64,000 bases of DNA from Polytrichum commune (taxonomy: Eukaryota; Streptophyta; Polytrichopsida; Polytrichales; Polytrichaceae): positions 53,563,169-53,627,168 of the forward strand of contig OX485806.1 of the NCBI GenBank assembly GCA_950295325.1. Reading direction: 5' to 3'. This document shows, in pieces, positions 1 to 64,000 of the stretch (the first letter of the stretch is position 1; every line of letters starts with the position of its first letter). Below the pieces are notes generated by a model, which was not told where the DNA came from, ran no database searches, and saw only the letters and a list, made by a program, of their open reading frames with translations. The translations under genes and the position numbers were made by a program.

Positions 1-776
1 ACATTTTTGTAACTCTTCAGCTTGGCACCTAATTTGACCTACATTTTCTCGGCCAATCAAATATTTTGTAAAACATTCCGCTCCTTCATCAGAAGGTCTA
101 AGAGTACTTGGAAAGACTACCCTAGCTACTTGGGGCAATGTATCACTTTGGACGAAATCATTTAAGAACACTTAAGTACATTTAAGGGCTACTTCACACA
201 CGAGCCAAGAGCCATGACCATGAATTGTGAGAACCCACGAGAAGGTGTCCAAAGGCCGTCCCAAGACACCTCCAAAATTATGTATTGTGGTCATGGATCC
301 TCAACTGTAGTGTGCACCCATATGTGACCAGACCCTCAATCAAGTGTTATTTCAATGGATTTCTATTCATGTGAGTCTTCACACATGATAAAAACAAAAT
401 AAATCAACGGTTGTGAATATTCGGAATGCCAAGGTCTTTTGATTTTGTGTTAGGCCTACCTCCCAAAGGTGGATTCTTATGTTGTTGTTCGATTTCAATT
501 GATGACGTTAGCCCTAATTTAATATGAAACCATTTGAAACCTAGACTATAAGATCTTTGATATCAAATACATTCTTCCACGCCTTTAGGTTCTGGTTGTT
601 CCTTGAATTAGGTTGGGTTATTATCTCCACGGGAATGGGGTGCCTTTCCAACAAATTGAATTCAAACTATCTATAAATTCCACGGAAATAGGCATTGTTT
701 GTCCTAAAATTATCCAACAAAGTCAAAGTTTTCCGCTCTCTGCTCTCCGCTCTCCGCTCACACTACTAAGTTTTCC
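1..776. mobile_element. Mutator-like element copy 3, right end (cut by window start)
   Basis: The last 70 bases (about 705-776) are rich in GCTCTCCGCTC repeats and end TACTAAGTTTTCC. Reverse-complemented, this matches the right end of the 9925-17928 element: the shared pattern is GGAAA-GTTAGTA followed by GAGCGGAGA. Further in, 'TGACGTTAGCCCTAATTT' near 505-525 resembles 'GATGTAAGCCCTAATTT' near 17700 in copy 1. Family I 5' leader sequence begins immediately after, so this copy inserted into a family I element; bases 777-785 should be its right TSD. I see no coding sequence in this stretch. The left end lies outside the window. Confidence 0.55.
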
Positions 777-1400
777 GAGGAAGCGATGGCTATCAAATGT
801 GCGGCTTATGATTGTCAACCCATAATTTCTAAAATGTTGTTACACTCAAATTGGAATAAGGATCATGTACAAGTGGATGTTGACCCCACCATTGATTATA
901 ATAAGAATGATAAGGATAATGGTGGATTCGGGAAGAAAATGGGTGGAGTCCTTTGGAAAGGCTCCTGCAAACCTCAGAAATAATTCGAGGCTAGAATACC
1001 GAATATATCCGAAAGCTTGGAACGTGATGATGTTGGAATCAACTTGGTGCAAATGAGCCACCCAGGGTCTCTCAAGGCCTATGTCCGCGAATTTTACACC
1101 CACATGAATGCTACATCTAAAATGAACAAGTTTTTCTAAGAAATGCATTGTTTTAGGTGGGGTTTCAAAAGCGGGTGGAGAATACCATGTTCAAATTCAA
1201 AAAACTTATTGAGGTCGGTGCAGAGATCATCAAAATTGCCAAGAGCATTGAAGCCGATGATCCCGAAAAGAAGTTAGGTGGTGCCTCACCACAAAGTGGT
1301 TTTAGCCGATATAGGTCTCAAGGAAATGAGCGCAAGTACTTTGGCCCATTAAACCAAGGCAAAACATGCTCGTGCTTTATGGTACCAAGGTAATTCATGC
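777..1400 (+). pseudogene. Family I Ty3/gypsy 5' leader and gag remnant
   Basis: This matches the reverse complement of 26700-27260 in the complete family I element: a leader with a cluster of Asn/Asp/Gly codons, then a Phe-Glu-x-Ala-Pro-Ala-Asn-Leu segment, a Gly-Phe-Gln-Lys-Arg segment and a Ser-Pro-Gln-Ser-Gly-Phe-Ser-Arg segment. No single frame spans it, and the readable pieces lie in different frames, so it is dead. The 5' LTR that should precede it is absent because the Mutator-like end replaces it. The gag assignment rests on position between leader and protease in related copies, not on a recognised capsid motif. Confidence 0.6.
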
Positions 1401-1800
1401 TCGTGTCGTGGACGGAATGTTGGAAGGTGGCTTTGTGCTACCAAGGCAAATTATATTTGTGTCACGGATGGAATGTTAAAAGTCATTTTTGCGGACCAAG
1501 CCAAAACATGTTTGTTTCGGAGATAAAATGTTAGCAGTTGGCTTTGTAGTACCAAGCCAAATCATGTTTATGCCGCATACGGAATGTTAGAAATTGGCTT
1601 TGTGGTACTAAGAAAAATCACTTTTGTCTCACGGACAAAATTTTAGAAGTTAGCTTTGTGGTATTAAGCCAAATCATGTTTGTGTCGCGGATGGGATGTT
1701 AGAAATTGGCTTGGTACTACCAAGCCATATCAAATTTGTGCCGCAAATAAAATGTTAAACATTGGCTTTGTGGTATCAAGACAAATCACGTTTGTTGGCC
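1359..1800 (+). repeat. 56-bp tandem repeat in family I gag
   Basis: About seven to eight diverged copies lie at a constant 56-bp spacing. The GAATGTTAGAA-like core recurs at about 1415, 1471, 1527, 1582, 1638, 1694 and 1750. Each unit contains a TTGGCTTTGTGGTACCAAGCCAAATC-like stretch. The complete element at 26440-26640 shows a shorter, more diverged version of the same repeat, close to 19 codons per unit, so it appears to be an ancestral protein repeat that expanded here. Confidence 0.75.
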
Positions 1801-1849
1801 ATTGCACATAAGAATATTAATCTCAATGATTGTCTGACCTTGTCCGATT

Positions 1850-2770
1850 TCTGAAAGAGATGGCTATCCCAAGAGTGGGATGAACTTTGTCACCAAGTCT
1901 TTGGGGAGGTTAAAAGAAAGTTGTCTTCGCCGTCCATGCTCAAGTTCTCGGAGTTTGACAAACATTTTGAGGTGCATACGAAGGCGAGTGATTTTGCCAT
2001 TGGCGGATTGTTGATGTAAGATGGATGGCCATTGCATATGGGAGGATGAAGCTCAATGGTTGTTGAAGAAGACGGCCAACTCACGACAAAGAACTTTTGG
2101 CGTAGTGCATTGCTTGAAGAAGTGGCGACATTATTTGGGGTCATACAAAGCAAAGGTCTACACGGACAATGTGTTCTTGAAGTATTTTATAACCCAAGCA
2201 CAAGTGAACGTCAAGTCATTGCGGTGGGATGATAGTTTGGCGCTAATGAAGGTGGATTTGATCCACAAACTAGACCATGGCAATGTGGTGCCGGATGCGC
2301 TAAGTAGACGGGAAGAGTTCCAAGCAATGAGAACCATCCAAACCTTGTGGCTAATGTTTACGGGTGAAAGAAACTCGTGATGCAAGATACGGAAGGGGTA
2401 CATTAACTACCCCGAAGCACAAAAAATTTAATGTGGGCTTCGCAAGAGTAAAGTGCTCAAAAATGTTAAATTGGTGGATGGATTGTTCAAGTATAAGCAA
2501 AGTCATGTGTATGTGTCATAAGGCAAGTTCAAGCTATCGATTTTGAAGCAGGATTCTGATGGTTCCATTGCTAGCCATAAAGGAGAAAGAACAAACCACC
2601 ATACAATGGTATCAAGGAGGTACCATTGGCGGTGCATAAAGGATGATATAGCCCACTTTGTGAAGGTTTGGATGAAGTGTGAAGTGAACCAAACCTCTTA
2701 TCAAAAGCAAGGCAACCTCTTGCAACCATTGCTTATTCCGTCGGAGCCATGACATAGTATGTGCATGGAC
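1850..2770 (+). pseudogene. Family I reverse transcriptase end, RNase H and integrase N-terminus (broken)
   Basis: The sequence begins with the Trp-Leu-Ser-Gln-Glu-Trp-Asp segment of RT. It passes through an RNase H region with Val-Tyr-Thr-Asp-Asn (about 2155-2172) and Asp-Ala-Leu-Ser-Arg-Arg-Glu (about 2295-2315), and reaches the integrase zinc-binding region and Asn-Gln-Thr-Ser-Tyr-Gln-Lys-Gln near 2690-2715. The longest open stretch is 2021-2380. Stops and frameshifts elsewhere make it nonfunctional. Unlike most family I copies here, it reads GGCGGATTGTTGATG at about 2003, keeping the RT frame where others have lost one base. It ends abruptly near 2770 against a fragment in the opposite orientation. 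Confidence 0.75.
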
Positions 2771-2947
2771 TTACCAAATTCATCGTTATTCCTACCAATG
2801 TCATTAAAAACAATGGTGTGGTCAAAATCCACTTGCACATGATCTTTGTTCCAATTTGAGCATCACAACCTTTAGGAAACCCCATGCTCAGCATCATAAC
2901 CCGCATTTGTGATACCTCAAAAATTCAACCCCTACTCTCAAACTACG
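2771..2947 (-). mobile_element. Family I 5' leader fragment
   Basis: This is the leader and start of gag of a second family I copy in minus orientation, joined to the LTR at 2948. The expected primer-binding site next to the LTR is unrecognisable (CTCAAACTACG in place of GCTCTGATACCA). It meets the plus-oriented remnant at about 2770 with no visible duplication. Confidence 0.6.
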
Positions 2948-3909
2948 TGTCGCAACCCTCGCGTGTTCTTTTTAATTAGCTTGGTTATTTTTATTTCTAG
3001 CAAAGATCATGAATGCTAACAGTTTGCATTCTGCCATATCAATGGTTAGCTCCCCATACCACAAACCTGAATGCATAGGAGGGAAAAAAACCCTCTTCTT
3101 TGCTTTCAAGATTCACCCCTTAATCAATAACCAATTCTTAAATGTGGACTTCCATCCATGGAAGTCCAATCTTATGTTGACCATTGCGTTGCCGAAGCAA
3201 CACTACAACAACCCAAACCATATTAGGCAATGTTGCCCTCATATTGGGCCAAGCCCATGGAGGCCGTGCCGTTCGGCCTTGGGTGGGTTTGGCCACACCA
3301 CCTTACACATATAAGCCTTTAGGACTTTTAGCAGGGCCCCTACCCCACCGTCAAGAAACCTTTTGTCCCTCTACTAAGAATTGGGGCCAAGTAGATATTT
3401 TCCCTTAGACGCTGGGTTTTTGAAACCCCCATCATCTTTAGAACAACATAACTTTCTTATATGATATCTCATGAAACAAGCAACCCCTCCATTATCATGT
3501 ATGCATTACGTCAATGCCAATGGACTCCTCTCTTGCCCCACTAGGACAAGTATTGAGGAAGTTATTCCTGTTCAAACCTTAGTAGTCTCAGAAGCCACTC
3601 CTAGGCCACTGCTGTCTCAGGGTGCTGTCTCGGGACAACGCCCCACTCAAAATGCCATATCTCCAAGCTCACAACTTCGATTAAAGTTCTCTTAAGCATC
3701 CTATAATTTCCATGCCATAAGCTACGCATAGCTCATGGCCTTATCATTGTCCTACTTAGTCTCCATGAATGGGAGGCGTTCTCTATGCCCAGGGCCCCCA
3801 CCCACACTAGGATCATTTGGGCCCTCTCACCAATGGCGCCACAAATTATGGGTGTCACTCCGGGGTCCAACTTGTGCCCATGGTATTTTGGGCATTCTTT
3901 CATGGAGAG
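2948..3909 (-). mobile_element. Family I LTR, old, end truncated
   Basis: It starts TGTCGCAACCCTCGC and follows the family I LTR at low identity: the TCCATCCATGGA hairpin near 3150, the CCCATATAAGCC-like segment near 3308 and the TGGCGCCACAA segment near 3832. It stops at GGAGAG (about 3909), before the usual GTGCGCGACA end. There the sequence jumps into gag, which contains GGGAGCC at that point, consistent with a deletion through microhomology. Confidence 0.75.
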
Positions 3910-4131
3910 CCTTTTCACTCCTCCGATTTCTTTACCAAATCCACCATTATTCCCACCAATGTCATTAGAATCAATGGTATGGTCAAAATACATTTGCACA
4001 TGATCTTTGTTCCAATTTGATCGTCACTAGCTTTTAAAAACCCTGGTTTCACCATCGTAACCCGCATTTTAGATAGCCATCTCTTCCTCCAAAAGCTAAT
4101 TCAAATCTAAAAACCGTGCTTTGATACCACG
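3910..4131 (-). mobile_element. Family I leader with degenerate tRNA primer-binding site
   Basis: A gag and leader fragment in minus orientation. A degenerate initiator-Met primer-binding site (GCTTTGATACCA, about 4118-4129) sits two bases before the LTR that starts at 4132. Only about 220 bp of internal sequence survive between two LTRs (2948-3909 and 4132-5106), so this is an internally deleted element. Confidence 0.7.
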
Positions 4132-5106
4132 TGTCGCAACCCTTATTAGCCCCCTTGACAATCTTAATCATTCTTCAATTCTAGCAAGGATCACAAACGC
4201 TTACCCTTCGCATTCCGCCATGCTAATGATTAGCTCCTCATATTGCAGACCTTATAGTTCATAGAAAGGGAACCAACCCTTCTACTTTGCTTTTGGGACT
4301 CATCCCTTGATTGAGAACCAATTTTAAGATGTAAACTTTAATTCATGGAAGTCCAATTTTATGTTGATCATCGCATTGTCGAAGCAACACTACAACAACC
4401 CGAACCATGCTAAGCAACTATGTCCTTACATTGGATTTATGCCCATAGAGGTTGTGCCGTTCGGCCTCGGGTGCGTTCCGCAACACCACCTCACCCAGAT
4501 AAGCCTCTAAGACTTTTGGAAACGCCCCCATCACACCATTAAGAAACCTTTTGACTCTCTACTAAGAGTTGGGGCCAAATAGACATTCTACCTTAGCCGT
4601 TGGGGCGGGAAGCCCCCAACAACTTCAGAACACCATAACATCCTTCTATTATGTTTGATGCTATAAAAAAACCAGTCTATTGTCATGTACACTTTACGTA
4701 GATCCTAATGAACTCATCAAATGCCCCATCTAAGCAAGTATTGAGGAAGTTATGCCTGTTCAAACATTGGCAACCCCAGGAGCCACTTCGAGGCCACTGG
4801 GGTAGCATGGTGATGTTCAGGGATAGCGCCCCACTAAAATTGCCATATCTCCTAGCTCACAAATCCGATTGAGGTGATCTTGAGCTTTCTAGAATCAGCA
4901 CGTCATAAGCTACTTATGGTTGATGGCCTTACCTTCTAGCCTGTTAATCTCCTTGGGTGAGAGGCGTATCCAATGCCTAGGGCCGTTACCCACACTAGGA
5001 TCATTTGGGCCCTGTCACCAACGGCGCCACAAGTCCTGGGTATCACTCCAGGGTCCCCCTTGTGCTCATGGTGTTTTGGGTACTTGTCATGGACATGTGC
5101 GCAACA
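4132..5106 (-). mobile_element. Family I 5' LTR, diverged
   Basis: It starts TGTCGCAACCC and ends GTGCGCAACA (normally GTGCGCGACA). Its leader and primer-binding site lie on the low-coordinate side, so this is the 5' LTR of a minus-oriented element. The right side enters integrase sequence of another family I element, so it inserted there; the right-hand 5 bp are CAATG. The matching left duplication is lost. Confidence 0.8.
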
Positions 5107-5224
5107 CAATGGGACTATCATATATTTCCTTCAAAATCAATAGCCTCAACTAGCCCTATGGATCATACATTCGACTTTGTTTATACTTCAACAATTTGTC
5201 CACCAACATGATTTTTTTAAGCAC
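5107..5224 (-). pseudogene. Family I integrase fragment (element C, first part)
   Basis: This corresponds to 24230-24345 of the complete element, the stretch before the integrase zinc-binding motif. The same sequence resumes at 6974 after the CACTA insertion. Too short and mutated to encode anything. Confidence 0.65.
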
Positions 5225-5559
5225 TTTCACTACTAAAGATTGTGTACAATCTAGACATGTAACAAGACATTTATTGAAGTAAACAAAGACGTGACCTAAT
5301 AGCATATATTACTAGAAAGTGTGTTGTCTACGACATATCTTGGGGGACTATGCCCTACACCCCATGGATCATCTATTTGGACATAGCCAATATGTTTAGG
5401 ACCATTGCTTATGATGTCTAAATATACTAAAAGTTTTACGGGCTCCATACTAAATTATTACTTAATGTTAAAGCGTGCATGCATGTGTAGGGCTATCATT
5501 GGTTGATATGTTGAATAATGAGTGGTCCTATTTTATAACAAATGAGTGTCATTTAAAAG

Positions 5560-5707
5560 AGATATCCACCATCTATAAGCACCTATAGTTCTAAGTGCCT
5601 AGACACTTACCTAGTAGGCTAAGCCAAGGGCGGGGGCCAAGGGATTTGATCCTTGAACCTCTTGGCTCCCACATAGAGGCCTTAGCCACTAAGCCACCAC
5701 TCCGCGC
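5560..5707 (-). repeat. tRNA-derived SINE-like segment
   Basis: On the minus strand from 5707 there is an A-box-like TGGCTTAGTGGCTAAGG and, about 35 bases later, a B-box-like GGTTCAAGGATCAAATCC with its arms CCAAG and CTTGG-type pairing. No paired acceptor stem or cloverleaf forms, so it is not a tRNA gene. The 3' end drifts into AT-rich sequence and cannot be fixed. A SINE head is the best explanation. Confidence 0.5.
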
Positions 5708-5754
5708 ATGATATATTAGAAGTATTTAAAACATTTGTATATATAGAGGCCCCA

Positions 5755-6745
5755 AGTTATTTTTTATTTTTTATTTACTGTATACAATATAATATCAACT
5801 ATATACGGCATATATTATGTACTGTCTATTATTTACTGCTTAAAATTTATTATCCAGTATTTGTTGTATACTGCCTATTATTTATTATTAAGATTCTCGT
5901 ATTTATTATTTACTGCCTCGTATTTACTGTTTATATTATCATATTCACTATGTAGAACCTAATAATCACTGTTTATAGTTTATAGTTTATAGTTTATAGT
6001 ATTTTATTTTATAGTTTATTATTATTTAGTATTTTTAGTATGTTATTATTATCTATTGTATATAGTATACTATTTACTATTTAAGGTATGATATTTACTA
6101 TTTACTATTTATAGTATATTATTACTATTAATGGTATGTTGTATATTATTTATTATTTTTAGTATGTTATTATTATCTACTGTATATAGTATATTTTTGC
6201 TATTTATAGTCTGATATGTAATTTTCAATATTCATAGTATATTAATACTATTAATGGACTTCTATTTATTATTTTCAGTATGTTATTATTATCTACTGTA
6301 TATAGAATATTGTTTTCTATTTATAGTCTGATATTTAATTTTCAATATTCATAGTATATTAGCACTATTAATGATCTTCTGTTTATTATTTTCAGTATGT
6401 TATTATTATCTACTATATAGTATTTTTCTATTTATAGTCTGATATTTAATTCTCAATATTCATAGTATATTAGCACTATTAATGGTCTTCTGTTTATTAT
6501 TTATAGTATTTTATTATTATCTACTTTATATAGTATATTATTTATTACCTCCAGTATGTTATTCTTATCTACTGTATATAATATATTATTTATTATTTAT
6601 GGTATGATATTTATTATATTAGTTCTATTAATTGTATGTTATTCTTATTTATTATTTATAGTATGTTATTTTATTATTATCGGACTTTTATTTATTATGT
6701 ACTGGAAATTGTCTACTATTTACTGTGTACATGATTCTCTACATA
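5755..6745. repeat. AT-rich degenerate tandem array inside the CACTA element
   Basis: About 1 kb is almost entirely A and T, built from permutations of TATTTATTATT, TATAGTATATT and CTACTGTATATAG. A longer period is visible: the block from CAGTATGTTATTATTATCTACTGTATATAG through TTAGCACTATTAATGGTCTTCTGTTTATTATT recurs at about 6160, 6275, 6395 and 6520. No coding potential. Confidence 0.75.
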
Positions 6746-6973
6746 CGCCCTAAAAATTACCGACCATAAATCATACAATCTAGTGGGCAAATTGTCAGAT
6801 TGTTTATAGGAGTCGTCCTATAAACAACATCGGGGCGTCAATGTGTCCACAATGACTATTTTCCAACACTTATACTAGAAATATGTCAATTTACTTTTTT
6901 TCATGAAGTGTTAGTCCAATTAGTACATGCATGCTAAAACACTGTACTAAAAACCCTTGTTTCTCTTGTAGTG

Positions 6974-7114
6974 TTTGCCATTGGAAAGCTCACTTAAAAA
7001 CGTTTGTGCTCTAGGGTTGTTGATGTACCCCTCGCTTATCTTGCATGACAAGTTTCTTTCATCGGTTACATTAGGCAAAAGAATTTAATGATCCTCGTTG
7101 CTTGGAACTCTTCC
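6974..7114 (-). pseudogene. Family I integrase/RNase H junction (element C, middle part)
   Basis: It matches about 24345-24480 of the complete element (AAGCTCAC, TTTTGTGCT, TATCTTGCAT). The next bases of the same gene are found after the LTR insertion at 9017. Confidence 0.65.
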
Positions 7115-9016
7115 TGTAGCGCACCTCTCCATGAGGAGTGCCCGAAACATCATGGGCACAAGGGGGACCCCGGAGTAACACCTCGGACTTCTGGCGCCGT
7201 TGGTGAGAGGGCCCAAGTGATCCTAGTGTGGGTGACGGCATCGGGCTTTGGGAACGCCTCCCACCCATGAAGACTAGGAGGCACGAGGGTAAGGCCATGA
7301 GGTGAGGTAGCTTATGTCATGATGATTCCATAAAGCTTAAGAACACCTCAATCGGAGGTGTGAGCTAAGAGTTATGGCCATTTGAGTGCGGCGCTGTCCC
7401 GCGACAACGCCTTGGTACAGCAGTGCATTGGAGTGATTCCCAGGACAGCCAAGGTTTGAACAGGCCTAACATCCTCAATACTTGGCTGAATGGAGCAGGT
7501 GAGGAGTCCATTAGCATTTCTGTGAAGCGTAGATAAAGATGGAGTGGTTGCTTGTTAGCATCAAACATCATACAAGGAAGTTATGATGGTCTGAAGCTGC
7601 TAGTTGCTTCTAGGCCCAGTGGCTAAGAGAAAATCTCTACTTGGCCCCAACTCTTGGTAGAGAGACAACAAGTTTCTTTATGGTGGGGTAGGGGCCCCGC
7701 GTAAAGTCCTATAGGGTTATATGGATGAGCTGGTGTGGCGTCACCCACCCGAGGCTGAACGGCACGGCCTCCATGGGCATTTTTCGCGACCCTTGCTAGT
7801 TTTTCTTCACTTAGCTTGACCGCCTTTCCAACCTAGCAAGTGCCACGAGCGTTAACCTGCACATCCCACGCACATGCATCGTTAGCTCCCAAAACCACGG
7901 ACCTTCAAGCTCATGGCTTGGTCACCAAACCCTCCTACACATGCATTCGGGACTCTCCCCTTAGTAGGTAGCCCATGGCTAAGGTGGACTTCCATCCATG
8001 GAAGTCCACTCTTGAGTTGATCATCGTGTTGCCAAAACAACACTACAACTACCCGGAGCACATTGCCAAGTATGCTCCAGGGGGGTCGGTCGGCTAAGCC
8101 GCCTCACCCATATAAGCCTCTAGGACTTTGGGCGGGGCCCCTACCCCACCATCAAGTATCCTTTTGTCTCTCTACAAGGGTTGGGGCCAAGTGGACATTT
8201 TCCCTTAGCCGCTTGGGCTAGAACCCCCCCAGCAGCTTCAGACCACCATAACTTCTACATATGATGTCAGATGCTCTCAAGCAACCACTCTATCGTCACC
8301 TACGCTTTGCATAGATGCCGATGAACCCCTTACTTGCCTCATTCGGGCAAATATTGAGGAAGTTATAGCTCTTCAAACCTTGGCAGTCCCGGGCACCACT
8401 CCCAGGTCACTGCTGTCCCGAGACAGCGCCCCACTCAAATGGCCATATCTCCTAGCTAGCACCTCCGATTGAGGTGTTTCTTAGCATTCTAGAATTCCAC
8501 CGCCATAAGCTACTCATAACTTATAGCCTTACCCTCATGACTTTTAGTTCCCATGGGTGAGAGGCGTTCTCAACGCCCGGGGCCCTCACCCACACTAAGA
8601 GTACTTGGGCCCTCTCACCAATGGCGCCACAAGTCCCGGGTGTCACTCCGGGGTCCCCCTTATGCCCATGGTGTTGCGGGCACTCCTCATGGACAGGTGC
8701 GCCACTGCATTGGCCCAAGGTGACGCCATAGTTGCCTAGTACGCTTCGGGTTGTTGTAGTGTTGCTCCGGCAACGCGATGATTAACATAGGATTGGACTT
8801 CCATGGATGGAAGTCCACATCAAAGAAATGGGTTACCGATTAAGGGGTGAGTCCCGAAAGCAAAGTAGAAGGGTTGGTTCCCTCCTATGAACTATAGGGT
8901 CCGGGGTGAAAGGAGCTAACCATTAGCATGGCGGAATGTGAAGGGTTAGCGCTCGTGACCTTTGCTAGCAAATAAATTTGGCAAGATTGTTAAGGGGGCT
9001 AGCAAGGGTTGCGACA
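7115..9016 (+). mobile_element. Family I solo LTR, TSD CTTCC, carrying a nested LTR
   Basis: It starts TGTAGCGCACC (normally TGTCGCGCACC) and ends GGGTTGCGACA. The 5-bp duplication CTTCC is exact (7110-7114, 9017-9021). The flanks join into continuous family I pol sequence; the undisturbed form ACTCTTCCGGTC is seen near 24480. No internal region is present, so it is a solo LTR left by LTR-LTR recombination. A second family I LTR (7782-8706) sits inside it in the opposite orientation. Confidence 0.9.
7782..8706 (-). mobile_element. Family I solo LTR nested in another LTR, TSD GCATT
   Basis: The ends are mutated (TTTCGCGACCC and GTGCGCCACT) but the 5-bp duplication GCATT is exact (7777-7781, 8707-8711). 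The outer LTR sequence resumes at once on the right. Its many differences from the consensus, also in the palindrome near 8411-8432, mark it as old; the outer LTR must be older. Confidence 0.88.
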
Positions 9017-9386
9017 CTTCCCGTGTACTTAGCGCATCCGACACCACATTGCAAAGGCATGGTTTGTGCATCAAGTCCACCTTAAAAAATGCCAAGGTAT
9101 TTTACGGCAAAGACGTTTAGTTATGTTTGTGTCTCATAATATTTCAAGGATAAATTGTGCATGTAGACCTTTGTAGTTCAAGCAAGGCAATATGGCGTAG
9201 AGGTATTTCTCATAAGTTGGCCATTTTGTTTTACAACCATCGAGCTTCATGTTCTCATCTGCAATGGCCATCCATCGTGCATGTAACTTGCCCTTGTATG
9301 CACCTCAAAATGTTTGTCAAATTCCGCAAATTCAAACACGAGCAGCAAAGATAACTTGCTCTTAAGCTCCCCAAAGACTTGGTGAC
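9017..9386 (-). pseudogene. Family I RNase H / RT fragment (element C, last part)
   Basis: It continues the family I pol sequence of 7114 and corresponds to about 24485-24905 of the complete element. It ends at ACTTGGTGACAA, where family I similarity stops. No frame is open. Confidence 0.65.
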
Positions 9387-9924
9387 AATGTGTAAAAGTT
9401 TAATTTGATTTTTTTAATTGAATTAATCTAATATTAGTGGTAAATACAAAATAAATAGTAAATATTATATCAGTTGGATAAGTTGGGAGTTAGAAATTAG
9501 CTTAGTAAATAAATCCTAATGGAATAAGCGATAACAAATTATTATAAGACTATTTTGGAATTTACTTAGCTAAAGGCAATAATCGAGTGGTTGGTAAGGC
9601 TAAATGTTTAAGATATTCCAAATACGAAATCACTAAGCGACAAAACAATTAGAAGAGTGGACTAAAATCACATTGACTAATAAGAATACTCCTTTGACTA
9701 AGCCGATTCATCTCGACGAGGGAAGATCCAATTTGACAAGTGTTTTGTGGGAGCCCAATATTCTACGGAAATACGGAAATACGGAAATACAGATCCATTT
9801 TCTGTATTTTACTCTGCTCGTATAAGGATAATAGGATCTCTTAGGGTAAATTAATTGTATTAGAAAACAGGGCGTTCTAAATCCGCTTCGCACGATAAAA
9901 ATGATAAAAAGGGGTATTGTTACT
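9387..9924. other. Unassigned AT-rich sequence
   Basis: No coding potential. It contains three tandem copies of ACGGAAAT (9765-9788). It forms the left flank of the Mutator-like element; its last bases (9916-9924) are the left copy of that element's TSD. Confidence 0.6.
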
Positions 9925-10057
9925 GGAGCGTGACTTGTATGCGAGCGATGGGCGGAAAGCGGAGAATTGGAAAGCGGAGAGCGGAAAATGGATAACACGA
10001 TCCAAATATAGAATATTTATGCTAAATTTAGTTTTCAAAATTTAGCATTTCGGAATA

Positions 10058-12840
10058 TTATATGAATATTTCCTTTTTTGGCCAATTTTTGAGACCTATA
10101 ACCGTGGATCCAGGGGGTTTAAAAATTGATACATTCCTATTTTTTTCTATTACCATGCTATCACTTTCAAGAATAATGGGCATCTGCACAGGACGAGCCC
10201 TCACAGCACGTCCTGAACCTCTTGGATGTGAGAAGTTTACCATGTCAGGTCGATGAGACTCCTCTTCAGCTCCAAGAGGTAGATCTGCCTTCCGCTTCGT
10301 GGACCCGAATACCTCTTCTCCAGCCATGCGAGGAACACGGGTACAAAACTCTTTTGCTCCAAGCATGTCCAGCATGGGGTCTTCAAGCAGTAAAGGATTA
10401 CCTGTTTGCTTCGCCCTGCGCTCTGCCATCCTTAGTTTGAGCTCTTTCTTTGTAGGGCATGTTCCGCCGACGTCACCTTTCAGGAACTGGTAGTAATTGA
10501 CAACCTGTAAGAAGCCTCGAACGAAGTCGTCAACTGTAGCAACGTAGAGGTCACCACCGCTGTTTCCAGACGCTTGAAGCCACTTGTTGTGTATTGTTTC
10601 AGCTAGATTACATGAAGGCATTTCTGCTAGTTCTTCTTCTGAAAACTTCTGCAAGTACGTAGTGGAAGTAGTTAGAGATTAGTGAAGAGTTGTTTCATAT
10701 TAGAGTACTGTGAAAAGAAGGAAAATAATATGAAATGTATTGGAAAAACATACCCCGGTCATGAAGCCTCCCCATTGGCGATAACGGTAGTGCCAGAATG
10801 CAAGCTAGAGCTCTAGTTTGTTTAGGGCCTTCTTTGTCACTGCCCCGGCGGATACCCACCATGCACGTAGCCCGTGGTACATACTCTCCGCTTCGTCCAT
10901 GGTCCTCGCCGTCCTATACTGGTGGCACATCTTCTTGTGCTGCTCCCAGAGTTCTTCGGGAATGTACTTCTCGGTATACTTAACCATAGACTGGGTCCAG
11001 TGAAACTGACAGGTTCTCTCGCGGTCGTCCATGCGGTCGTCCTTCTTCCCGTTGCCATATATGACCCAAACTGCATTCCAGTTGGCCTGGGCGCTGTTGG
11101 CCATGAAACCCTTGAAGTTGGGCTTGACAACGCCATTTCTCTCCATGACAGTATTGAGATTTTTCCAGAAAACGATCTGGACATCAGAGTCCTCAGATTG
11201 CATGTCACAACTTGCAATGGTCATGACACGGCAATATGTGGAGTCATACACGTGGCATGCCATTGTGGTCCATTGTCTTACACGTTTGACATGGTCGAAC
11301 ATCATCCAGGCATTCTCCAGATCTTCGCCGGGTTGCATACGCTTCACCAAGTCTACCCCACTACCAGGCCCGACTTCCGACATCTTGAAGACAAAAACCT
11401 TGTCAAGATCAGCCCCTTGACCTGGAAATTTGTTCTCCTAAACAAAGGCCCATAAACTGATTCCATGGAGTTTGGTGATAGAGTCCATGACACCATATCT
11501 TCTGAGGAAACGGAAGCTCATGACCTTGTTGCGGATGTTCGGAGAAGCCATGTCCTTGCATCGGTCAAATAGAGGAACAAGTTCCTCTAGACTAAGCTTC
11601 TTTGGCGGCGTGTCATCGGGTTGAAGAAGATAGTTGCTAATTAGAACTTTGCTAGCCTCCAACACCACTGCACTCTTGGTAGCCTGGGGAGTCTTCTCGA
11701 TCTGTTCTTCAATTAGGCCACTGATCTCAGCCTTAGTGTCTCTGTAGTCGCCCACCTTGACTGGGTGATCGTGAGTTCCTAGGTGGATACACGCTCTTGT
11801 ATGGTTGATTTTGCCAGCCACATAATAAATCTTTGCTCCACATGTAGCAATATATGCCGGGGGTCTTTACATACCTTGCAAACAAGAGTGGATTCAGTTG
11901 GGGGTGTTTGATTCACTACAAAGGCTTGTAGGGTACAACCTTCAAACTCTGTCTCGTTGATTTGGAAAATACGAGGACGGCGGATCAGATATTCGTAGTC
12001 CTTGTTGTTGCAACGCAGGTATGCAACGCAGTCGTTTGTGATGATGGTGGTGATGGTCTTCGTCCACATATGGCCGTCGTAACGCTTGTCCATTCCCTGC
12101 ATTGACTTGGCCTGTAACCGTGCGGCCGTGTGACCAATGGGTGGCAACTCAAATATGACGGCACCATCGAACACAGCAGGAAGGTACTCTACCCTTTCGT
12201 GTTTAATCACCGAGTAGTCTATTTTTTTAAGAATATTTTTTTTCCCAGGCATTCCGGCGAGTTGTTTAAGTAATGGTAATATGCTAACAGTATCTTGCCA
12301 CAAAGGATATACTTTAGGAGTGTTCCCACTAACTATGACCTTAGGCGGGGCCTTTGTGGGACTGCATTCTTCATCAGAAGAAAGTGTTATTACAGACTGA
12401 AATGTAATGTTTTCTACAATTGGCGTATCAAGACCAGGCTCGAGCTTGACCTTCACATCACGTGGCAGAGGAGTTTGAATGGTGCAGGTAGAGGAAGAAC
12501 GAGGAGTAAGGATCTCAGTAGACACAGCCATCTGAGAATCAGTGAGGCCATACACTCGGTAATCACCTGGATGAAGACTCCAGAACAAGTTATTGTTCTC
12601 ATCTCGCTGCAAAACCCGACTAAGGGTGTGTGTAAGCTCAGATGTGACAATGTCAAAAATATCCTCGTCAACAATAATAGTGTCTTCTCTGAAGCCGAAC
12701 CGAAGACTCAAGCGTTGTGACGTCACATAAGCTAGTCCGTTCTCCTCCATCCGAAAGGTAAGTGGGACTCTAACTCCATCAGCATAAAGGACAACCATCC
12801 CCAACTCTCCGTTAGCAGGAAAATGAGCCATGATGAGGGG
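10058..12840 (-). pseudogene. Mutator-like transposase with GCM/WRKY-type zinc-binding domain
   Basis: The N-terminal part (about 12830-11860) ends in a Cys/His-rich module: Asp-Gly-His-Met-Trp-Thr, then Cys-Lys-Val-Cys, and after a frameshift Cys-Gly-Ala-Lys, Arg-Ala-Cys-Ile-His and Thr-His-Asp-His-Pro. This is the GCM/WRKY-like layout known from Mutator-like transposases. The catalytic-like region follows (11440-10760), with Tyr-Asp-Ser, Gly-Phe-Met-Ala-Asn-Ser-Ala-Gln, Cys-Gln-Phe-His-Trp-Thr-Gln and Gln-Trp-Gly-Gly-Phe. A phase-0 intron (10649-10753, GTATGT...TTGCAG) precedes the C-terminal exon. Breaks: one base lost in a five-G run (11859-11863), stop TAG at 11438-11440, stop TAG at 10805-10807 where copy 2 has Trp. 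The N-terminus is uncertain; ATG near 12831 is plausible, and an upstream exon may exist (TTTCTTAG acceptor near 12857). The Asn in Met-Ala-Asn-Ser may replace a catalytic Asp. Confidence 0.7.
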
Positions 12841-13371
12841 AATGAGGCCTTGCACTAAGAAAAAAATATGAAAGAGGATTCTTAACATTGTGGGCCATCT
12901 ATATATTACAAATGGGCTGCCAACGATAACGACATGATCCACATGATGGATGAACTCTGAACGAAAGCTTCACTAATATTTTCAATATGGAAACAACCGT
13001 CCTTGAGTCTAAAAGTGATGGGTAACGTTGTCATGATATATATAAGTATAGCGTGCAAGTCATGGTAGACATTCTACTCGACAAGCAATTAAATATGATT
13101 ATTTGGCGCCGACTTAAAGCATAATTCATAACTAGGTCTAGAGATAGACTTCACGTTTCAAGACAGGAATAGAACGAATGACAAAGACCCAATTGGGCAT
13201 TAAATATAGGATTGTCGCTCGTGCGAACACTTGTATAAGATCTCGTGATACTCATATCCTTTGTTTTAGAATCATAAGTTATGGACTCTCGAGTGCCGTA
13301 AGATGTGTTCGGTTCAAGGGAGGGTTTTGGGAGTGCTGGAGTAGACATGCTCTAGAAGGGTGATACCTGAC
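12841..13371. promoter_or_regulatory. Divergent intergenic region between transposase and methyltransferase-like gene
   Basis: About 530 bp separate the two outward-reading genes and hold no convincing coding sequence. A TATA-like TATATATAAG lies at 13036-13045, about 330 bp upstream of the first ATG of the plus-strand gene. It could serve as shared control region, but only the TATA-like string and the geometry support this. Confidence 0.35.
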
Positions 13372-13697
13372 ATGCAGAACCATATCAAGAAAAGGAAAAA
13401 GAGAAGGAAGTTGTATTTCAGTAGCACTAAGGCATTGAAGACGAGTAAAATGGGGAGGAAGAATGTCCAACACAAAAGATACAAGACAAATGGAATTAAC
13501 AAAGTTTTAGATTTTGAAGACAGTGGGGAGAACGCAACATTGTCGACGGTAGATGAATATGAAGGTCCGTCAACATCCCGGGGCCGAGGATGTCCGTCTG
13601 GAGGTACATCGAAAGAATTGGAAACGCAGTCCAATCCTGCATCCAATCCCGCATCGGAGGAGCACAGTGCGGAGGACGAGCTTGATGGAACCGAAAG
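13372..13697 (+). CDS. Candidate first exon of the methyltransferase-like gene (basic, Ser/Glu-rich)
   Basis: An open frame begins ATG at 13372 and runs about 108 codons to a good donor (GAAAG|GTGGGT, 13697/13698). The N-terminus is strongly basic with Lys-Lys-Arg-Lys-Lys-Arg-Arg-Lys, a likely nuclear localisation signal. The rest is acidic and low in complexity (Glu, Asp, Ser, Asn-Pro-Ala-Ser repeats). It lies upstream of the next exon in the same orientation within the same transposon, which is the reason for assigning it. The splice phase does not fit directly to the exon at 14272, so a further exon probably lies between, or the assignment is wrong. I recognise no domain. Confidence 0.4.
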
Positions 13698-14271
13698 GTG
13701 GGTTTCTAGAACCTATACTTGATTCTTGTGTTCACCTCAGATTAGGGGCCAGAGTGATTCAAAAACTTCGTGACAATGAACATTTGAGTAGGACAGACAA
13801 GATTTATGGACTGCGACGGAGGAGGTGCAGGCAAATGATATCAAGTTTGGGTTCTAGACGTTTAGGGCTTTGTTTTGGCGAGTCTAAGCACAAGTTTGAG
13901 GCTGCAGGGGGCTAAGTGAGGCTCGTCAAAATCAAGATTTTAGTGGTTCCGGTTGGAAGTGAGGCTGTCTGCAGAGGGTTTTAGTTGATGCACATAGAAT
14001 GCTGGTTTTGCTTTGTAAGGGTGTAGAGGGTTGTTTTGTACAAGTCTAAGCACAAGTTTGAGGCTGCAAGGGCTAAGTGACACTCTCCATAGAGATATGG
14101 ATCTCTTTGTTTGGGCTTGGCATGTAGAAGTTATGGCCAGTAGAATGGAAGTTAGTATTCATCTTGAATTTCATGTTGTCATTTGACTATCCCCTAATAA
14201 GCTATGGCAAGGATGGTAACCTGTAAGACAACATCTAATTTCTTAAAAATGTTTCGTGTGCATGGCCTCAG

Positions 14272-16605
14272 ATAGCAGTGGAGGCTGACGAGCTCTTCTC
14301 GGGTGTTCTCATAGACCTTGGGGAAATTGTTGAGTACAATCTCGATGGCGAAGATCCTATTTTGACTATCTTCGATTACGTGGAGGCCATGAGGTGTCAG
14401 CTCTGGGAGATTGCCTTCTTCATTGAGTTGGGTGGAGATAACGGCGCTCACAAGAACAACCCCCCGGACAAGCAACATTTTTTTGTTCAAGTTGTCCGCA
14501 GAGTCCTTTACAGGTACTTTTGATACGTTCTCCTACCCATGAAGGCCATCTCTAAGGTACCCGCTTTCTTCCCTAACTACCTGGACTTCGAAAGTCCTGA
14601 TTCCATGTTCACTCCTGCAATTATAAAAATATGGGATCCAATTCACTTTCAATAGTGCGGGTGGTACTTGGATTGTCCGTTCAAGAAGCCTCTTCCCTTT
14701 GACATCACGCTCAAGGACTCCATCTAACCTCTCCTACCTTCTCCCGCTGCATCAGTTCCAAGCTCAGAGTCTCCCACACCCCCCAAGGGTGGCTCCTCCA
14801 GAAGCAAGACCGCTACTAAAGGGAGTAGGCCTCGGGGATCCAAGCGGAAGGCTGCTGAGTTGGTTGAGGAGCCAATGGACAAAGATATTTGTGTAACAGG
14901 TGGTGATTTCGGTGTTCCACCTGCTGAACTTGCAGACCCTATCAGCTCCCATCTTCCACGTGCACCTGGTCCTAAGCGTATTCATCTGGGAGTTGCTGGT
15001 CAAGCCAAACCCATCACATTCGTCCCACCTGCGTTTAAGTCAATGTCGTCATCCCAGGCATGCACCTCCTCCTCTGCTTCTCCTCGGGTTCTCATACTCA
15101 ATGACTCATTCCACATGATGTTGGATTATAAGGCGAAGCACAACAAATTCCCTTCAACTTACGATGACATGGTTGCTTTTCTAAGTGAGGTACATATCCA
15201 GCTTAATTCCCATTCAATTCAGCTAGCATGCCCTTATTCACCAATTCATTCTCTACTAAACGCTCTGGTTTTTTTGAAACAAAGGTTGGAGCATCCAGGG
15301 AATTCTTCTTCTCAAGCAAGGTGTTGCAGAAGGCTGCAGTGGACCTCATTATTGCAGAGTATCCCGATGGTTTGCCTGTCCCAGGAATTTCCAAATTTCC
15401 AGGGCAAGTTCCAAATTGGAATAAGCAGGTTGACAACTTTATCAAGTTCACAATTGGCTTTTGTCAAGGGTATCTTCACGACGACGGGGCTCTCCTCCTA
15501 TTCTATCCTGACAGCGTGCAAATAAAAAAGGAGGTTTTGAGCTTTCTCTACAACAACAATCTGGAGGTCAAGGAAGAATGGACCATCGTGAATCCTCTCC
15601 ACCTCACTCACCCTATGCATAACTCCAAGCGGGTCAGTAATTCTAGTCATTTTGTGCTCTTTAAGTTCTCACTCCTTCATGACTTGAATCACATTGCTAA
15701 CAATTCGGGGCCTATTATTGATGTCCAGACTCTGAAATTCAAAGCCATTGTGTTGGTTCGGTCTTTCTCCACACCTTTGGTTAGGCAACCGAAGGAGTTC
15801 GTCATTTCGTCTAGTGACAAATTTGAAGATGTTGACCTTGCAAATGATGACGTCCTTTTCAACATTGTCACTGCTGATACTGCACTCAAGCGCAATGACG
15901 GTGACAAGTTTTGGAGGGGCCCTAAGGAGAAGGCAGTGTCCCTGCTCCAGCTTCTAATCAGTGGCCTTAGCCCTCCCGGGGGCATTATATGTGACCTCAC
16001 TGCTGGAACTGGTATAAGCAATTTGTTCAACATTCCCATCTCTCTAGACTTAGGCAATTCAATCACATGCGACTAATTCATTTGTTTCGGTCTTTGTAGG
16101 TGCCTCGGTTCTTGCAGCACAATCTTCTAACAGGGCAATTGTGGCACTTGAGGGAGACAAGGAATTGTACGAAGAACTCCTGCATCCACTTCAGGTCGCA
16201 GCGTCGGAGTGTCGCGGGGTCGATCCAACCCACTTTGTAGACCTTGACGACGACGACGATACCCTCTCTCAACAGGGTGCAGTTAGTCTATGTGAGTAAG
16301 TCTTTTGTCATTTTAAACTTCTTTTTTGAATATGTTGCATTTAATTCGAATGATTCTAACAATCTTAATTTGTCCTTTGTTGTTGCAGTTTGATGGTTGA
16401 AGGCCGTCGCTCCGTAGACTACGGCTCACCTCGTAGTTCTAACATGCGACTTCCCTGTTATGCAGAGGATATGGCAGTAGCTTATGCCAAAAACTCTTCT
16501 CCTAGTTGTAGTGCCTCTTCTAGTCCATGTCATAGATACGATCCAAGAGTACTCAGATTCATAGATCAAAGTGCTTCGGAGAGTGAGAATGAGTTTATTC
16601 CTTGA
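14272..16605 (+). pseudogene. Beta-class DNA amino-methyltransferase-like gene, four visible exons
   Basis: Exons 14272-15189, 15285-16011, 16100-16295 and 16389-16605 join in frame across GT-AG introns (15190-15284, 16012-16099, 16296-16388). Exon 2 has Val-Asp-Leu-Ile-Ile-Ala-Glu-Tyr-Pro-Asp-Gly-Leu-Pro, where N4/N6 DNA methyltransferases have their Asp-Pro-Pro-Tyr motif IV. It continues with an Asp-Asp-Gly-Ala-Leu-Leu-Leu-Phe strand, an Asn-Ser-Lys-Arg...Ser-Ser-His-Phe-Val-Leu-Phe segment, and across the 16011/16100 junction Pro-Pro-Gly-Gly-Ile-Ile-Cys-Asp-Leu-Thr-Ala-Gly-Thr-Gly, the AdoMet-binding motif I. Motif IV before motif I is the beta-class order. Exon 1 has a Ser/Lys-rich linker with Lys-Arg-Lys. 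Three in-frame stops interrupt exon 1: TGA 14521, TAG 14653, TAA 14725, each one C-to-T step from Arg or Gln codons. The altered motif IV means activity is doubtful even without the stops. Confidence 0.6.
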
Positions 16606-16967
16606 ACTCCATTTTGTATTGGATTGTATTATTTATGTCTTTTTGATTTCCGACGCAAGTCTCATACTTGCTCTTCTTTATTTCATACTCATAATGTCAA
16701 CCCGCATTGCATTCTTCATTTATTACTGTTAATTTTTTTAGTTTGTGGATTAGCCTTTAAGTATAGTTCAAGTGTCCCTAAACAATATGGCTCTCACAAT
16801 CTTAACCGCTAGTCACAAAACAATGTAGCATCCACCCATTCCAATAAAAAGTTGGTGCCTCACACACCTCCTCCTTGTTTCATTAAATCATAAGTATTCA
16901 ATAATACTTAAGTTGCACACCACACAATACACTCCAATTCATACTACCCACTTGTATTCTTCATTTA
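16606..16967. other. Non-coding 3' region of the Mutator-like element
   Basis: AT-rich sequence downstream of the methyltransferase-like gene. I see no gene. It probably holds the 3' UTR; no single polyadenylation signal stands out. Confidence 0.45.
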
Positions 16968-17578
16968 TGTTCACCCTCTATAATGTTCACCCTCTATAAA
17001 TGTTAACCCTCGGGAGTGGATCAAAGTTAACATTCATAAATGTGTTAACAGCTAACAATCATAAAATTATTTTTTTGAGCAATATACAAATCTTAACATG
17101 TTCTAAATATAAGCAAATGTGAACAGTACCTGTGAGAGAATACAATTCACAAAATTGCAAACCCAATCCAAACTTTATTCAATATCAAGTTTACAAATCA
17201 TGGGTGAAGTATGAATCAATGGTTCTTTGGTGAGATTCATGGGCATGCACAACTTCCAAATATTTCTCAATCTGCACCAACAAACCCACGTACTTGGACA
17301 TCCACATGAACGTGTTTCCACGTACCTTCTAATGGAACTTTTCATATGCCTCCATTCTTGAACATCCATCACTAGAACTATTAGTAGCCAAACTTAGTCT
17401 TTCCAAAAGACTGTTTATGGTTGTATTTCATTCGTTAACATTTATAGAGTCAAATTTACAAAGAAGGGAGTAGCATTTTGTTAACAAGTCACACGTTTAA
17501 CATTTATAGTGTGCAATATGTGGGGAGTAGAATAAAATTAACATTTAGAAAGGGTTAACATTAATAGAGGGTGGACTG
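16968..17578. mobile_element. pogo/Emigrant-like short element
   Basis: The right end reverse-complemented reads CAGTCCACCCTCTATTAATG and the left end reads TGTTCACCCTCTATAATG, followed by a second CACCCTCTATAAATGTTAACC. TA dinucleotides flank both ends (16966-16967, 17579-17580). The ends resemble the CAGT-(n)-ACCTCTATAAATTAATA ends known for Emigrant, a pogo-derived MITE. A minus-strand stretch (about 17390-17180) has Lys-Tyr-Leu-Glu-Val-Val and Thr-Ile-Asp-Ser-Tyr-Phe, possibly a transposase tail, but it is broken. Confidence 0.5.
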
Positions 17579-17928
17579 TATGTGGAGAATTTTTTTTCAC
17601 AAACATCCTTTGTGTTTCCTTCAAATAGTAAATTTTATTTAATTTACAGTAATATGTACTATAGTACACAAGTTTGCTAATTGTATTTGTGACGTCATAG
17701 TGATGTAAGCCCTAATTTTTATTTTATTAAAATATTTCTATGTTTCAAAAATCTATAAACGTTATGAATGGGGAAATGTTGGCTTATTTCCATGGTAATA
17801 GAGTCCCTAACTCTTAAAAGTTTCTAAAAATAGTTCGATTTTTTCCCTCAATCCCGCGGTTATAGGTGCATTTTCCCTCTCAATTCATGTCTCAAATTGA
17901 GTTCTCCGCTCGCATACTAACTTTCCCC
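17579..17928. other. Right terminal region of the Mutator-like element
   Basis: Non-coding. It contains the inward part of the right inverted end (CATGGTAATAGA, CGGTTATAGGTG and CATTTTCCC in inverted order relative to the left end) and the terminal GCTCGCATACTAACTTTCCCC. Confidence 0.6.
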
Positions 17929-18124
17929 ATTGTTACCGGTCCGGCAATTGGACTAGGAGGACCATTTAATAGATTGGACTAGAGTAACGGTTACGCCACG
18001 ATTAACCAACGGTCCGGAAGTGGCGGTTACAACGGACTTGTGGCGGTTGGGGGAAAACCGTTGGTAAAACGGTTGGCAACCGTTTTCCGTTAAAACGAAC
18101 GGTAACAGGGGAAGGAAGAAGGAG

Positions 18125-18145
18125 GAAGGATATTTAAGGGTCCCT
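18125..18145 (+). promoter_or_regulatory. TATA-like box of family II element
   Basis: ATATTTAAGG at about 18130-18139 lies in a purine-rich stretch about 240 bp upstream of the family II ATG at 18374. It is followed by a CT-rich leader (TCCCTTCCTTCTCCTCCCC), common at plant transcription starts. The 200 bp upstream are rich in CCGTT/AACGG words in both orientations (18003-18108). Confidence 0.35.
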
Positions 18146-18373
18146 TCCTTCTCCTCCCCACTTTTTCGCAAGAAGAAAATTTGTTGAGAGAACGAGTGGT
18201 GAGGTGGTGTTTTTTTTCTCTCGAGCCGCCAGCAGTTGGATTGCTGGGACTCCGTAATTTCCAGTTACCGGCAGTTGGCTTACCGGGACTCCATAGCAAT
18301 TAAGCGGAAGAGAGGGAATCCGGAGGGGAGAGAATTTCCGTAGCTGTGACAGGGGGTGAGAGAAGATAGGAAA

Positions 18374-19960
18374 ATGCCGGAAGCACGGGAAGAAGATCGG
18401 AGGGAACCCATCCCGATTCCGCTCAAAGCCCTCATCCCTACAATTCCGAGGGAGGACGGGGAGCTGCAGCAGCTAGCGGAGGATTTCCGGGTTATGGGTT
18501 GCGCGGGGTTGCTCGCCAAACCCTGGAACCTCCGAGCGGAAGATACCCTCCGGGAGTTCAAGTTCGAGAGAGGGAATCAGTGGCTGGGAACTAAAAGGAG
18601 GGATCCGGATAGTTGGACTCCGGATGTCTGGAATAAGGTTTATGGGTTTCCGAGAGGAATTGCAGAGGGGTGGGCCGGCCGCCGCGATGGCCTGTTCGCC
18701 GGAAAGTTTAGAGGGGACGCGGACCCGAAGGACGGCTTCCACCGCGGGAACTGCCGCAACCTTAGGTATTAGAGTTCCTCCTGCCCATCCTTAACCCGGA
18801 CAAGCCTAAGCGGATCAGCCTTACCATGGCTAACACCTTGTTTGGTGCTATGTCCGGAGTCCGGCCCGTGAATTGGGGGTTGATAATTCACGAAGTAGTA
18901 GGGCGGGGGCCTCCCCAATGTAGGCCGGAAACCCTCCTTCCTCTCCCCTTTCATTCTGCACCTCTATCAGCACTTTGACTGCATCACGGCCGAGGAGGAG
19001 GACCTGCTGACGATAGCGGCGGAGGAGGTCACCTACAAGCTCCATCCGGAAGTTGGGGACCTCGAGACGGAAACTTCTAGCGACCCCATCATTCCGGAAG
19101 CGCCTCCCTCTTCACCCGGAAGCCCGCCGCCGACCCTCCAGAGACCAATCTCTCCTCCCCTCATTATCATCCGGAAGCCGGACCCTGTCGGGAGACCACT
19201 TGGCGGAATGTGGATCTCTCCGCTTGGGACTTTCCGGAAAATCCCTTCAAGCGGGTCCAGGAGGGGCTGGAGGATCTACAGAACCAGTACTTCCGGCTAG
19301 GACACATCGTCCGGGGAACAAATCAGGCCATGGACGACTGCGGACCTGGAAATATTCTCCGGGAGTTGGCGAAGAGGGCGGACAGGAAGGAGCTTGAGCA
19401 AGCCAAGACGGAGAACGCTCACCTCACCGCGCAGGTAGCGGCCATGACTCAGGAGTTGAATAAGAAGAGTGAGGAGATCCGGAAGTACCACGCAGAGCAG
19501 GCAGTGGTCTTCGGCCGAATCCGGGAGCTGGTGGAGCATCCGGCAGAGATCGTCAACAAGGCGCATCTCTACGACCGGATGATGGAGTTCGGAGAACCAA
19601 CTTTCGCTAGGCAGACCCTTCCCATCCTCGTGAAATACTCATGGACGATGAAGGATCTCATGGCGGAGATCTAGAAGGTGGTTCCGCCAAGCGGAACACC
19701 CCGGCGGGTACTCTATCCGGGCCCTCCTGGGTCACCAACCGGAACCCTCTACGAGGTAGTTGGTGAAGTCGCCCTAGTCCAGAATCCACCAACGGCTGCA
19801 GGACCCAGCCAGCAGGGAGGCGACTCTCGGCCTGCCAGTTCCGGAAGAGCTCCGGAAAGGATCCGCTATCCCCAGGTGAGGCGGAAGAGCATCGGGTCTG
19901 TTAGATCCGGACGAGGCCAGTCCCATGTTCCTGAAGGAGGAGGGAAGGACTGGAACGGTT
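18374..19960 (+). pseudogene. Family II coiled-coil, gag-like plant transposon protein (copy 1)
   Basis: The first open part (18374-18757) has Pro-Ile-Pro-Leu-Lys and Trp-Leu-Gly motifs. A middle part (about 18770-19050) reads as a helical domain with Leu-Pro-Ile-Leu-Asn-Pro-Asp, Val-Asn-Trp-Gly-Leu-Ile-Ile and Phe-Ile-Leu-His-Leu-Tyr-Gln-His-Phe, resembling the 'putative plant transposon protein' domain found with some plant retroelements. A long coiled coil follows (19360-19540: Lys-Glu-Leu-Glu-Gln-Ala-Lys...Lys-Lys-Ser-Glu-Glu-Ile). Breaks relative to copy 2: a 10-bp deletion near 18767, a one-base insertion near 18908 and stop TAG at 19672-19674 where copy 2 has CAG. No RT, protease or integrase is seen. 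Confidence 0.6.
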
Positions 19961-20640
19961 AGGATTCCTGGTCGGAGGCCATCTCCGGAGTGTAGTGGGA
20001 AGGGGACCTTATTGTTCCGGATGTCTGGGTAACGTCTCGGTGAGATAGCCGTAGGGAGGACTGGGTTAAGATCCGGGAGGGATCCGGACTTGTGCCAATC
20101 TGATCTTCTGAAGAGGTCTCACTGCTTTTGGATGGGACAATCCGGAAAATGGTATGGATCACCCACTTATCCCGTTGAGTTAGATCTCCGGGTGGAATCC
20201 GGCATACTCCGGTCGTTGTAGCCCTAAGATATAATCCGGGTTCCCTGTGTGACCTACCAGGACGGATTGGCTAATCCGGATTGGTTGTGAGGGAATACCC
20301 GGATCCCAATCTTGTAAGGGACGTCTTCACCGGAAGAAACCAACTATTCTAGAGGGGTAAATCAAGACCATAGGGGTGAGTAAGTTTTATAATTAGGACC
20401 TAAAGATACAATCCGAAAAGGCAAACCCCGGAGGAAGAAGAGTTTCCAAAAGACCGGAAGACCGGAAACTGGAGTTTCCGGAAATTCGGCTAAGGAGTGG
20501 AAGATAAGCGGGTACGGAGAGTTCTCGACCTCCTACACTTCACAGAATCCCTGGACGATACTAGGGTCATCTGGACAAAACCGGATTAGGCACTTAAAAA
20601 CGCCAATCTGGATAATTTAGTGTTTGTGTGAACTCACATG

Positions 20641-21023
20641 TTTTTTAATATTACTAGATCAAAATAGGATGAAGTCTTTTAAATACGAAGAATCAATGGT
20701 GGTTAACAAAATCCAATGCAAAGGTGGACGTGGCAAGGCAAAATACCATGGAAGTGTTCAAGTCCACCGTGTAAAACAACCTTATTTAAGGGGCGTTGAA
20801 GTTCAACGGACTTTGCATACCGAGGCAAGGGACTTTGCCATTGGCGGATGTTGATGCAAAATGGATGGCCATTACATACAAGAGCATGAAGCTCAATGGT
20901 TGTTAAAACTTGTCCGACTTGTTCAAAAATAACTATTCCAAAAGTGAGTCGAATAAAATGTAAGGTAAGGTAGGCACCCCTTTGTTTCCAAGCCAAAGGG
21001 TTGAATTGTGCTTGCCCTTAGTT
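20641..21023 (+). pseudogene. Family I RT fragment
   Basis: From about 20810 it reads as the RT C-terminal segment (His-Thr-x-Ala-x-Asp-Phe-Ala-Ile-Gly-Gly), including the one-base loss GGCGGATGTTGATG typical of most family I copies here. Before this, 20690-20800 shows weak gag-like GGTGGACGTGGCAAGG but is otherwise unassigned. No open frame. Confidence 0.45.
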
Positions 21024-21142
21024 TCAATCTCTAAGACTTTTAGCAGGGGCGCTATTCCACCGTCAAAAACCTTTGTCTCTCTACCAAGAATTGGGGCATG
21101 AAGACATTTTCCTTTAGCCTTTGGGGCTAAAAGCCCCCAGCA
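21024..21142 (-). mobile_element. Older family I LTR, left part
   Basis: Aligns with the middle of the family I LTR (CTAAGACTTTTAGCAGGGGC through AAAAGCCCCCAGCA). The LTR resumes at 28276 after the complete element. Its left portion is missing. Confidence 0.75.
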
Positions 21143-22113
21143 TGTCGCAACCCTTGCTAGGTCCCTTAATAATCTTGCCAATTTTCGTTTCTAGCAAAGG
21201 TCACGAGCGCTAACCCTTCGCATTCCGCCATGCTAATGGATAGCTCCTTTTACCCCGGACCAATAGTTCATAGGAGGGAACCAACCCTCCTACTTTGCTT
21301 TCGGGGCTCACCCCTTAATCGGTAACCCATTTCCCCAATGTGGACTTCCATCCATGGAAGTCCAATCCTATGTTGATCATCGCGTTGCCGGAGCAACACT
21401 ACAACAACCCGAACCATACTAGGCAACTATGGCCTCACAATGGGCCAATGCCCATGGAGGCCGTGCCGTTCGGCCTCGGGTGGGTGAGGCCACACCACCT
21501 CACCCATATAAGCCTCTAGGACTTCACGCGGGGCCCCTACCCCACCGTCAACCAACCTCTTGTCTCTCTACCAAGAGTTGGGGCCAAGTGGACATTTTCC
21601 TTTAGCAGCTGGGCCTAGAACCCCCTAGCAGCTTCAGACCATCATAACTTCCTTGTATGATGTCTGATCATAACACCCAACCACTCCATCTTCATCTACG
21701 CTTCACGTAGATGCCAATGGACTCCTCACTTGCTCCATTTGAGCAAGTCTTGAGGAAGTTATGCCTGTTTGAACCTTGGCAGTCCCGGTAATCACTCCAG
21801 GCACTGCTGTACCAGGGCGCTGTCCCGGGACAGCGCCCCACTCAAATGGCCATAACTCCTAGCTCACACCTCCGATTGAGGTGTTCTTGAGCTTTCTAGA
21901 ATCACCACGCCATGAGCTACGCATAACTCATGGCCTTACCCTTGTGCCTCCTAGTCTTCGTGGGTGGGAGGCGTTCCCAACGCCCGGGGCCCTCACCCAC
22001 ACTAGGATCACTTGGGCCCTCTCACCAACGGCGCCACAAGTCCCGGGTGTCACTCCAGGGTCCCCCTTGTGCCCATGGTGTTTCGGGCACTCCTCATGGA
22101 GAGGTGCGCGACA
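21143..22113 (-). repeat. 3' LTR of the complete family I element
   Basis: TGTCGCAACC...GTGCGCGACA on the plus strand, read in reverse in the element. It contains a perfect 24-bp palindrome (21815-21838) and at least five other perfect hairpins (21341-21364, 21693-21713, 21867-21883, 21911-21932, 21970-21984). Confidence 0.93.
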
Positions 22114-22126
22114 CTCACCCCCACCA
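22114..22126 (-). other. Polypurine tract of the complete family I element
   Basis: On the minus strand TGGTGGGGGTGAG directly precedes the 3' LTR, the place and composition expected for the plus-strand primer. Confidence 0.75.
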
Positions 22127-23357
22127 AACGGAGTCGATGCCCTCATCGACTATACTCGTAGTCGGCACACCAATGCTCAAGTTGCCATCCTCTATGGTGC
22201 CGCATTGTGTTTACCTTAGGGCGCGACCCCCACAATGCATCTTCAAATTTGGCATAGTCCCAAAGGTGTCGTTCCTAGGTGGTCCGTTAGCGACCTTGGA
22301 TCTCTCATCCAAGGACCTAACCTACACTAGACCCACCTACTTTGGGACTCACTTGGGTTGCCCCTCCTTTGGGGCCTCCCCCGTTAGGCTCCACTAGCCT
22401 AACGTGACACATCTAGGCGAGACCTCAACGCTTCCACTAAGTTGTCTCGGTTGCAACTCCGAGATGGCTTTCCATTGTTAAGCCACGCCTCGATCGCACG
22501 GGGGTGATGCCAAGTCCCGCCCGACTCGGTTCCCACTTTGCTCTTTCGAGACATGGGTTCATGACTCCCATGCGCCAACTCTCGTTAGCTCGTGGGTAGC
22601 ACTTTTATGAGCACGCGCCATCACCTTGTCCCCGCCCGGACAAGCCCACGGCTAAGAAGCTTTTTGGTTTTATCCAAGGCCCCTCCTAGCCATGGCCCCA
22701 ATTACTCGGCTTACCCAACCTAGTTTGGCATATCTATTCCCCCTCTTCCACTAACCAAGCACAAGTACAAGACTAGGACCTCATCTCGTACTTTTCTCTT
22801 TGCACCACTAAAGTTTGGACTTTATTCCCTCAAGCCAAAGAACAAGTTCATGTTGTGGAGCAATTAGCCTCGAAGCTAAGTGTGCTACTAGCGTCTCTCC
22901 CCCACTAAAGGAGATTGATGTCCTCATCAATGCCTACGCTTCATTTTATTGGAATGTCTAGCCTTAGTTTCTTCAAAGTGCTTTACCAATTCCTTGGCGT
23001 TCATCATGTCTCTTGCCGCTACCCAAACGGCTTCTTTCTCATGGTATCCTCACCATTTCACCAAGTACTCCTTTGTACATTTTCTTTCATTTTCACTTGG
23101 GCTTCCTACACTTGAGGATGCCCTCTTACCTCATGTTCCAAATGACCTCCACAAGGTCGGGACGTGGCCTAATCACTTGCTTGTGATCGGGCCACAAGGT
23201 GTCGTCCTAAAATGACTTTCGTAATGAGACATGAAATGTCGGATGCACTTTGATGTCCGGCGGTAATTCCAACATATACATGTCCTTGAACACTTGTTCC
23301 ACAATGGAAAACGAAGCTCCAATTTTGGACATGAACTTTTGGAGCGAGGCCTTCCGG
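22127..23357 (-). other. 3' untranslated / C-terminal region of family I
   Basis: Region between integrase and polypurine tract. It has no long open frame in the element's orientation. Its right part (about 22850-23350) probably encodes the end of integrase in decayed form. The same segment recurs in plus orientation at 44225-44472 and 48550-48907, which confirms it is part of the element. Confidence 0.6.
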
Positions 23358-24400
23358 CTAAGTGAAGTTGTTCACATTCAACAACACCTTTTGGCCCACC
23401 TCATTCTCCACTTCGCGTCTTCCGGCATTTACTAGCACTCCGTAGCACCTTCGGGCTTTCTCCACCAACAACTTGGTCATCTCCAAGACTTGTTTACCAT
23501 CCTTGGCCAAGTCCTCACCATCTTGGTTGAACTCTAGTGTTGAATGTGCCCCCTCGAGAGCTAGGTTAATAGGTTGGAGCGCATCCACTCCATAAGCCAC
23601 CACCAAAGACCACCCCTTGGTAGCCAAGTGCGTGGCTACATTGCAATTACACTCCGCTCGACCCACATAGTCCGCCCAATCTCCTTGGTCCGCCCCCACC
23701 AAGTTCCTCAAGTATTGCTTCAAGTCTCCATTCACACGCTTTGTTTTCCCATCCATTTGGGAATACACGGCCGTGCTAAACCTTAGTTTCAATACAACCT
23801 CCTTAGAGAAATGCATTGAAAATGCACTTGTGAACTTTGGATCTTGATCCCACACAATCACTCTTGGCAACCCGTGGTGCCTCAACCATCCTTTGAGAAA
23901 AGGCTATGCGGTCTCCAACGCGGTGGCGGTTCCCACAATCGGCACCATGTGTGCCAACTTGGCAAACCACTCTACCATCAACAAGATGGCATCATACCCA
24001 TGTGACTCCGGCAAACTTGTGATCAAGTCCATGCACATACTATGCCATGGCGCCGACGGGATAGGCAACGGTTGCAAGAAGCCGCCTTGCTTTTGGTAAG
24101 AGGTTCGGTTCACTTGGCACTTTGATTCAAGCCTTCACAAAGTGGGTTATATCCTCCTTTATGCACCGCCAATGGTACCTCTTTGACACCATTCTATGGC
24201 GGCTTTTTCTTTCTCGTCTATGGCCGGCAATAGGACTATCATATTCCTCCTTCAAAACCGATAGCCTCAACTTGCCTTGTGGCACATATACCCGACTTTG
24301 TTTGCACTTGAACAATCCGTCCACCAACTTAACCTCTTTGAGCACCTTGCTCTTGCGAAGCTCACCTAAAAGCTTTTGTGCTTTGGGGTAGTTAATTTAC
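23358..24400 (-). pseudogene. Family I integrase (broken)
   Basis: The zinc-binding segment lies at about 24345-24127 (Gly-His-Arg, then Trp...His-Phe-Val-Lys). The first core part (24113-23904) has Met-Asp-Leu-Ile with the first catalytic Asp. The second (23885-23358, 175 codons open) has Asp-Gln-Asp-Pro-Lys-Phe-Thr-Ser with the second Asp. At the third position it reads Asp-Gly-Lys-Thr-Lys-Arg-Val-Asn-Gly where Ty3 integrases have Gln-Thr-Glu-Arg; the catalytic Glu is Lys (a G-to-A type change). Frames change between the parts, so it cannot yield active integrase. Confidence 0.8.
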
Positions 24401-24599
24401 CCCTCCCGTATCTTGCATCACAAGTTTCCTTTGCCGGCACACATTAGCCACAAGGTTTGGATGGTTCTCATTGCTTGGAACTCTTCCGGTCTACTTCGCG
24501 CATCCGGCACCACATTTCCACGGTCCGGTTTGTGGATCAAATCCACCTTCATAAGCGCCAAACTATCATGCCACCGCAATGACTTGGCGTTCACTTACG

Positions 24600-25640
24600 C
24601 TTGTATGTCAAAATACTTTTAGGACACATTGTCCATGTAGACCTTTGCTTTGTGCGACCCCATATAATGTCGCCACATCTTCAAGCAATGCACTACGGCA
24701 AAGAAGTTCTTTGTCATGAGTTGGTTGTCTTCTTTGACAACCATCGAGCTTTATGCTCCCATATGCAATGGCCATCCATCTTACACATAATCCACCATTG
24801 GCAAAGGCACTCACCCCGGTATGCACCTCGAAAGGTTTGTCAAGCTCCGCGAACTTGAGCACGGGCGGCGAAGAGAACTTGGTGTTAAGCTCCCCAAAGA
24901 CTCGTGACAAACATCATCTCACTCTTGGGATAGCCATTTCTTCCACAAGTCGCACAAGGTGGGACAACCATCGAGCTTCATGCTCTCATATGCCATGGCC
25001 ATCCATCTTGCCTCAACATCCGCCAATGGTAAAGTCACTCGCCCCTGTATGCACCTCAAAAGGTTTGTCAAACTCCGCGAACTTGAGCACGGGCGGCGAA
25101 GAGAACTTGGTCTTAAGCTCCTCAAAGACTTGGTGGGAAGGCTCATCCCACTCTTGGGATAGCCATTTCTTTCACAAGTCGCACAAGGTGGGACAACCAT
25201 CGAGCTTCATGCTCTCATATGCCATGGCCATCCATCTTGCCTCAACATCCGCCAATGGTAAAGTCACTCGTCCCCGTATGCACCTCAAAAGGTTTGTCAA
25301 ACTCCGCGAACTTGAGCACGGGCGGCAAAGAGAACTTGCTCTTAAGCTTCTCAAAGACTTGGTGGCAAGGCTCATCCCACTCTTGGGATATCCATTTCTT
25401 TCACAAGTCGCACAAGGTTTGACAACCTTTAAGCTTAATGCTCCCATATGCAATGGGCATCCATCTTGGATCAACATCCGCGAATGGTAAAGTTACTCGC
25501 CCCCGTATGCACCTCAAAAGGTTTGTCAAATTTCGCAAACTTAAGCACGGGCGGCGAAGAGAACTTGTTTTTGAGCCCCCCAAAGGCTTGGTGACAAGGC
25601 TCATCCCACTCTTGGGATAGCCATTTTCCTCAATAAGTTG
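24600..25640 (-). pseudogene. Family I reverse transcriptase end and RNase H with internal tandem duplications
   Basis: The minus strand encodes the RT C-terminal segment (Trp-Leu-Ser-Gln-Glu-Trp-Asp...Phe-Ser-Ser-Pro-Pro-Val-Leu-Lys-Phe...Pro-Phe-Glu-Val-His-Thr) repeated in a 229-bp tandem array, then RNase H (His-Asp-Lys-Glu-Leu-Leu near 24715). Because 229 is not a multiple of three, each copy moves the frame. Most copies also read GGCGGATGTTGA, one base short of the form at about 2003. The palm motif with Asp-Asp is not recognisable; sequence corresponding to it seems deleted between 25640 and 25950. Confidence 0.75.
24921..25620 (-). repeat. 229-bp tandem duplication in family I RT (complete element)
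   Basis: The marker ACTCTTGGGATAGCCATTT (one copy with TATCC) starts at 24921, 25150, 25379 and 25608, exactly 229 bp apart each time. Three full units lie between, with a further partial unit on the left (24740-24920). The units are nearly identical. Confidence 0.92.
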
Positions 25641-25947
25641 AATAAGGTCCTAGCAACCTTAGAAAACTCTTGAATGAAGTTGTGGTACTAATTGGCTAGG
25701 CCAACAAATGACCTAAGCCATTTTTGAATGAAGGGCCAATTGTCCTTTTGGATTGTCTTGACATTCTTCATGTTCGTCCACCAACTTCATTTATCACCAC
25801 ATACCTCAATAGCTCAATCTCTCGTTGAGCAAAGTTATTTTTCACTTCTTGGCGGTAATTTTTTTTTTTTTGGGCAACACATTGGTGAATACATCCTTGT
25901 ATTTCACCAACATCACACCAATGTTGTTTGGGGGAGGCCCATCTTTC

Positions 25948-26345
25948 CTAGCCTCCCCATACGTTCCTTGGAGTTGCTCCAATTGAACCACGACTATTAT
26001 GTTTTTTTTTTTTTTTTATTCGGTCCATTAAGACCAAATTCAACTTAGGTCCTCCTACCATAGGAGTCATTGTTAATTTGAACTTCAATTCTTTGCCATT
26101 ATGACACATCATAATGCACCGCAAGCACACCGGCTTGCACCTCACATCTATCATGTGAGTTTCAAAGAAGGCGGCCTTCACAATGACATGCATTTTATCT
26201 ATTTCACTTGGTGTGAAATTTTGACAAAAATCCAATGTCCCACATTGCAAGGTTACATGCATCGCGGCCTTCTTTGTCTCATGCGGTTTGCCCTTTCCAA
26301 ACCGCACCTTGGTGGGTTTGCCCGCTCTACCAATCGGCAAGCCCC
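25948..26345 (-). pseudogene. Family I aspartic protease region (remnant)
   Basis: An open stretch of 130 codons includes Cys-Gly-Thr-Leu-Asp-Phe-Cys and Phe-Phe-Glu-Thr-His-Met-Ile-Asp-Val-Arg, known from plant Ty3 gag-pol between protease and RT. Just upstream (26346-26400) a Ser-His-Ala-Phe-Leu-Ser-Pro-Lys-Leu segment matches the usual Thr-His-Ser-Phe-(Ile/Leu)-Ser after the protease active site; the Asp-Thr/Ser-Gly triad itself is not recognisable. A poly-A/T run (25860-25871, 26002-26017) breaks the region. Confidence 0.6.
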
Positions 26346-26399
26346 AACTCCCTTATGAGTTTTGGGCTCAAGAAGGCATGGCTTGCCTCTTTGTCAACC

Positions 26400-27240
26400 C
26401 ATTAGACGTTTGTCCCATTCATTTGAGCCTCAAGATATAAAATAGTTGGCCTTGGCTTAAAGCTACTAGCCTTGGCCACAAAACCATCGTCTAACATTTG
26501 GTCCTCGGCAACACCGTGAGTTTGGCTTGGTCCACAAGGCCAACTTTTAACACTCCGTCCGTGGCACAAATATGATCTAGTTTGGTACCACCAAACCACC
26601 TTCTCACATTTTGTCCACGGCACGAGCTAGCATGATTTGCCTTGGTATAATGGGCCAAACTACTTGCGCTCATTTCCTTGGGGCCTCTTTCGGCTAAACC
26701 CACTTTGTGGTGATGTGCCGTCCAACTTCTTCTTAGGAACATCGGCTTCAATGCTCTTCAAATCTTTATGATTCGCACTACGTCCTCAAGATGCTTTGGG
26801 GTCTTGAACATGGTTTTCACCACCCGCTTTTGAAACCCACCTAAAACGATGCATTTCTTAGAAAGCTCGTCCATCCTAGATGTACCATTCATTTGGGTGT
26901 GAAATTCGCACATATACGCCTTAAGAGACCCCGCGTGCCTCATGTGCCCCAAGTTCATTTCAACATCACCACCTTCTAAGCATTTCGAATTGAAATTTCA
27001 ATCCAACATTAATGCCCTCCAAGGTTTTGGGTGCATTCAGTATTCTAGCCCCTGAATACTTTTCGAGGTTTGCGGGAGCCTTTTCAAAGCACTCCTCCAT
27101 TTTCCTCACCGAATCCACCCTCATGCCCACCATTGTCATTAGAACTAATGGTATGGTCAAATTCCATTTACACATGATCTTTGTTCCAATTTGAGCCTCA
27201 CAACCTTTTGGAAACCCCGGGTCACCATCATAACCCGCTT
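26400..27240 (-). pseudogene. Family I gag remnant (complete element)
   Basis: The minus-strand segments are the same as in 777-1400: Cys-Phe-Glu-Lys-Ala-Pro-Ala-Asn-Leu, Leu-Lys-Phe-Gln-Phe-Glu-Met-Leu-Arg-Arg-Trp (near 26975), and Gly-Phe-Gln-Lys-Arg-Val. They lie in different frames separated by stops. The C-terminal part has two to three diverged 19-codon repeats (about 26440-26640). Confidence 0.6.
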
Positions 27241-27290
27241 ATATGATAGCCATGCTTCCCTCAAAGTGCTAGCTCAAATATTGGAACCCT

Positions 27291-27302
27291 GCTCTGATAC
27301 CA
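27291..27302 (-). other. tRNA-iMet primer-binding site
   Basis: The minus strand reads TGGTATCAGAGC two bases after the 5' LTR, the standard plant primer-binding site complementary to the 3' end of initiator methionine tRNA. Confidence 0.92.
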
Positions 27303-27304
27303 AG

Positions 27305-28275
27305 TGTCGCAACCCTTGCTAGGTCCCTTAATAATCTTGCCAATTTTCGTTTCTAGCAAAGGTTACGAGCGCTAACCCTTCGCATTCCGCCATGCTAATG
27401 GATAGCTCCTTTTACCCCGGACCAATAGTTCATAGGAGGGAACCAACCCTCCTACTTTGCTTTCGGGGCTCACCCCTTAATCGGTAACCCATTTCCCCAA
27501 TGTGGACTTCCATCCATGGAAGTCCAATCCTATGTTGATCATCGCGTTGCCGGAGCAACACTACAACAACCCGAACCATACTAGGCAACTATGGCCTCAC
27601 AATGGGCCAATGCCCATGGAGGCCGTGCCGTTCGGCCTCGGGTGGGTGAGGCCACACCACCTCACCCATATAAGCCTCTAGGACTTCACGCGGGGCCCCT
27701 ACCCCACCGTCAACCAACCTCTTGTCTCTCTACCAAGAGTTGGGGCCAAGTGGACATTTTCCTTTAGCAGCTGGGCCTAGAACCCCCTAGCAGCTTCAGA
27801 CCATCATAACTTCCTTGTATGATGTCTGATCATAACATCCAACCACTCCATCTTCATCTACGCTTCACGTAGATGCCAATGGACTCCTCACTTGCTCCAT
27901 TTGAGCAAGTCTTGAGGAAGTTATGCCTGTTTGAACCTTGGCAGTCCCGGTAATCACTCCAGGCACTGCTGTACCAGGGCGCTGTCCCGGGACAGCGCCC
28001 CACTCAAATGGCCATAACTCCTAGCTCACACCTCCGATTGAGGTGTTCTTGAGCTTTCTAGAATCACCACGCCATGAGCTACGCATAACTCATGGCCTTA
28101 CCCTTGTGCCTCCTAGTCTTCGTGGGTGGGAGGCGTTCCCAACGCCCGGGGCCCTCACCCACACTAGGATCACTTGGGCCCTCTCACCAACGGCGCCACA
28201 AGTCCCGGGTGTCACTCCAGGGTCCCCCTTGTGCCCATGGTGTTTCGGGCACTCCTCATGGAGAGGTGCGCGACA
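27305..28275 (-). repeat. 5' LTR of the complete family I element
   Basis: 971 bp, nearly identical to the 3' LTR. On the minus strand a TATA-like GCTTATATGGG occurs (plus strand CCCATATAAGC, about 27667-27677). The palindrome lies at 27977-28000. Confidence 0.93.
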
Positions 28276-28713
28276 CAGCAGCTTCAAAACAACATAAAAT
28301 CCTTGTATGATCTTTGATGCTCATATTCAACCACTTCATTGTCACGTACACTTCACGTAGATGCCGATGAACCCTCTCACTTCCCCCATTTGGGCAAATA
28401 TAGAGGAAATTATGCATGTTAAAATTTTGGCAGTCCTAAGAGATACTCCCAAACCACTGTTGTACAAGAGCGTTGTCTTGAAATAGTGGCCCACTCAAAT
28501 TGCCATATCTCTTAGCTCACAACTCCGATTCTATAATTACCCTCGTGACTCCTAGTTTAAGCGGGTAGGAGGTGTTCCCAACTTCTGGGGCATTGTCCTA
28601 CATTAATACCACTTGGGCCCTCTCACCAACGGCACCACAAATCCATGGTGTCACTCCGAAGTCCCTCTAATTCCCATGGTGTTTCGGGCATTCCTCATGA
28701 AGAGGTGCGTACG
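28276..28713 (-). mobile_element. Older family I LTR, right part
   Basis: Continuation of 21024-21142. It starts CAGCAGCTTCAAAAC and ends GAAGAGGTGCGTAC, close to the usual GAGAGGTGCGCGACA end. It is much more diverged than the element inserted into it. Confidence 0.78.
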
Positions 28714-28793
28714 AGTAGTATTGGTCTTATAATGCGAGTACATTCTACAATTGGAGAACATTGCAGACAACCTTTTTTTGATGGTTTAGGCTA

Positions 28794-29063
28794 GAGATGC
28801 GCCAACAGAGAGCCCTCATCGCATTGACAAGCATGAGACAAGGCTCATATAAGAGCATAACGTCTTATATATGGTGTTTTGAGACTATAGTAACCAGGCA
28901 CAAAGGATTTTTTCTCGCAAATGATACGATTAAATTTTACTTTATACAAAGGTCTAACAAACAAGGTACTATCCGAGAGATTGTCAATTCTAATCCTCAA
29001 GACATAGAAGACGTTAGAAAAAAAACTAGGAGGATGAAATGGCTGGACAAACACAATGATTGA
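28794..29063 (+). pseudogene. gag fragment of another Ty3/gypsy family
   Basis: An open frame of about 88 codons reads Ala-Leu-x-x-Leu-Thr-Ser-Met-Arg-Gln-Gly...Ile-Thr-Ser-Tyr...Arg-Phe/Cys-Phe-Glu...Phe-Ile-Gln...Thr-Ile-Arg-Glu, the retrotransposon gag capsid pattern. It is related to the gag at 35600-35830 (Leu-Thr-Ser-Leu-Lys-Gln-Gly; Phe-Phe-Ile-Gln; Thr-Ile-Arg-Gly). The rest of that element is absent; 29064-29389 holds nothing I can assign. Confidence 0.65.
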
Positions 29064-29389
29064 ATGTGGAATTGGACAATCGCGCCAATTCCAACTTTCC
29101 TACATTCAACATATCACCTCCCGAAACAAAGTAAGCCTCCTCAGTTGGAGCCATCCTGACCGGATGCATACACTGTCCACAAAACAACCATTGTTTTTTT
29201 TGCTACTTGCCCCCCCCAAGCCACACTATGATTGACGAAGTAGAGCGTAATGTTGAAAAAGGCCAACAACGAGTTGAGAAATGATTTCATAGTAGCTCAA
29301 GACACTCACGAAGCTACTAACAATGGCAATTACATCTAAGCCCTTAACATAGAAAATTTTACAATCTCGCAGGCAAATAACTACAGCAC

Positions 29390-31247
29390 CAACTATCGAG
29401 CTTCATGCTCCTATATGCAATGGCCATCCATCTTGCATCGACATCCGCCAATGCTAAAGTCACTCGCCCCCGTATGCACCTCAAAAGGTTTGTCAAACTC
29501 TGCGAACTTAAGCATGGGCGGCAAAAGAACTTCGTCTTAAGATCCCCAAAGACTTGGTGACAAGATTCATCCCACTCTTTGGATAGCCATTTCTTCTACA
29601 AGTCGCACAAGGTTGAGCTCCATGCTCCCATATGCAATGGCCATCCATCTTGCATCAACATCCGCCAATGGCAAAGTCACTCGCCTCTGTATGCACCTCA
29701 AAAGGTTTGGCAAACTCTGCCAACTTGAGCACGGGCGGCGAAGAGAACTTGCTCTTAAGTTCCTCAAAGACTTGGTGGCAAGGCTCATCCCACTCTTCAA
29801 ATCGCCATTTCTTCCACAAGCCGAACAAGGTTGGACAACCATCGAGCTTAATATTTTTATATGCAATGGTCATGCATCTTGCATCAACATCTGCCAATGA
29901 TGAAGTCCTTTGCCTCCATATGCACCTCAAAATGCTTTTGAAAACCCGGGAATTTGACCACATCTTGTGAAGAGAACTTGCTTTTGAGCTCCCCAAAGGC
30001 TTGGTGACAAGGTTCATCCTACTCTTGGGATAGCCATTTTCTCAACAAGTTGAATAAGGTCCTACCAACCTTAGAAAAATCTCGAATGAACTCGTGGTAG
30101 TAGTTGGCTAGGCTATCCAATGACCTAAGCCTTTGTTCAGTCAAGGGCCAATTCTCCTCTTGGATTGTCTTGACATTCTTCATGTTCGTCCACCAAACTT
30201 CATTTGTTACCACATACCTCAAGAACTCAATATCTCGTTGAGCAAAGTTATTTTCCACTACTTGGTGGTAATATTTTGAGCAACACATTGGTGAATTCAT
30301 CCTTGTACCTCACCAACATCCCACGAATGTGGTTTGGGGGAAGCTCATCTTTCCTAGCTTCCCCATGAGTTCTTTGGAGTTGCTCCAATTGAACCACGAC
30401 CATTATTATTATGTCTTCCCATTTATTCATTTGGTTTATTAAGACCAAATTCGACTTGGTTCCTCCTACCATAGAAGTCCTTGTCAATTTGTAGTTCAAT
30501 TCTTTGCCATCATGACACATCACAAATGCACCGCAAGCTCACCGGCTTGCGCCTCACATCTATCATGTGAGTTTCAAAGAAGGTGACGTTCACAATGACA
30601 TGCACCTCATTTATTTCACATAGTGTGAAATCTGGACAAAAACCCAATGACCTATATTCAAAGGTTACATGCATCGCCGCCTCCTTTGCCTCATGCGGTC
30701 GCCCTTTGCAAACCGCACTTTGGTGGGCGTGCCCGTTTTACCGGTCCGTAAGCCCCAACTCCTTTGTAAGTTTTGGGCTCAAGAAGGAGTGTTAGCCTGT
30801 TTGTCAACCCATGATGCTTTTGAACCTCAAGGTATATCCTTCATTTGTGCATTTGAATAGCGCAAATAGGCCTTAAAAGGCCCCGGGTGCCTCATTTGCA
30901 CCAAGTTCATTTCAACGTCACCACCTTCTAAGCATTTCAAATTGGAATTTCAATCCAACATTAATACCGTCCAAGGTTTTAGGTGAATTCGGTATTCTAG
31001 GCCCCAAATAATTTCTCAAGTTTGCGGGAGTACTTTCAAAGGACTCCTCCATTTTCCTCACCAAATCCACCCTCATGCCCACCAATATCATTAAAATCAA
31101 TGATATGGTCAAAACCCACTTGCATATGATTCTTGTTCCAATTTTAGCCTCACAACATGTTGGAGACCCTGGGCTCACCATCATAACCCGCATTTTTTTA
31201 TGATAGCCATGTTTTCCTCAAAGTGCTAGCTCAAATATTGGAACGCT
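29390..31247 (-). pseudogene. Family I internal region of a truncated element (gag to RT)
   Basis: From the LTR at 31262 leftward it has leader and gag (31200-30880), the protease-RT region (30520-30250) and RT (30300-29400) in minus orientation, with breaks throughout. RNase H, integrase and the 3' LTR are missing; family I sequence ends near 29390. Compared with the complete element, gag lacks roughly 400 bp, including the 19-codon repeats (junction near 30830). Confidence 0.75.
29400..30030 (-). repeat. 229-bp-type tandem duplication in RT (second element)
   Basis: The same marker occurs at 29574, 29792 and 30021: spacings of 218 and 229 bp. The 218-bp unit lacks about 11 bp in the GGGACAACCATCGAGC stretch. 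It is the same duplication as in the complete element. Confidence 0.88.
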
Positions 31248-31259
31248 GCTCTGATACCA
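31248..31259 (-). other. tRNA-iMet primer-binding site (truncated element)
   Basis: The minus strand reads TGGTATCAGAGC two bases after the LTR starting at 31262. Confidence 0.88.
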
Positions 31260-31261
31260 CG

Positions 31262-32228
31262 TGTCGCAACCCTTGCTCATCCCCTTCAAAATCTTGCCAA
31301 TATCCATTTCTAGCAAAGGTTACGAGTAATAACCCTTCGCATACCGCCATGCTAATGGTTAGGTCCTCTCAACCCGGACCTTATAGTTCATAGGAGGGGA
31401 ACCAACCCTCCTACTTTGCTTTTGAGACTCACCCCTTTAATCGGTAACCAATCCTTAGATGTTGATTTCCATATATGGAAGTCCAATCTTATGTTGATCA
31501 TCGCATTGCCTGAGCAACACTATAACAACCCGAAGCATACTAGGCAACTATGGCCTAACATTGGGCCAATGCTCATGGAAGCCGTGCCGTTCGGCCTCGG
31601 GTGGGTGAGGCCACACCACCTCACCCATATAAGCCTCTAGGACTCTACGCGGGGCCCCTATCCCACCGTCAAGACACCTTTTGTCTCTCTTCCAAGAGTT
31701 GGGGCCAAGTAGACATTTTCCCTTAGCTGTTGGGCATAGAAGCCCCCAGCAGCTTCAAACCATCATAACTTCCTTGTATGATGTTTCATGTTAACAAATG
31801 ACCACTCCATCTTCATCTACGCTTCACGTAGATGCCGATGGAATCCTCATTTGCCCCATTGAGGCAAGTATTTGGGAAGTTACGCCTGTTCAAACCTTGG
31901 CAATCCCGGGAACCACTCCCAGACACTGTTGTATCAGGGCAGCGCCCTGAGTGGGACATCGCCCCACTCAAATTTCCATAACTCCTAGCTCACACCTCTG
32001 ATTGAGCTTTATGGAATCACCACGCCATAAGCTATGCATAGCTCATGGCCTTACCCTCGTGCCTCCTAGTCTCCGTGGGTGGGAGGCGTTCCCAACGCCC
32101 GGGGCCCTCACCCACACTAGGATCACTTGGGCCCTCTCACCAACGGCACCACAGGTCCCGCGTGCCATTTCAGGCTCCCCCTTGTGCCCATGGTGTTTTG
32201 GGCACTATTCATGAAGATGTGCGCGACA
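31262..32228 (-). mobile_element. Family I 5' LTR of the truncated element
   Basis: TGTCGCAACCC...GTGCGCGACA, 967 bp. The right flank (CTTGC) enters family I RT in plus orientation, so it inserted into another family I copy; the matching left flank is not present. Confidence 0.88.
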
Positions 32229-32484
32229 CTTGCCACCAAGTGAGGAGCTTAAGAGCAAATTATCTTTGCCGCCCGTGCTTAAGTTCGCAGAGTTTGACAA
32301 ACCTTTTGAGGTGCATACGAGGGAGAGTGATTTTACCATTGGTCAATGTTGATGCAAGATGGATGGCCATTGCATATGGGAGTATGAAGCTTGATGGTTG
32401 TCCAACCTTGCCGGTGAAGGAAACTTGTGATGCAAGGTACGAAAGGGGTAAATTAACTACCCCGAAGCACAAAAACTTTTATGT
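32229..32484 (+). pseudogene. Family I RT fragment with internal deletion
   Basis: Plus-strand RT C-terminus (Cys-Arg-Pro-Cys frame and Pro-Phe-Glu-Val-His-Thr frame) runs to about 32405. It then jumps to Glu-Thr-Cys-Asp-Ala-Arg-Tyr and Leu-Thr-Thr-Pro-Lys-His-Lys, which lie about 350 bp further in intact copies (compare 2365-2430). Confidence 0.65.
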
Positions 32485-33084
32485 GTCGTAGTCCGGGTGG
32501 AGGCCCAAGGCTTATATGCTCCTTTACTTGAACCCTCCCAAAATCTTATAATCTTTTCCCATTAATCCAATGATATAACTAGAAAACACTAATCATTTTA
32601 TTCAATACATAGAGATGCCAAACATTCACAAATACTTAGGCCTCACTTGCACACAAGTGAAAACAATTCAAATATAAGTCGTGATCTAAGAAATTCTAAC
32701 CCAAGTGCCTTGATCACGTGATGCCTCTCACTCAGGTTCACCACTTGAATAAGCCTCACTTAGACATGCCCACCCACTAAACTTCAACACTAAACTCAAT
32801 ACTACAGTGTGCCTAACACTGGTCCATCCTTGGCTCCCTGCTCTCTTGGGCCCACTAAGCAGCTTCCTAAGTCCGTGGGTGATGACACCGCCCACTTCTT
32901 CCTTCGTCTGAACCCCTAGACTCAACCACTTCACCAATGCGGCCTCCCTTGTTGGCCGAACCCCCAGGACTCAACCCAATCCACCCGCGGTTGATAGCTC
33001 GAGACCCCTGCCGCACTCCGCTAGTTCTGCCTCCCACGCATTCGCCTTTGAGCCCAAGTGTGGTCACTGAACCCAAAGGCCCAG
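32485..33084. other. Unassigned sequence left of the 10.3-kb element
   Basis: No gene. It is the left half of a sequence that the 10.3-kb element interrupted; it begins TGTGTCGTAGTCCGG where family I similarity ends. It could be an LTR remnant of another family. Confidence 0.4.
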
Positions 33085-34044
33085 TGTGAGCCCAAAATGG
33101 TGCCCACATGTGTTATTAACCCTTTGAAACCATTAGGAGTTACATTTTGATGTTTTATGATTATTCTCAAAAATATAAAAAGAGTGAGGCTTGGTGTGAA
33201 GTTATGTTTAGGCCTTAGGCTTATGTAGTGTAGTTAATTAGAAGCTTAGCGGCATGAAGGAAGTTCTTTGGTTAGGTGAGTGTAGCATGTGGTGGATCAA
33301 GGGAGCTCCTTGAGTTTAAATATTTGAATTGGGATCCATCTTGTTGATTTAGGAGTTGAAGGCTTAGCGGATAGGATAAGAGCCTACGAAGTAAGAGAGG
33401 ATTGAGGGGCTTACTTAGAAGATAGGATAAGAGCCTACAAAGTAGGCAAGGATCGAGGGACTTATCTTGAGCTTTGAGGGTGCTCACCCCTTCCCTTCTC
33501 CTATATATTCCTTTTTTTCACCTTCTTCATTCACTTGTGTTCCTATTCGATATCTCGTCCTTCGCGCTCTTCCATCTTGCACGTGTGGGTGCACACGTGT
33601 GTGTGGGCATATGAGCATGTTGTATTGAGAGGGGAGTGTGGGTAAAGATGAGAGGTTCATACAAGGCCCCCTTACCCTCTGCTTCTCTCTCTCTCTCCCT
33701 CTTGTTGTTCCTCTCATAGAATTGAATTTTGGAATTAGAGTTGTGTGGAAATTAGTAGAAGGATTAGTGGAATTAGTAGAAGGATTAATAGAATTAGTAG
33801 AATTCATAGAGACTTGAATGGGACTTAGTAAGGTTTATTGTAGTAGTTGGTTGACCCTTGAGAAGGCCAATGCTCTACCTATTCAAGAGATTAGCATTAA
33901 TAAAGCATCATGATTTCAAGTGAGTTGGGAGCTTGTTGAGATGGAAGTACATTCCATGTTATCACGAGCTTTGGTATGACACATGTGATTATCAAAACCA
34001 TCATCCGGACTAGGACGTTTAAGGGTGGTGGGTTTGGCCTCACA
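33085..34044 (+). repeat. 5' LTR of the 10.3-kb element
   Basis: Starts TGTGAGCCCAAAATGG, ends GGTTTGGCCTCACA. A TATA box (CTATATATTCC, TATATA at 33502-33507) lies mid-LTR. A CT-rich stretch and a (CT)n tract at 33686-33705 follow. Confidence 0.92.
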
Positions 34045-34048
34045 TAAA

Positions 34049-34066
34049 TGGTGCGTCCGCCGGGAG
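34049..34066 (+). other. Primer-binding site of the 10.3-kb element
   Basis: TGGTGCGTCCGCCGGGA begins four bases after the LTR. TGG is the expected complement of a tRNA CCA end, and it is not the initiator-Met type. I cannot name the tRNA. Confidence 0.6.
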
Positions 34067-35237
34067 TGAAGCGGGAAACATACAGGAGGCAATTAAGAAG
34101 ACTTGGAGGTACAAATTTGAAAGAGGGGAAGGAACACTTGAGACGTGGTAAGAATCTATTCTTAAGTTTTTATTTTTTGAATTATTTAGATTAGTTGCAT
34201 TTTGATTATTTCTTTGGGATGGATTGCATTGTGATTTATGCAATTTCATTTTGAGGAAGGAGCACGGCAAAGGTGTGTCTGCATCCTTTTTGGGAATTTG
34301 CTAAGGACATAAAATGAACTTACGATCGATTAGTTCACGAAGACTTTAGAGGGATAATTAATTTTAGGAAAATTAGACTTTGACACCCACCCGGGGTAAG
34401 TCTCCAAGTCTTGGGACTTGAGAGTTGATGCTATAGATTAGAATTGTTAGTTAGAAATTGTGATTGGGATGTCCCATTGATTCACGGTCGAGGGGAGTGC
34501 TAACTTACAGGGGGAAACGATTGCTTAAGGTACGACGACTTCTTCAAAGTGAAATTATTAATTAATTAATTAATGATTTTAGTATTCATCTTTATCGTTA
34601 TCCGTTGTAGAGGGTAATTCCCTAGTCATAGCATTGTGTTGAAGACAAGAGGGTGATGCCTCGGTCTTTAATATGGTGCATGACGAAGGTCAGCCCCTCA
34701 CTCTCGGTATTGTGATGAGTGTCAATTTGAAGAATAGCACGGAGGTGATTATTCGGCTTGACTAAGAATTGACATGAACATGCCTATCCCATGTTTGGGA
34801 TTTTTCATTTAAGTGGGCTTGTAGGTTCTCTTTCCTCACCTCCATAATTTTTAAGTCACACCAAGGAAAATGATAATATTAATGAGTGAAGGTAGTGAGG
34901 AGTATGATTGGTCAAATGAGGGTTGATCGATTCTTTGGGGAATACAAGATAAGACTCGATCCCAAAAACCATGCTTGACATTAGGATTAGAAAGATCTAG
35001 ACGTAGAAGGAGATTATCTAGGATTAGTGTAGACGATGTTATGGACGATGTTGATGTTAGATTAGAAAGTTGTTTGAATGTCGAGCCTAGTATTAGATCA
35101 TTGTTAGATACATTAGAATCGGAGGCTCAACTTGAGAAAGAGGCAAGTCCTTCTAAGTTGAGTGGTGAGAAATTCCGATAAACGTTGATAGGGGGTTACA
35201 AGGGAGCGCACCGGTTACCATAGATCCGGATCGAGGG
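34067..35237 (+). other. Leader of the 10.3-kb element
   Basis: About 1.2 kb without an intact gene. An open stretch at 34975-35181 (Arg/Asp/Glu-rich) may be a broken gag N-terminus, since it lies directly upstream of gag in another frame. Confidence 0.5.
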
Positions 35238-37339
35238 ATGGATCCACCACCCATACCTCCTATGCCACCCATTGATCCATTGGTTAGGCCGAGAGGCTTA
35301 CCAATCATGGTTCCACAAAACTTACAAGCGGTGGACATGCCTTCCCACCTTCCTAAATTTTATGGAACTAAGGATGAGGATCCTTCTAGGCATATGGAGA
35401 TGTACATGGAGAGGTTAGCTAGTTCACTCGTGACTAATCCGGGGTATTGGCTAGTATGGTTCCCAACCACTTTAGAGGGTGAGGCTTATGAGTGGTATAG
35501 GGATCATGCCGAGGGATATTTTAGAGGATGGAACCAATTACAAAGGGAGTTTTTGAACGAGTTTCGTCCGGAGGTTGGTCAAAGCACGACTTTGAGGGCA
35601 TTAACTTCATTGAAGCAAGGTAGGGAAGAGGAGATTTCGGCTTACATTAGGAGATTTGATTTAGTATGTACATGATTTGTGGGCACCATGCTTAACGATG
35701 ACACACTAAAACAATTCTTCATTCAAGTATTCTTTAAATCGGGAACAATTAGGGGTGTTCTTGAAAGAAATCCTCACACATTGGTGGATGCCAAGCGGGC
35801 GGCTAGAGAGATAAATAGTTTGGATAAAGATCACGAGAGATTGTGGAGAAGGGAAGATGAATTGATACCTCAATTCATTCTCATTCGACCTAGGGTGGTC
35901 ACGGGAGAACTGGTCAAGTATAAGAGTCAAGTTCCTTATGCTATGGTCGAGACGGGTCCAAGTCCTTTAGCGGTTAGAGAACCGGCGCCACTTCTAGCAT
36001 TACCGGCCCCTAGAGCGGATCCTCACCTTGAGGAAGTGGAGAGAAGGTTGGGTGCTAGTCAATTGGAATTTCAAGAGGTCATGATCAAGCAAATGCAAAG
36101 CCTTAGTGATCAAATGTCGTTGATGATCAAGAGTCAATAGCCGGGACCTCCTCCCCCAATTGAGTCGAGTAGACATTCGTCGGGTTTATGGTGTGTGCAA
36201 TGTGGCCAACCGGGCCACACTCGTCAATTTTGTAGAAGTAGACAAAACCGTGATCATCGGAAAAACGGTGGTCCACCTCCATAAAATCAACGAGGCTAAG
36301 CACAACCTCAATATGGTCAAGGAAACAATAGGGGTCCTCCTCTTAGGGGTCAAGGTGGTCAAGACAATGAAAAGAAGGAGTTCCATCCATTTTGTAGAAG
36401 GTGGTCAAGACAATGAAAAGAAGGAGTTCCATCCATTTTGTAGAAGGTGGTCAAGACAATGAAAAGAAGGAGTTCCATCCATTTTGTAGAAGGTGGTCAA
36501 GACAATGAAAAGAAGGAGTTCCATCCATTTTGTAGAAGGTGGTCAAGACAATGAAAAGAAGGAGTTCCATCCATTTTGTAGAAGGTGGTCAAAACAATGA
36601 AAAGAAGGAGTTCCATCCATTTTGTAGAAGGTGGTCAAGACAATGAAAAGAAGGAGTTCCATCCATTTTGTAGAAGGTGGTCAAAACAATGAAAAGAAGG
36701 AGTTCCATCCATTTTGTAGAAGGTGGTCAAGACAATGAAAAGAAGGAGTTCCATCCATTTTGTAGAAGGTGGCATGCCCAAGGTCAATGTTGGTCCGAAG
36801 GGCAAGGTTATGGTTGTAGTAATTGTGGCGGAAGTCATCCTTCGGACAAATGTCGTCAACCGGACAAGGTTATTAATGTACCTTACCCGGTGGCCAATCC
36901 ACAACAACAAGCGCGAGACAACATGAGGAAAGCTGGACCACCGAATGATCTTAGGCCACCGAATTTGTACTATGACCATGGTAATGCAAGACAAACGTTT
37001 CATCCATCGGCGGGATTACAAACGTCGAACGGGTACATTCCGATTCAAAGTAGACAAGGAGGTCTACAAAACTTTGACAATAGGCGCCAAGCCCCTCCTA
37101 CAGATCCGGGTCTGTCTAATTCTCAAGACGTTAGATTTATGGATGGTGTGATGGATGCTCATTATGATGACACGCTTCCTCTCCCAATAGGGATTGGAGA
37201 GGAACAAGGTCAATGGCCTCCACATACCAATACCATCACCTATGAGTTGAGAAATCTAGATGATGAGGTCATTCATGAGGCACCAGCTTTGGCGGTCACA
37301 ACTAGGGCTATGAAGGAGAAAAATCCATTAGAGGTATGA
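35238..37339 (+). pseudogene. gag of the 10.3-kb element
   Basis: ATG at 35238 follows a Pro-rich start. The capsid part (about residues 40-200) has Trp-Phe-Pro-Thr-Thr-Leu-Glu-Gly-Glu-Ala-Tyr-Glu-Trp-Tyr and Gln-Leu-Gln-Arg-Glu-Phe, the retrotransposon gag pattern. A CCHC zinc knuckle Cys-Val-Gln-Cys-Gly-Gln-Pro-Gly-His-Thr-Arg-Gln-Phe-Cys lies near 36196-36237. A second Cys-rich part follows at 36770-36870 (His-Pro-Phe-Cys, Cys-Ser-Asn-Cys-Gly-Gly, Asp-Lys-Cys). Stops: TGA 35673, TAG 36138, TGA 37337. Nine 46-bp repeats (36355-36768) also shift the frame. The second Cys-rich part is in the same frame as pol. Confidence 0.8.
36355..36768 (+). repeat. 46-bp minisatellite, nine copies, in gag
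   Basis: Units start GTGGTCAA at 36355, 36401, 36447, 36493, 36539, 36585, 36631, 36677 and 36723, then GTGGCATG at 36769. The copies are identical except that units six (36585) and eight (36677) read AAAACAATG instead of AAGACAATG. Each unit encodes one Phe-His-Pro-Phe-Cys-Arg-Arg-Trp segment of gag in one of its three frames. Confidence 0.97.
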
Positions 37340-40300
37340 GTGGAGGGTCAAGAAGAATATTCTTCAGACGAACGCATTAACATTTCCGAATTGGACAAGG
37401 TGGCTAGAGTGGCTAGGAGGGTCACTAAAAAGTTCGAAAAGGAGAATGTGATTCTCAATGATAGGGAGAGACCTAATGTCGTTCATGATTTAGAGGGTAG
37501 TGATATGGGAGAATGGGAAGGACCGGAAATTCCTTTGGATGAGTTTGATGGTGTCGGCAATGCCAAAGTGGAGAAGTCAAGTGTGTATGATTTATGGGCC
37601 GACTTTAGTTCGCTCAAGGCGGACATAACCTTTGGACAACTATTGGAGATTTCATCCGTCGCACGGAAGACTCTCAAGGACGGTATGCCGGTGAATAGAA
37701 GAACTAGGAATGTGAAAACTAGAGTTGCCGCTAGAATTCAATCACAAGGAGGTCGCGATGTGAAGGCTATAGAGATAGAGGTCATCATAGTGGACAAGGT
37801 GGTTCCCAATGTACTTGTGGATGGAGGTAGTAGTTTGAACATCTTGCCGGAACACACTATGAGGAAATTGGGTCTTGGTCTTACGGGATTTTCACCTTTG
37901 ATTATAAACATGGCAAATCAAAGCTCAACCATACATTTGGGAATGATTAAGGATTGTAGGATGACCACTGGGGGAGAGGAGTATTTAGTCACGTTTCATG
38001 TGATTAAGATGCATTCCAACAAGGACACATTCTCCATCTTGTTGGGAAGGCCTTGGTTGAGAATGGCGGATGCCATAGTAAATTGGGGAGGGGCCCCGCC
38101 ATCCATTACTTATGGTCCTAAGGATAATCGAGTCATAGTGTCAATTGGGTCATTAGGAGGATGGATGAAGAAAGAATTGTACCTACCATTGGAGAAGGAA
38201 GATGTTGACAAAGCCAAGGATGAGAGAGGGGAGGCTCTAGTGGGAGTTGTTCATCCCAAAAGTCAAAACACTATCATGGATTCGGGTTCGGGAGGTTTAG
38301 GTCTTAGGTTCTACCATTATGGGCATAATGGGGAGTATGCACAATGGTTAAGGGAATATCCCGAGTCGGAGTTCGATATATTGGCAACATCTCACCATCC
38401 ATGTTTGACTGATGAAAGGATTAGTTCCAGTGGCGAGGATTGTTCGTTGTTGGAGCCATGTGAGGTGCTCACCGAAGAGGAGTGGATTTTAGGGGGTTTG
38501 ACGCCTTGGGTGGATAGTGATGTTAATCTAATACACATGGATGGGACTCAAGAGGAGGAGGCTATCTTGGAAGCTTCTAAATTAGAGGAACCTTTACATT
38601 TTTGGACTACGTCTACAGGGATAGTTGTCGGTCACGATATCAAGGATTATCCCAATGTGCCGGCGGATTGGTATAGAAACAAAGATGAGCAAATCCACGT
38701 GTCGGAGGCGGATTGGCGGTATGTGGATGTGAAGTTGAAGAATGGCAAGGTCCGCCAAATGAAGATGGGGTCTAAATTGAAGGAGAAGGAGGTTAGGGAG
38801 TATAGCGAATTGGTAGATGAATTTAGCGACAACTTCGCTTGGTCATACGATGAACTTAAGGGGATTCCTAGAGAGATGATGGAACATCGTATTCCTTTGA
38901 TTCCGGGAGCAAAGCCAATTAGACAAAAAAGAAGAAGGATGAACCCGAAATTACAATTGGTGGTTAAAGCGGAATTGGAGAGATTGTTGAAGGTCGGGTT
39001 TATTAAGCCAGTGGAAATTACGGATTGGGTGTCTCCAATGGTTTTGGTGAAGAAAAAGAACGGAAAGTTAAGGGTGTGTGTCGATTATAGGAAATTGAAC
39101 GCGTGCACACAAAAAGATCATTTCCCCTTACCATTTATCATGTTGCTACTTAAGGAGGTGGAAGGTCGTGCAAGATATACTTTTATGGATGGGTATGCTG
39201 GCTACAACCAAATTTCGATCGCCCTACAAGATATCCATAAGACGGCTTTCACTACACTTTGGGGGACTTTTGTGTGGATTGTAATGCCATTTGGGCTATG
39301 TAATGCCCCGGCTACTTTCCAACGATTAGTTATGTACATCTTCAACGACTTGTTGTTTAAATCCATGACCGTGTTTGTGGATGATTTTAGCACTCAAAGT
39401 AATGTGAGTGATCACTTACATTATGTTAGAGAGATGTTGGTGAGGTGTAGGAAGATGAGGTTAGCTTTGAACCCGGATAAAACATTTTTGGGAGTCAATA
39501 GGGTAGTATTGCTAGGCTATATTGTTAGTAAAAAAAGAAGGAAACCGGATCCGGAAAAGGTTGTGGCCATAAGCGAGTTGGAGACTCCAACCAATTCCAA
39601 AGGGACCTCTAAATTGCTAGGGCGTGTTGGATGGTACCGGGAACTCATTCCAAATTTTTCAAAGATAGCGGTCCCTATTACACAATTGCTCAAAAAAAAT
39701 GTCAAGTTTGAGTGGACGGATGCATACCAAAAGGCTTTCGAGGAGTTGAGGGATAAATTAAGTACTTATCCCGTTTTGAGGCCACCCGATTGGAATAAAC
39801 CCTTTCATGTTTTTTGTGACGCTAGCAATGTGGCGGTGGGTAGCGCACTTTGTCAATCTACGGGAGAAAAAGAAAAAGGTCAACCCATTGCTTACGCTAG
39901 CAAGCAATTGACACCGGCCGAACGAAATAATTCAACCACCGAGAGGGAATGCCTAGCAATGGTGTTCTCGGTGGAAAAATTTAGACATTACCTCTTGTGT
40001 AACCCGGTGGTCTTCTTCGTGGATCACATGGCCATTAAGTATTTGGTAAACAAGGCGGACCTAAGTGGTAGGTTAGCGAGGTGGGTTTTGCTATTAGAGG
40101 AATTTGATTACACGGTGGAATATAAACCGGGTTGCATGCACTTGCAAGCCGACCACTTGTCTAGGTTGTCGGAAAAGATGGGAGAAAATCCGGTGGATGA
40201 TAGGTTAGTGGATGACGATTTCTTTGTTGTTACTTCAAAACCGGATTGGTACGCGGGCATCGTGGAATTCTTGACGACCCAAACGTTGCCCGAGGAGTGG

Positions 40301-40742
40301 TCCAAGGAAGAGAGAAGAAAAGTGAGAATTAATAGTAGATATTTCATTGTGTTGGGACATAGGTTGTTTAGGAACGGAACCGACGGTCTACTTAGGATGT
40401 GTGTGTCCGCAACGGAGGTTCCTTCCATTTTATTGGCATGCCACGATAGCGCATGCGGTGGGCATTTCTCGGGTCAACTCACCGGCCAAAAAATTCTTAG
40501 GGCGGGTTACTTTTGGCCTACGATATTTAAGGATGCACATGATTACGTAAAAAAATGTGATGCTTGCCAAAGGTATGCCCGAAACGATCTCCGCATGGAG
40601 TTGCCACTCCATGTATCGTTACCGCTAGTTCCCTTTGAGAAATGGAGAATCGATTATGTCGGCGAAGTCCATCCCCATTCCTCAAAAGGGATGGCCTACA
40701 TTGTGTTCGCCACCGAGTACCTTACCAAATGGGCGGAGGCTA
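37340..40742 (+). CDS. Pol of the 10.3-kb element: protease, RT, RNase H, integrase N-part
   Basis: Open for about 1135 codons until the nested LTR. Protease active site Val-Asp-Gly-Gly-Ser-Ser at about residue 160. RT at about 545-720 has Pro-Met-Val-Leu-Val-Lys-Lys-Lys-Asn-Gly, Met-Pro-Phe-Gly-Leu-Cys-Asn-Ala-Pro-Ala-Thr-Phe and the catalytic Phe-Val-Asp-Asp (about 678). RNase H at about 815-940 has Phe-Cys-Asp-Ala-Ser, Thr-Glu-Arg-Glu-Cys and Asp-His-Leu-Ser-Arg. The integrase zinc finger His-Asp...Gly-His...Cys-Asp-Ala-Cys is at 1034-1077, and the first core Asp in Arg-Ile-Asp-Tyr-Val-Gly is near 1104. It is in one frame with the end of gag, separated only by the TGA at 37337. It is cut at Trp-Ala-Glu-Ala-Lys by the LTR at 40745. 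Confidence 0.9.
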
Positions 40743-40744
40743 AA

Positions 40745-41717
40745 TGTCGCAACCCTTGCTAAGCCCCCTTGACAATCTTGCCAATTTTCAATTTTAGCAA
40801 AGGTTACGAGCGCTAACCATTCGCGTTCCGCCATGCTAATGGTTAGCTCCTCCTACCCCGGATCATATAGTTCATAGGAGGGAACCAACCCTCCTACTTT
40901 GCTTTTGGGACTCACCCCTTAATCGGTAACCATTCCTTAGATGTGGATTTCCATCCATGGAAGTCCAATCCTATGTTGATCATCGCATTGCCGGAGCAAC
41001 ACTACAACAACCCGAACCATACTAGCCAACTTGGCCTCACATTGGGCCAATGCCCATGGATGCCTTGCCGTTTGGCCTCGGGTGGGTGAAGCCACACCAC
41101 CTCACCCATATAAGCCTCTAGGACTTCACGCGGGGCCCCTACCCCACCGTCAACCAACCTCTTGTCTCTCTACCAAGAGTTGGGGCCAAGTGGACATTTT
41201 CCTTTAGCTGCTGGGCCTAGAACCCCCCCAGCAGCTTCAGACCATCATAACTTCCTTGTTTGATGTCTGATCATAACAACCAACCACTCCATCCTCATCT
41301 ACGCTTCACGTAGATGCCGATGGACTCCTCACTTGCCCCATTTGAGCAAGTCTTGGGGAAGTTATGCCTGTTTGAACCTTGGCAGTCCCGGGAATCACTC
41401 CCAGGCACTGCTGTACCAGGGCGCTGTCCCGGGACAGCGCCCCACTCAAATGGCCATAACTCCTAGCTCACACCTCCGATTGAGGTGTTCTTGAGCTTTC
41501 TAGAATCACCACGCCATGAGCTACGCATAACTCATGGCCTTACCCTTGTGCCTACTAATCTTCGTGGGTGGGAGGCGTTCCCAACGCCCGGGGCCCTCAC
41601 CCACACTAGGATCACTTGGGCCCTCTCACCAACGGCGTCACAAGTCCCGGGTGTCACTCCAGGGTCCCCCTTTTGCCCATGGTGTTTCGGGCACTCCTCA
41701 TGGAGAGGTGCGCGACA
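40745..41717 (-). mobile_element. Family I solo LTR in integrase, TSD CTAAA
   Basis: 973 bp, TGTCGCAACC...GTGCGCGACA. The TSD CTAAA is exact (40740-40744, 41718-41722). The integrase reading frame continues on the other side. The palindrome lies at 41419-41442. Confidence 0.95.
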
Positions 41718-42466
41718 CTAAAGCGGTGAAAACGGACACGGCGGAGCACGCGGCCACATTTATGTATGAAAACATAATTTGAAGGTTCGGAGTGCCAAAA
41801 ATTCTAGTGAGCGATTGGGGGAAGCATTTTTTGAATTCCTTAATTCGAGAAATGACCGATAAGTTTAAAATTGACCATCGCAAGACTACCCCTTACCACC
41901 CCCAAACCAACGGTCAAACGGAGCGAGTCAATGGCATCTTGGTAAGTATCCTACGCAAGATGGTTTTGGACTAAAAAAGGGATTGGGATACGAAATTAAC
42001 CGCGGCACTATAGGCATACCAGACAACCTACAAGGTGACTACCCACGCTACACCTATTTCATTGGTATACGGTTTAGAGGCCACACTTCCGATTGAGGAT
42101 GAAGTGGAATCACTTAGGGTGGCCATAGGTTCGCGACTTACCGAAAAACAATCCTTGAGGAATAGGCTCACCGACTTGGAGGACCTTGACGAGCGCAGAC
42201 GGACGACCGCTCAACACATCGAGGCGATTCAACGGCGAATAAAAATCATCTTCGACAAAAGGCATAAGAGAAGGGCACTCCAACCGGAAATGATGGTGAT
42301 GATACAAGACGCGCGAAAACTTGAGTTCCCTGCAAAATTTGACGCAGTTTGGTTGGGGCCTTACCTCGTGCATGTGGTTTTTCCCAATAACTTACTCCAA
42401 TTGAAAACCTTGAATGACGAACTCTTTCCTACCCGCCCTTCGGGGAGTAGGTGTAAGGAGTACTAG
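41718..42466 (+). pseudogene. Integrase C-part of the 10.3-kb element
   Basis: It continues the integrase core: Val-Ser-Asp-Trp-Gly with the second Asp (near 41810), Gln-Thr-Asn-Gly-Gln-Thr-Glu-Arg-Val-Asn with the catalytic Glu (near 41918), and a C-terminal Trp-Leu-Gly-Pro-Tyr and Gly-Ser-Arg-Cys-Lys-Glu-Tyr end (GPY module). Three in-frame stops occur (TGA near 41780, TAA near 41972, TAG near 42012) within about 240 bp, while the much longer upstream part has none. Confidence 0.85.
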
Positions 42467-42499
42467 GCTTGAATCGACACTTACCTTCAGAGTAAATTA

Positions 42500-43387
42500 T
42501 GTGAGCCCAAAATGGTGCCCACATGTGTTATTAACCCTTTGAAATCATTAGGAGTTACATTTTGATGTTTTATAATTATTCTCAAAAATATAAAAAGACT
42601 GAGGCTTGGTGGGAAGTTATGTTTAGGCCTTAGGCTTATGTAGTGTAGTTAATTAGAAGCTTAGCGGCATGAAGGAAGTTCTTTGGTTAGGTGAGTGTAG
42701 CATGTGGTGGATCAAGGGAGCTCCTTGAGTTTAAATATTTGAATTGGGATCCATCTTGTTGGTTTAGGAGTTGAAGGCTTAGCGGATAGGATAAGAGCAT
42801 ACGAAGTAGGCGAGGATCGAGGGGCTTACTTGGCGGATAGGATAAGAGCCTACAAAATAGGAGAGGATCGAGGGGTTTATCTTGAGCTTTGAGGGATGCT
42901 CACCCCTTCCCTTCTCCTATATATTCCTTTCTTTCACCTTCTTCATTCACTTGTGTTCCTATTCGATATCTCGTCCTTCGCGCTCTTCTATCTTGCACGT
43001 GTGGGTAAAGATGAAAGGTTCATACAAGGCCCCCTTACCCTCTGCTTCTCTCTCTCTCTCCCTTTTGTTGTTGCTCTCATAGAATTGAATTTTAGAATTA
43101 GAATTGTTTAGAATTAGAATAGAAGGATTAGTGGAATTAGTAGAATTCATAGAGACTTGTAGGGGACTTAGTAAGGTTAAGTGTAGTAGTTGGTCGACCC
43201 TTGAGAAGGCCAATGCTCTACCTATTCAAGAGACTAGCATTAATAAAGCATCATGATTTCAAGTGAGTTGGGAGTTTGTTGAGATGGAAATACATTCCAT
43301 GTTACCACGAGCTTTGGTATGACACATGTGATTCTCAAAACCATCACCCAAACAAGGACGCTTAAGGGTGGTGGGTTTGGCCTCACA
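42500..43387 (+). repeat. 3' LTR of the 10.3-kb element
   Basis: 888 bp. Compared with the 5' LTR it lacks about 56 bp between two GTGTGGGT words (33581-33650 in the 5' LTR; junction near 43000), plus a few smaller differences. TATA box TATATA at 42919-42924. Confidence 0.92.
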
Positions 43388-44224
43388 CCCAGCTCCATAG
43401 CCGGCACCTCAGCAATTCATCTCACTGCCTTGGGCAGATTTTGCCTCTCCCTTAGCCCTTCTCCGCATTGCGACCCATCAGGTTAATAACAGTAAGAATT
43501 TATGATTTCTCAGTTCGGTGTGCTGGTTGCGGTGTGTTGAGACTAGCTCCTCGGCGCTTCCTACAACTGATCACCGAGCTGCCTCTCCTCAAGAATCTAC
43601 GCCTGTAGCTACCAATTCATTAGTTTCCTCCCTTCTGGCCGCATCTGGAGGAAGTTGTTGGGCTCTGCCGCCATCGTTTCTTTCTTCCACAGCTCCTCCC
43701 CTCGGGGTTGGTTTTCCCCTCCAGCCTTGTGGATTCCAATTAGAAACAACCCCTTGCATGACTTCACACCGAGCCCACTCTCTCTTTCCCCGAATTACAG
43801 CCTTGTCAGCAACAACGTTGTGTAATCTCCAACTTCTCACCCTGCAACCCGATGCGGCAGAGCTCTGCGCTCCAGCCGCCACACTCTTTTCTGCTGCCTC
43901 CGAACCTCCTTGCTCAACCGCTAGCACAGTCTTCCGAGGAGCCGGAAAACTCTAGGGCCCGATGGACACCTGGACCCCCATCCCAAAACGAACAGAGTCC
44001 TAACACTAAAGCCGTTTGAGCATGGCATCCCTTAACTCTAACCAATTTAATTAACTAAGTATTATTTTTTTGCACTTTATAATTCAAACCAATAGCTTAA
44101 CAAAACAACAGTCTAACAAGGGAAACAACAACCCCATCTAATCCTCAACTGATTCAAGACATCCTTATTCTCATGTTTTAGTGTTTTATACAATTTAACA
44201 TGAATTGTGAGCATGAATTCGGGC
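43388..44224. other. Unassigned sequence right of the 10.3-kb element
   Basis: Continuation of 32485-33084. An open stretch at 43518-43955 is Ser/Ala/Pro-rich without any recognised domain, and an equally long open frame exists on the other strand, so I do not call a gene. It ends GGGCTCACA at 44224, an LTR-like end. Confidence 0.4.
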
Positions 44225-44472
44225 TCACAGAAGCCCAAGTGAAAAGAAAAGAAAATGTACAAAGGAGTACTTGGTAAAATGGTGAAGATACCATGAGGAA
44301 GAAACCACTTGGGTATCAGCAAGAAACATGGTGAACGCCAAGGAATTGGTGAAGCACTTTGAAGAAACTAGGGCTTAGGGTTCCAATAAAAAGAAGCGTA
44401 GGCATTGATGTGGACATCAATCTCCTTTAGTGGGGGAGAGACATTAGTAACACACTAAGCTTGGAGGCAATG
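44225..44472 (+). mobile_element. Family I 3' internal region, part 1
   Basis: Matches the reverse complement of 22865-23110 in the complete element (AAGCCCAAGTG, ACCATGAG, CCAAGGAATTGGT, CTCCTTTAGTGGGGGAGAGAC). Interrupted by the LTR at 44473 and resumes at 48550. Confidence 0.75.
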
Positions 44473-47400
44473 TGTGAGCCCAATATTATGCCCGCATATC
44501 AACTTAATCATAAAAAATACTAAAACCTTATAATTGTGTTTTCTTGAGTAGTCAAAAGGATAAAAAGGAGTGAGGAGTTAAAGTTTAGATTGAATTGAGT
44601 TAAGTGGTAAGTTAAAAGTTATGTGGGGCAAGAGGCCGAGGAGAATTAATGGTGGATCAAGTTGAGTAGTTAAGTGTGAGTTCTAGGGGGAGGTAAAATC
44701 AACTAAGGGAATGGGGAAGTGGAGTCTTAAAAAGGAAAAAGACCAAGGAAAGAGGCCTAACCCCGTTTTTCTTTTCAGGCTGCCCAAAAAATGCCAGGCA
44801 ACGCGAGAGAAAAAGAAAGGCTTGGAGGGGTCTCGGGAGGCAAGGGAAAATGTCTCATTATGCATGTTGGAGGCAAGGTGTGGAAGAGAGAGAAGGAGAG
44901 GAGGCGAAACCTGCCTCGTTGGGGATTGATGCAAGAAGAAGGAAGAAAGACCGCGGTCTAGGAATGTCCTCAAGAAGGGCGATAGGCACCGAGAAACGGT
45001 ATAGCTAACCATGGTTTCAAAAGGGTTGTGACGGGTGGCTGCCGAGTAGTCCTTCAATGGTTGACGCTATGATCAGGAAGAAGAGGGGGAAGGGGCAATG
45101 ACTACTAACTCTAGGGGTCGGAGCATCGAGATCCGAGTCCTCAATCCTAGCGGCACGCAGGCACGAGTGGGAGTTAGCTGAGGGAGGGTGGAGTAAGGTT
45201 GTAGCGGCCACAGATGAATTTGGATATCGGGTCATGGCTAGAGGAGCACGCCAGGGAGAGCAACTGCAAGGCGACACCCACGCGGCCGAGATTTCCTCTC
45301 CCTCTGCAGCCAAATATGAGCCCAAAATGAGATGCTCATATGTGTCCTAGGATTAGTGATCACACAGTAGTTAGTATTGGTGTTTTTATTAAAAATATAA
45401 AATATAAAAGGTGTGCTCTCGAAGCTTTGTTTTGACATTGGCACTTAGACTTTAGATCTAGGAACATTGTGTTATGGTTAAAGAGGATTTTGGGAAATCA
45501 ACTAGTAGGTGAATTTTAAGTTTATTTTGGGGTCTTATTAACTCTTCAAATCCAAAACCTTAAGCCTCACGGTTGGGTTGGAAGTGATTGATATAGGCAG
45601 CCGAAGTGTCTGCATAAGGGGTAGGTAGTATTAATTCTGGGAAGGGGGTACAATACCCTTAACAATTTTCGGGAGCAAGGCAGTTGGCAGTTATGAGGTT
45701 GTTGGCGGCGAGAAAAACTTCTTCGAAGCTAGGGGGAATAGGGGAGTTGCCGAGGGCGGAGCCCTAGAGCAACCGCGAATCTGTCTAGGTGTGGAAGGAA
45801 AAAAACTGGCTACCCAGGCAGTTGTTAGTTGATGTGAGAGGAAGGAGGAACGGAGAGACCAGTGGAGATTATAACCAGCAACCATTGCAAGGCCAGTGGA
45901 GTTGTGTGCATCGGGGAGCCTGCATTGGTGCCGAAGCCGTGGAAGTCAGGAAGTCAAGACATGGTCCTAATGGTCGATGACGGGGATTTCAATTCGTGAC
46001 GTGGAAGGTTTGATTGGCATTCAGTGCCATCCAGGGCAGCACATATCAGCTCAACACATTGGCTGTGAGTGTTGGTGAGTTAGTGGGATTCTCTGTGAGT
46101 GTGTGGAAAATTACGCGTTGAGAGGGATTAGTGATTTAAGGTTGAAATCAGTGAAGGGGGAACTCTGGTTTGGTTGCAACTGGGGAGGCGTGGAAGCACT
46201 GCCAAAATCAAGGCCGAAGCCACACATTGGGCGACAGCAGATAGCTGCCAAAAATTGATCGAAGGGTGGAGCTTCAGAGAGGCCTCAGTGGCCACCTCAG
46301 GCTCAAGGTGATATGAGTAAGATCTAGGGTGAAAGACAATATTGTGGAGGTGCTAGATCGGAATGGGAGCATGGCAGCTGGAGTGGTCAGAGTGTGATCT
46401 GAACCAGTGTTGGAAGGAAGTGATGCTACTCTGGAATTCTAAGGAGTTTAGGAGTTACTTGCTGGCCTCTTCCCCTTCGGGGATGACTCGACCAGATGTC
46501 AAGGGAGGTTCAGCCGTGCAGGCACTAGCCAAGATCTGGAACTGCACTGGCTCTAGTTCAAAATAAGCCTCCGGGTATCAGCTACCTCAGAAGGTGTAAG
46601 TCCGAGCTTCAACCTGGTCGGGGTATTGGCCGGGTATAAACCAGGAGGAAGGGCCTAGCTGTTGGGCTTAAGGCTGATCAGTTATAGAAGCTGGTGGCTA
46701 CTGGACTGGGAGGTCACGGGAGGAAGGCTCACCGGGACTGCCGGTACTTGGTAGGAATTAGGGAATAAAGGAAACTCTGGATTATAAGGGAAGAGGTTCC
46801 AACTAGTAGTATTTAGATTAGACATAGTTAATTATGACATATTCCTTAAGCCTAGATTTCAGAGTAGGAGCTAAACTAGTGTGTAGTTCATGTTGGTGTG
46901 TGTAGGACCACAAGGTGTGGAGCATTTCTAAATGTTGATTACTTTGTGACCTCTAATAAAGAGTTGAGTGTTTGAACAACCATCTTGGAGTGGTGGAAGG
47001 GATGGAGCCTAAAAGTTAGAGACTCATAGGAGGACATGTGAGCCTTAACCTCCTACCTGGACTAGGACGCAATGAAAGGTGGGGGTTTAGGGCTGACACC
47101 ACACTACTCAAACGGATGGGAGGAACACTAACGAAATGCGAGGCTAGATCTTATTGCCAAGTGCATGCACCAGTGAGGATGATTCGGGTCATTTTACATT
47201 CTTTTGCTATTGAGTGAGTGAATCTGCCGCAAAAATCTATGTTCATGTGATCGAAGATCGCGAGGGGACTGCAAGGGCTTTCGGATGGGGGCATGGTGTT
47301 GTTGTTTATTGTAGGAATGGGGAATAGAGACGGAGTGTAGACGTCGTTGAGGGATGTGTCGGTTGCGGCGATTAAAAAAGGGGTAGCTGAGAGGAAGTCG

Positions 47401-48549
47401 GTTGGGGAGAGAGGGCGAGATTGAGACCTGAGTACTGAGTTGGTAGATCGTGGACTGGGCCACACGGATGAGGTCGCAATTGTGGTAGTTCTACCACTAC
47501 AAAAGGTTCGGCGAAATGAACGCAGTCGAGACAAGAAGGATGCATTCAAATGGGCGCGGGGTGTAGGTACAGTTGGGAAGAAACGCACCGGGAGAACGTT
47601 GTGGAACTGCATATAACTGTTGGTGTGGGTGTTAGAATTAATCTTCTCTTAATTTGCTCCTTCTGAATGATTGATGCTGAGCAATGTGGATTGTTGCCTC
47701 GACCTGTGTCGAGTGATTGAGGGCAACAACGGCACACATTTTCATGTGTGTGCTCTTCAGATAAAAAAGAAAAGCCTAGGTCGGCACATTGCAGGGGGGT
47801 TACATTGTCTCCATGCTACCGTACTGCCTTCGGATCATTTGTCCTCGTGGTCCGGGTGTGTTCTTTTTTTTCTCTCACAGACTTGCAGAGGATTGATTAG
47901 TCATCTTAGCAGCCAACAACATTATGCCATACCTTACAATTGTGGGTTTCTTCCCCCGAATATAGGTGTTGTGAGGGAGGTCCATGCATTTCTCACCCCC
48001 TGAGTCGGTAGGATGAGATTTGTTGGGTGTGTGAGGCCGTGCCAGGGTAGGAAGGGTTGCCTCCAACAATGTAGACACGCAAGACAAGGCCGCTGTTATA
48101 GGTGTCAATGCAATCAGCTTACCTGGAATCCTCGACCCCGTCCATGAGGGTGTCGAGCAACCATTAGCACCCCCCATAACAACCATTGTAGGGGACTGCA
48201 GCCAATGTAGCCTGCAGCTGCTTGTCGACCGGATACTCGAGGAGGCAGGAGTCAGTGGGACGCCTGGGGCTTTGAAAACTTGGATTGCATTGTGGGTGGA
48301 AATTGGGATCCCCAGGGTAGAGTATGAAGGGAATTGTATAGGTTAGTTCTTGGATGGACTTTGTGTGGCAACCAAGCATTTGTAAATGCTACCATGAGTA
48401 ATAAAATAGGGTGTTATACACACCACTTCTCCCACTTCAATTGAATTGCTTGTGTACTTGCATATGAGAAGGTTAGGCTTAGGATGTGGCACATGATCCC
48501 CCACTCGGACTAGGACGCAATTGAAGGGTGGGGGTGAGTGTGGCTCACA
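44473..48549 (+). mobile_element. Long LTR (TGTGAGCCC family), TSD CAATG, with nested LTR
   Basis: Starts TGTGAGCCCAATATTATG, ends AGTGTGGCTCACA. The TSD CAATG is exact (44468-44472, 48550-48554), and family I sequence is continuous across it. Without the nested copy it is about 2.3 kb. It shares with the 10.3-kb element's LTR the start and an end of type ACTAGGACG...GGGTGG...CTCACA. An AATAAAATAGGG polyadenylation-type signal is near 48400. Reading frames inside it (for example 47151-47612) are not conserved in its relatives and are not called. Confidence 0.85.
45315..47098 (+). mobile_element. LTR nested inside the long LTR
   Basis: Starts TATGAGCCCAAAATGAGATG and ends GGGGGTTTAGGGCTGACA, 1784 bp. 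The flanks are CCAAA (45310-45314) and CCACA (47099-47103), a TSD with one change. It has the ACTAGGACGCAAT motif near its end, as in its host LTR. Confidence 0.75.
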
Positions 48550-48907
48550 CAATGTCGTCCACAACATGTACTTGTTTTTTGGCTTAAGGCAATAAAGTCC
48601 AACTTTAGTGGTGCAAAAAGAAAAGTATGAGATAAGGTCCTAGTCTTGTACTTGTGTTTGGTTAGTGGAAGAGGGGGAATACACATGCCAAACTAGGTTG
48701 GGTAAGCCGAGTAATTGGGGGCCATGGATTGGAGGGGCTCTGGAAAAAATCAAGAAATCTCTTAGCCATGGGCATGTTCGAGCGGGGACAAGGTGAGTTA
48801 TAAAAGTGCTACCCGTGAGCTAACGTGAGTTGGCGCATGGGAGTCATGAACCCATGTCTTGAAAGACCAAAATGGGAACCGAGTCGGGCGGGACTTGGCA
48901 ATACCCC
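48550..48907 (+). mobile_element. Family I 3' internal region, part 2
   Basis: Continues part 1 and matches the reverse complement of about 22500-22860 (TGCAAA-AGAAAAGTA, GGTAAGCCGAGTAATTGGGG, GGGAACCGAGTCGGGCGGGACTTGGCA). It is cut at 48907 by the end of Mutator-like copy 2. Confidence 0.75.
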
Positions 48908-49539
48908 GGACGACACTCCTATGTGAGCGGTGAGCGGAGAGGAAGTAAGAGTAGTAAACTTCCTAAACTAAATTTAGAAATATTAAATATATTTTTTGAA
49001 AATAATCAAAATATTCCATATTCTCCAAAAATATTAAAAATTTATGACCTATTTCCGTGGAATGTATGAGTTATAAATTAAATAAAAAAACCCTAAATTT
49101 GAAATGGTCTCATTGAGTTTGGAAACCATGAACTGCTAAAATGATAGGAAAATTGTAATATAATATATAAGTATATGATAGAAAGCAATGATGATCCCAA
49201 GAAAAAATAAATGAATTTTTTTTTTGAGATTGGTATAATTAAAAAATGAATCAATCAAAATACAAAGGGCGACCAACTTGCTTCGTTTTTATTCCATCAC
49301 TTTTGTCTTTGTCCTTTGTGTGAGTCAACTCTAGAGCTTGGACTGCAACAATTATTGTTTGTGGTCGAAGAAATTATCTTGAGCTGAATATATATGAGGT
49401 TATAATTTAGACTCATATCCAATATGAATGAAGAAACACATGTACACAATGGGAGAGGAGAGAGACATGTTTGCTGGCCTATGATGGGAGAAGGAGATTG
49501 GAAGTCTAGGAGATCCCCATGTTTTTTTTAATCCATCCC
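48908..49539. mobile_element. Mutator-like element copy 2, left terminal part
   Basis: Begins GGACGACACTCCTATGTGAGCGGTGAGCGGAGAGG, recognisably like the left end of copy 1 (TATGCGAGCG...GCGGA). The rest is AT-rich and non-coding (CCTATTTCCGTGGAATG near 49050 recalls CCTATAACCGTGGATCC of copy 1). It is followed by an LTR and then by the transposase C-terminus in the expected orientation. This copy inserted into family I sequence. Confidence 0.55.
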
Positions 49540-49739
49540 TGTGAGCCCTAAATAGTGCTCACATTGTTCTCTAACCATTAGGAGTTGCTAATGTCTTGAA
49601 TATGCGCTTACTTGAACCATCTAAGGATTAAGAAGGGCGAAGGGTCAAAAGCCTTGGTTAGATTAAATTAAAGGGTGAATAAGAGCTAGGAAGGGCAATA
49701 AACCTTAGAGGAGTAATGAGGAGTGAAAAACATAAGTGA

Positions 49740-50025
49740 TTAAGGGTGAGTCTAGTAAAAAACATATTAAAAACAACCTAGCAATACCAATAGAATAATA
49801 GAAGGGGTCATACCAATGACCATTATTTATTGAATGATATGTACACGATAGCTCAGGAAGAGGGGTAGGAGCCGGTTGGTTGATACTATTTTCCTGCCTA
49901 GAAATCACTAGCCAAGTCATGCGTAATACACTAAACGGTCAGACGACTCAACGGGAATCGAACCCGGACCGTCTAAGTGTAATACTAACATCCTTCCTCA
50001 ACCAACCAAGGAAACATGACTTGGT
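49740..50025 (-). repeat. tRNA-derived SINE-like segment
   Basis: The minus strand has TTGGTTGGTTGAGGAAGG (A-box-like) and, about 35 bases on, GGGTTCGATTCCCG, a perfect B box with paired flanks. It ends in T-rich TTGTTTTTAATATGTTTTTTAC, as in plant SINEs. The anticodon stem does not pair, so it is not a functional tRNA gene. Confidence 0.5.
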
Positions 50026-50540
50026 GACCACAACCACTACAAACCTCAACTTATATCATGACACGAGCGTGATTACTTGCTAACAACTATGGTGGGTTAT
50101 TTTCATTTTATCTTATTCATCCATCTATCTATCAATGAGTTTAGTTATCTAGGAGTCTAGGGGGAGAAGAAGTCAAGAGAAGAAAAGGGAAAGTGGGTTT
50201 GGAAGGGGGAGAGGCCAAGGGAAAAGGTCTCAACCCGTTTTTTCTCTCGGGCGGCCCGAAAGATGCCGGGCAACTCGGGAAAAAGGGTAGAGGTTGGAGG
50301 GGTCTCGGGAGGTAGGAGGTAGAGGGCTCATTATGCATGTCTAGGAGAAGAGGAGGAGAAGGAGAAGGGGAGAAGGGCGAAGCCCTGCTCCGTTGGGTTC
50401 CGAAGGGTGTGGCTGGAAGAAGGAGATCGGTGGTAAGAGGGGAGTGCCGCCTCAACCTAGAGGTGTGCACAACCGTCTGGTCTCGTAGAGGAATGGGAAT
50501 TGGTTCAGGGTAATAGAGCTCATGCTTACGGCACACCAGT

Positions 50541-51512
50541 TGTCGCGCACCTCTCCATGAGGAGTGCCCGAAACACCATGGGCACAAGGGGGACCCCGGA
50601 GTGACACCCGGGACTTGTGGCGCCGTTGGTGAGAGGGCCCAAGTGATCCTAGTGTGGGTGAGGTCCCCGGGCGTTGGGAACGCCTCCCATCCACGAAGAC
50701 TAGGAGGCACAAGGGTAAGGCCATGAGCTATGCGTAGCTCATGGCGTGGTGATTCTAGAATGCTCAAGAACACCTCAATCCGAGGTGTGAGCTAGGAGTT
50801 ATGGCCATTTGAGTGGGGCGCTGTCCCGGGACAGCGCCCAGGTACAGCAGTGCCTGGGAGTGATTCCCGGGACTGCCAAGGTTCAAACAGGCATAACTTC
50901 CTCACCACTTGCCCGAATGGGGCAAGTGAGGAGTCCATCGGCATCTACTTGAAGCGTAGATGAGGATGGAGTGGTTGGTTGTTATGATCAGACATCATAC
51001 AAGGAAGTTATGATGGTCTGAAGCTGCTGGGGGGTTCTAGGCCCCGCGGCTAAGGGAAAATGTCCACTTGGCCCCAACTCTTGGTAGAGAGACAAGAGGT
51101 TGGTTGACGGTGGGGTAGGGGCCCCGCGTGAAGTCCTAGAGGCTTATATGGGTGAGGTGGTGTGGCCTCACCCACCCGATGCCGAACGGCAAGGCCTCCA
51201 TGGGCTTTGGCCTATTGTGAGGCCATAGTTGCCTAGTATGCTTCGGGTTGTTGTAGTGTTGCTCCGGCAACGCGATGATCAACATAGGATTGGACTTCCA
51301 TGGATGGAAGTCCACATTGGGGAAATGGGTTACCGATTAAGGGGTGAGTCCCGAAAGCAAAGTAGGAGGGTTGGTTCCCTCCTATGAACTATTGGTCCGG
51401 GGTAAGAGGAGCTATCCATTAGCATGGCGGAATGCGAATGGTTAGCGCTCGTAACCTTTGCTAGAAACGAAAATTGGCAAGATTGTTAAGGGACCTAGCA
51501 AGGGTTGCGACA
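50541..51512 (+). mobile_element. Family I solo LTR, TSD CCAGT
   Basis: TGTCGCGCACC...GGGTTGCGACA, 972 bp. The TSD CCAGT is exact (50536-50540, 51513-51517). Close to the LTRs of the complete element. The palindrome lies at 50816-50839. Confidence 0.95.
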
Positions 51513-52875
51513 CCAGTAGCTAGGGAGAAAGAGAGGGGTCGATCAATAGATGACCCTGAATTGGGTAAGAGGGAGCGGTGAAGCCAGTACGAACCCCGGC
51601 AAGAACTGGAGCGAGCAGGAGTAGAAAAGAAGGACTTGTTGATGCTTATGCAAAACAGGGCTACCGGGTGAGCCGAAGAAGAGGAGGAATCGGCGGAATC
51701 CGGGTTATCAACATGATCGAATAAGGGATCCGAGACACCCAGGGGGATTCGGGGAGCTTAGTCATGCCACATCCAGGATGGAGTAAGAGCGATCAGAGGT
51801 TGCACATTGGAAGTGGCACGTAGGTGCAGAGCTGCCGGATGGAGCTAGAGAGAAGAAAGGGATGCAGGGTGCGAAGCACACCCACATTGAGATCGGGTAG
51901 AACCGATCACTACGGCCGCAGGGTGGTTTCAATGGAGACAGGTGAAGGTGGTCGGAGAGATGAAACGGGGATTGCTTGCCTCGAACGCACTCCGTTCACC
52001 TCATTGATCAGGTATCTAGATGCGTTGTCAGTTTCCACTGAATTTTGCTAAGTCAATGGTTGGTTACCCGAAAGCTTCACCGAATATCGCGGGACAGTGA
52101 GGTTGGCCGAGGAGAGGAAGAGCACGGTGGAGTAGCTCGGAAGCGGATGGACCCATATTTGGGAATAGGAATGACCGTGTTAGGATGGGACTATTAGTGA
52201 AGGGGATGTGAGATCGGGAGTACAGAAGGTGATGTTAAGTGTTGGGGGACACGCGGTTGAAGCTTGTAGGATTAGCTCAGTGCACTGCTGTTTTGAACGG
52301 CAGGAACGTTCATGGCGTTGGGCTGGATAGACAGTTGATCACTACGCAACGTCGGAAGAAGAGGCACTGAGCCAGGGAGAGAGGAGGAAGCAAGAACAGG
52401 TGGTAGGAACTAGATCGGTATGCAACCATTGACAAATGCATGAATGAGGATTGGAAGGAGGGAATTTGATTGGCCACTGAGATGTGGGTGAGAAGGGAAT
52501 TAGGCGGTTGTGCAGGCAGGGAGGGTTCTTAAGTCATCAATTTTGCTAACCAAATATAAATCTTGGCAACGGGGCGGAGTTGAATGAGATTGGCAGGGCG
52601 GCAGAAGGATTGAAGGACTTCTCAGCTGAGCGAGCTCCTACTGTGGGGTTTGCTGGGACCGGGGCATGTGGTTAACAGGTTGGGAGGTGGCACAGATGCC
52701 TGCACATCATGGTGTCGAAGTTTTGGCATCAAGGTCCGGAGGGTGAATTCAGGCGGTGTCTAGGCAAGGCGAAGGTGTAGAGTTGCTGCCCAAGCCGACC
52801 TCTGGCAGCTGGGGGTGATTCGGGATCAGGTAAGTGGCGAGGGGGTTACATGGTGGGGAGTGCAAGCAGCCTAAC

Positions 52876-53868
52876 TGTTGCAACCGTTGCTAGCCCCCCT
52901 TGACCATCTTGACAATTTTCATTTCCTAGCAAAGGTTACGAGCGCTAACCCTTCGCATACCGCCATGCTAATGGTTAGCTCCTCTCACCCCGGACCTTAT
53001 TGTTCATAGGAGGGTAACCAACCCTCCTACTTTGCTTTCGGGACTCACCCCTTCAATTGGTAACCAACCCCTTTAATCGGTTACCAATCCTTAGATGTGG
53101 ACTTCCATCCATGGAAGTCCAATCCCATGTTGATCATCGCGTTGCCGGAGCAACACTACAACAACCCGAACCATACTAGGCAACTATGGCCTCACATTAG
53201 GCCAATGCCAATGGAGGCCGTGCCGTTCGGCCTCGGGTGGGTGAGGCCACACCACCTCACCCATATAAGCCTCTAGGACTTTACACGGGGCCCCTACCCC
53301 ATCAACCAACCTCTTGTCTCTCCACCAAGAGTTGGGGCCAAGTGGACATTCTCCCTTAGCCGCTGGGCTAAGAAGCCTCTAGCAGCTTCAGACCATCATA
53401 ACTTCCTTGTATGATGTCCGATGCTAGCAACCAACCATTCCATCTTCATCTACGTTTCACGTAGATGAAGATGGACTCCTCACTTGCTCCATTTGGGCAA
53501 GCTATGAGGACGTTATGCCTCTTTGAACCTTGGCAGTCCCGGGAGTCACTCCCAGGCACTGCTGAACCAGGGCGCTGTCCCGGGACAGCGCCCCACTCAA
53601 ATGGCCATAACTCCTAGCTCACACCTCGGATTGAGGTGTTCTTGAGCATTCTAGAATCACCACGCGATGATCTACGCATAGCTCATGGCCTTATCCTTGT
53701 GCCTCCTGGTCTCCGTGGGTGGGAGGCGTTCCCAACGCCCGGGGCCCTCACCCACACTAGAATCACTTGGGCCCTCTCACCAACGGCGCCACAAGTCCCG
53801 GGTGTCACTCCGGGGTCCCCCTTGTGCCCAGGGTGTTTCGGGCACTCCTCATGGAGAGGTGCGCGACA
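52876..53868 (-). mobile_element. Family I solo LTR, TSD CTAAC
   Basis: TGTTGCAACCG...GTGCGCGACA, 993 bp. The TSD CTAAC is exact (52871-52875, 53869-53873). A short local duplication of the GGTAACCAACCCCTT segment near 53050-53090 explains the extra length. The palindrome lies at 53570-53593. Confidence 0.94.
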
Positions 53869-54214
53869 CTAACAGTGAGAGTTGCATTAACATGGAATGG
53901 TTGCTGGAGTGAAAGGACACCTGTACCTCACTTGTTGATGGAGGTAGCTGCGGCATAGCTAAGTGCAGAGGGTGGGTGAAGTATACTTAGGAAGCAGTGT
54001 GATTGGTAGGAGAAGTGTTTAGGACATTGTAAGAGACTCAAGTGTTTATGAATACTTGGACGTTTTGTAATAAAGAAAACATAAAGAAAGGTGTTATACA
54101 CACCACTTCTCCCAATCCTCCTTCTTTGCTCGCATTTGTTCCTTGTATGATTGAATGTAGCCCATGAACCCTCACCCGGACTAGGACGCAATCGAAGGGT
54201 GAGGGGGATTTGGG

Positions 54215-55055
54215 TTCTCTGAGCGACACGAGGGCGAGAGAAGTTGATGGTGTCGGGGCGGTGGTTTTCATCGTCAGCTCCAATTGGGGTATTGGGCTTG
54301 CATTTTTGCGATCCGAATACCTCTGCACCCTTGAGGTGGGGACTATGGGTGTAGAATTCGTCCTGGGCATATCGAGGAGAACTTTCTGTAGAACCACGGG
54401 GTCACCGGTATGTTGAGCACATCGAAGCTTGAGTTCATCTTTGCTAGGGCCATCGCCCCCAACGCCACCCCTTAGAAATTGATGGTACGCCACAACTTGG
54501 AGGACCGCTCCAATGTAATCATCCACAGTGGCCACGTATAAATCGCCACCTTTGTTGTCGGATGCTTGAAGCCATTTGTTGTGAATGGATTCAGCAAGGT
54601 TGCAATTGGGCATTTGTTCAAATCTCTCGATGGTCATGATTTTCTCCTGCCCAATGGAATGGCAGTGTGAGAAATAAGCAAAGCTTGGAAAAAGAAAATA
54701 TAAAACAAAAAACAAGAAGAAATAACACAAAAGACTCACCAATTCTATGAAACCACCCCATTGTCGGTATCGGAAGTGCCAGAAGGCAAGCCAAAGTTGA
54801 ATGTGTTTCAGTCCATCCTCGGAGGTGTAGTTAGACGAAGCCCACCAGGCCTTAATAACAAGGTACCTCGTCTCAGCCTCATGCATAGAGGATGCGTCGC
54901 GATACTGAAGGCAGAGATGTTTTTGTTGGTCTTGCAAGTCGTATTTGATATAGAATTTGGTGTGTTTCTCCAAAGACTATGTCCAATGGAAGTAGCATGT
55001 TCTCTCACGCCCATTGATGGAAACCTTTGGATCTCCAGACCCGTAGACAATCCTT
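54215..55055 (-). pseudogene. Mutator-like transposase C-terminal part (copy 2)
   Basis: Same protein as at 10058-11383. From 55050 leftward: Val-Tyr-Gly-Ser-Gly, Arg-Glu-Arg-Thr-Cys-Tyr-Phe-His-Trp-Thr, a TAG at 54977-54979 where copy 1 has CAG, Leu-Ala-Phe-Trp-His-Phe-Arg-Tyr-Arg-Gln-Trp-Gly-Gly-Phe, an intron 54648-54739 (GTGAGT...GGGCAG) at the same phase-0 position as in copy 1, then Met-Pro-Asn-Cys-Asn-Leu-Ala-Glu-Ser and Tyr-Val-Ala-Thr-Val-Asp-Asp. The C-terminus loses its frame near 54400. The N-terminal two thirds are missing: the foldback element begins at 55056. Confidence 0.72.
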
Positions 55056-56122
55056 GTGGTACTTTTGGGCCACCCTCTTTCGAGGGAGCCTAAAAGTATC
55101 ACACAAGCCCTTCGGTGAAGGTGGCCTGCATTTGCAGGCGCCCAAGCCGAACCCGGATGATAGGTGTATAACGTGAGTAGTTAGATTTTTAAGGGAGATT
55201 AAATATGCGTCGTAGTACCTCCGGAGGTTGGGCCTTAGTTTTTTACTAATGTGGCTTTAAACTCCACTAACCAATTTCATATCTAGTTGTAACCTTAAGT
55301 TACAACCTATTCTACGCGCAGACGCACCAGCCTTGAAACCAAGGCAATCCTAATTTGTGAATTAGGATGGTTCAGATACACACCAACCGGGTGTGATTCA
55401 TACCACCCTAGCTCAATGAACGAAATAACGACAATTTGATGAACCATTCAATTCTTCCTATTTTTTACTTAGTTTTATTTAGTTTTCTAAGCGGGGGAAC
55501 TTGGCCTAAGTCCCACCCTTCACACAAATTCCTTTTTAATTACTTACTTTCGTTTGCACCTCTTACTTCACTACATTCACATATTAGGCATCACCCCTTA
55601 CCTGGTTGGTGCACCCCTTACCTCGGAACCTTCTAAGATCTCGTGCAGGTCCTTTGAAGGTCAAGTAACATCTCAAACCCTTCGGACATCAATGGTTTGA
55701 AGGGTGGTGTCACTCTACCAAGTTAAGTTTCCGATTCGGGTCTCTTGCCAACAAGGGTTTACGATTTATTTTATATGTTTTGATTGTTAAATGTATTTAC
55801 ACTGGATAGACCACGAAATGCAACTCAATGGGACCAGGGTGACGGGCGACCTGTAGGTTCAATCTGTTGCGCAATCTTCAAAAATTGGGCCATTACTTCC
55901 AATCTATGGGGCCAACAACATAATAGTGGATTCGCGGGTCATTAACCCCACCTTTCCACCAACAACATTCAGAGTGGTCGTGACGGTGATTAATCCGACT
56001 TACCACACACGAAACTTGCTAATAAATGAAGCTACTACCACAAAACATACCAAGGGCCCCGAAAACAATGGAGTTGGCTATTCCCTTGGCGGTCAAGTGG
56101 TCAAACCACTTGACCTTATGTG
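55056..56122 (+). repeat. Foldback left arm
   Basis: Contains an open frame (55926-56123) with Ile-Asn-Pro-Thr-Phe-Pro-Pro-Thr-Thr-Phe-Arg-Val-Val-Val, followed in frame by Leu-Leu-Ile-Asn-Glu-Ala-Thr-Thr-Thr-Lys. I do not recognise it. Compared with the right arm it has about 160 extra bp near 55620-55735, bounded by CCTCGG and TTCGGG. Confidence 0.8.
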
Positions 56123-58023
56123 AACCCTTTGAGTGGTCCACCACTCTGCGGGATCACTTTTAGTTAGAATGTTAGCATTAAAAGTTAGAATTGATAGGGA
56201 ATTTAGGAAAAATTAGTTCATTTAGCATTTAGCCTAGAAGAAGGAAGGTCAAAATGAAACTAAGTAGTGCTAGAAGATAGCAAAGTAGAAAAAATGTGCT
56301 AGCTAGTAAAAACAACTAGCTAAGCAAATATTAGTAGATGCTAGTTATTAAGCAAATGTTAGTAGATGCTAGCTAAGCAAGTGTTAGTTTATTAGTTAGT
56401 GTGAGGCACACAAGACTATTGGAGGTGTTTTACGTAAAAAGATAAAATCGGCGTGAAGAATTTTGAAGACAAAAAAGAAAGAGAGCAAGGGGGATACTTG
56501 CCCACTTGCCCCCTTGCCAACTCGATGGCGGAAAAATTAGAAAGATTTCTAAAGGTTTTTTGTCGGAGCCACCTCGGCGAGAGGGTGGCAACCTCAACCG
56601 GGAAACCCCCGAGCCAAAATTTCGGGAAAGGGTTTGAAAAAATGGATCCGGTGGAGGAGGGGTCCAACCCTTTTGTGAGAGGGTTTAAAAACCCCTCCTT
56701 CCACCTTGTAGCTCTCTTTCTTTCTCTAGTTTTTGGGCGAAGCCCTGCTTCAATGTAGTTAGAAAAAAATCCTTTAGCATGTATTCTCAATGGTCTAAAA
56801 GAAAGGCTTGAGAACCTCCTCTACTCTCTCTCTCCTAGTTAGGTTGTGTGTTTATTAACACACCAACAAAATTATTCCTTCTTTTGTAGAGGTAGGTTGG
56901 ATGGTAGAATTTTGAGTAGAGGCATTATAGACCTCATCTGCCAATGCCCTGAAGGCTTAGTTCAAAAGCTAGAACAAGATACTTATCATTTTTCTCTTAG
57001 AGAGATTTCATATAGCTATCCATAGCCGTTTCCCATTTGTGACTTGGTTGAGATGACAATTAGTTATGGATTTTCAAAGATGGAGTAGAAAAACTGGGTG
57101 GTCTTGTGGGTAGCGGCTGCTGGATCATACCTGCAAGCCCAATAGGAATTTTAATTCCAAGAAATTATATTTTTCCCAAGTAGAACTTTTGTGTAGCTTT
57201 CCAAAATGGCTTAGAACATTTGATTTGAGCATGATTTGAATTAGATATGAATTGTGCAAGATGGGACACATAGTTTGAGAACTTTTGGTTGACTGCTGCA
57301 TTACAGAGGACCTGCTGGGTTCACTTCGCCTTACCTTTCTAATCACATATTTTTATCAAATACATATTTTTAATATCTCTCCAGGGTCATATAGAACGTT
57401 TGATTTGACTAAGATTTGAATTAGATATGAATTGTTGAAGGCGAGATACATAGTTTAAGCCTTCTTGATTGACTGCTGTGTTACAAGGAGTCCGTTGAAT
57501 TTCTATTAGCTTAACCTGCTGATGTCATAATTTTTTCTAGTTAGAGCTTGTTCATAGCTTTCCAATGGTATAAGGAAAGCCTAGATCCAAGTAGTAAGGA
57601 ATGTGCTATGAATTTTTGAAGTTAGAAGGTAGATAGGTGGGTTGGAAGGGTCGGTTGAATCGACCTCACACTTCCAACCCTCATAACTTTTGCATTTCTT
57701 ATCCGATTAGAGTGATTTTTAGATCATTGGAAAGATAATTTGGTGCACTAAGTATAAATATTATGCTTAGGATTAAATTACAGGGCAGAATAACACTTTA
57801 TATTTTAATTGTTAACTAAGGTACGCTTACTACCAAACTAGTTACAAAGAAGGAGGCAAGGTCGACGCTCGGAAAGTGGAGCAAGGAAGGAGGTAGCGGC
57901 TCGGCCTACATCAAGCCCAAATCAACCGAGGAAAATTGAGGTAAATTAACTAACCTTAAGCCTTCCATTTAGGATTGGAGGGAGCACGGCTAAGGTACGC
58001 ATCTCTAAACCCACTCACCTATC
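56123..58023. other. Middle segment of the foldback element
   Basis: AT-rich, no supported gene. It holds a diverged direct repeat of about 100 bp (57206-57312 and 57391-57497, offset about 185 bp; shared words GATTTGAATTAGATATGAATTG and GATTGACTGCTG). A purine/pyrimidine-rich part (56450-56760) has an open frame on each strand, typical of low-complexity sequence. Confidence 0.5.
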
Positions 58024-58956
58024 TCGTAAGGTCAAGTGGCTTGCCACTTGACCGCCAAGGGAGTACCCAATTCCATTGTTTTCGGGGCCCTTGGTATGTT
58101 TTGTGGTAGTAGCTTCATTTATTAGCAAGTTTCGTGTGTGGTAAGTCGGATTAATCACCGACACGACCACTCTGAATGTTGTTGGTGGAAAGGTGGGGTT
58201 AATGACCCGCGAATCCACTATTATGTTGTTGGCCCCATAGATTGGGAGTAATGGCCCCAATTTATGAAGATTGCGCAACAGGTTGAACCTACAGGTCGCC
58301 CGTCACCCTGGTCCCATTGAGTTGCATTTCGTGGTCTATCCAGTGTAAACACATTTAACAATCAAAACATACAAAATAAATCGTAAACCCTTGTTGGCAA
58401 GAGACCCGAGGTAAGGGGTGATGCCTAATATGATAATGTAGTAAGTTAGGACGTGCAAACAAAAGTAAGTAATTAAGAAGGAATTTGTGTGAAGGGTGGG
58501 ACTTAGGCCAAGTTCCCCCGCTTAGAAAACTAAATAGAACTAAATAAAGAAATAGGAAGAATTGAATGGTCCATCAAATTGTCGTTATTCCGTTCGTTGA
58601 GTTAGGGTGGTATGAGTCACACCCGGTTGGGTGTATCAGAACCATCCCAATTCACAAATTAGGATTGCCTTGGTTTCAAGGCTGGTGCGTCTGCGCGTAG
58701 AATAGGTTGTAGGTTAAGGTTAGAACTAGATATGAAATTGGTTAGTGGAGTTTAAAGCCACACTAGTAAAAACTTAAGGCCTAACCTCCGGAGGTACTAC
58801 GACGCATATTTAATCTCCCTTAAAAATCTAACTACTCACGTTATACACCTATCATCCGGGTTCGGCTTGGGCGCCTGCAAATGCAGGCCACCTTCACCGA
58901 AGGGCTTGTGTGATACTTTTAGGCTCCCTCGAAAGGGGGTGGCCCAAAAGTACCAC
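58024..58956 (-). repeat. Foldback right arm
   Basis: Inverted copy of the left arm. It contains the same open frame on the minus strand (58278-58015), differing from the left arm by conservative changes such as Thr/Ser and Val/Ile, and extended at its N-terminus. Confidence 0.8.
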
Positions 58957-59148
58957 AGTGGTGCATTAGCAAATCTATAGGCACCCGCGGTGCACTTAAG
59001 TCAAATTGGCACCCACGGTGCGCTAGGGTTCGCAATTGGCACCCGCGGTGCATTAGATAGAAAATCGGCACCCGCGGTGCACTTAAGTCGAATGGGCACC
59101 CTTGGTGCGATAGGGATCGAAATTGGCACCCTCGGTGCGGTAAGGTAT
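58953..59148. repeat. Hairpin minisatellite, 28-30 bp units
   Basis: GGCACC starts at 58980, 59008, 59038, 59067, 59095 and 59125, with a partial unit at 58953. Each unit has GCACC-n3-GGTGC (mostly GCACCCGCGGTGC), a small perfect hairpin, while the spacer between hairpins varies (CTTAAGTCAAATT, TTAGATAGAAAAT and others). Confidence 0.88.
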
Positions 59149-59150
59149 GA

Positions 59151-60122
59151 TGTCGCAACCCTTGCTAGCCCCCTTAGCAATCTTGCCAATTTTCCTTTTG
59201 TAGCAAAGGTTACGAGCGCTAACCATTCGCATTCCGCCATGCCAATGGTTAGCTCCTCCTACCCCGGACCTTATAGTTCATAGGAGGGAACCAACCCTCC
59301 TACTTTGCTTTCGGGACTCACCCCTCAATCGGTAACCCATTCCTAGATGTGGACTTCCATCCATGGAAGTCCAATCCCATGTTGATCATCGCGTTGCCGG
59401 AGCAACACTACAACAACCCGAACCATACTAGGCAACTTGGCCTCACATTGGGCCAATGCCCATGGAGGCCTTGCCGTTCGGCCTCGGGTGGGTGAGGCCA
59501 CACCACCTCACCCATATAAGCCTCTAGGACTCTACGCGGCGCCCCTACCCTACCGTCAAGAGACCTCTTGTCTCTCTACCAAGAGTTGGGGCCAAGTGGA
59601 CATTTTCCTTTAGCTGCTGGACCTAGAACCCCCCAGCAGCTTCAGATCATCATAACTTCCTTGTATGATGTCCGATCATAACAACCAACCACTTCATCTT
59701 CATCTACGCTTCACGTAGATGCCGATGGACTCCTCACTTGCCCCATTCGCGCAAGTATTGAGGACGTTATGCCTGTTTGAACCTTTGCAGTCCCGGGAGT
59801 CACTCCCAGGCACTACTGCACCAGGGCGCTGTCCCGGGACAGCGCCCCACTCAAATGGCCATAACTCCTAGCTCACACCTCCGATTGAGGTGTTCTTGAG
59901 CTTTCTAGAATCACCACGCCATGAGCTACGCATAACTCATGGCCTTACCCTTGTGCCTCTTAGTCTTCGTGGGTGGGAGGCGTTCCCAACGCCCGGGGCC
60001 CTCACCCACACTAGGATCACTTGGGCCCTCTCACCAACGGCGCCACAAGTCCCGGTTGTCACTCCGGGGTCCCTTTTGTGCCCATGGTGTTTCGGGCACT
60101 CCTTATGGAGAGGTGCGCGACA
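59151..60122 (-). mobile_element. Family I LTR without TSD (probable recombinant)
   Basis: TGTCGCAACC...GTGCGCGACA, 972 bp. Left flank TATGA, right flank GGGCC: no TSD. Its right half shares diagnostic variants with the solo LTR at 60499 (GATCATCATAAC, CATTCGCGCAAG, CCTTTGCAGTCC, ACTACTGCACC), its left half does not. Confidence 0.85.
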
Positions 60123-62680
60123 GGGCCGGCCGCCGCGACGGCATGTTCGCCGGGAAATTCAGAGGGGACGCGGATCCGAAGGACGGCTTCCACCCCGGGA
60201 ACTGCCGGAACATGAGGGAGCGAAGGGTGTTAGAGTTCCTCCTGCCTATCCTTAACCCGGACAAACCAAAGCGGATTAGCCTTACCATGGCTAACATTCT
60301 GTTCGGTGCTATGTCCGGAGTCCAGCCGGTGAATTGGGGGCTAATTATCCAGGAAATAGTAGGGCGGGCCATCCCCCATATTGGCCGGAAACCCTCCTTC
60401 CTCTCTCCCTTCATTCTGCATCTCTACCAGCATTTCGACTGCATCTTGGCAGAGGAGGAGGACCTGCTAACAATAGCAGTGGAAGAGGTCGCCTACAATG
60501 TCGCAACCCTTGCTAGCCCCCCTTGACAATCTTGCCAATTTTCATTTCTACCAAAGGTTACGAGCGCTAACCATTCGCATTCCGCCATGCTAATGGATAG
60601 CTCCTCTTACCCCGGACCAATAGTTCATAGGAGGGAACCAACCCTCCTACTTTGCTTTCGGGACTCACCCCTTAATCGGTAACCCATTTCCCCAATGTGG
60701 ACTTCCATCCATGGAAGTCCAATCCTATGTTGATCATCGTGTTGCCGGAGCAACACTACAACAACCCGAACCATACTAGGCAACTATGGCCTCACAATAG
60801 GCCAAAGCCCATGGAGGCCTTGCCGTTCGGCATCGGGTGGGTGAGGCCACACCACCTCACCCATATAAGCCTCTAGGACTTCACGCGGGGCCCCTACCCC
60901 ACCGTCAACCAACCTCTTGTCTCTCTACCAAGAGTTGGGGCCAAGTGGACATTTTCCTTTAGCTGCTGGACCTAGAACCCCCCAGCAGCTTCAGATCATC
61001 ATAACTTCCTTGTATGATGTCCGATCATAACAACCAACCACTTCATCTTCATCTACGCTTCACGTAGATGCCGATGGACTCCTCACTTGCCCCATTCGCG
61101 CAAGTATTGAGGACGTTATGCCTGTTTGAACCTTTGCAGTCCCGGGAGTCACTCCCAGGCACTACTGCACCAGGGCGCTGTCCCGGGACAGCGCCCCACT
61201 CAAATGGCCATAACTCCTAGCTCACACCTCCGATTGAGGTGTTCTTGAGCTTTCTAGAATCACCACGCCATGAGCTACGCATAGCTCATGGCCTTACCCT
61301 TGTGCCTCTTAGTCTTCGTGGGTGGGAGGCGTTCCCAACGCCCGGGGCCCTCACCCACACTAGGATCACTTGGGCCCTCTCACCAACGGCGCCACAAGTC
61401 CCGGGTGTCACTCCGGGGTCCCCCTTGTGCCCATGGTGTTTCGGGCACTCCTCATGGAGAGGTGCGCGACATACAAGCTCCTTCCGGAAGCCAAAGACTT
61501 CGAGACGGAGAGTTCCAGCGACCCAATCATTCCGGAAGCGCCTCCCTCCTCACCCGGGAGCCCGCCGCCCACCATCTCAAGGCCACTCTCTCCCCCTCTT
61601 CCTCATCATCATCCGGAACCCGGACCCAGCCGGGAGACCAGATGGCGGAATGTGGACCTCGCCGCTTGGGACTTTCCGGAAAATCCCTTCAAACGGGTCC
61701 AGGAGGGGATGGAGGATCTTCAAAACTAGTACTACCGGTTGGAGCACATCGTTCGAGGAGCAAACTAGGCTTTGGACGACTGCGGACCCGGAAATATTCT
61801 CTGGGAGTTGGCCAAGAGAGCAGACCGGAAGGAGCTCGAGCAGGCCAAGACGGAGAATGCTCACCTCACCGCGCAGGTGGCAGTCATGACTCAGGAACTG
61901 AGTCAGAAGAGCGAGGAGATCCGGAAGTACCACGCGGAGCAGGCAGTGGTCTTCAGTCGGATCCGGGAGTTGGTGGGGCATCCGGCGGAGATCGTCAATA
62001 AAGCGCATCTCTACGACCGGATGATGGAGTCCGGAGAACCCGCTTCCGCCAGGCAGACCCTCCCCATCCTCGTGAAATATTCACGGACGATGAAGGATCT
62101 CCTGGAGGAAATCCAGAAAGTGGTTCCGCCGAGCGGAACGCCCCGGCGGGTACTCTATCCGGGTCCGCCTGGGTCACCAACCGGAACCCTCTACGAGGTA
62201 GTTGGTGAAGTGGCCCTGGTTTAGAATCCGCCGACGTCTGCAGGACCCAGCCAGCAGGGAGGCGGCTCTCGGCCTGGTAGTTCCGGAGGGGCTCCGGACA
62301 AGGTCCGCTCTCCACAAGTGAAGAGGAAGAGCATCGGGTCCGGCCGATCCGAACGAGGCCAATCCCCTGTTCCGCGGACCTCGGATCGGTCCCGGACTCT
62401 GGATAGGGCTAGGACGCCAATTCGGCACCAAACTTCGGATAGGGAGGCAACTCCGAGCAGGGGGAAGACCCCTATGACTCAAGCCTCCCCGTTTTCTCCT
62501 CCGGACTGCCAAATGGTTAGTCCATTCCGTCCGCCACCGTCAAGAGCGGCCTCCAACAGGGATCCGCGGACAACTTCGATCTCGGGAGGACAGAATCCGG
62601 AACAGCGTACCGGAAGCGACCCTTCTCCGGTCCGGAGCATTCGGAAGGGGAGTACCGTCTCCGGAACCCCCAGGGACTAA
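60123..62680 (+). pseudogene. Family II gag-like coiled-coil protein (copy 2)
   Basis: Before the LTR (60123-60498) the frame is open: Phe-Ala-Gly-Lys-Phe-Arg-Gly-Asp-Ala-Asp-Pro, Leu-Pro-Ile-Leu-Asn-Pro-Asp-Lys-Pro-Lys-Arg, Pro-Ser-Phe-Leu-Ser-Pro-Phe-Ile-Leu-His-Leu-Tyr-Gln-His. After it (61472 on) come a Pro-rich linker, Trp-Asp-Phe-Pro-Glu-Asn-Pro-Phe-Lys-Arg, the coiled coil (61790-61960) and a Ser/Arg/Pro-rich tail. TAG stops at 61727, 61766 and 62222 all correspond to CAG in copy 1. The final stretch 62225-62680 is open. Confidence 0.65.
60499..61471 (-). mobile_element. Family I solo LTR, TSD TACAA, with known empty site
   Basis: 973 bp, TGTCGCAACC...GTGCGCGACA. The TSD TACAA is exact (60494-60498, 61472-61476). 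The uninterrupted sequence CCTACAAGCTCC is present once in family II copy 1 (19031-19042), which proves the insertion. The palindrome lies at 61173-61196. Confidence 0.97.
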
Positions 62681-63711
62681 GAGAACCGCGGACTCAGAGG
62701 ATGAGATTGCCCCTTCTCCGAACATGAGGAGGATGCTCACACAGCTGCAGAAGGCGTCTCCGGGAGGCGGCTCATCCGCCGTCAGCGGACTAGAGGGCCA
62801 TTTGAAGGAGGGATCGGCTTCAAAGAAGCCCCACTCTTCTTAAGCTTAGAATGGAAGATTAGTTAGGTAGAATAGAGGTAGGAGGGAAGGACTTAGGAGT
62901 TTTTGAAGAGGAGGCATGGGATTCTCCCTTGAGTTTGTCAGCGGAAAACCCAGATCTTGATCCGGGAAATCCGGGTAAACGGATACAATTAGGGTTTTCC
63001 TTAGGGGCGGCCGCCTGGGCCGTCACCCTCAGGTTAGGGATTTTAGGGCCTCTACTTAAGGCTAAATAAGAAGTTGGGGAAGGGTTCCTTCTCCATTGTT
63101 GTATTTCGATTGCTCCTACCCTAATAAATGACTTGGTTTCTCACAGGTCCGGAAGAGATCCGAAATTGCGCCAATCTGATCCTCCAAAGAGGTCTCATCG
63201 CCGGAGTACGGGACAATCCGGAAAGTGGTACGGGTCACCCACTTAACCCGTCGAGTCAGATCTCTGGTTGGAACCCGGACTCCTCTAGTCCCTGTGGTCT
63301 TAAGAAATAATCCAGATCTCTCTGCCTGACCTGCTAGGACGGATCTGATCAATCCGGCTTGATTGTGAGGGAGTTTCCGGATTCTAAACTTATAAAGGAC
63401 GTCTTCGCCGGAAGGAACCACCTATTCTAGAGGGTAGACGTAGGATGGTAAGTTAGCGTTATAATTAGGACCTAGGGATACAATCCGGAAAGGCACCCTC
63501 CGGAAGAAGGCAAAGAGTGTCCCAAAGACCAAAAGTCCGGAAATTAGGGTTTCCGGAAATTTGGCTAAGGAAGAGGAGATAAGCTGGAACGGAGGGTTCT
63601 AAACCTCCTACACTTCACAGAATCCCTGGACGATACTAGGGTCATCCGGACAAAACCGGATTAGGCACTTAAAAACGCCAATCCGGATATGTTGGTGTTC
63701 GCGTGTTCCCA

Positions 63712-64000
63712 CAGCGAAGGACTTTACCATTGGCGGATGTTGATCCAAGATGGATGACCATTGCTTATGGGAGCATTAAGCTCCATGGTTGTCGAACCTT
63801 GTCCGGCTTGTACAAAAAATGGTTATCCCAAGAGTGGGATGAGCCTTGCAACAAAGCCTTTGGGAAGCTTAAGACCAAGTTCTATTCGCCGCCCGTGCTC
63901 AAATTCATGGAGTTTGACAAACCTTTGAGGTGCATACGGGGGCGAGTGACTTTACCATTGGCGGATGTTGAGGCAAAATAGATGGCCATTGCATATAAGA
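63712..64000 (+). pseudogene. Family I RT fragment with 229-bp-type duplication
   Basis: Plus-strand RT C-terminus. ACTTTACCATTGGCGGATGTTGA occurs at 63721 and again at 63949 (228 bp apart; a T is missing from CCTTTGAGG). The same duplication is found in the two other family I elements. It continues beyond the window. Confidence 0.8.

Follow-up and report, generated by a model that had tools for sequence, protein, structure and literature searches.

The window is the whole 64,000-nucleotide stretch of Polytrichum commune DNA that was analysed. It contains a single decayed DNA transposon with degenerate inverted ends, at 9926-17928, flanked by a 10-bp target-site duplication (TSD) whose two copies match at 9 of 10 positions. 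Inside are two divergent genes, as the initial annotation had noted: a transposase gene on the reverse strand and a spliced methyltransferase-like gene, the cargo, on the forward strand. The features are as follows.

9916..9925, no strand: left TSD, ATTGTTACTG; 10-bp register set by five further copies whose 10-bp duplications are exact
9926..10160, +: left terminal region (GAGCGTGACTTGTATGCGAGCG...), a degenerate inverted end, placed by the seed chain and by matching left ends elsewhere in the genome
10058..10678, -: C-terminal exon region of the transposase, from similarity to another fragment within the window, 54041-54976
10703..12969, -: transposase frames 11779-12969, 11438-11866, 10805-11437 and 10703-10804, from relatives, profile matches and dN/dS
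13372..13697, +: may be the first exon of the methyltransferase-like gene, though its phase does not fit
14272..15189, +: methyltransferase-like exon, encoding a basic linker and the conserved N-terminal domain, with three in-frame stops
15285..15632, +: methyltransferase-like exon, motif IV region (...VDLIIAEYPDGL...)
15729..16011, +: methyltransferase-like exon, terminating within the SAM loop (DLTAGTG)
16100..16295, +: methyltransferase-like exon, completing the SAM site (ASVLAA..VALEGD)
16389..16605, +: putative last exon of the methyltransferase-like gene, from splice signals only
17690..17928, -: right terminal region, terminus ...CTAACTTTCCCC; identical end in other copies
17929..17938, no strand: right TSD, ATTGTTACCG; register as for the left duplication

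Boundaries of the element

Two exact occurrences of GTATGCGAGCG lie in the window, one at 9937 (+) and one at 17907 (-), where 0.24 are expected with one mismatch allowed; two occurrences arose in 2 of 100 shuffles. The first and last 300 bases of the element share three exact collinear seeds, GTATGCGAGCG, ACCTATAACCG and TCTATTACCATG. AGCGGAGAA is also common to both ends, but overlaps, and ATTGTTAC by itself is unremarkable (2 found in the window, 2.09 expected). The seed-chain score was matched by 1 of 20,000 shuffles, yet by 158 of 19,612 random pairs of real window segments, presumably because inverted repeats abound in this window. When the ends were compared by plain local alignment, the score of 27.0 did not exceed chance, with shuffles reaching 30.5.

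The ends are taken as real because other genomic copies reproduce the right end and the 10-bp duplication. The right terminus recurs at independent genomic sites with differing flanks, and the register of the duplication in other copies sets the element at 9926-17928. The initial annotation correctly described one transposon with inverted ends and a duplication, although its start, 9925, was one base off; the duplication, which it gave as 8 bp (9 bp with a mismatch), is 10 bp. It had allowed that the duplication might be accidental; the 10-bp duplications at other copies speak against this.

A family with two divergent genes, and the Mutator label

A search of the 408-Mb genome retrieved seven further elements with both ends, each with this divergent pair of genes in the same arrangement. 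A 10-bp duplication flanks six of these (exact in five, 9/10 in one), so that, with the window copy, a TSD is present in seven of eight (five exact, two at 9/10). The remaining element, B36, has both ends and both genes and no TSD. For L007, L010, L012 and L019, read at their ends, the pairing of genes with ends rests on coordinates and a shared TSD. These elements show a family of DNA transposons with two divergent genes, one for a transposase and one for a spliced methyltransferase-fold protein. The methyltransferase-like cargo thus lies within one TSD-bounded pair of ends, as had been proposed; that copies might lack it, or that the two genes might never share ends, was tested and is not what the elements show.

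Co-occurrence of the two genes also holds at the level of loci. A divergent transposase lies within 20 kb of 40 of the 129 methyltransferase-like loci listed, compared with a mean of 0.44 and a maximum of 2 in 50 shifted controls, and pairs within this distance are divergent, convergent and on the same strand in a ratio of 40 : 2 : 2. No listed transposase lies within 30 kb for 15 of 38 near-complete methyltransferase rows, and no listed methyltransferase lies beside 50 of 83 close transposase rows. One copy seemingly without cargo, when followed further, carries a divergent methyltransferase-like gene; another, L068, has none within the 9 kb examined. Metagenome contigs longer than 20 kb account for 45 of the 120 transposase rows listed and for none of the methyltransferase rows (0/120 and 0/36). 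A reading of these contigs as many relatives without cargo is not relied on here, given the seemingly cargo-less genomic copy that carried the gene.

The transposase of the window copy is decayed, with two stops and one frameshift. It has 295 relatives at E ≤ 0.001, of which 120 were listed. No Pfam transposase family matched in 41 relatives, nor in 18. The GCM/WRKY zinc assignment of the initial annotation was not borne out, neither Pfam family being matched; the strongest hit overall was to DUF7841, from a single relative (E 0.00078). Comparison with solved structures gave nothing convincing. Read by eye, alignment A3 has conserved FDHVKRV, GFMADSAQANWNAV and ERTCxFHW. MULE transposases have the catalytic order D-D-CxxH-E, for whose third acid no residue of A3 was assigned. 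MULE target-site duplications are 9-11 bp long. The duplications here are 10 bp in seven of eight elements, and the terminal inverted repeats, though degenerate, are long, with three collinear seeds and a left-hand extent of about 230 bp. The Mutator label rests on these ends and on duplication length, both of which fit Mutator, and the element is filed as MULE-like on a working basis because no MULE transposase profile matched.

Fold and motif IV of the cargo protein

Profile and alignment comparisons show, for the cargo protein, a predicted amino-methyltransferase (N6_N4) fold in beta order, in which the SAM loop is recognisable and the catalytic motif has been replaced. The Pfam N6_N4_Mtase profile, proposed earlier as a check, gives a borderline match: 27.6 bits for the domain against a cut-off of 26.7, 25.0 bits for a longer 533-aa segment and 26.0 after further intron removal. 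Among relatives it matches 11 of 24 at E ≤ 1 (best 0.0061), and P0003, P0254 and P0266 have no match. The DNA methyltransferase family PHROG_3008 matches at 3.6e-9, and at 3e-9 in another search. PDB matches are CcrM, DpnA (E 0.008) and RsrI (E 0.19), and hhalign against three phage enzymes gives E 0.0003 with a probability of only 17%. Motif IV precedes motif I in the alignments, which supports the beta-class order first described. The SAM-site exon (≤6 substitutions) follows the preceding exon at all 30 genomic loci, and the intron position is common to distant relatives. The N-terminal domain gave nothing convincing against solved structures. A divergent cargo lineage has no PHROGs score and no Pfam DNA methyltransferase match, and its putative fold rests on the family profile.

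At the motif IV place, 63 of 102 relatives have EYPDG and 12 have DYPDG, and EYPDG is present at 22 of 30 genomic loci; divergent lineages have DLPEN or DIPEN. The canonical [DNS]PP[YFW] was found there in 0 of 102 relatives and 0 of 30 loci. The writing of N4-methylcytosine or N6-methyladenine, suggested by the initial annotation, is unsupported because the catalytic tetrapeptide is non-canonical in all relatives examined. EYPDG, being conserved, could itself form a novel active site.

A DNA methyltransferase that acts on N4 of cytosine or N6 of adenine with an atypical motif IV, marking element or host DNA, would account for the fold, the beta order, the SAM loop and the selection on the cargo described below. 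Motif IV position 2 tolerates change, since two of the three aligned phage methyltransferases read DLPYG. However, the residue at the aromatic position is D in most cases and N, E or some other non-aromatic residue in the rest, and E prevails at position 1; rotifer N4CMT is reported to be inactive once the Ser and Tyr of its SPPY are replaced (PMC8885841). We regard such an enzyme as quite improbable, and a repurposed, perhaps anti-silencing, protein as likelier.

The cargo gene is under purifying selection. Its exon pair has dN/dS of 0.07-0.10 for the window copy against 21 subfamily B copies, which are so nearly identical that they amount to one comparison; the transposase has 0.05-0.12 in six comparisons among copies. 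Mutator-like elements often carry host fragments, and the cargo might be a passively captured host gene or fragment of the Pack-MULE type. That eight elements from three subfamilies (labels of this analysis) share the gene order, together with the low dN/dS and the shared intron position, makes this exceedingly unlikely, and it is already contradicted because the cargo is constrained.

Cargo exchange and possible roles

Elements C and B36 have nearly identical transposases (dN 0.010, dS 0.153), whereas their methyltransferase domains have 35% and 91% (row L009) identity, respectively, to that of the window. Methyltransferase-fold genes that differ greatly occur alongside identical ends and transposases that are nearly the same, suggesting that such elements may exchange their cargo. 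Gene conversion that homogenised transposase and ends, with the cargo itself never exchanged, predicts identical discordance; we consider it doubtful, while giving it some weight.

A second transposon protein may also be a MURB-like helper. The cargo protein could serve the transposition machinery in this way, as a subunit with a structural or DNA-binding task, unrelated to silencing, and its mostly divergent position relative to the transposase (40 : 2 : 2) and its similar constraint are consistent with this. Exchange of the cargo against a near-constant transposase and constant ends would be odd for a machine part, and we think this role unlikely.

The reading that we favour, and that could equally prove right or wrong, is that of a repurposed methyltransferase-fold protein that recognises element DNA, counters silencing and is swapped as a specificity module. 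The protein would have ceased to be a base methyltransferase, or would act as one only in an unusual way. It would recognise the DNA of its own element and thereby aid it, most probably by keeping element copies from silencing through host cytosine methylation, and its gene would pass between elements as a specificity module. More tentative is the version in which a bacterial-type amino-methyltransferase has become a non-canonical DNA-recognition protein that may shield its own copies as an interchangeable module; we expect this form to fail somewhat more readily than to hold. In this version a conserved EYPDG or D-[LI]-P-E-N would stand in place of DPPY, with the SAM site retained.

The precedent for anti-silencing is VANC, an unrelated protein of Arabidopsis VANDAL elements. 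These are likewise DNA transposons encoding a transposase and a further protein (PMC5735166); the transposase, VANA, is far more conserved than VANC, and VANC targets are often tandem repeats (PMC5735166, PMC10398659). VANC has DUF1985/DUF287, whereas the second protein here has a predicted methyltransferase fold; the cargo relatives P0001, P0008 and P0036 match no Pfam family, and so not DUF1985. Phytophthora MuDR and Harbinger elements are reported also to carry a methyltransferase gene, but it encodes a SET histone methyltransferase of another fold (PMC12730594). Dioxygenase-carrying DNA transposons likewise have a gene for DNA modification that passes from one element lineage to another, but differ in cargo, in transposases and in exchange between superfamilies (PMC12730594). 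Other mobile elements with a DNA methyltransferase are DNMT-bearing retrotransposons, DIRS elements with a Dam-like adenine methyltransferase and DNMT-encoding DNA transposons of marine viruses; these are mostly retroelements, and their enzymes are C5 or Dam-like, with no beta-order amino-methyltransferases (PMC5890265). The N4CMT of bdelloid rotifers shares a eukaryotic N6_N4_Mtase domain in permuted order but is a host gene with an active SPPY and no transposon cargo (PMC8885841). CcrM, DpnA and the enzyme of phage Silenus are beta amino-methyltransferases with the same fold, motif order and SAM loop, from which the cargo differs by its replaced catalytic motif, eukaryotic introns and added N-terminal domain.

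No relatives were found in the viral contigs scanned, nor in plasmids searched with P0003. The sole bacterial or archaeal genome locus, L001, was rejected as a chance match within an unrelated gene. Listings from an open-access library, searched below full-text level, contained no account of a beta-order amino-methyltransferase carried by a DNA transposon. Transposon cargoes already known include TET dioxygenases, C5 or Dam-like methyltransferases, SET proteins and anti-silencing proteins of unknown mechanism. If the favoured reading is correct, a selected amino-methyltransferase fold with a replaced motif would offer a testable protein for escape from silencing, and a methyltransferase fold would serve something other than standard base methylation.

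Near-identical copies in the genome suggest recent activity, so the family could be studied in a living host. In its decay the window copy deviates from the 80% consensus of its relatives at 31 positions: 20 changes are C>T or G>A, 2 go the opposite way, 8 are transversions and 1 is multiple.

A transposon with two ends and two divergent genes

The window lies on contig C4 (positions 53563169-53627168) of a 408-Mb genome in 64 contigs and contains one DNA transposon, at 9926-17928. Its ends share GTATGCGAGCG as an exact match, which has no other site in the window with one mismatch or fewer, and two further long seeds are collinear in both; this is the inverted similarity described in the initial annotation. 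The ends alone are not convincing, because a plain local alignment of left against right is no better than shuffles. The two divergent genes described earlier are present, a transposase on the minus strand and a spliced methyltransferase-like gene on the plus strand. The transposase has two stops and one frameshift and the methyltransferase-like gene three stops, all in one exon; the window copy is therefore broken. Many other genomic copies are stop-free in the searched exon pair of the methyltransferase-like gene.

Both ends were retrieved for eight elements, and in all eight the gene order is the same and both genes lie between the ends. They are not a random sample: L007, L010, L012 and L019 were picked because their probe contained a transposase, and for these four the outer parts were fetched, with the pairing taken from coordinates and the shared duplication. 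Both genes within one duplication-bounded unit, the arrangement proposed at the outset, were seen in seven of them.

Target-site duplications (10 bp in register) of elements with both ends
Window element: ATTGTTACTG/ATTGTTACCG, 9/10 match
L008: ATTGTGTGTA, exact
L007: GCCTTCCACA, exact
L010: CATCGAAGGT, exact
L012: ATTGACGCCT, exact
L019: 9/10 match
Subfamily C element: ATGGTCACGC, exact
L009 (B36): none

The Mutator-like label of the initial annotation fits the ends and the duplication length, and it is a label taken from these features, because no Pfam transposase family matches.

Other features were observed within elements and in the window:
16980-17581, non-coding part of the element, delimited by 31-nt inverted repeats (87% complementary), holding repeated GTTAACATTTATAGAG motifs and largely common to other copies
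54041-55180, minus strand, a second, shortened transposase relative (frames 54041-54976 and 54980-55180)

A search of the window with the family profiles gave no further methyltransferase-like gene.

Pairing of the genes and differing cargo

A divergent transposase lies within 20 kb of 40 of the 129 methyltransferase-like loci listed; in 50 shifted controls the mean number was 0.44 and the maximum 2. Pairs among the listed loci are divergent in 40 cases, convergent in 2 and on the same strand in 2. The two lists, of at least 150 rows each, are lower bounds. Among the matches listed, 23 of 38 near-complete methyltransferase-like rows are paired within 30 kb and 15 are unpaired; for 50 of the 83 close transposase rows, the list shows no methyltransferase over the same distance. 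Ten further subfamily B copies were probed at the expected distance: the right element end is present in nine, a transposase on the expected strand in four (L007, L010, L012, L019), an opposite-strand match in one (L018), and no transposase at that distance in five. Three of these five, L011, L013 and L020, show none in longer stretches either; L013 and L018 have a divergent transposase at a distance other than expected. At L030 (2933-3513 and 1-2228) about 700 bases separate the transposase 3' region from the methyltransferase exon, and this copy has apparently lost internal sequence.

Two transposase rows without a listed methyltransferase, L067 and L068 (98.5% alike over 6.5 kb), were inspected. 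The subfamily C element from one of them (C6:22994013-23010178) has a methyltransferase-fold gene of a divergent lineage, which shares 35% identity with that of the window (family-profile E 1.4e-70, motif IV DLPEN) and is followed by the same right end as in the window element. The transposase of this element shows 94% identity to that of the window and differs from the B36 one by dN 0.010 and dS 0.153. Three more transposases, 93-94% identical to the window's, adjoin methyltransferase-like rows of 31-33% identity (C3:54798066, C7:23423592 and C3:48371038, 13.7-14.6 kb away), one of which has DIPEN at motif IV. Near-identical transposases with very different cargo indicate that the two genes have different histories: either the cargo was exchanged, or gene conversion acted on the other parts of the element. 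Between the two genes of the C element is:
L067 5727-8019, a tandem array, 171 bp x 13.5

A replaced catalytic motif

The methyltransferase-like domain matches PHROG_3008 DNA methyltransferase at 3.6e-9 and, in the profile comparison proposed initially, Pfam N6_N4_Mtase at 27.6 bits (E 3.4e-6, cut-off 26.7), but alignment of relatives indicates a further in-phase intron (15633-15728) whose removal gives 26.0 bits, slightly below cut-off, and 3e-9 for PHROG_3008. Single-exon relatives match N6_N4_Mtase weakly (E <= 1 in 11 of 24). Solved enzymes matched by sequence are CcrM and DpnA (E 0.008) and RsrI (0.19). Motif IV precedes motif I, confirming the beta-class order noted earlier. The SAM loop (motif I) is DLTAG in 25 of 30 loci, the exon after it is present in all 30, and the intron that splits it occupies, by eye, the same position in distant relatives. 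At L036 (reversed, 3812-5699; subfamily B) about 1.9 kb is extra relative to the window copy, in the intron preceding the motif IV exon; at most of the remaining B loci, too, the 1.5 kb upstream of that exon does not match the window element.

The motif IV pattern was matched in 107 of 154 fetched proteins, of which 5 were off target by inspection and 102 were kept. EYPDG occurs in 63 and DYPDG in 12; the canonical [DNS]PP[YFW] is at this place in none of the 102, although six proteins have such a string elsewhere. Across 30 genomic loci including the window, the motif is EYPDG in 22, EYLDG in 3, EYPNG in 2, and EYHDG, AYPDG and EYADG in one each. The systematic loss is that of the aromatic residue, because two of three aligned phage enzymes also deviate, as DLPYG (the third has DPPY). 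The APPA mutant of a rotifer enzyme is dead (PMC8885841). Motif IV thus speaks against the usual 4mC/6mA chemistry and lends no support to the initial suggestion that the family may write these marks.

Constraint and proposed role

Over the cargo exon pair, intron excluded and 5 of 29 loci dropped for length, the window copy differs from 21 subfamily B copies by dN 0.027-0.040 and dS 0.35-0.45 (ratio 0.07-0.10). Because identity among the B copies is 96-100%, these comparisons amount in effect to one. When the window copy is compared with three close members of the subfamily to which it belongs, the ratio is 0.22-0.51, in keeping with decay. The transposase ratio is 0.05-0.12 in six comparisons (one locus dropped for gaps).

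The element, its ends, the two genes, the constraint and the replaced motif are observed; on the favoured reading, the second protein would read element DNA and shield the element from silencing. Window copy deviations are C>T or G>A in 20 of 31 and opposite in 2, a bias that fits host methylation of element copies. The likeness to VANDAL elements is one of design, not descent: VANC causes methylation loss, its targets are often tandem repeats, and VANA is conserved more than VANC (PMC5735166).

Elsewhere in the window, a plus-strand open frame of 1140 codons (37340-40762) reads, by eye, like a Ty3-type retroelement polyprotein, and a repeat of about 1 kb, up to 99.8% identical, occurs in at least seven places in both orientations:
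21143-22114
27305-28276
40745-41717
50541-51512
52876-53868
59150-60122
60499-61471
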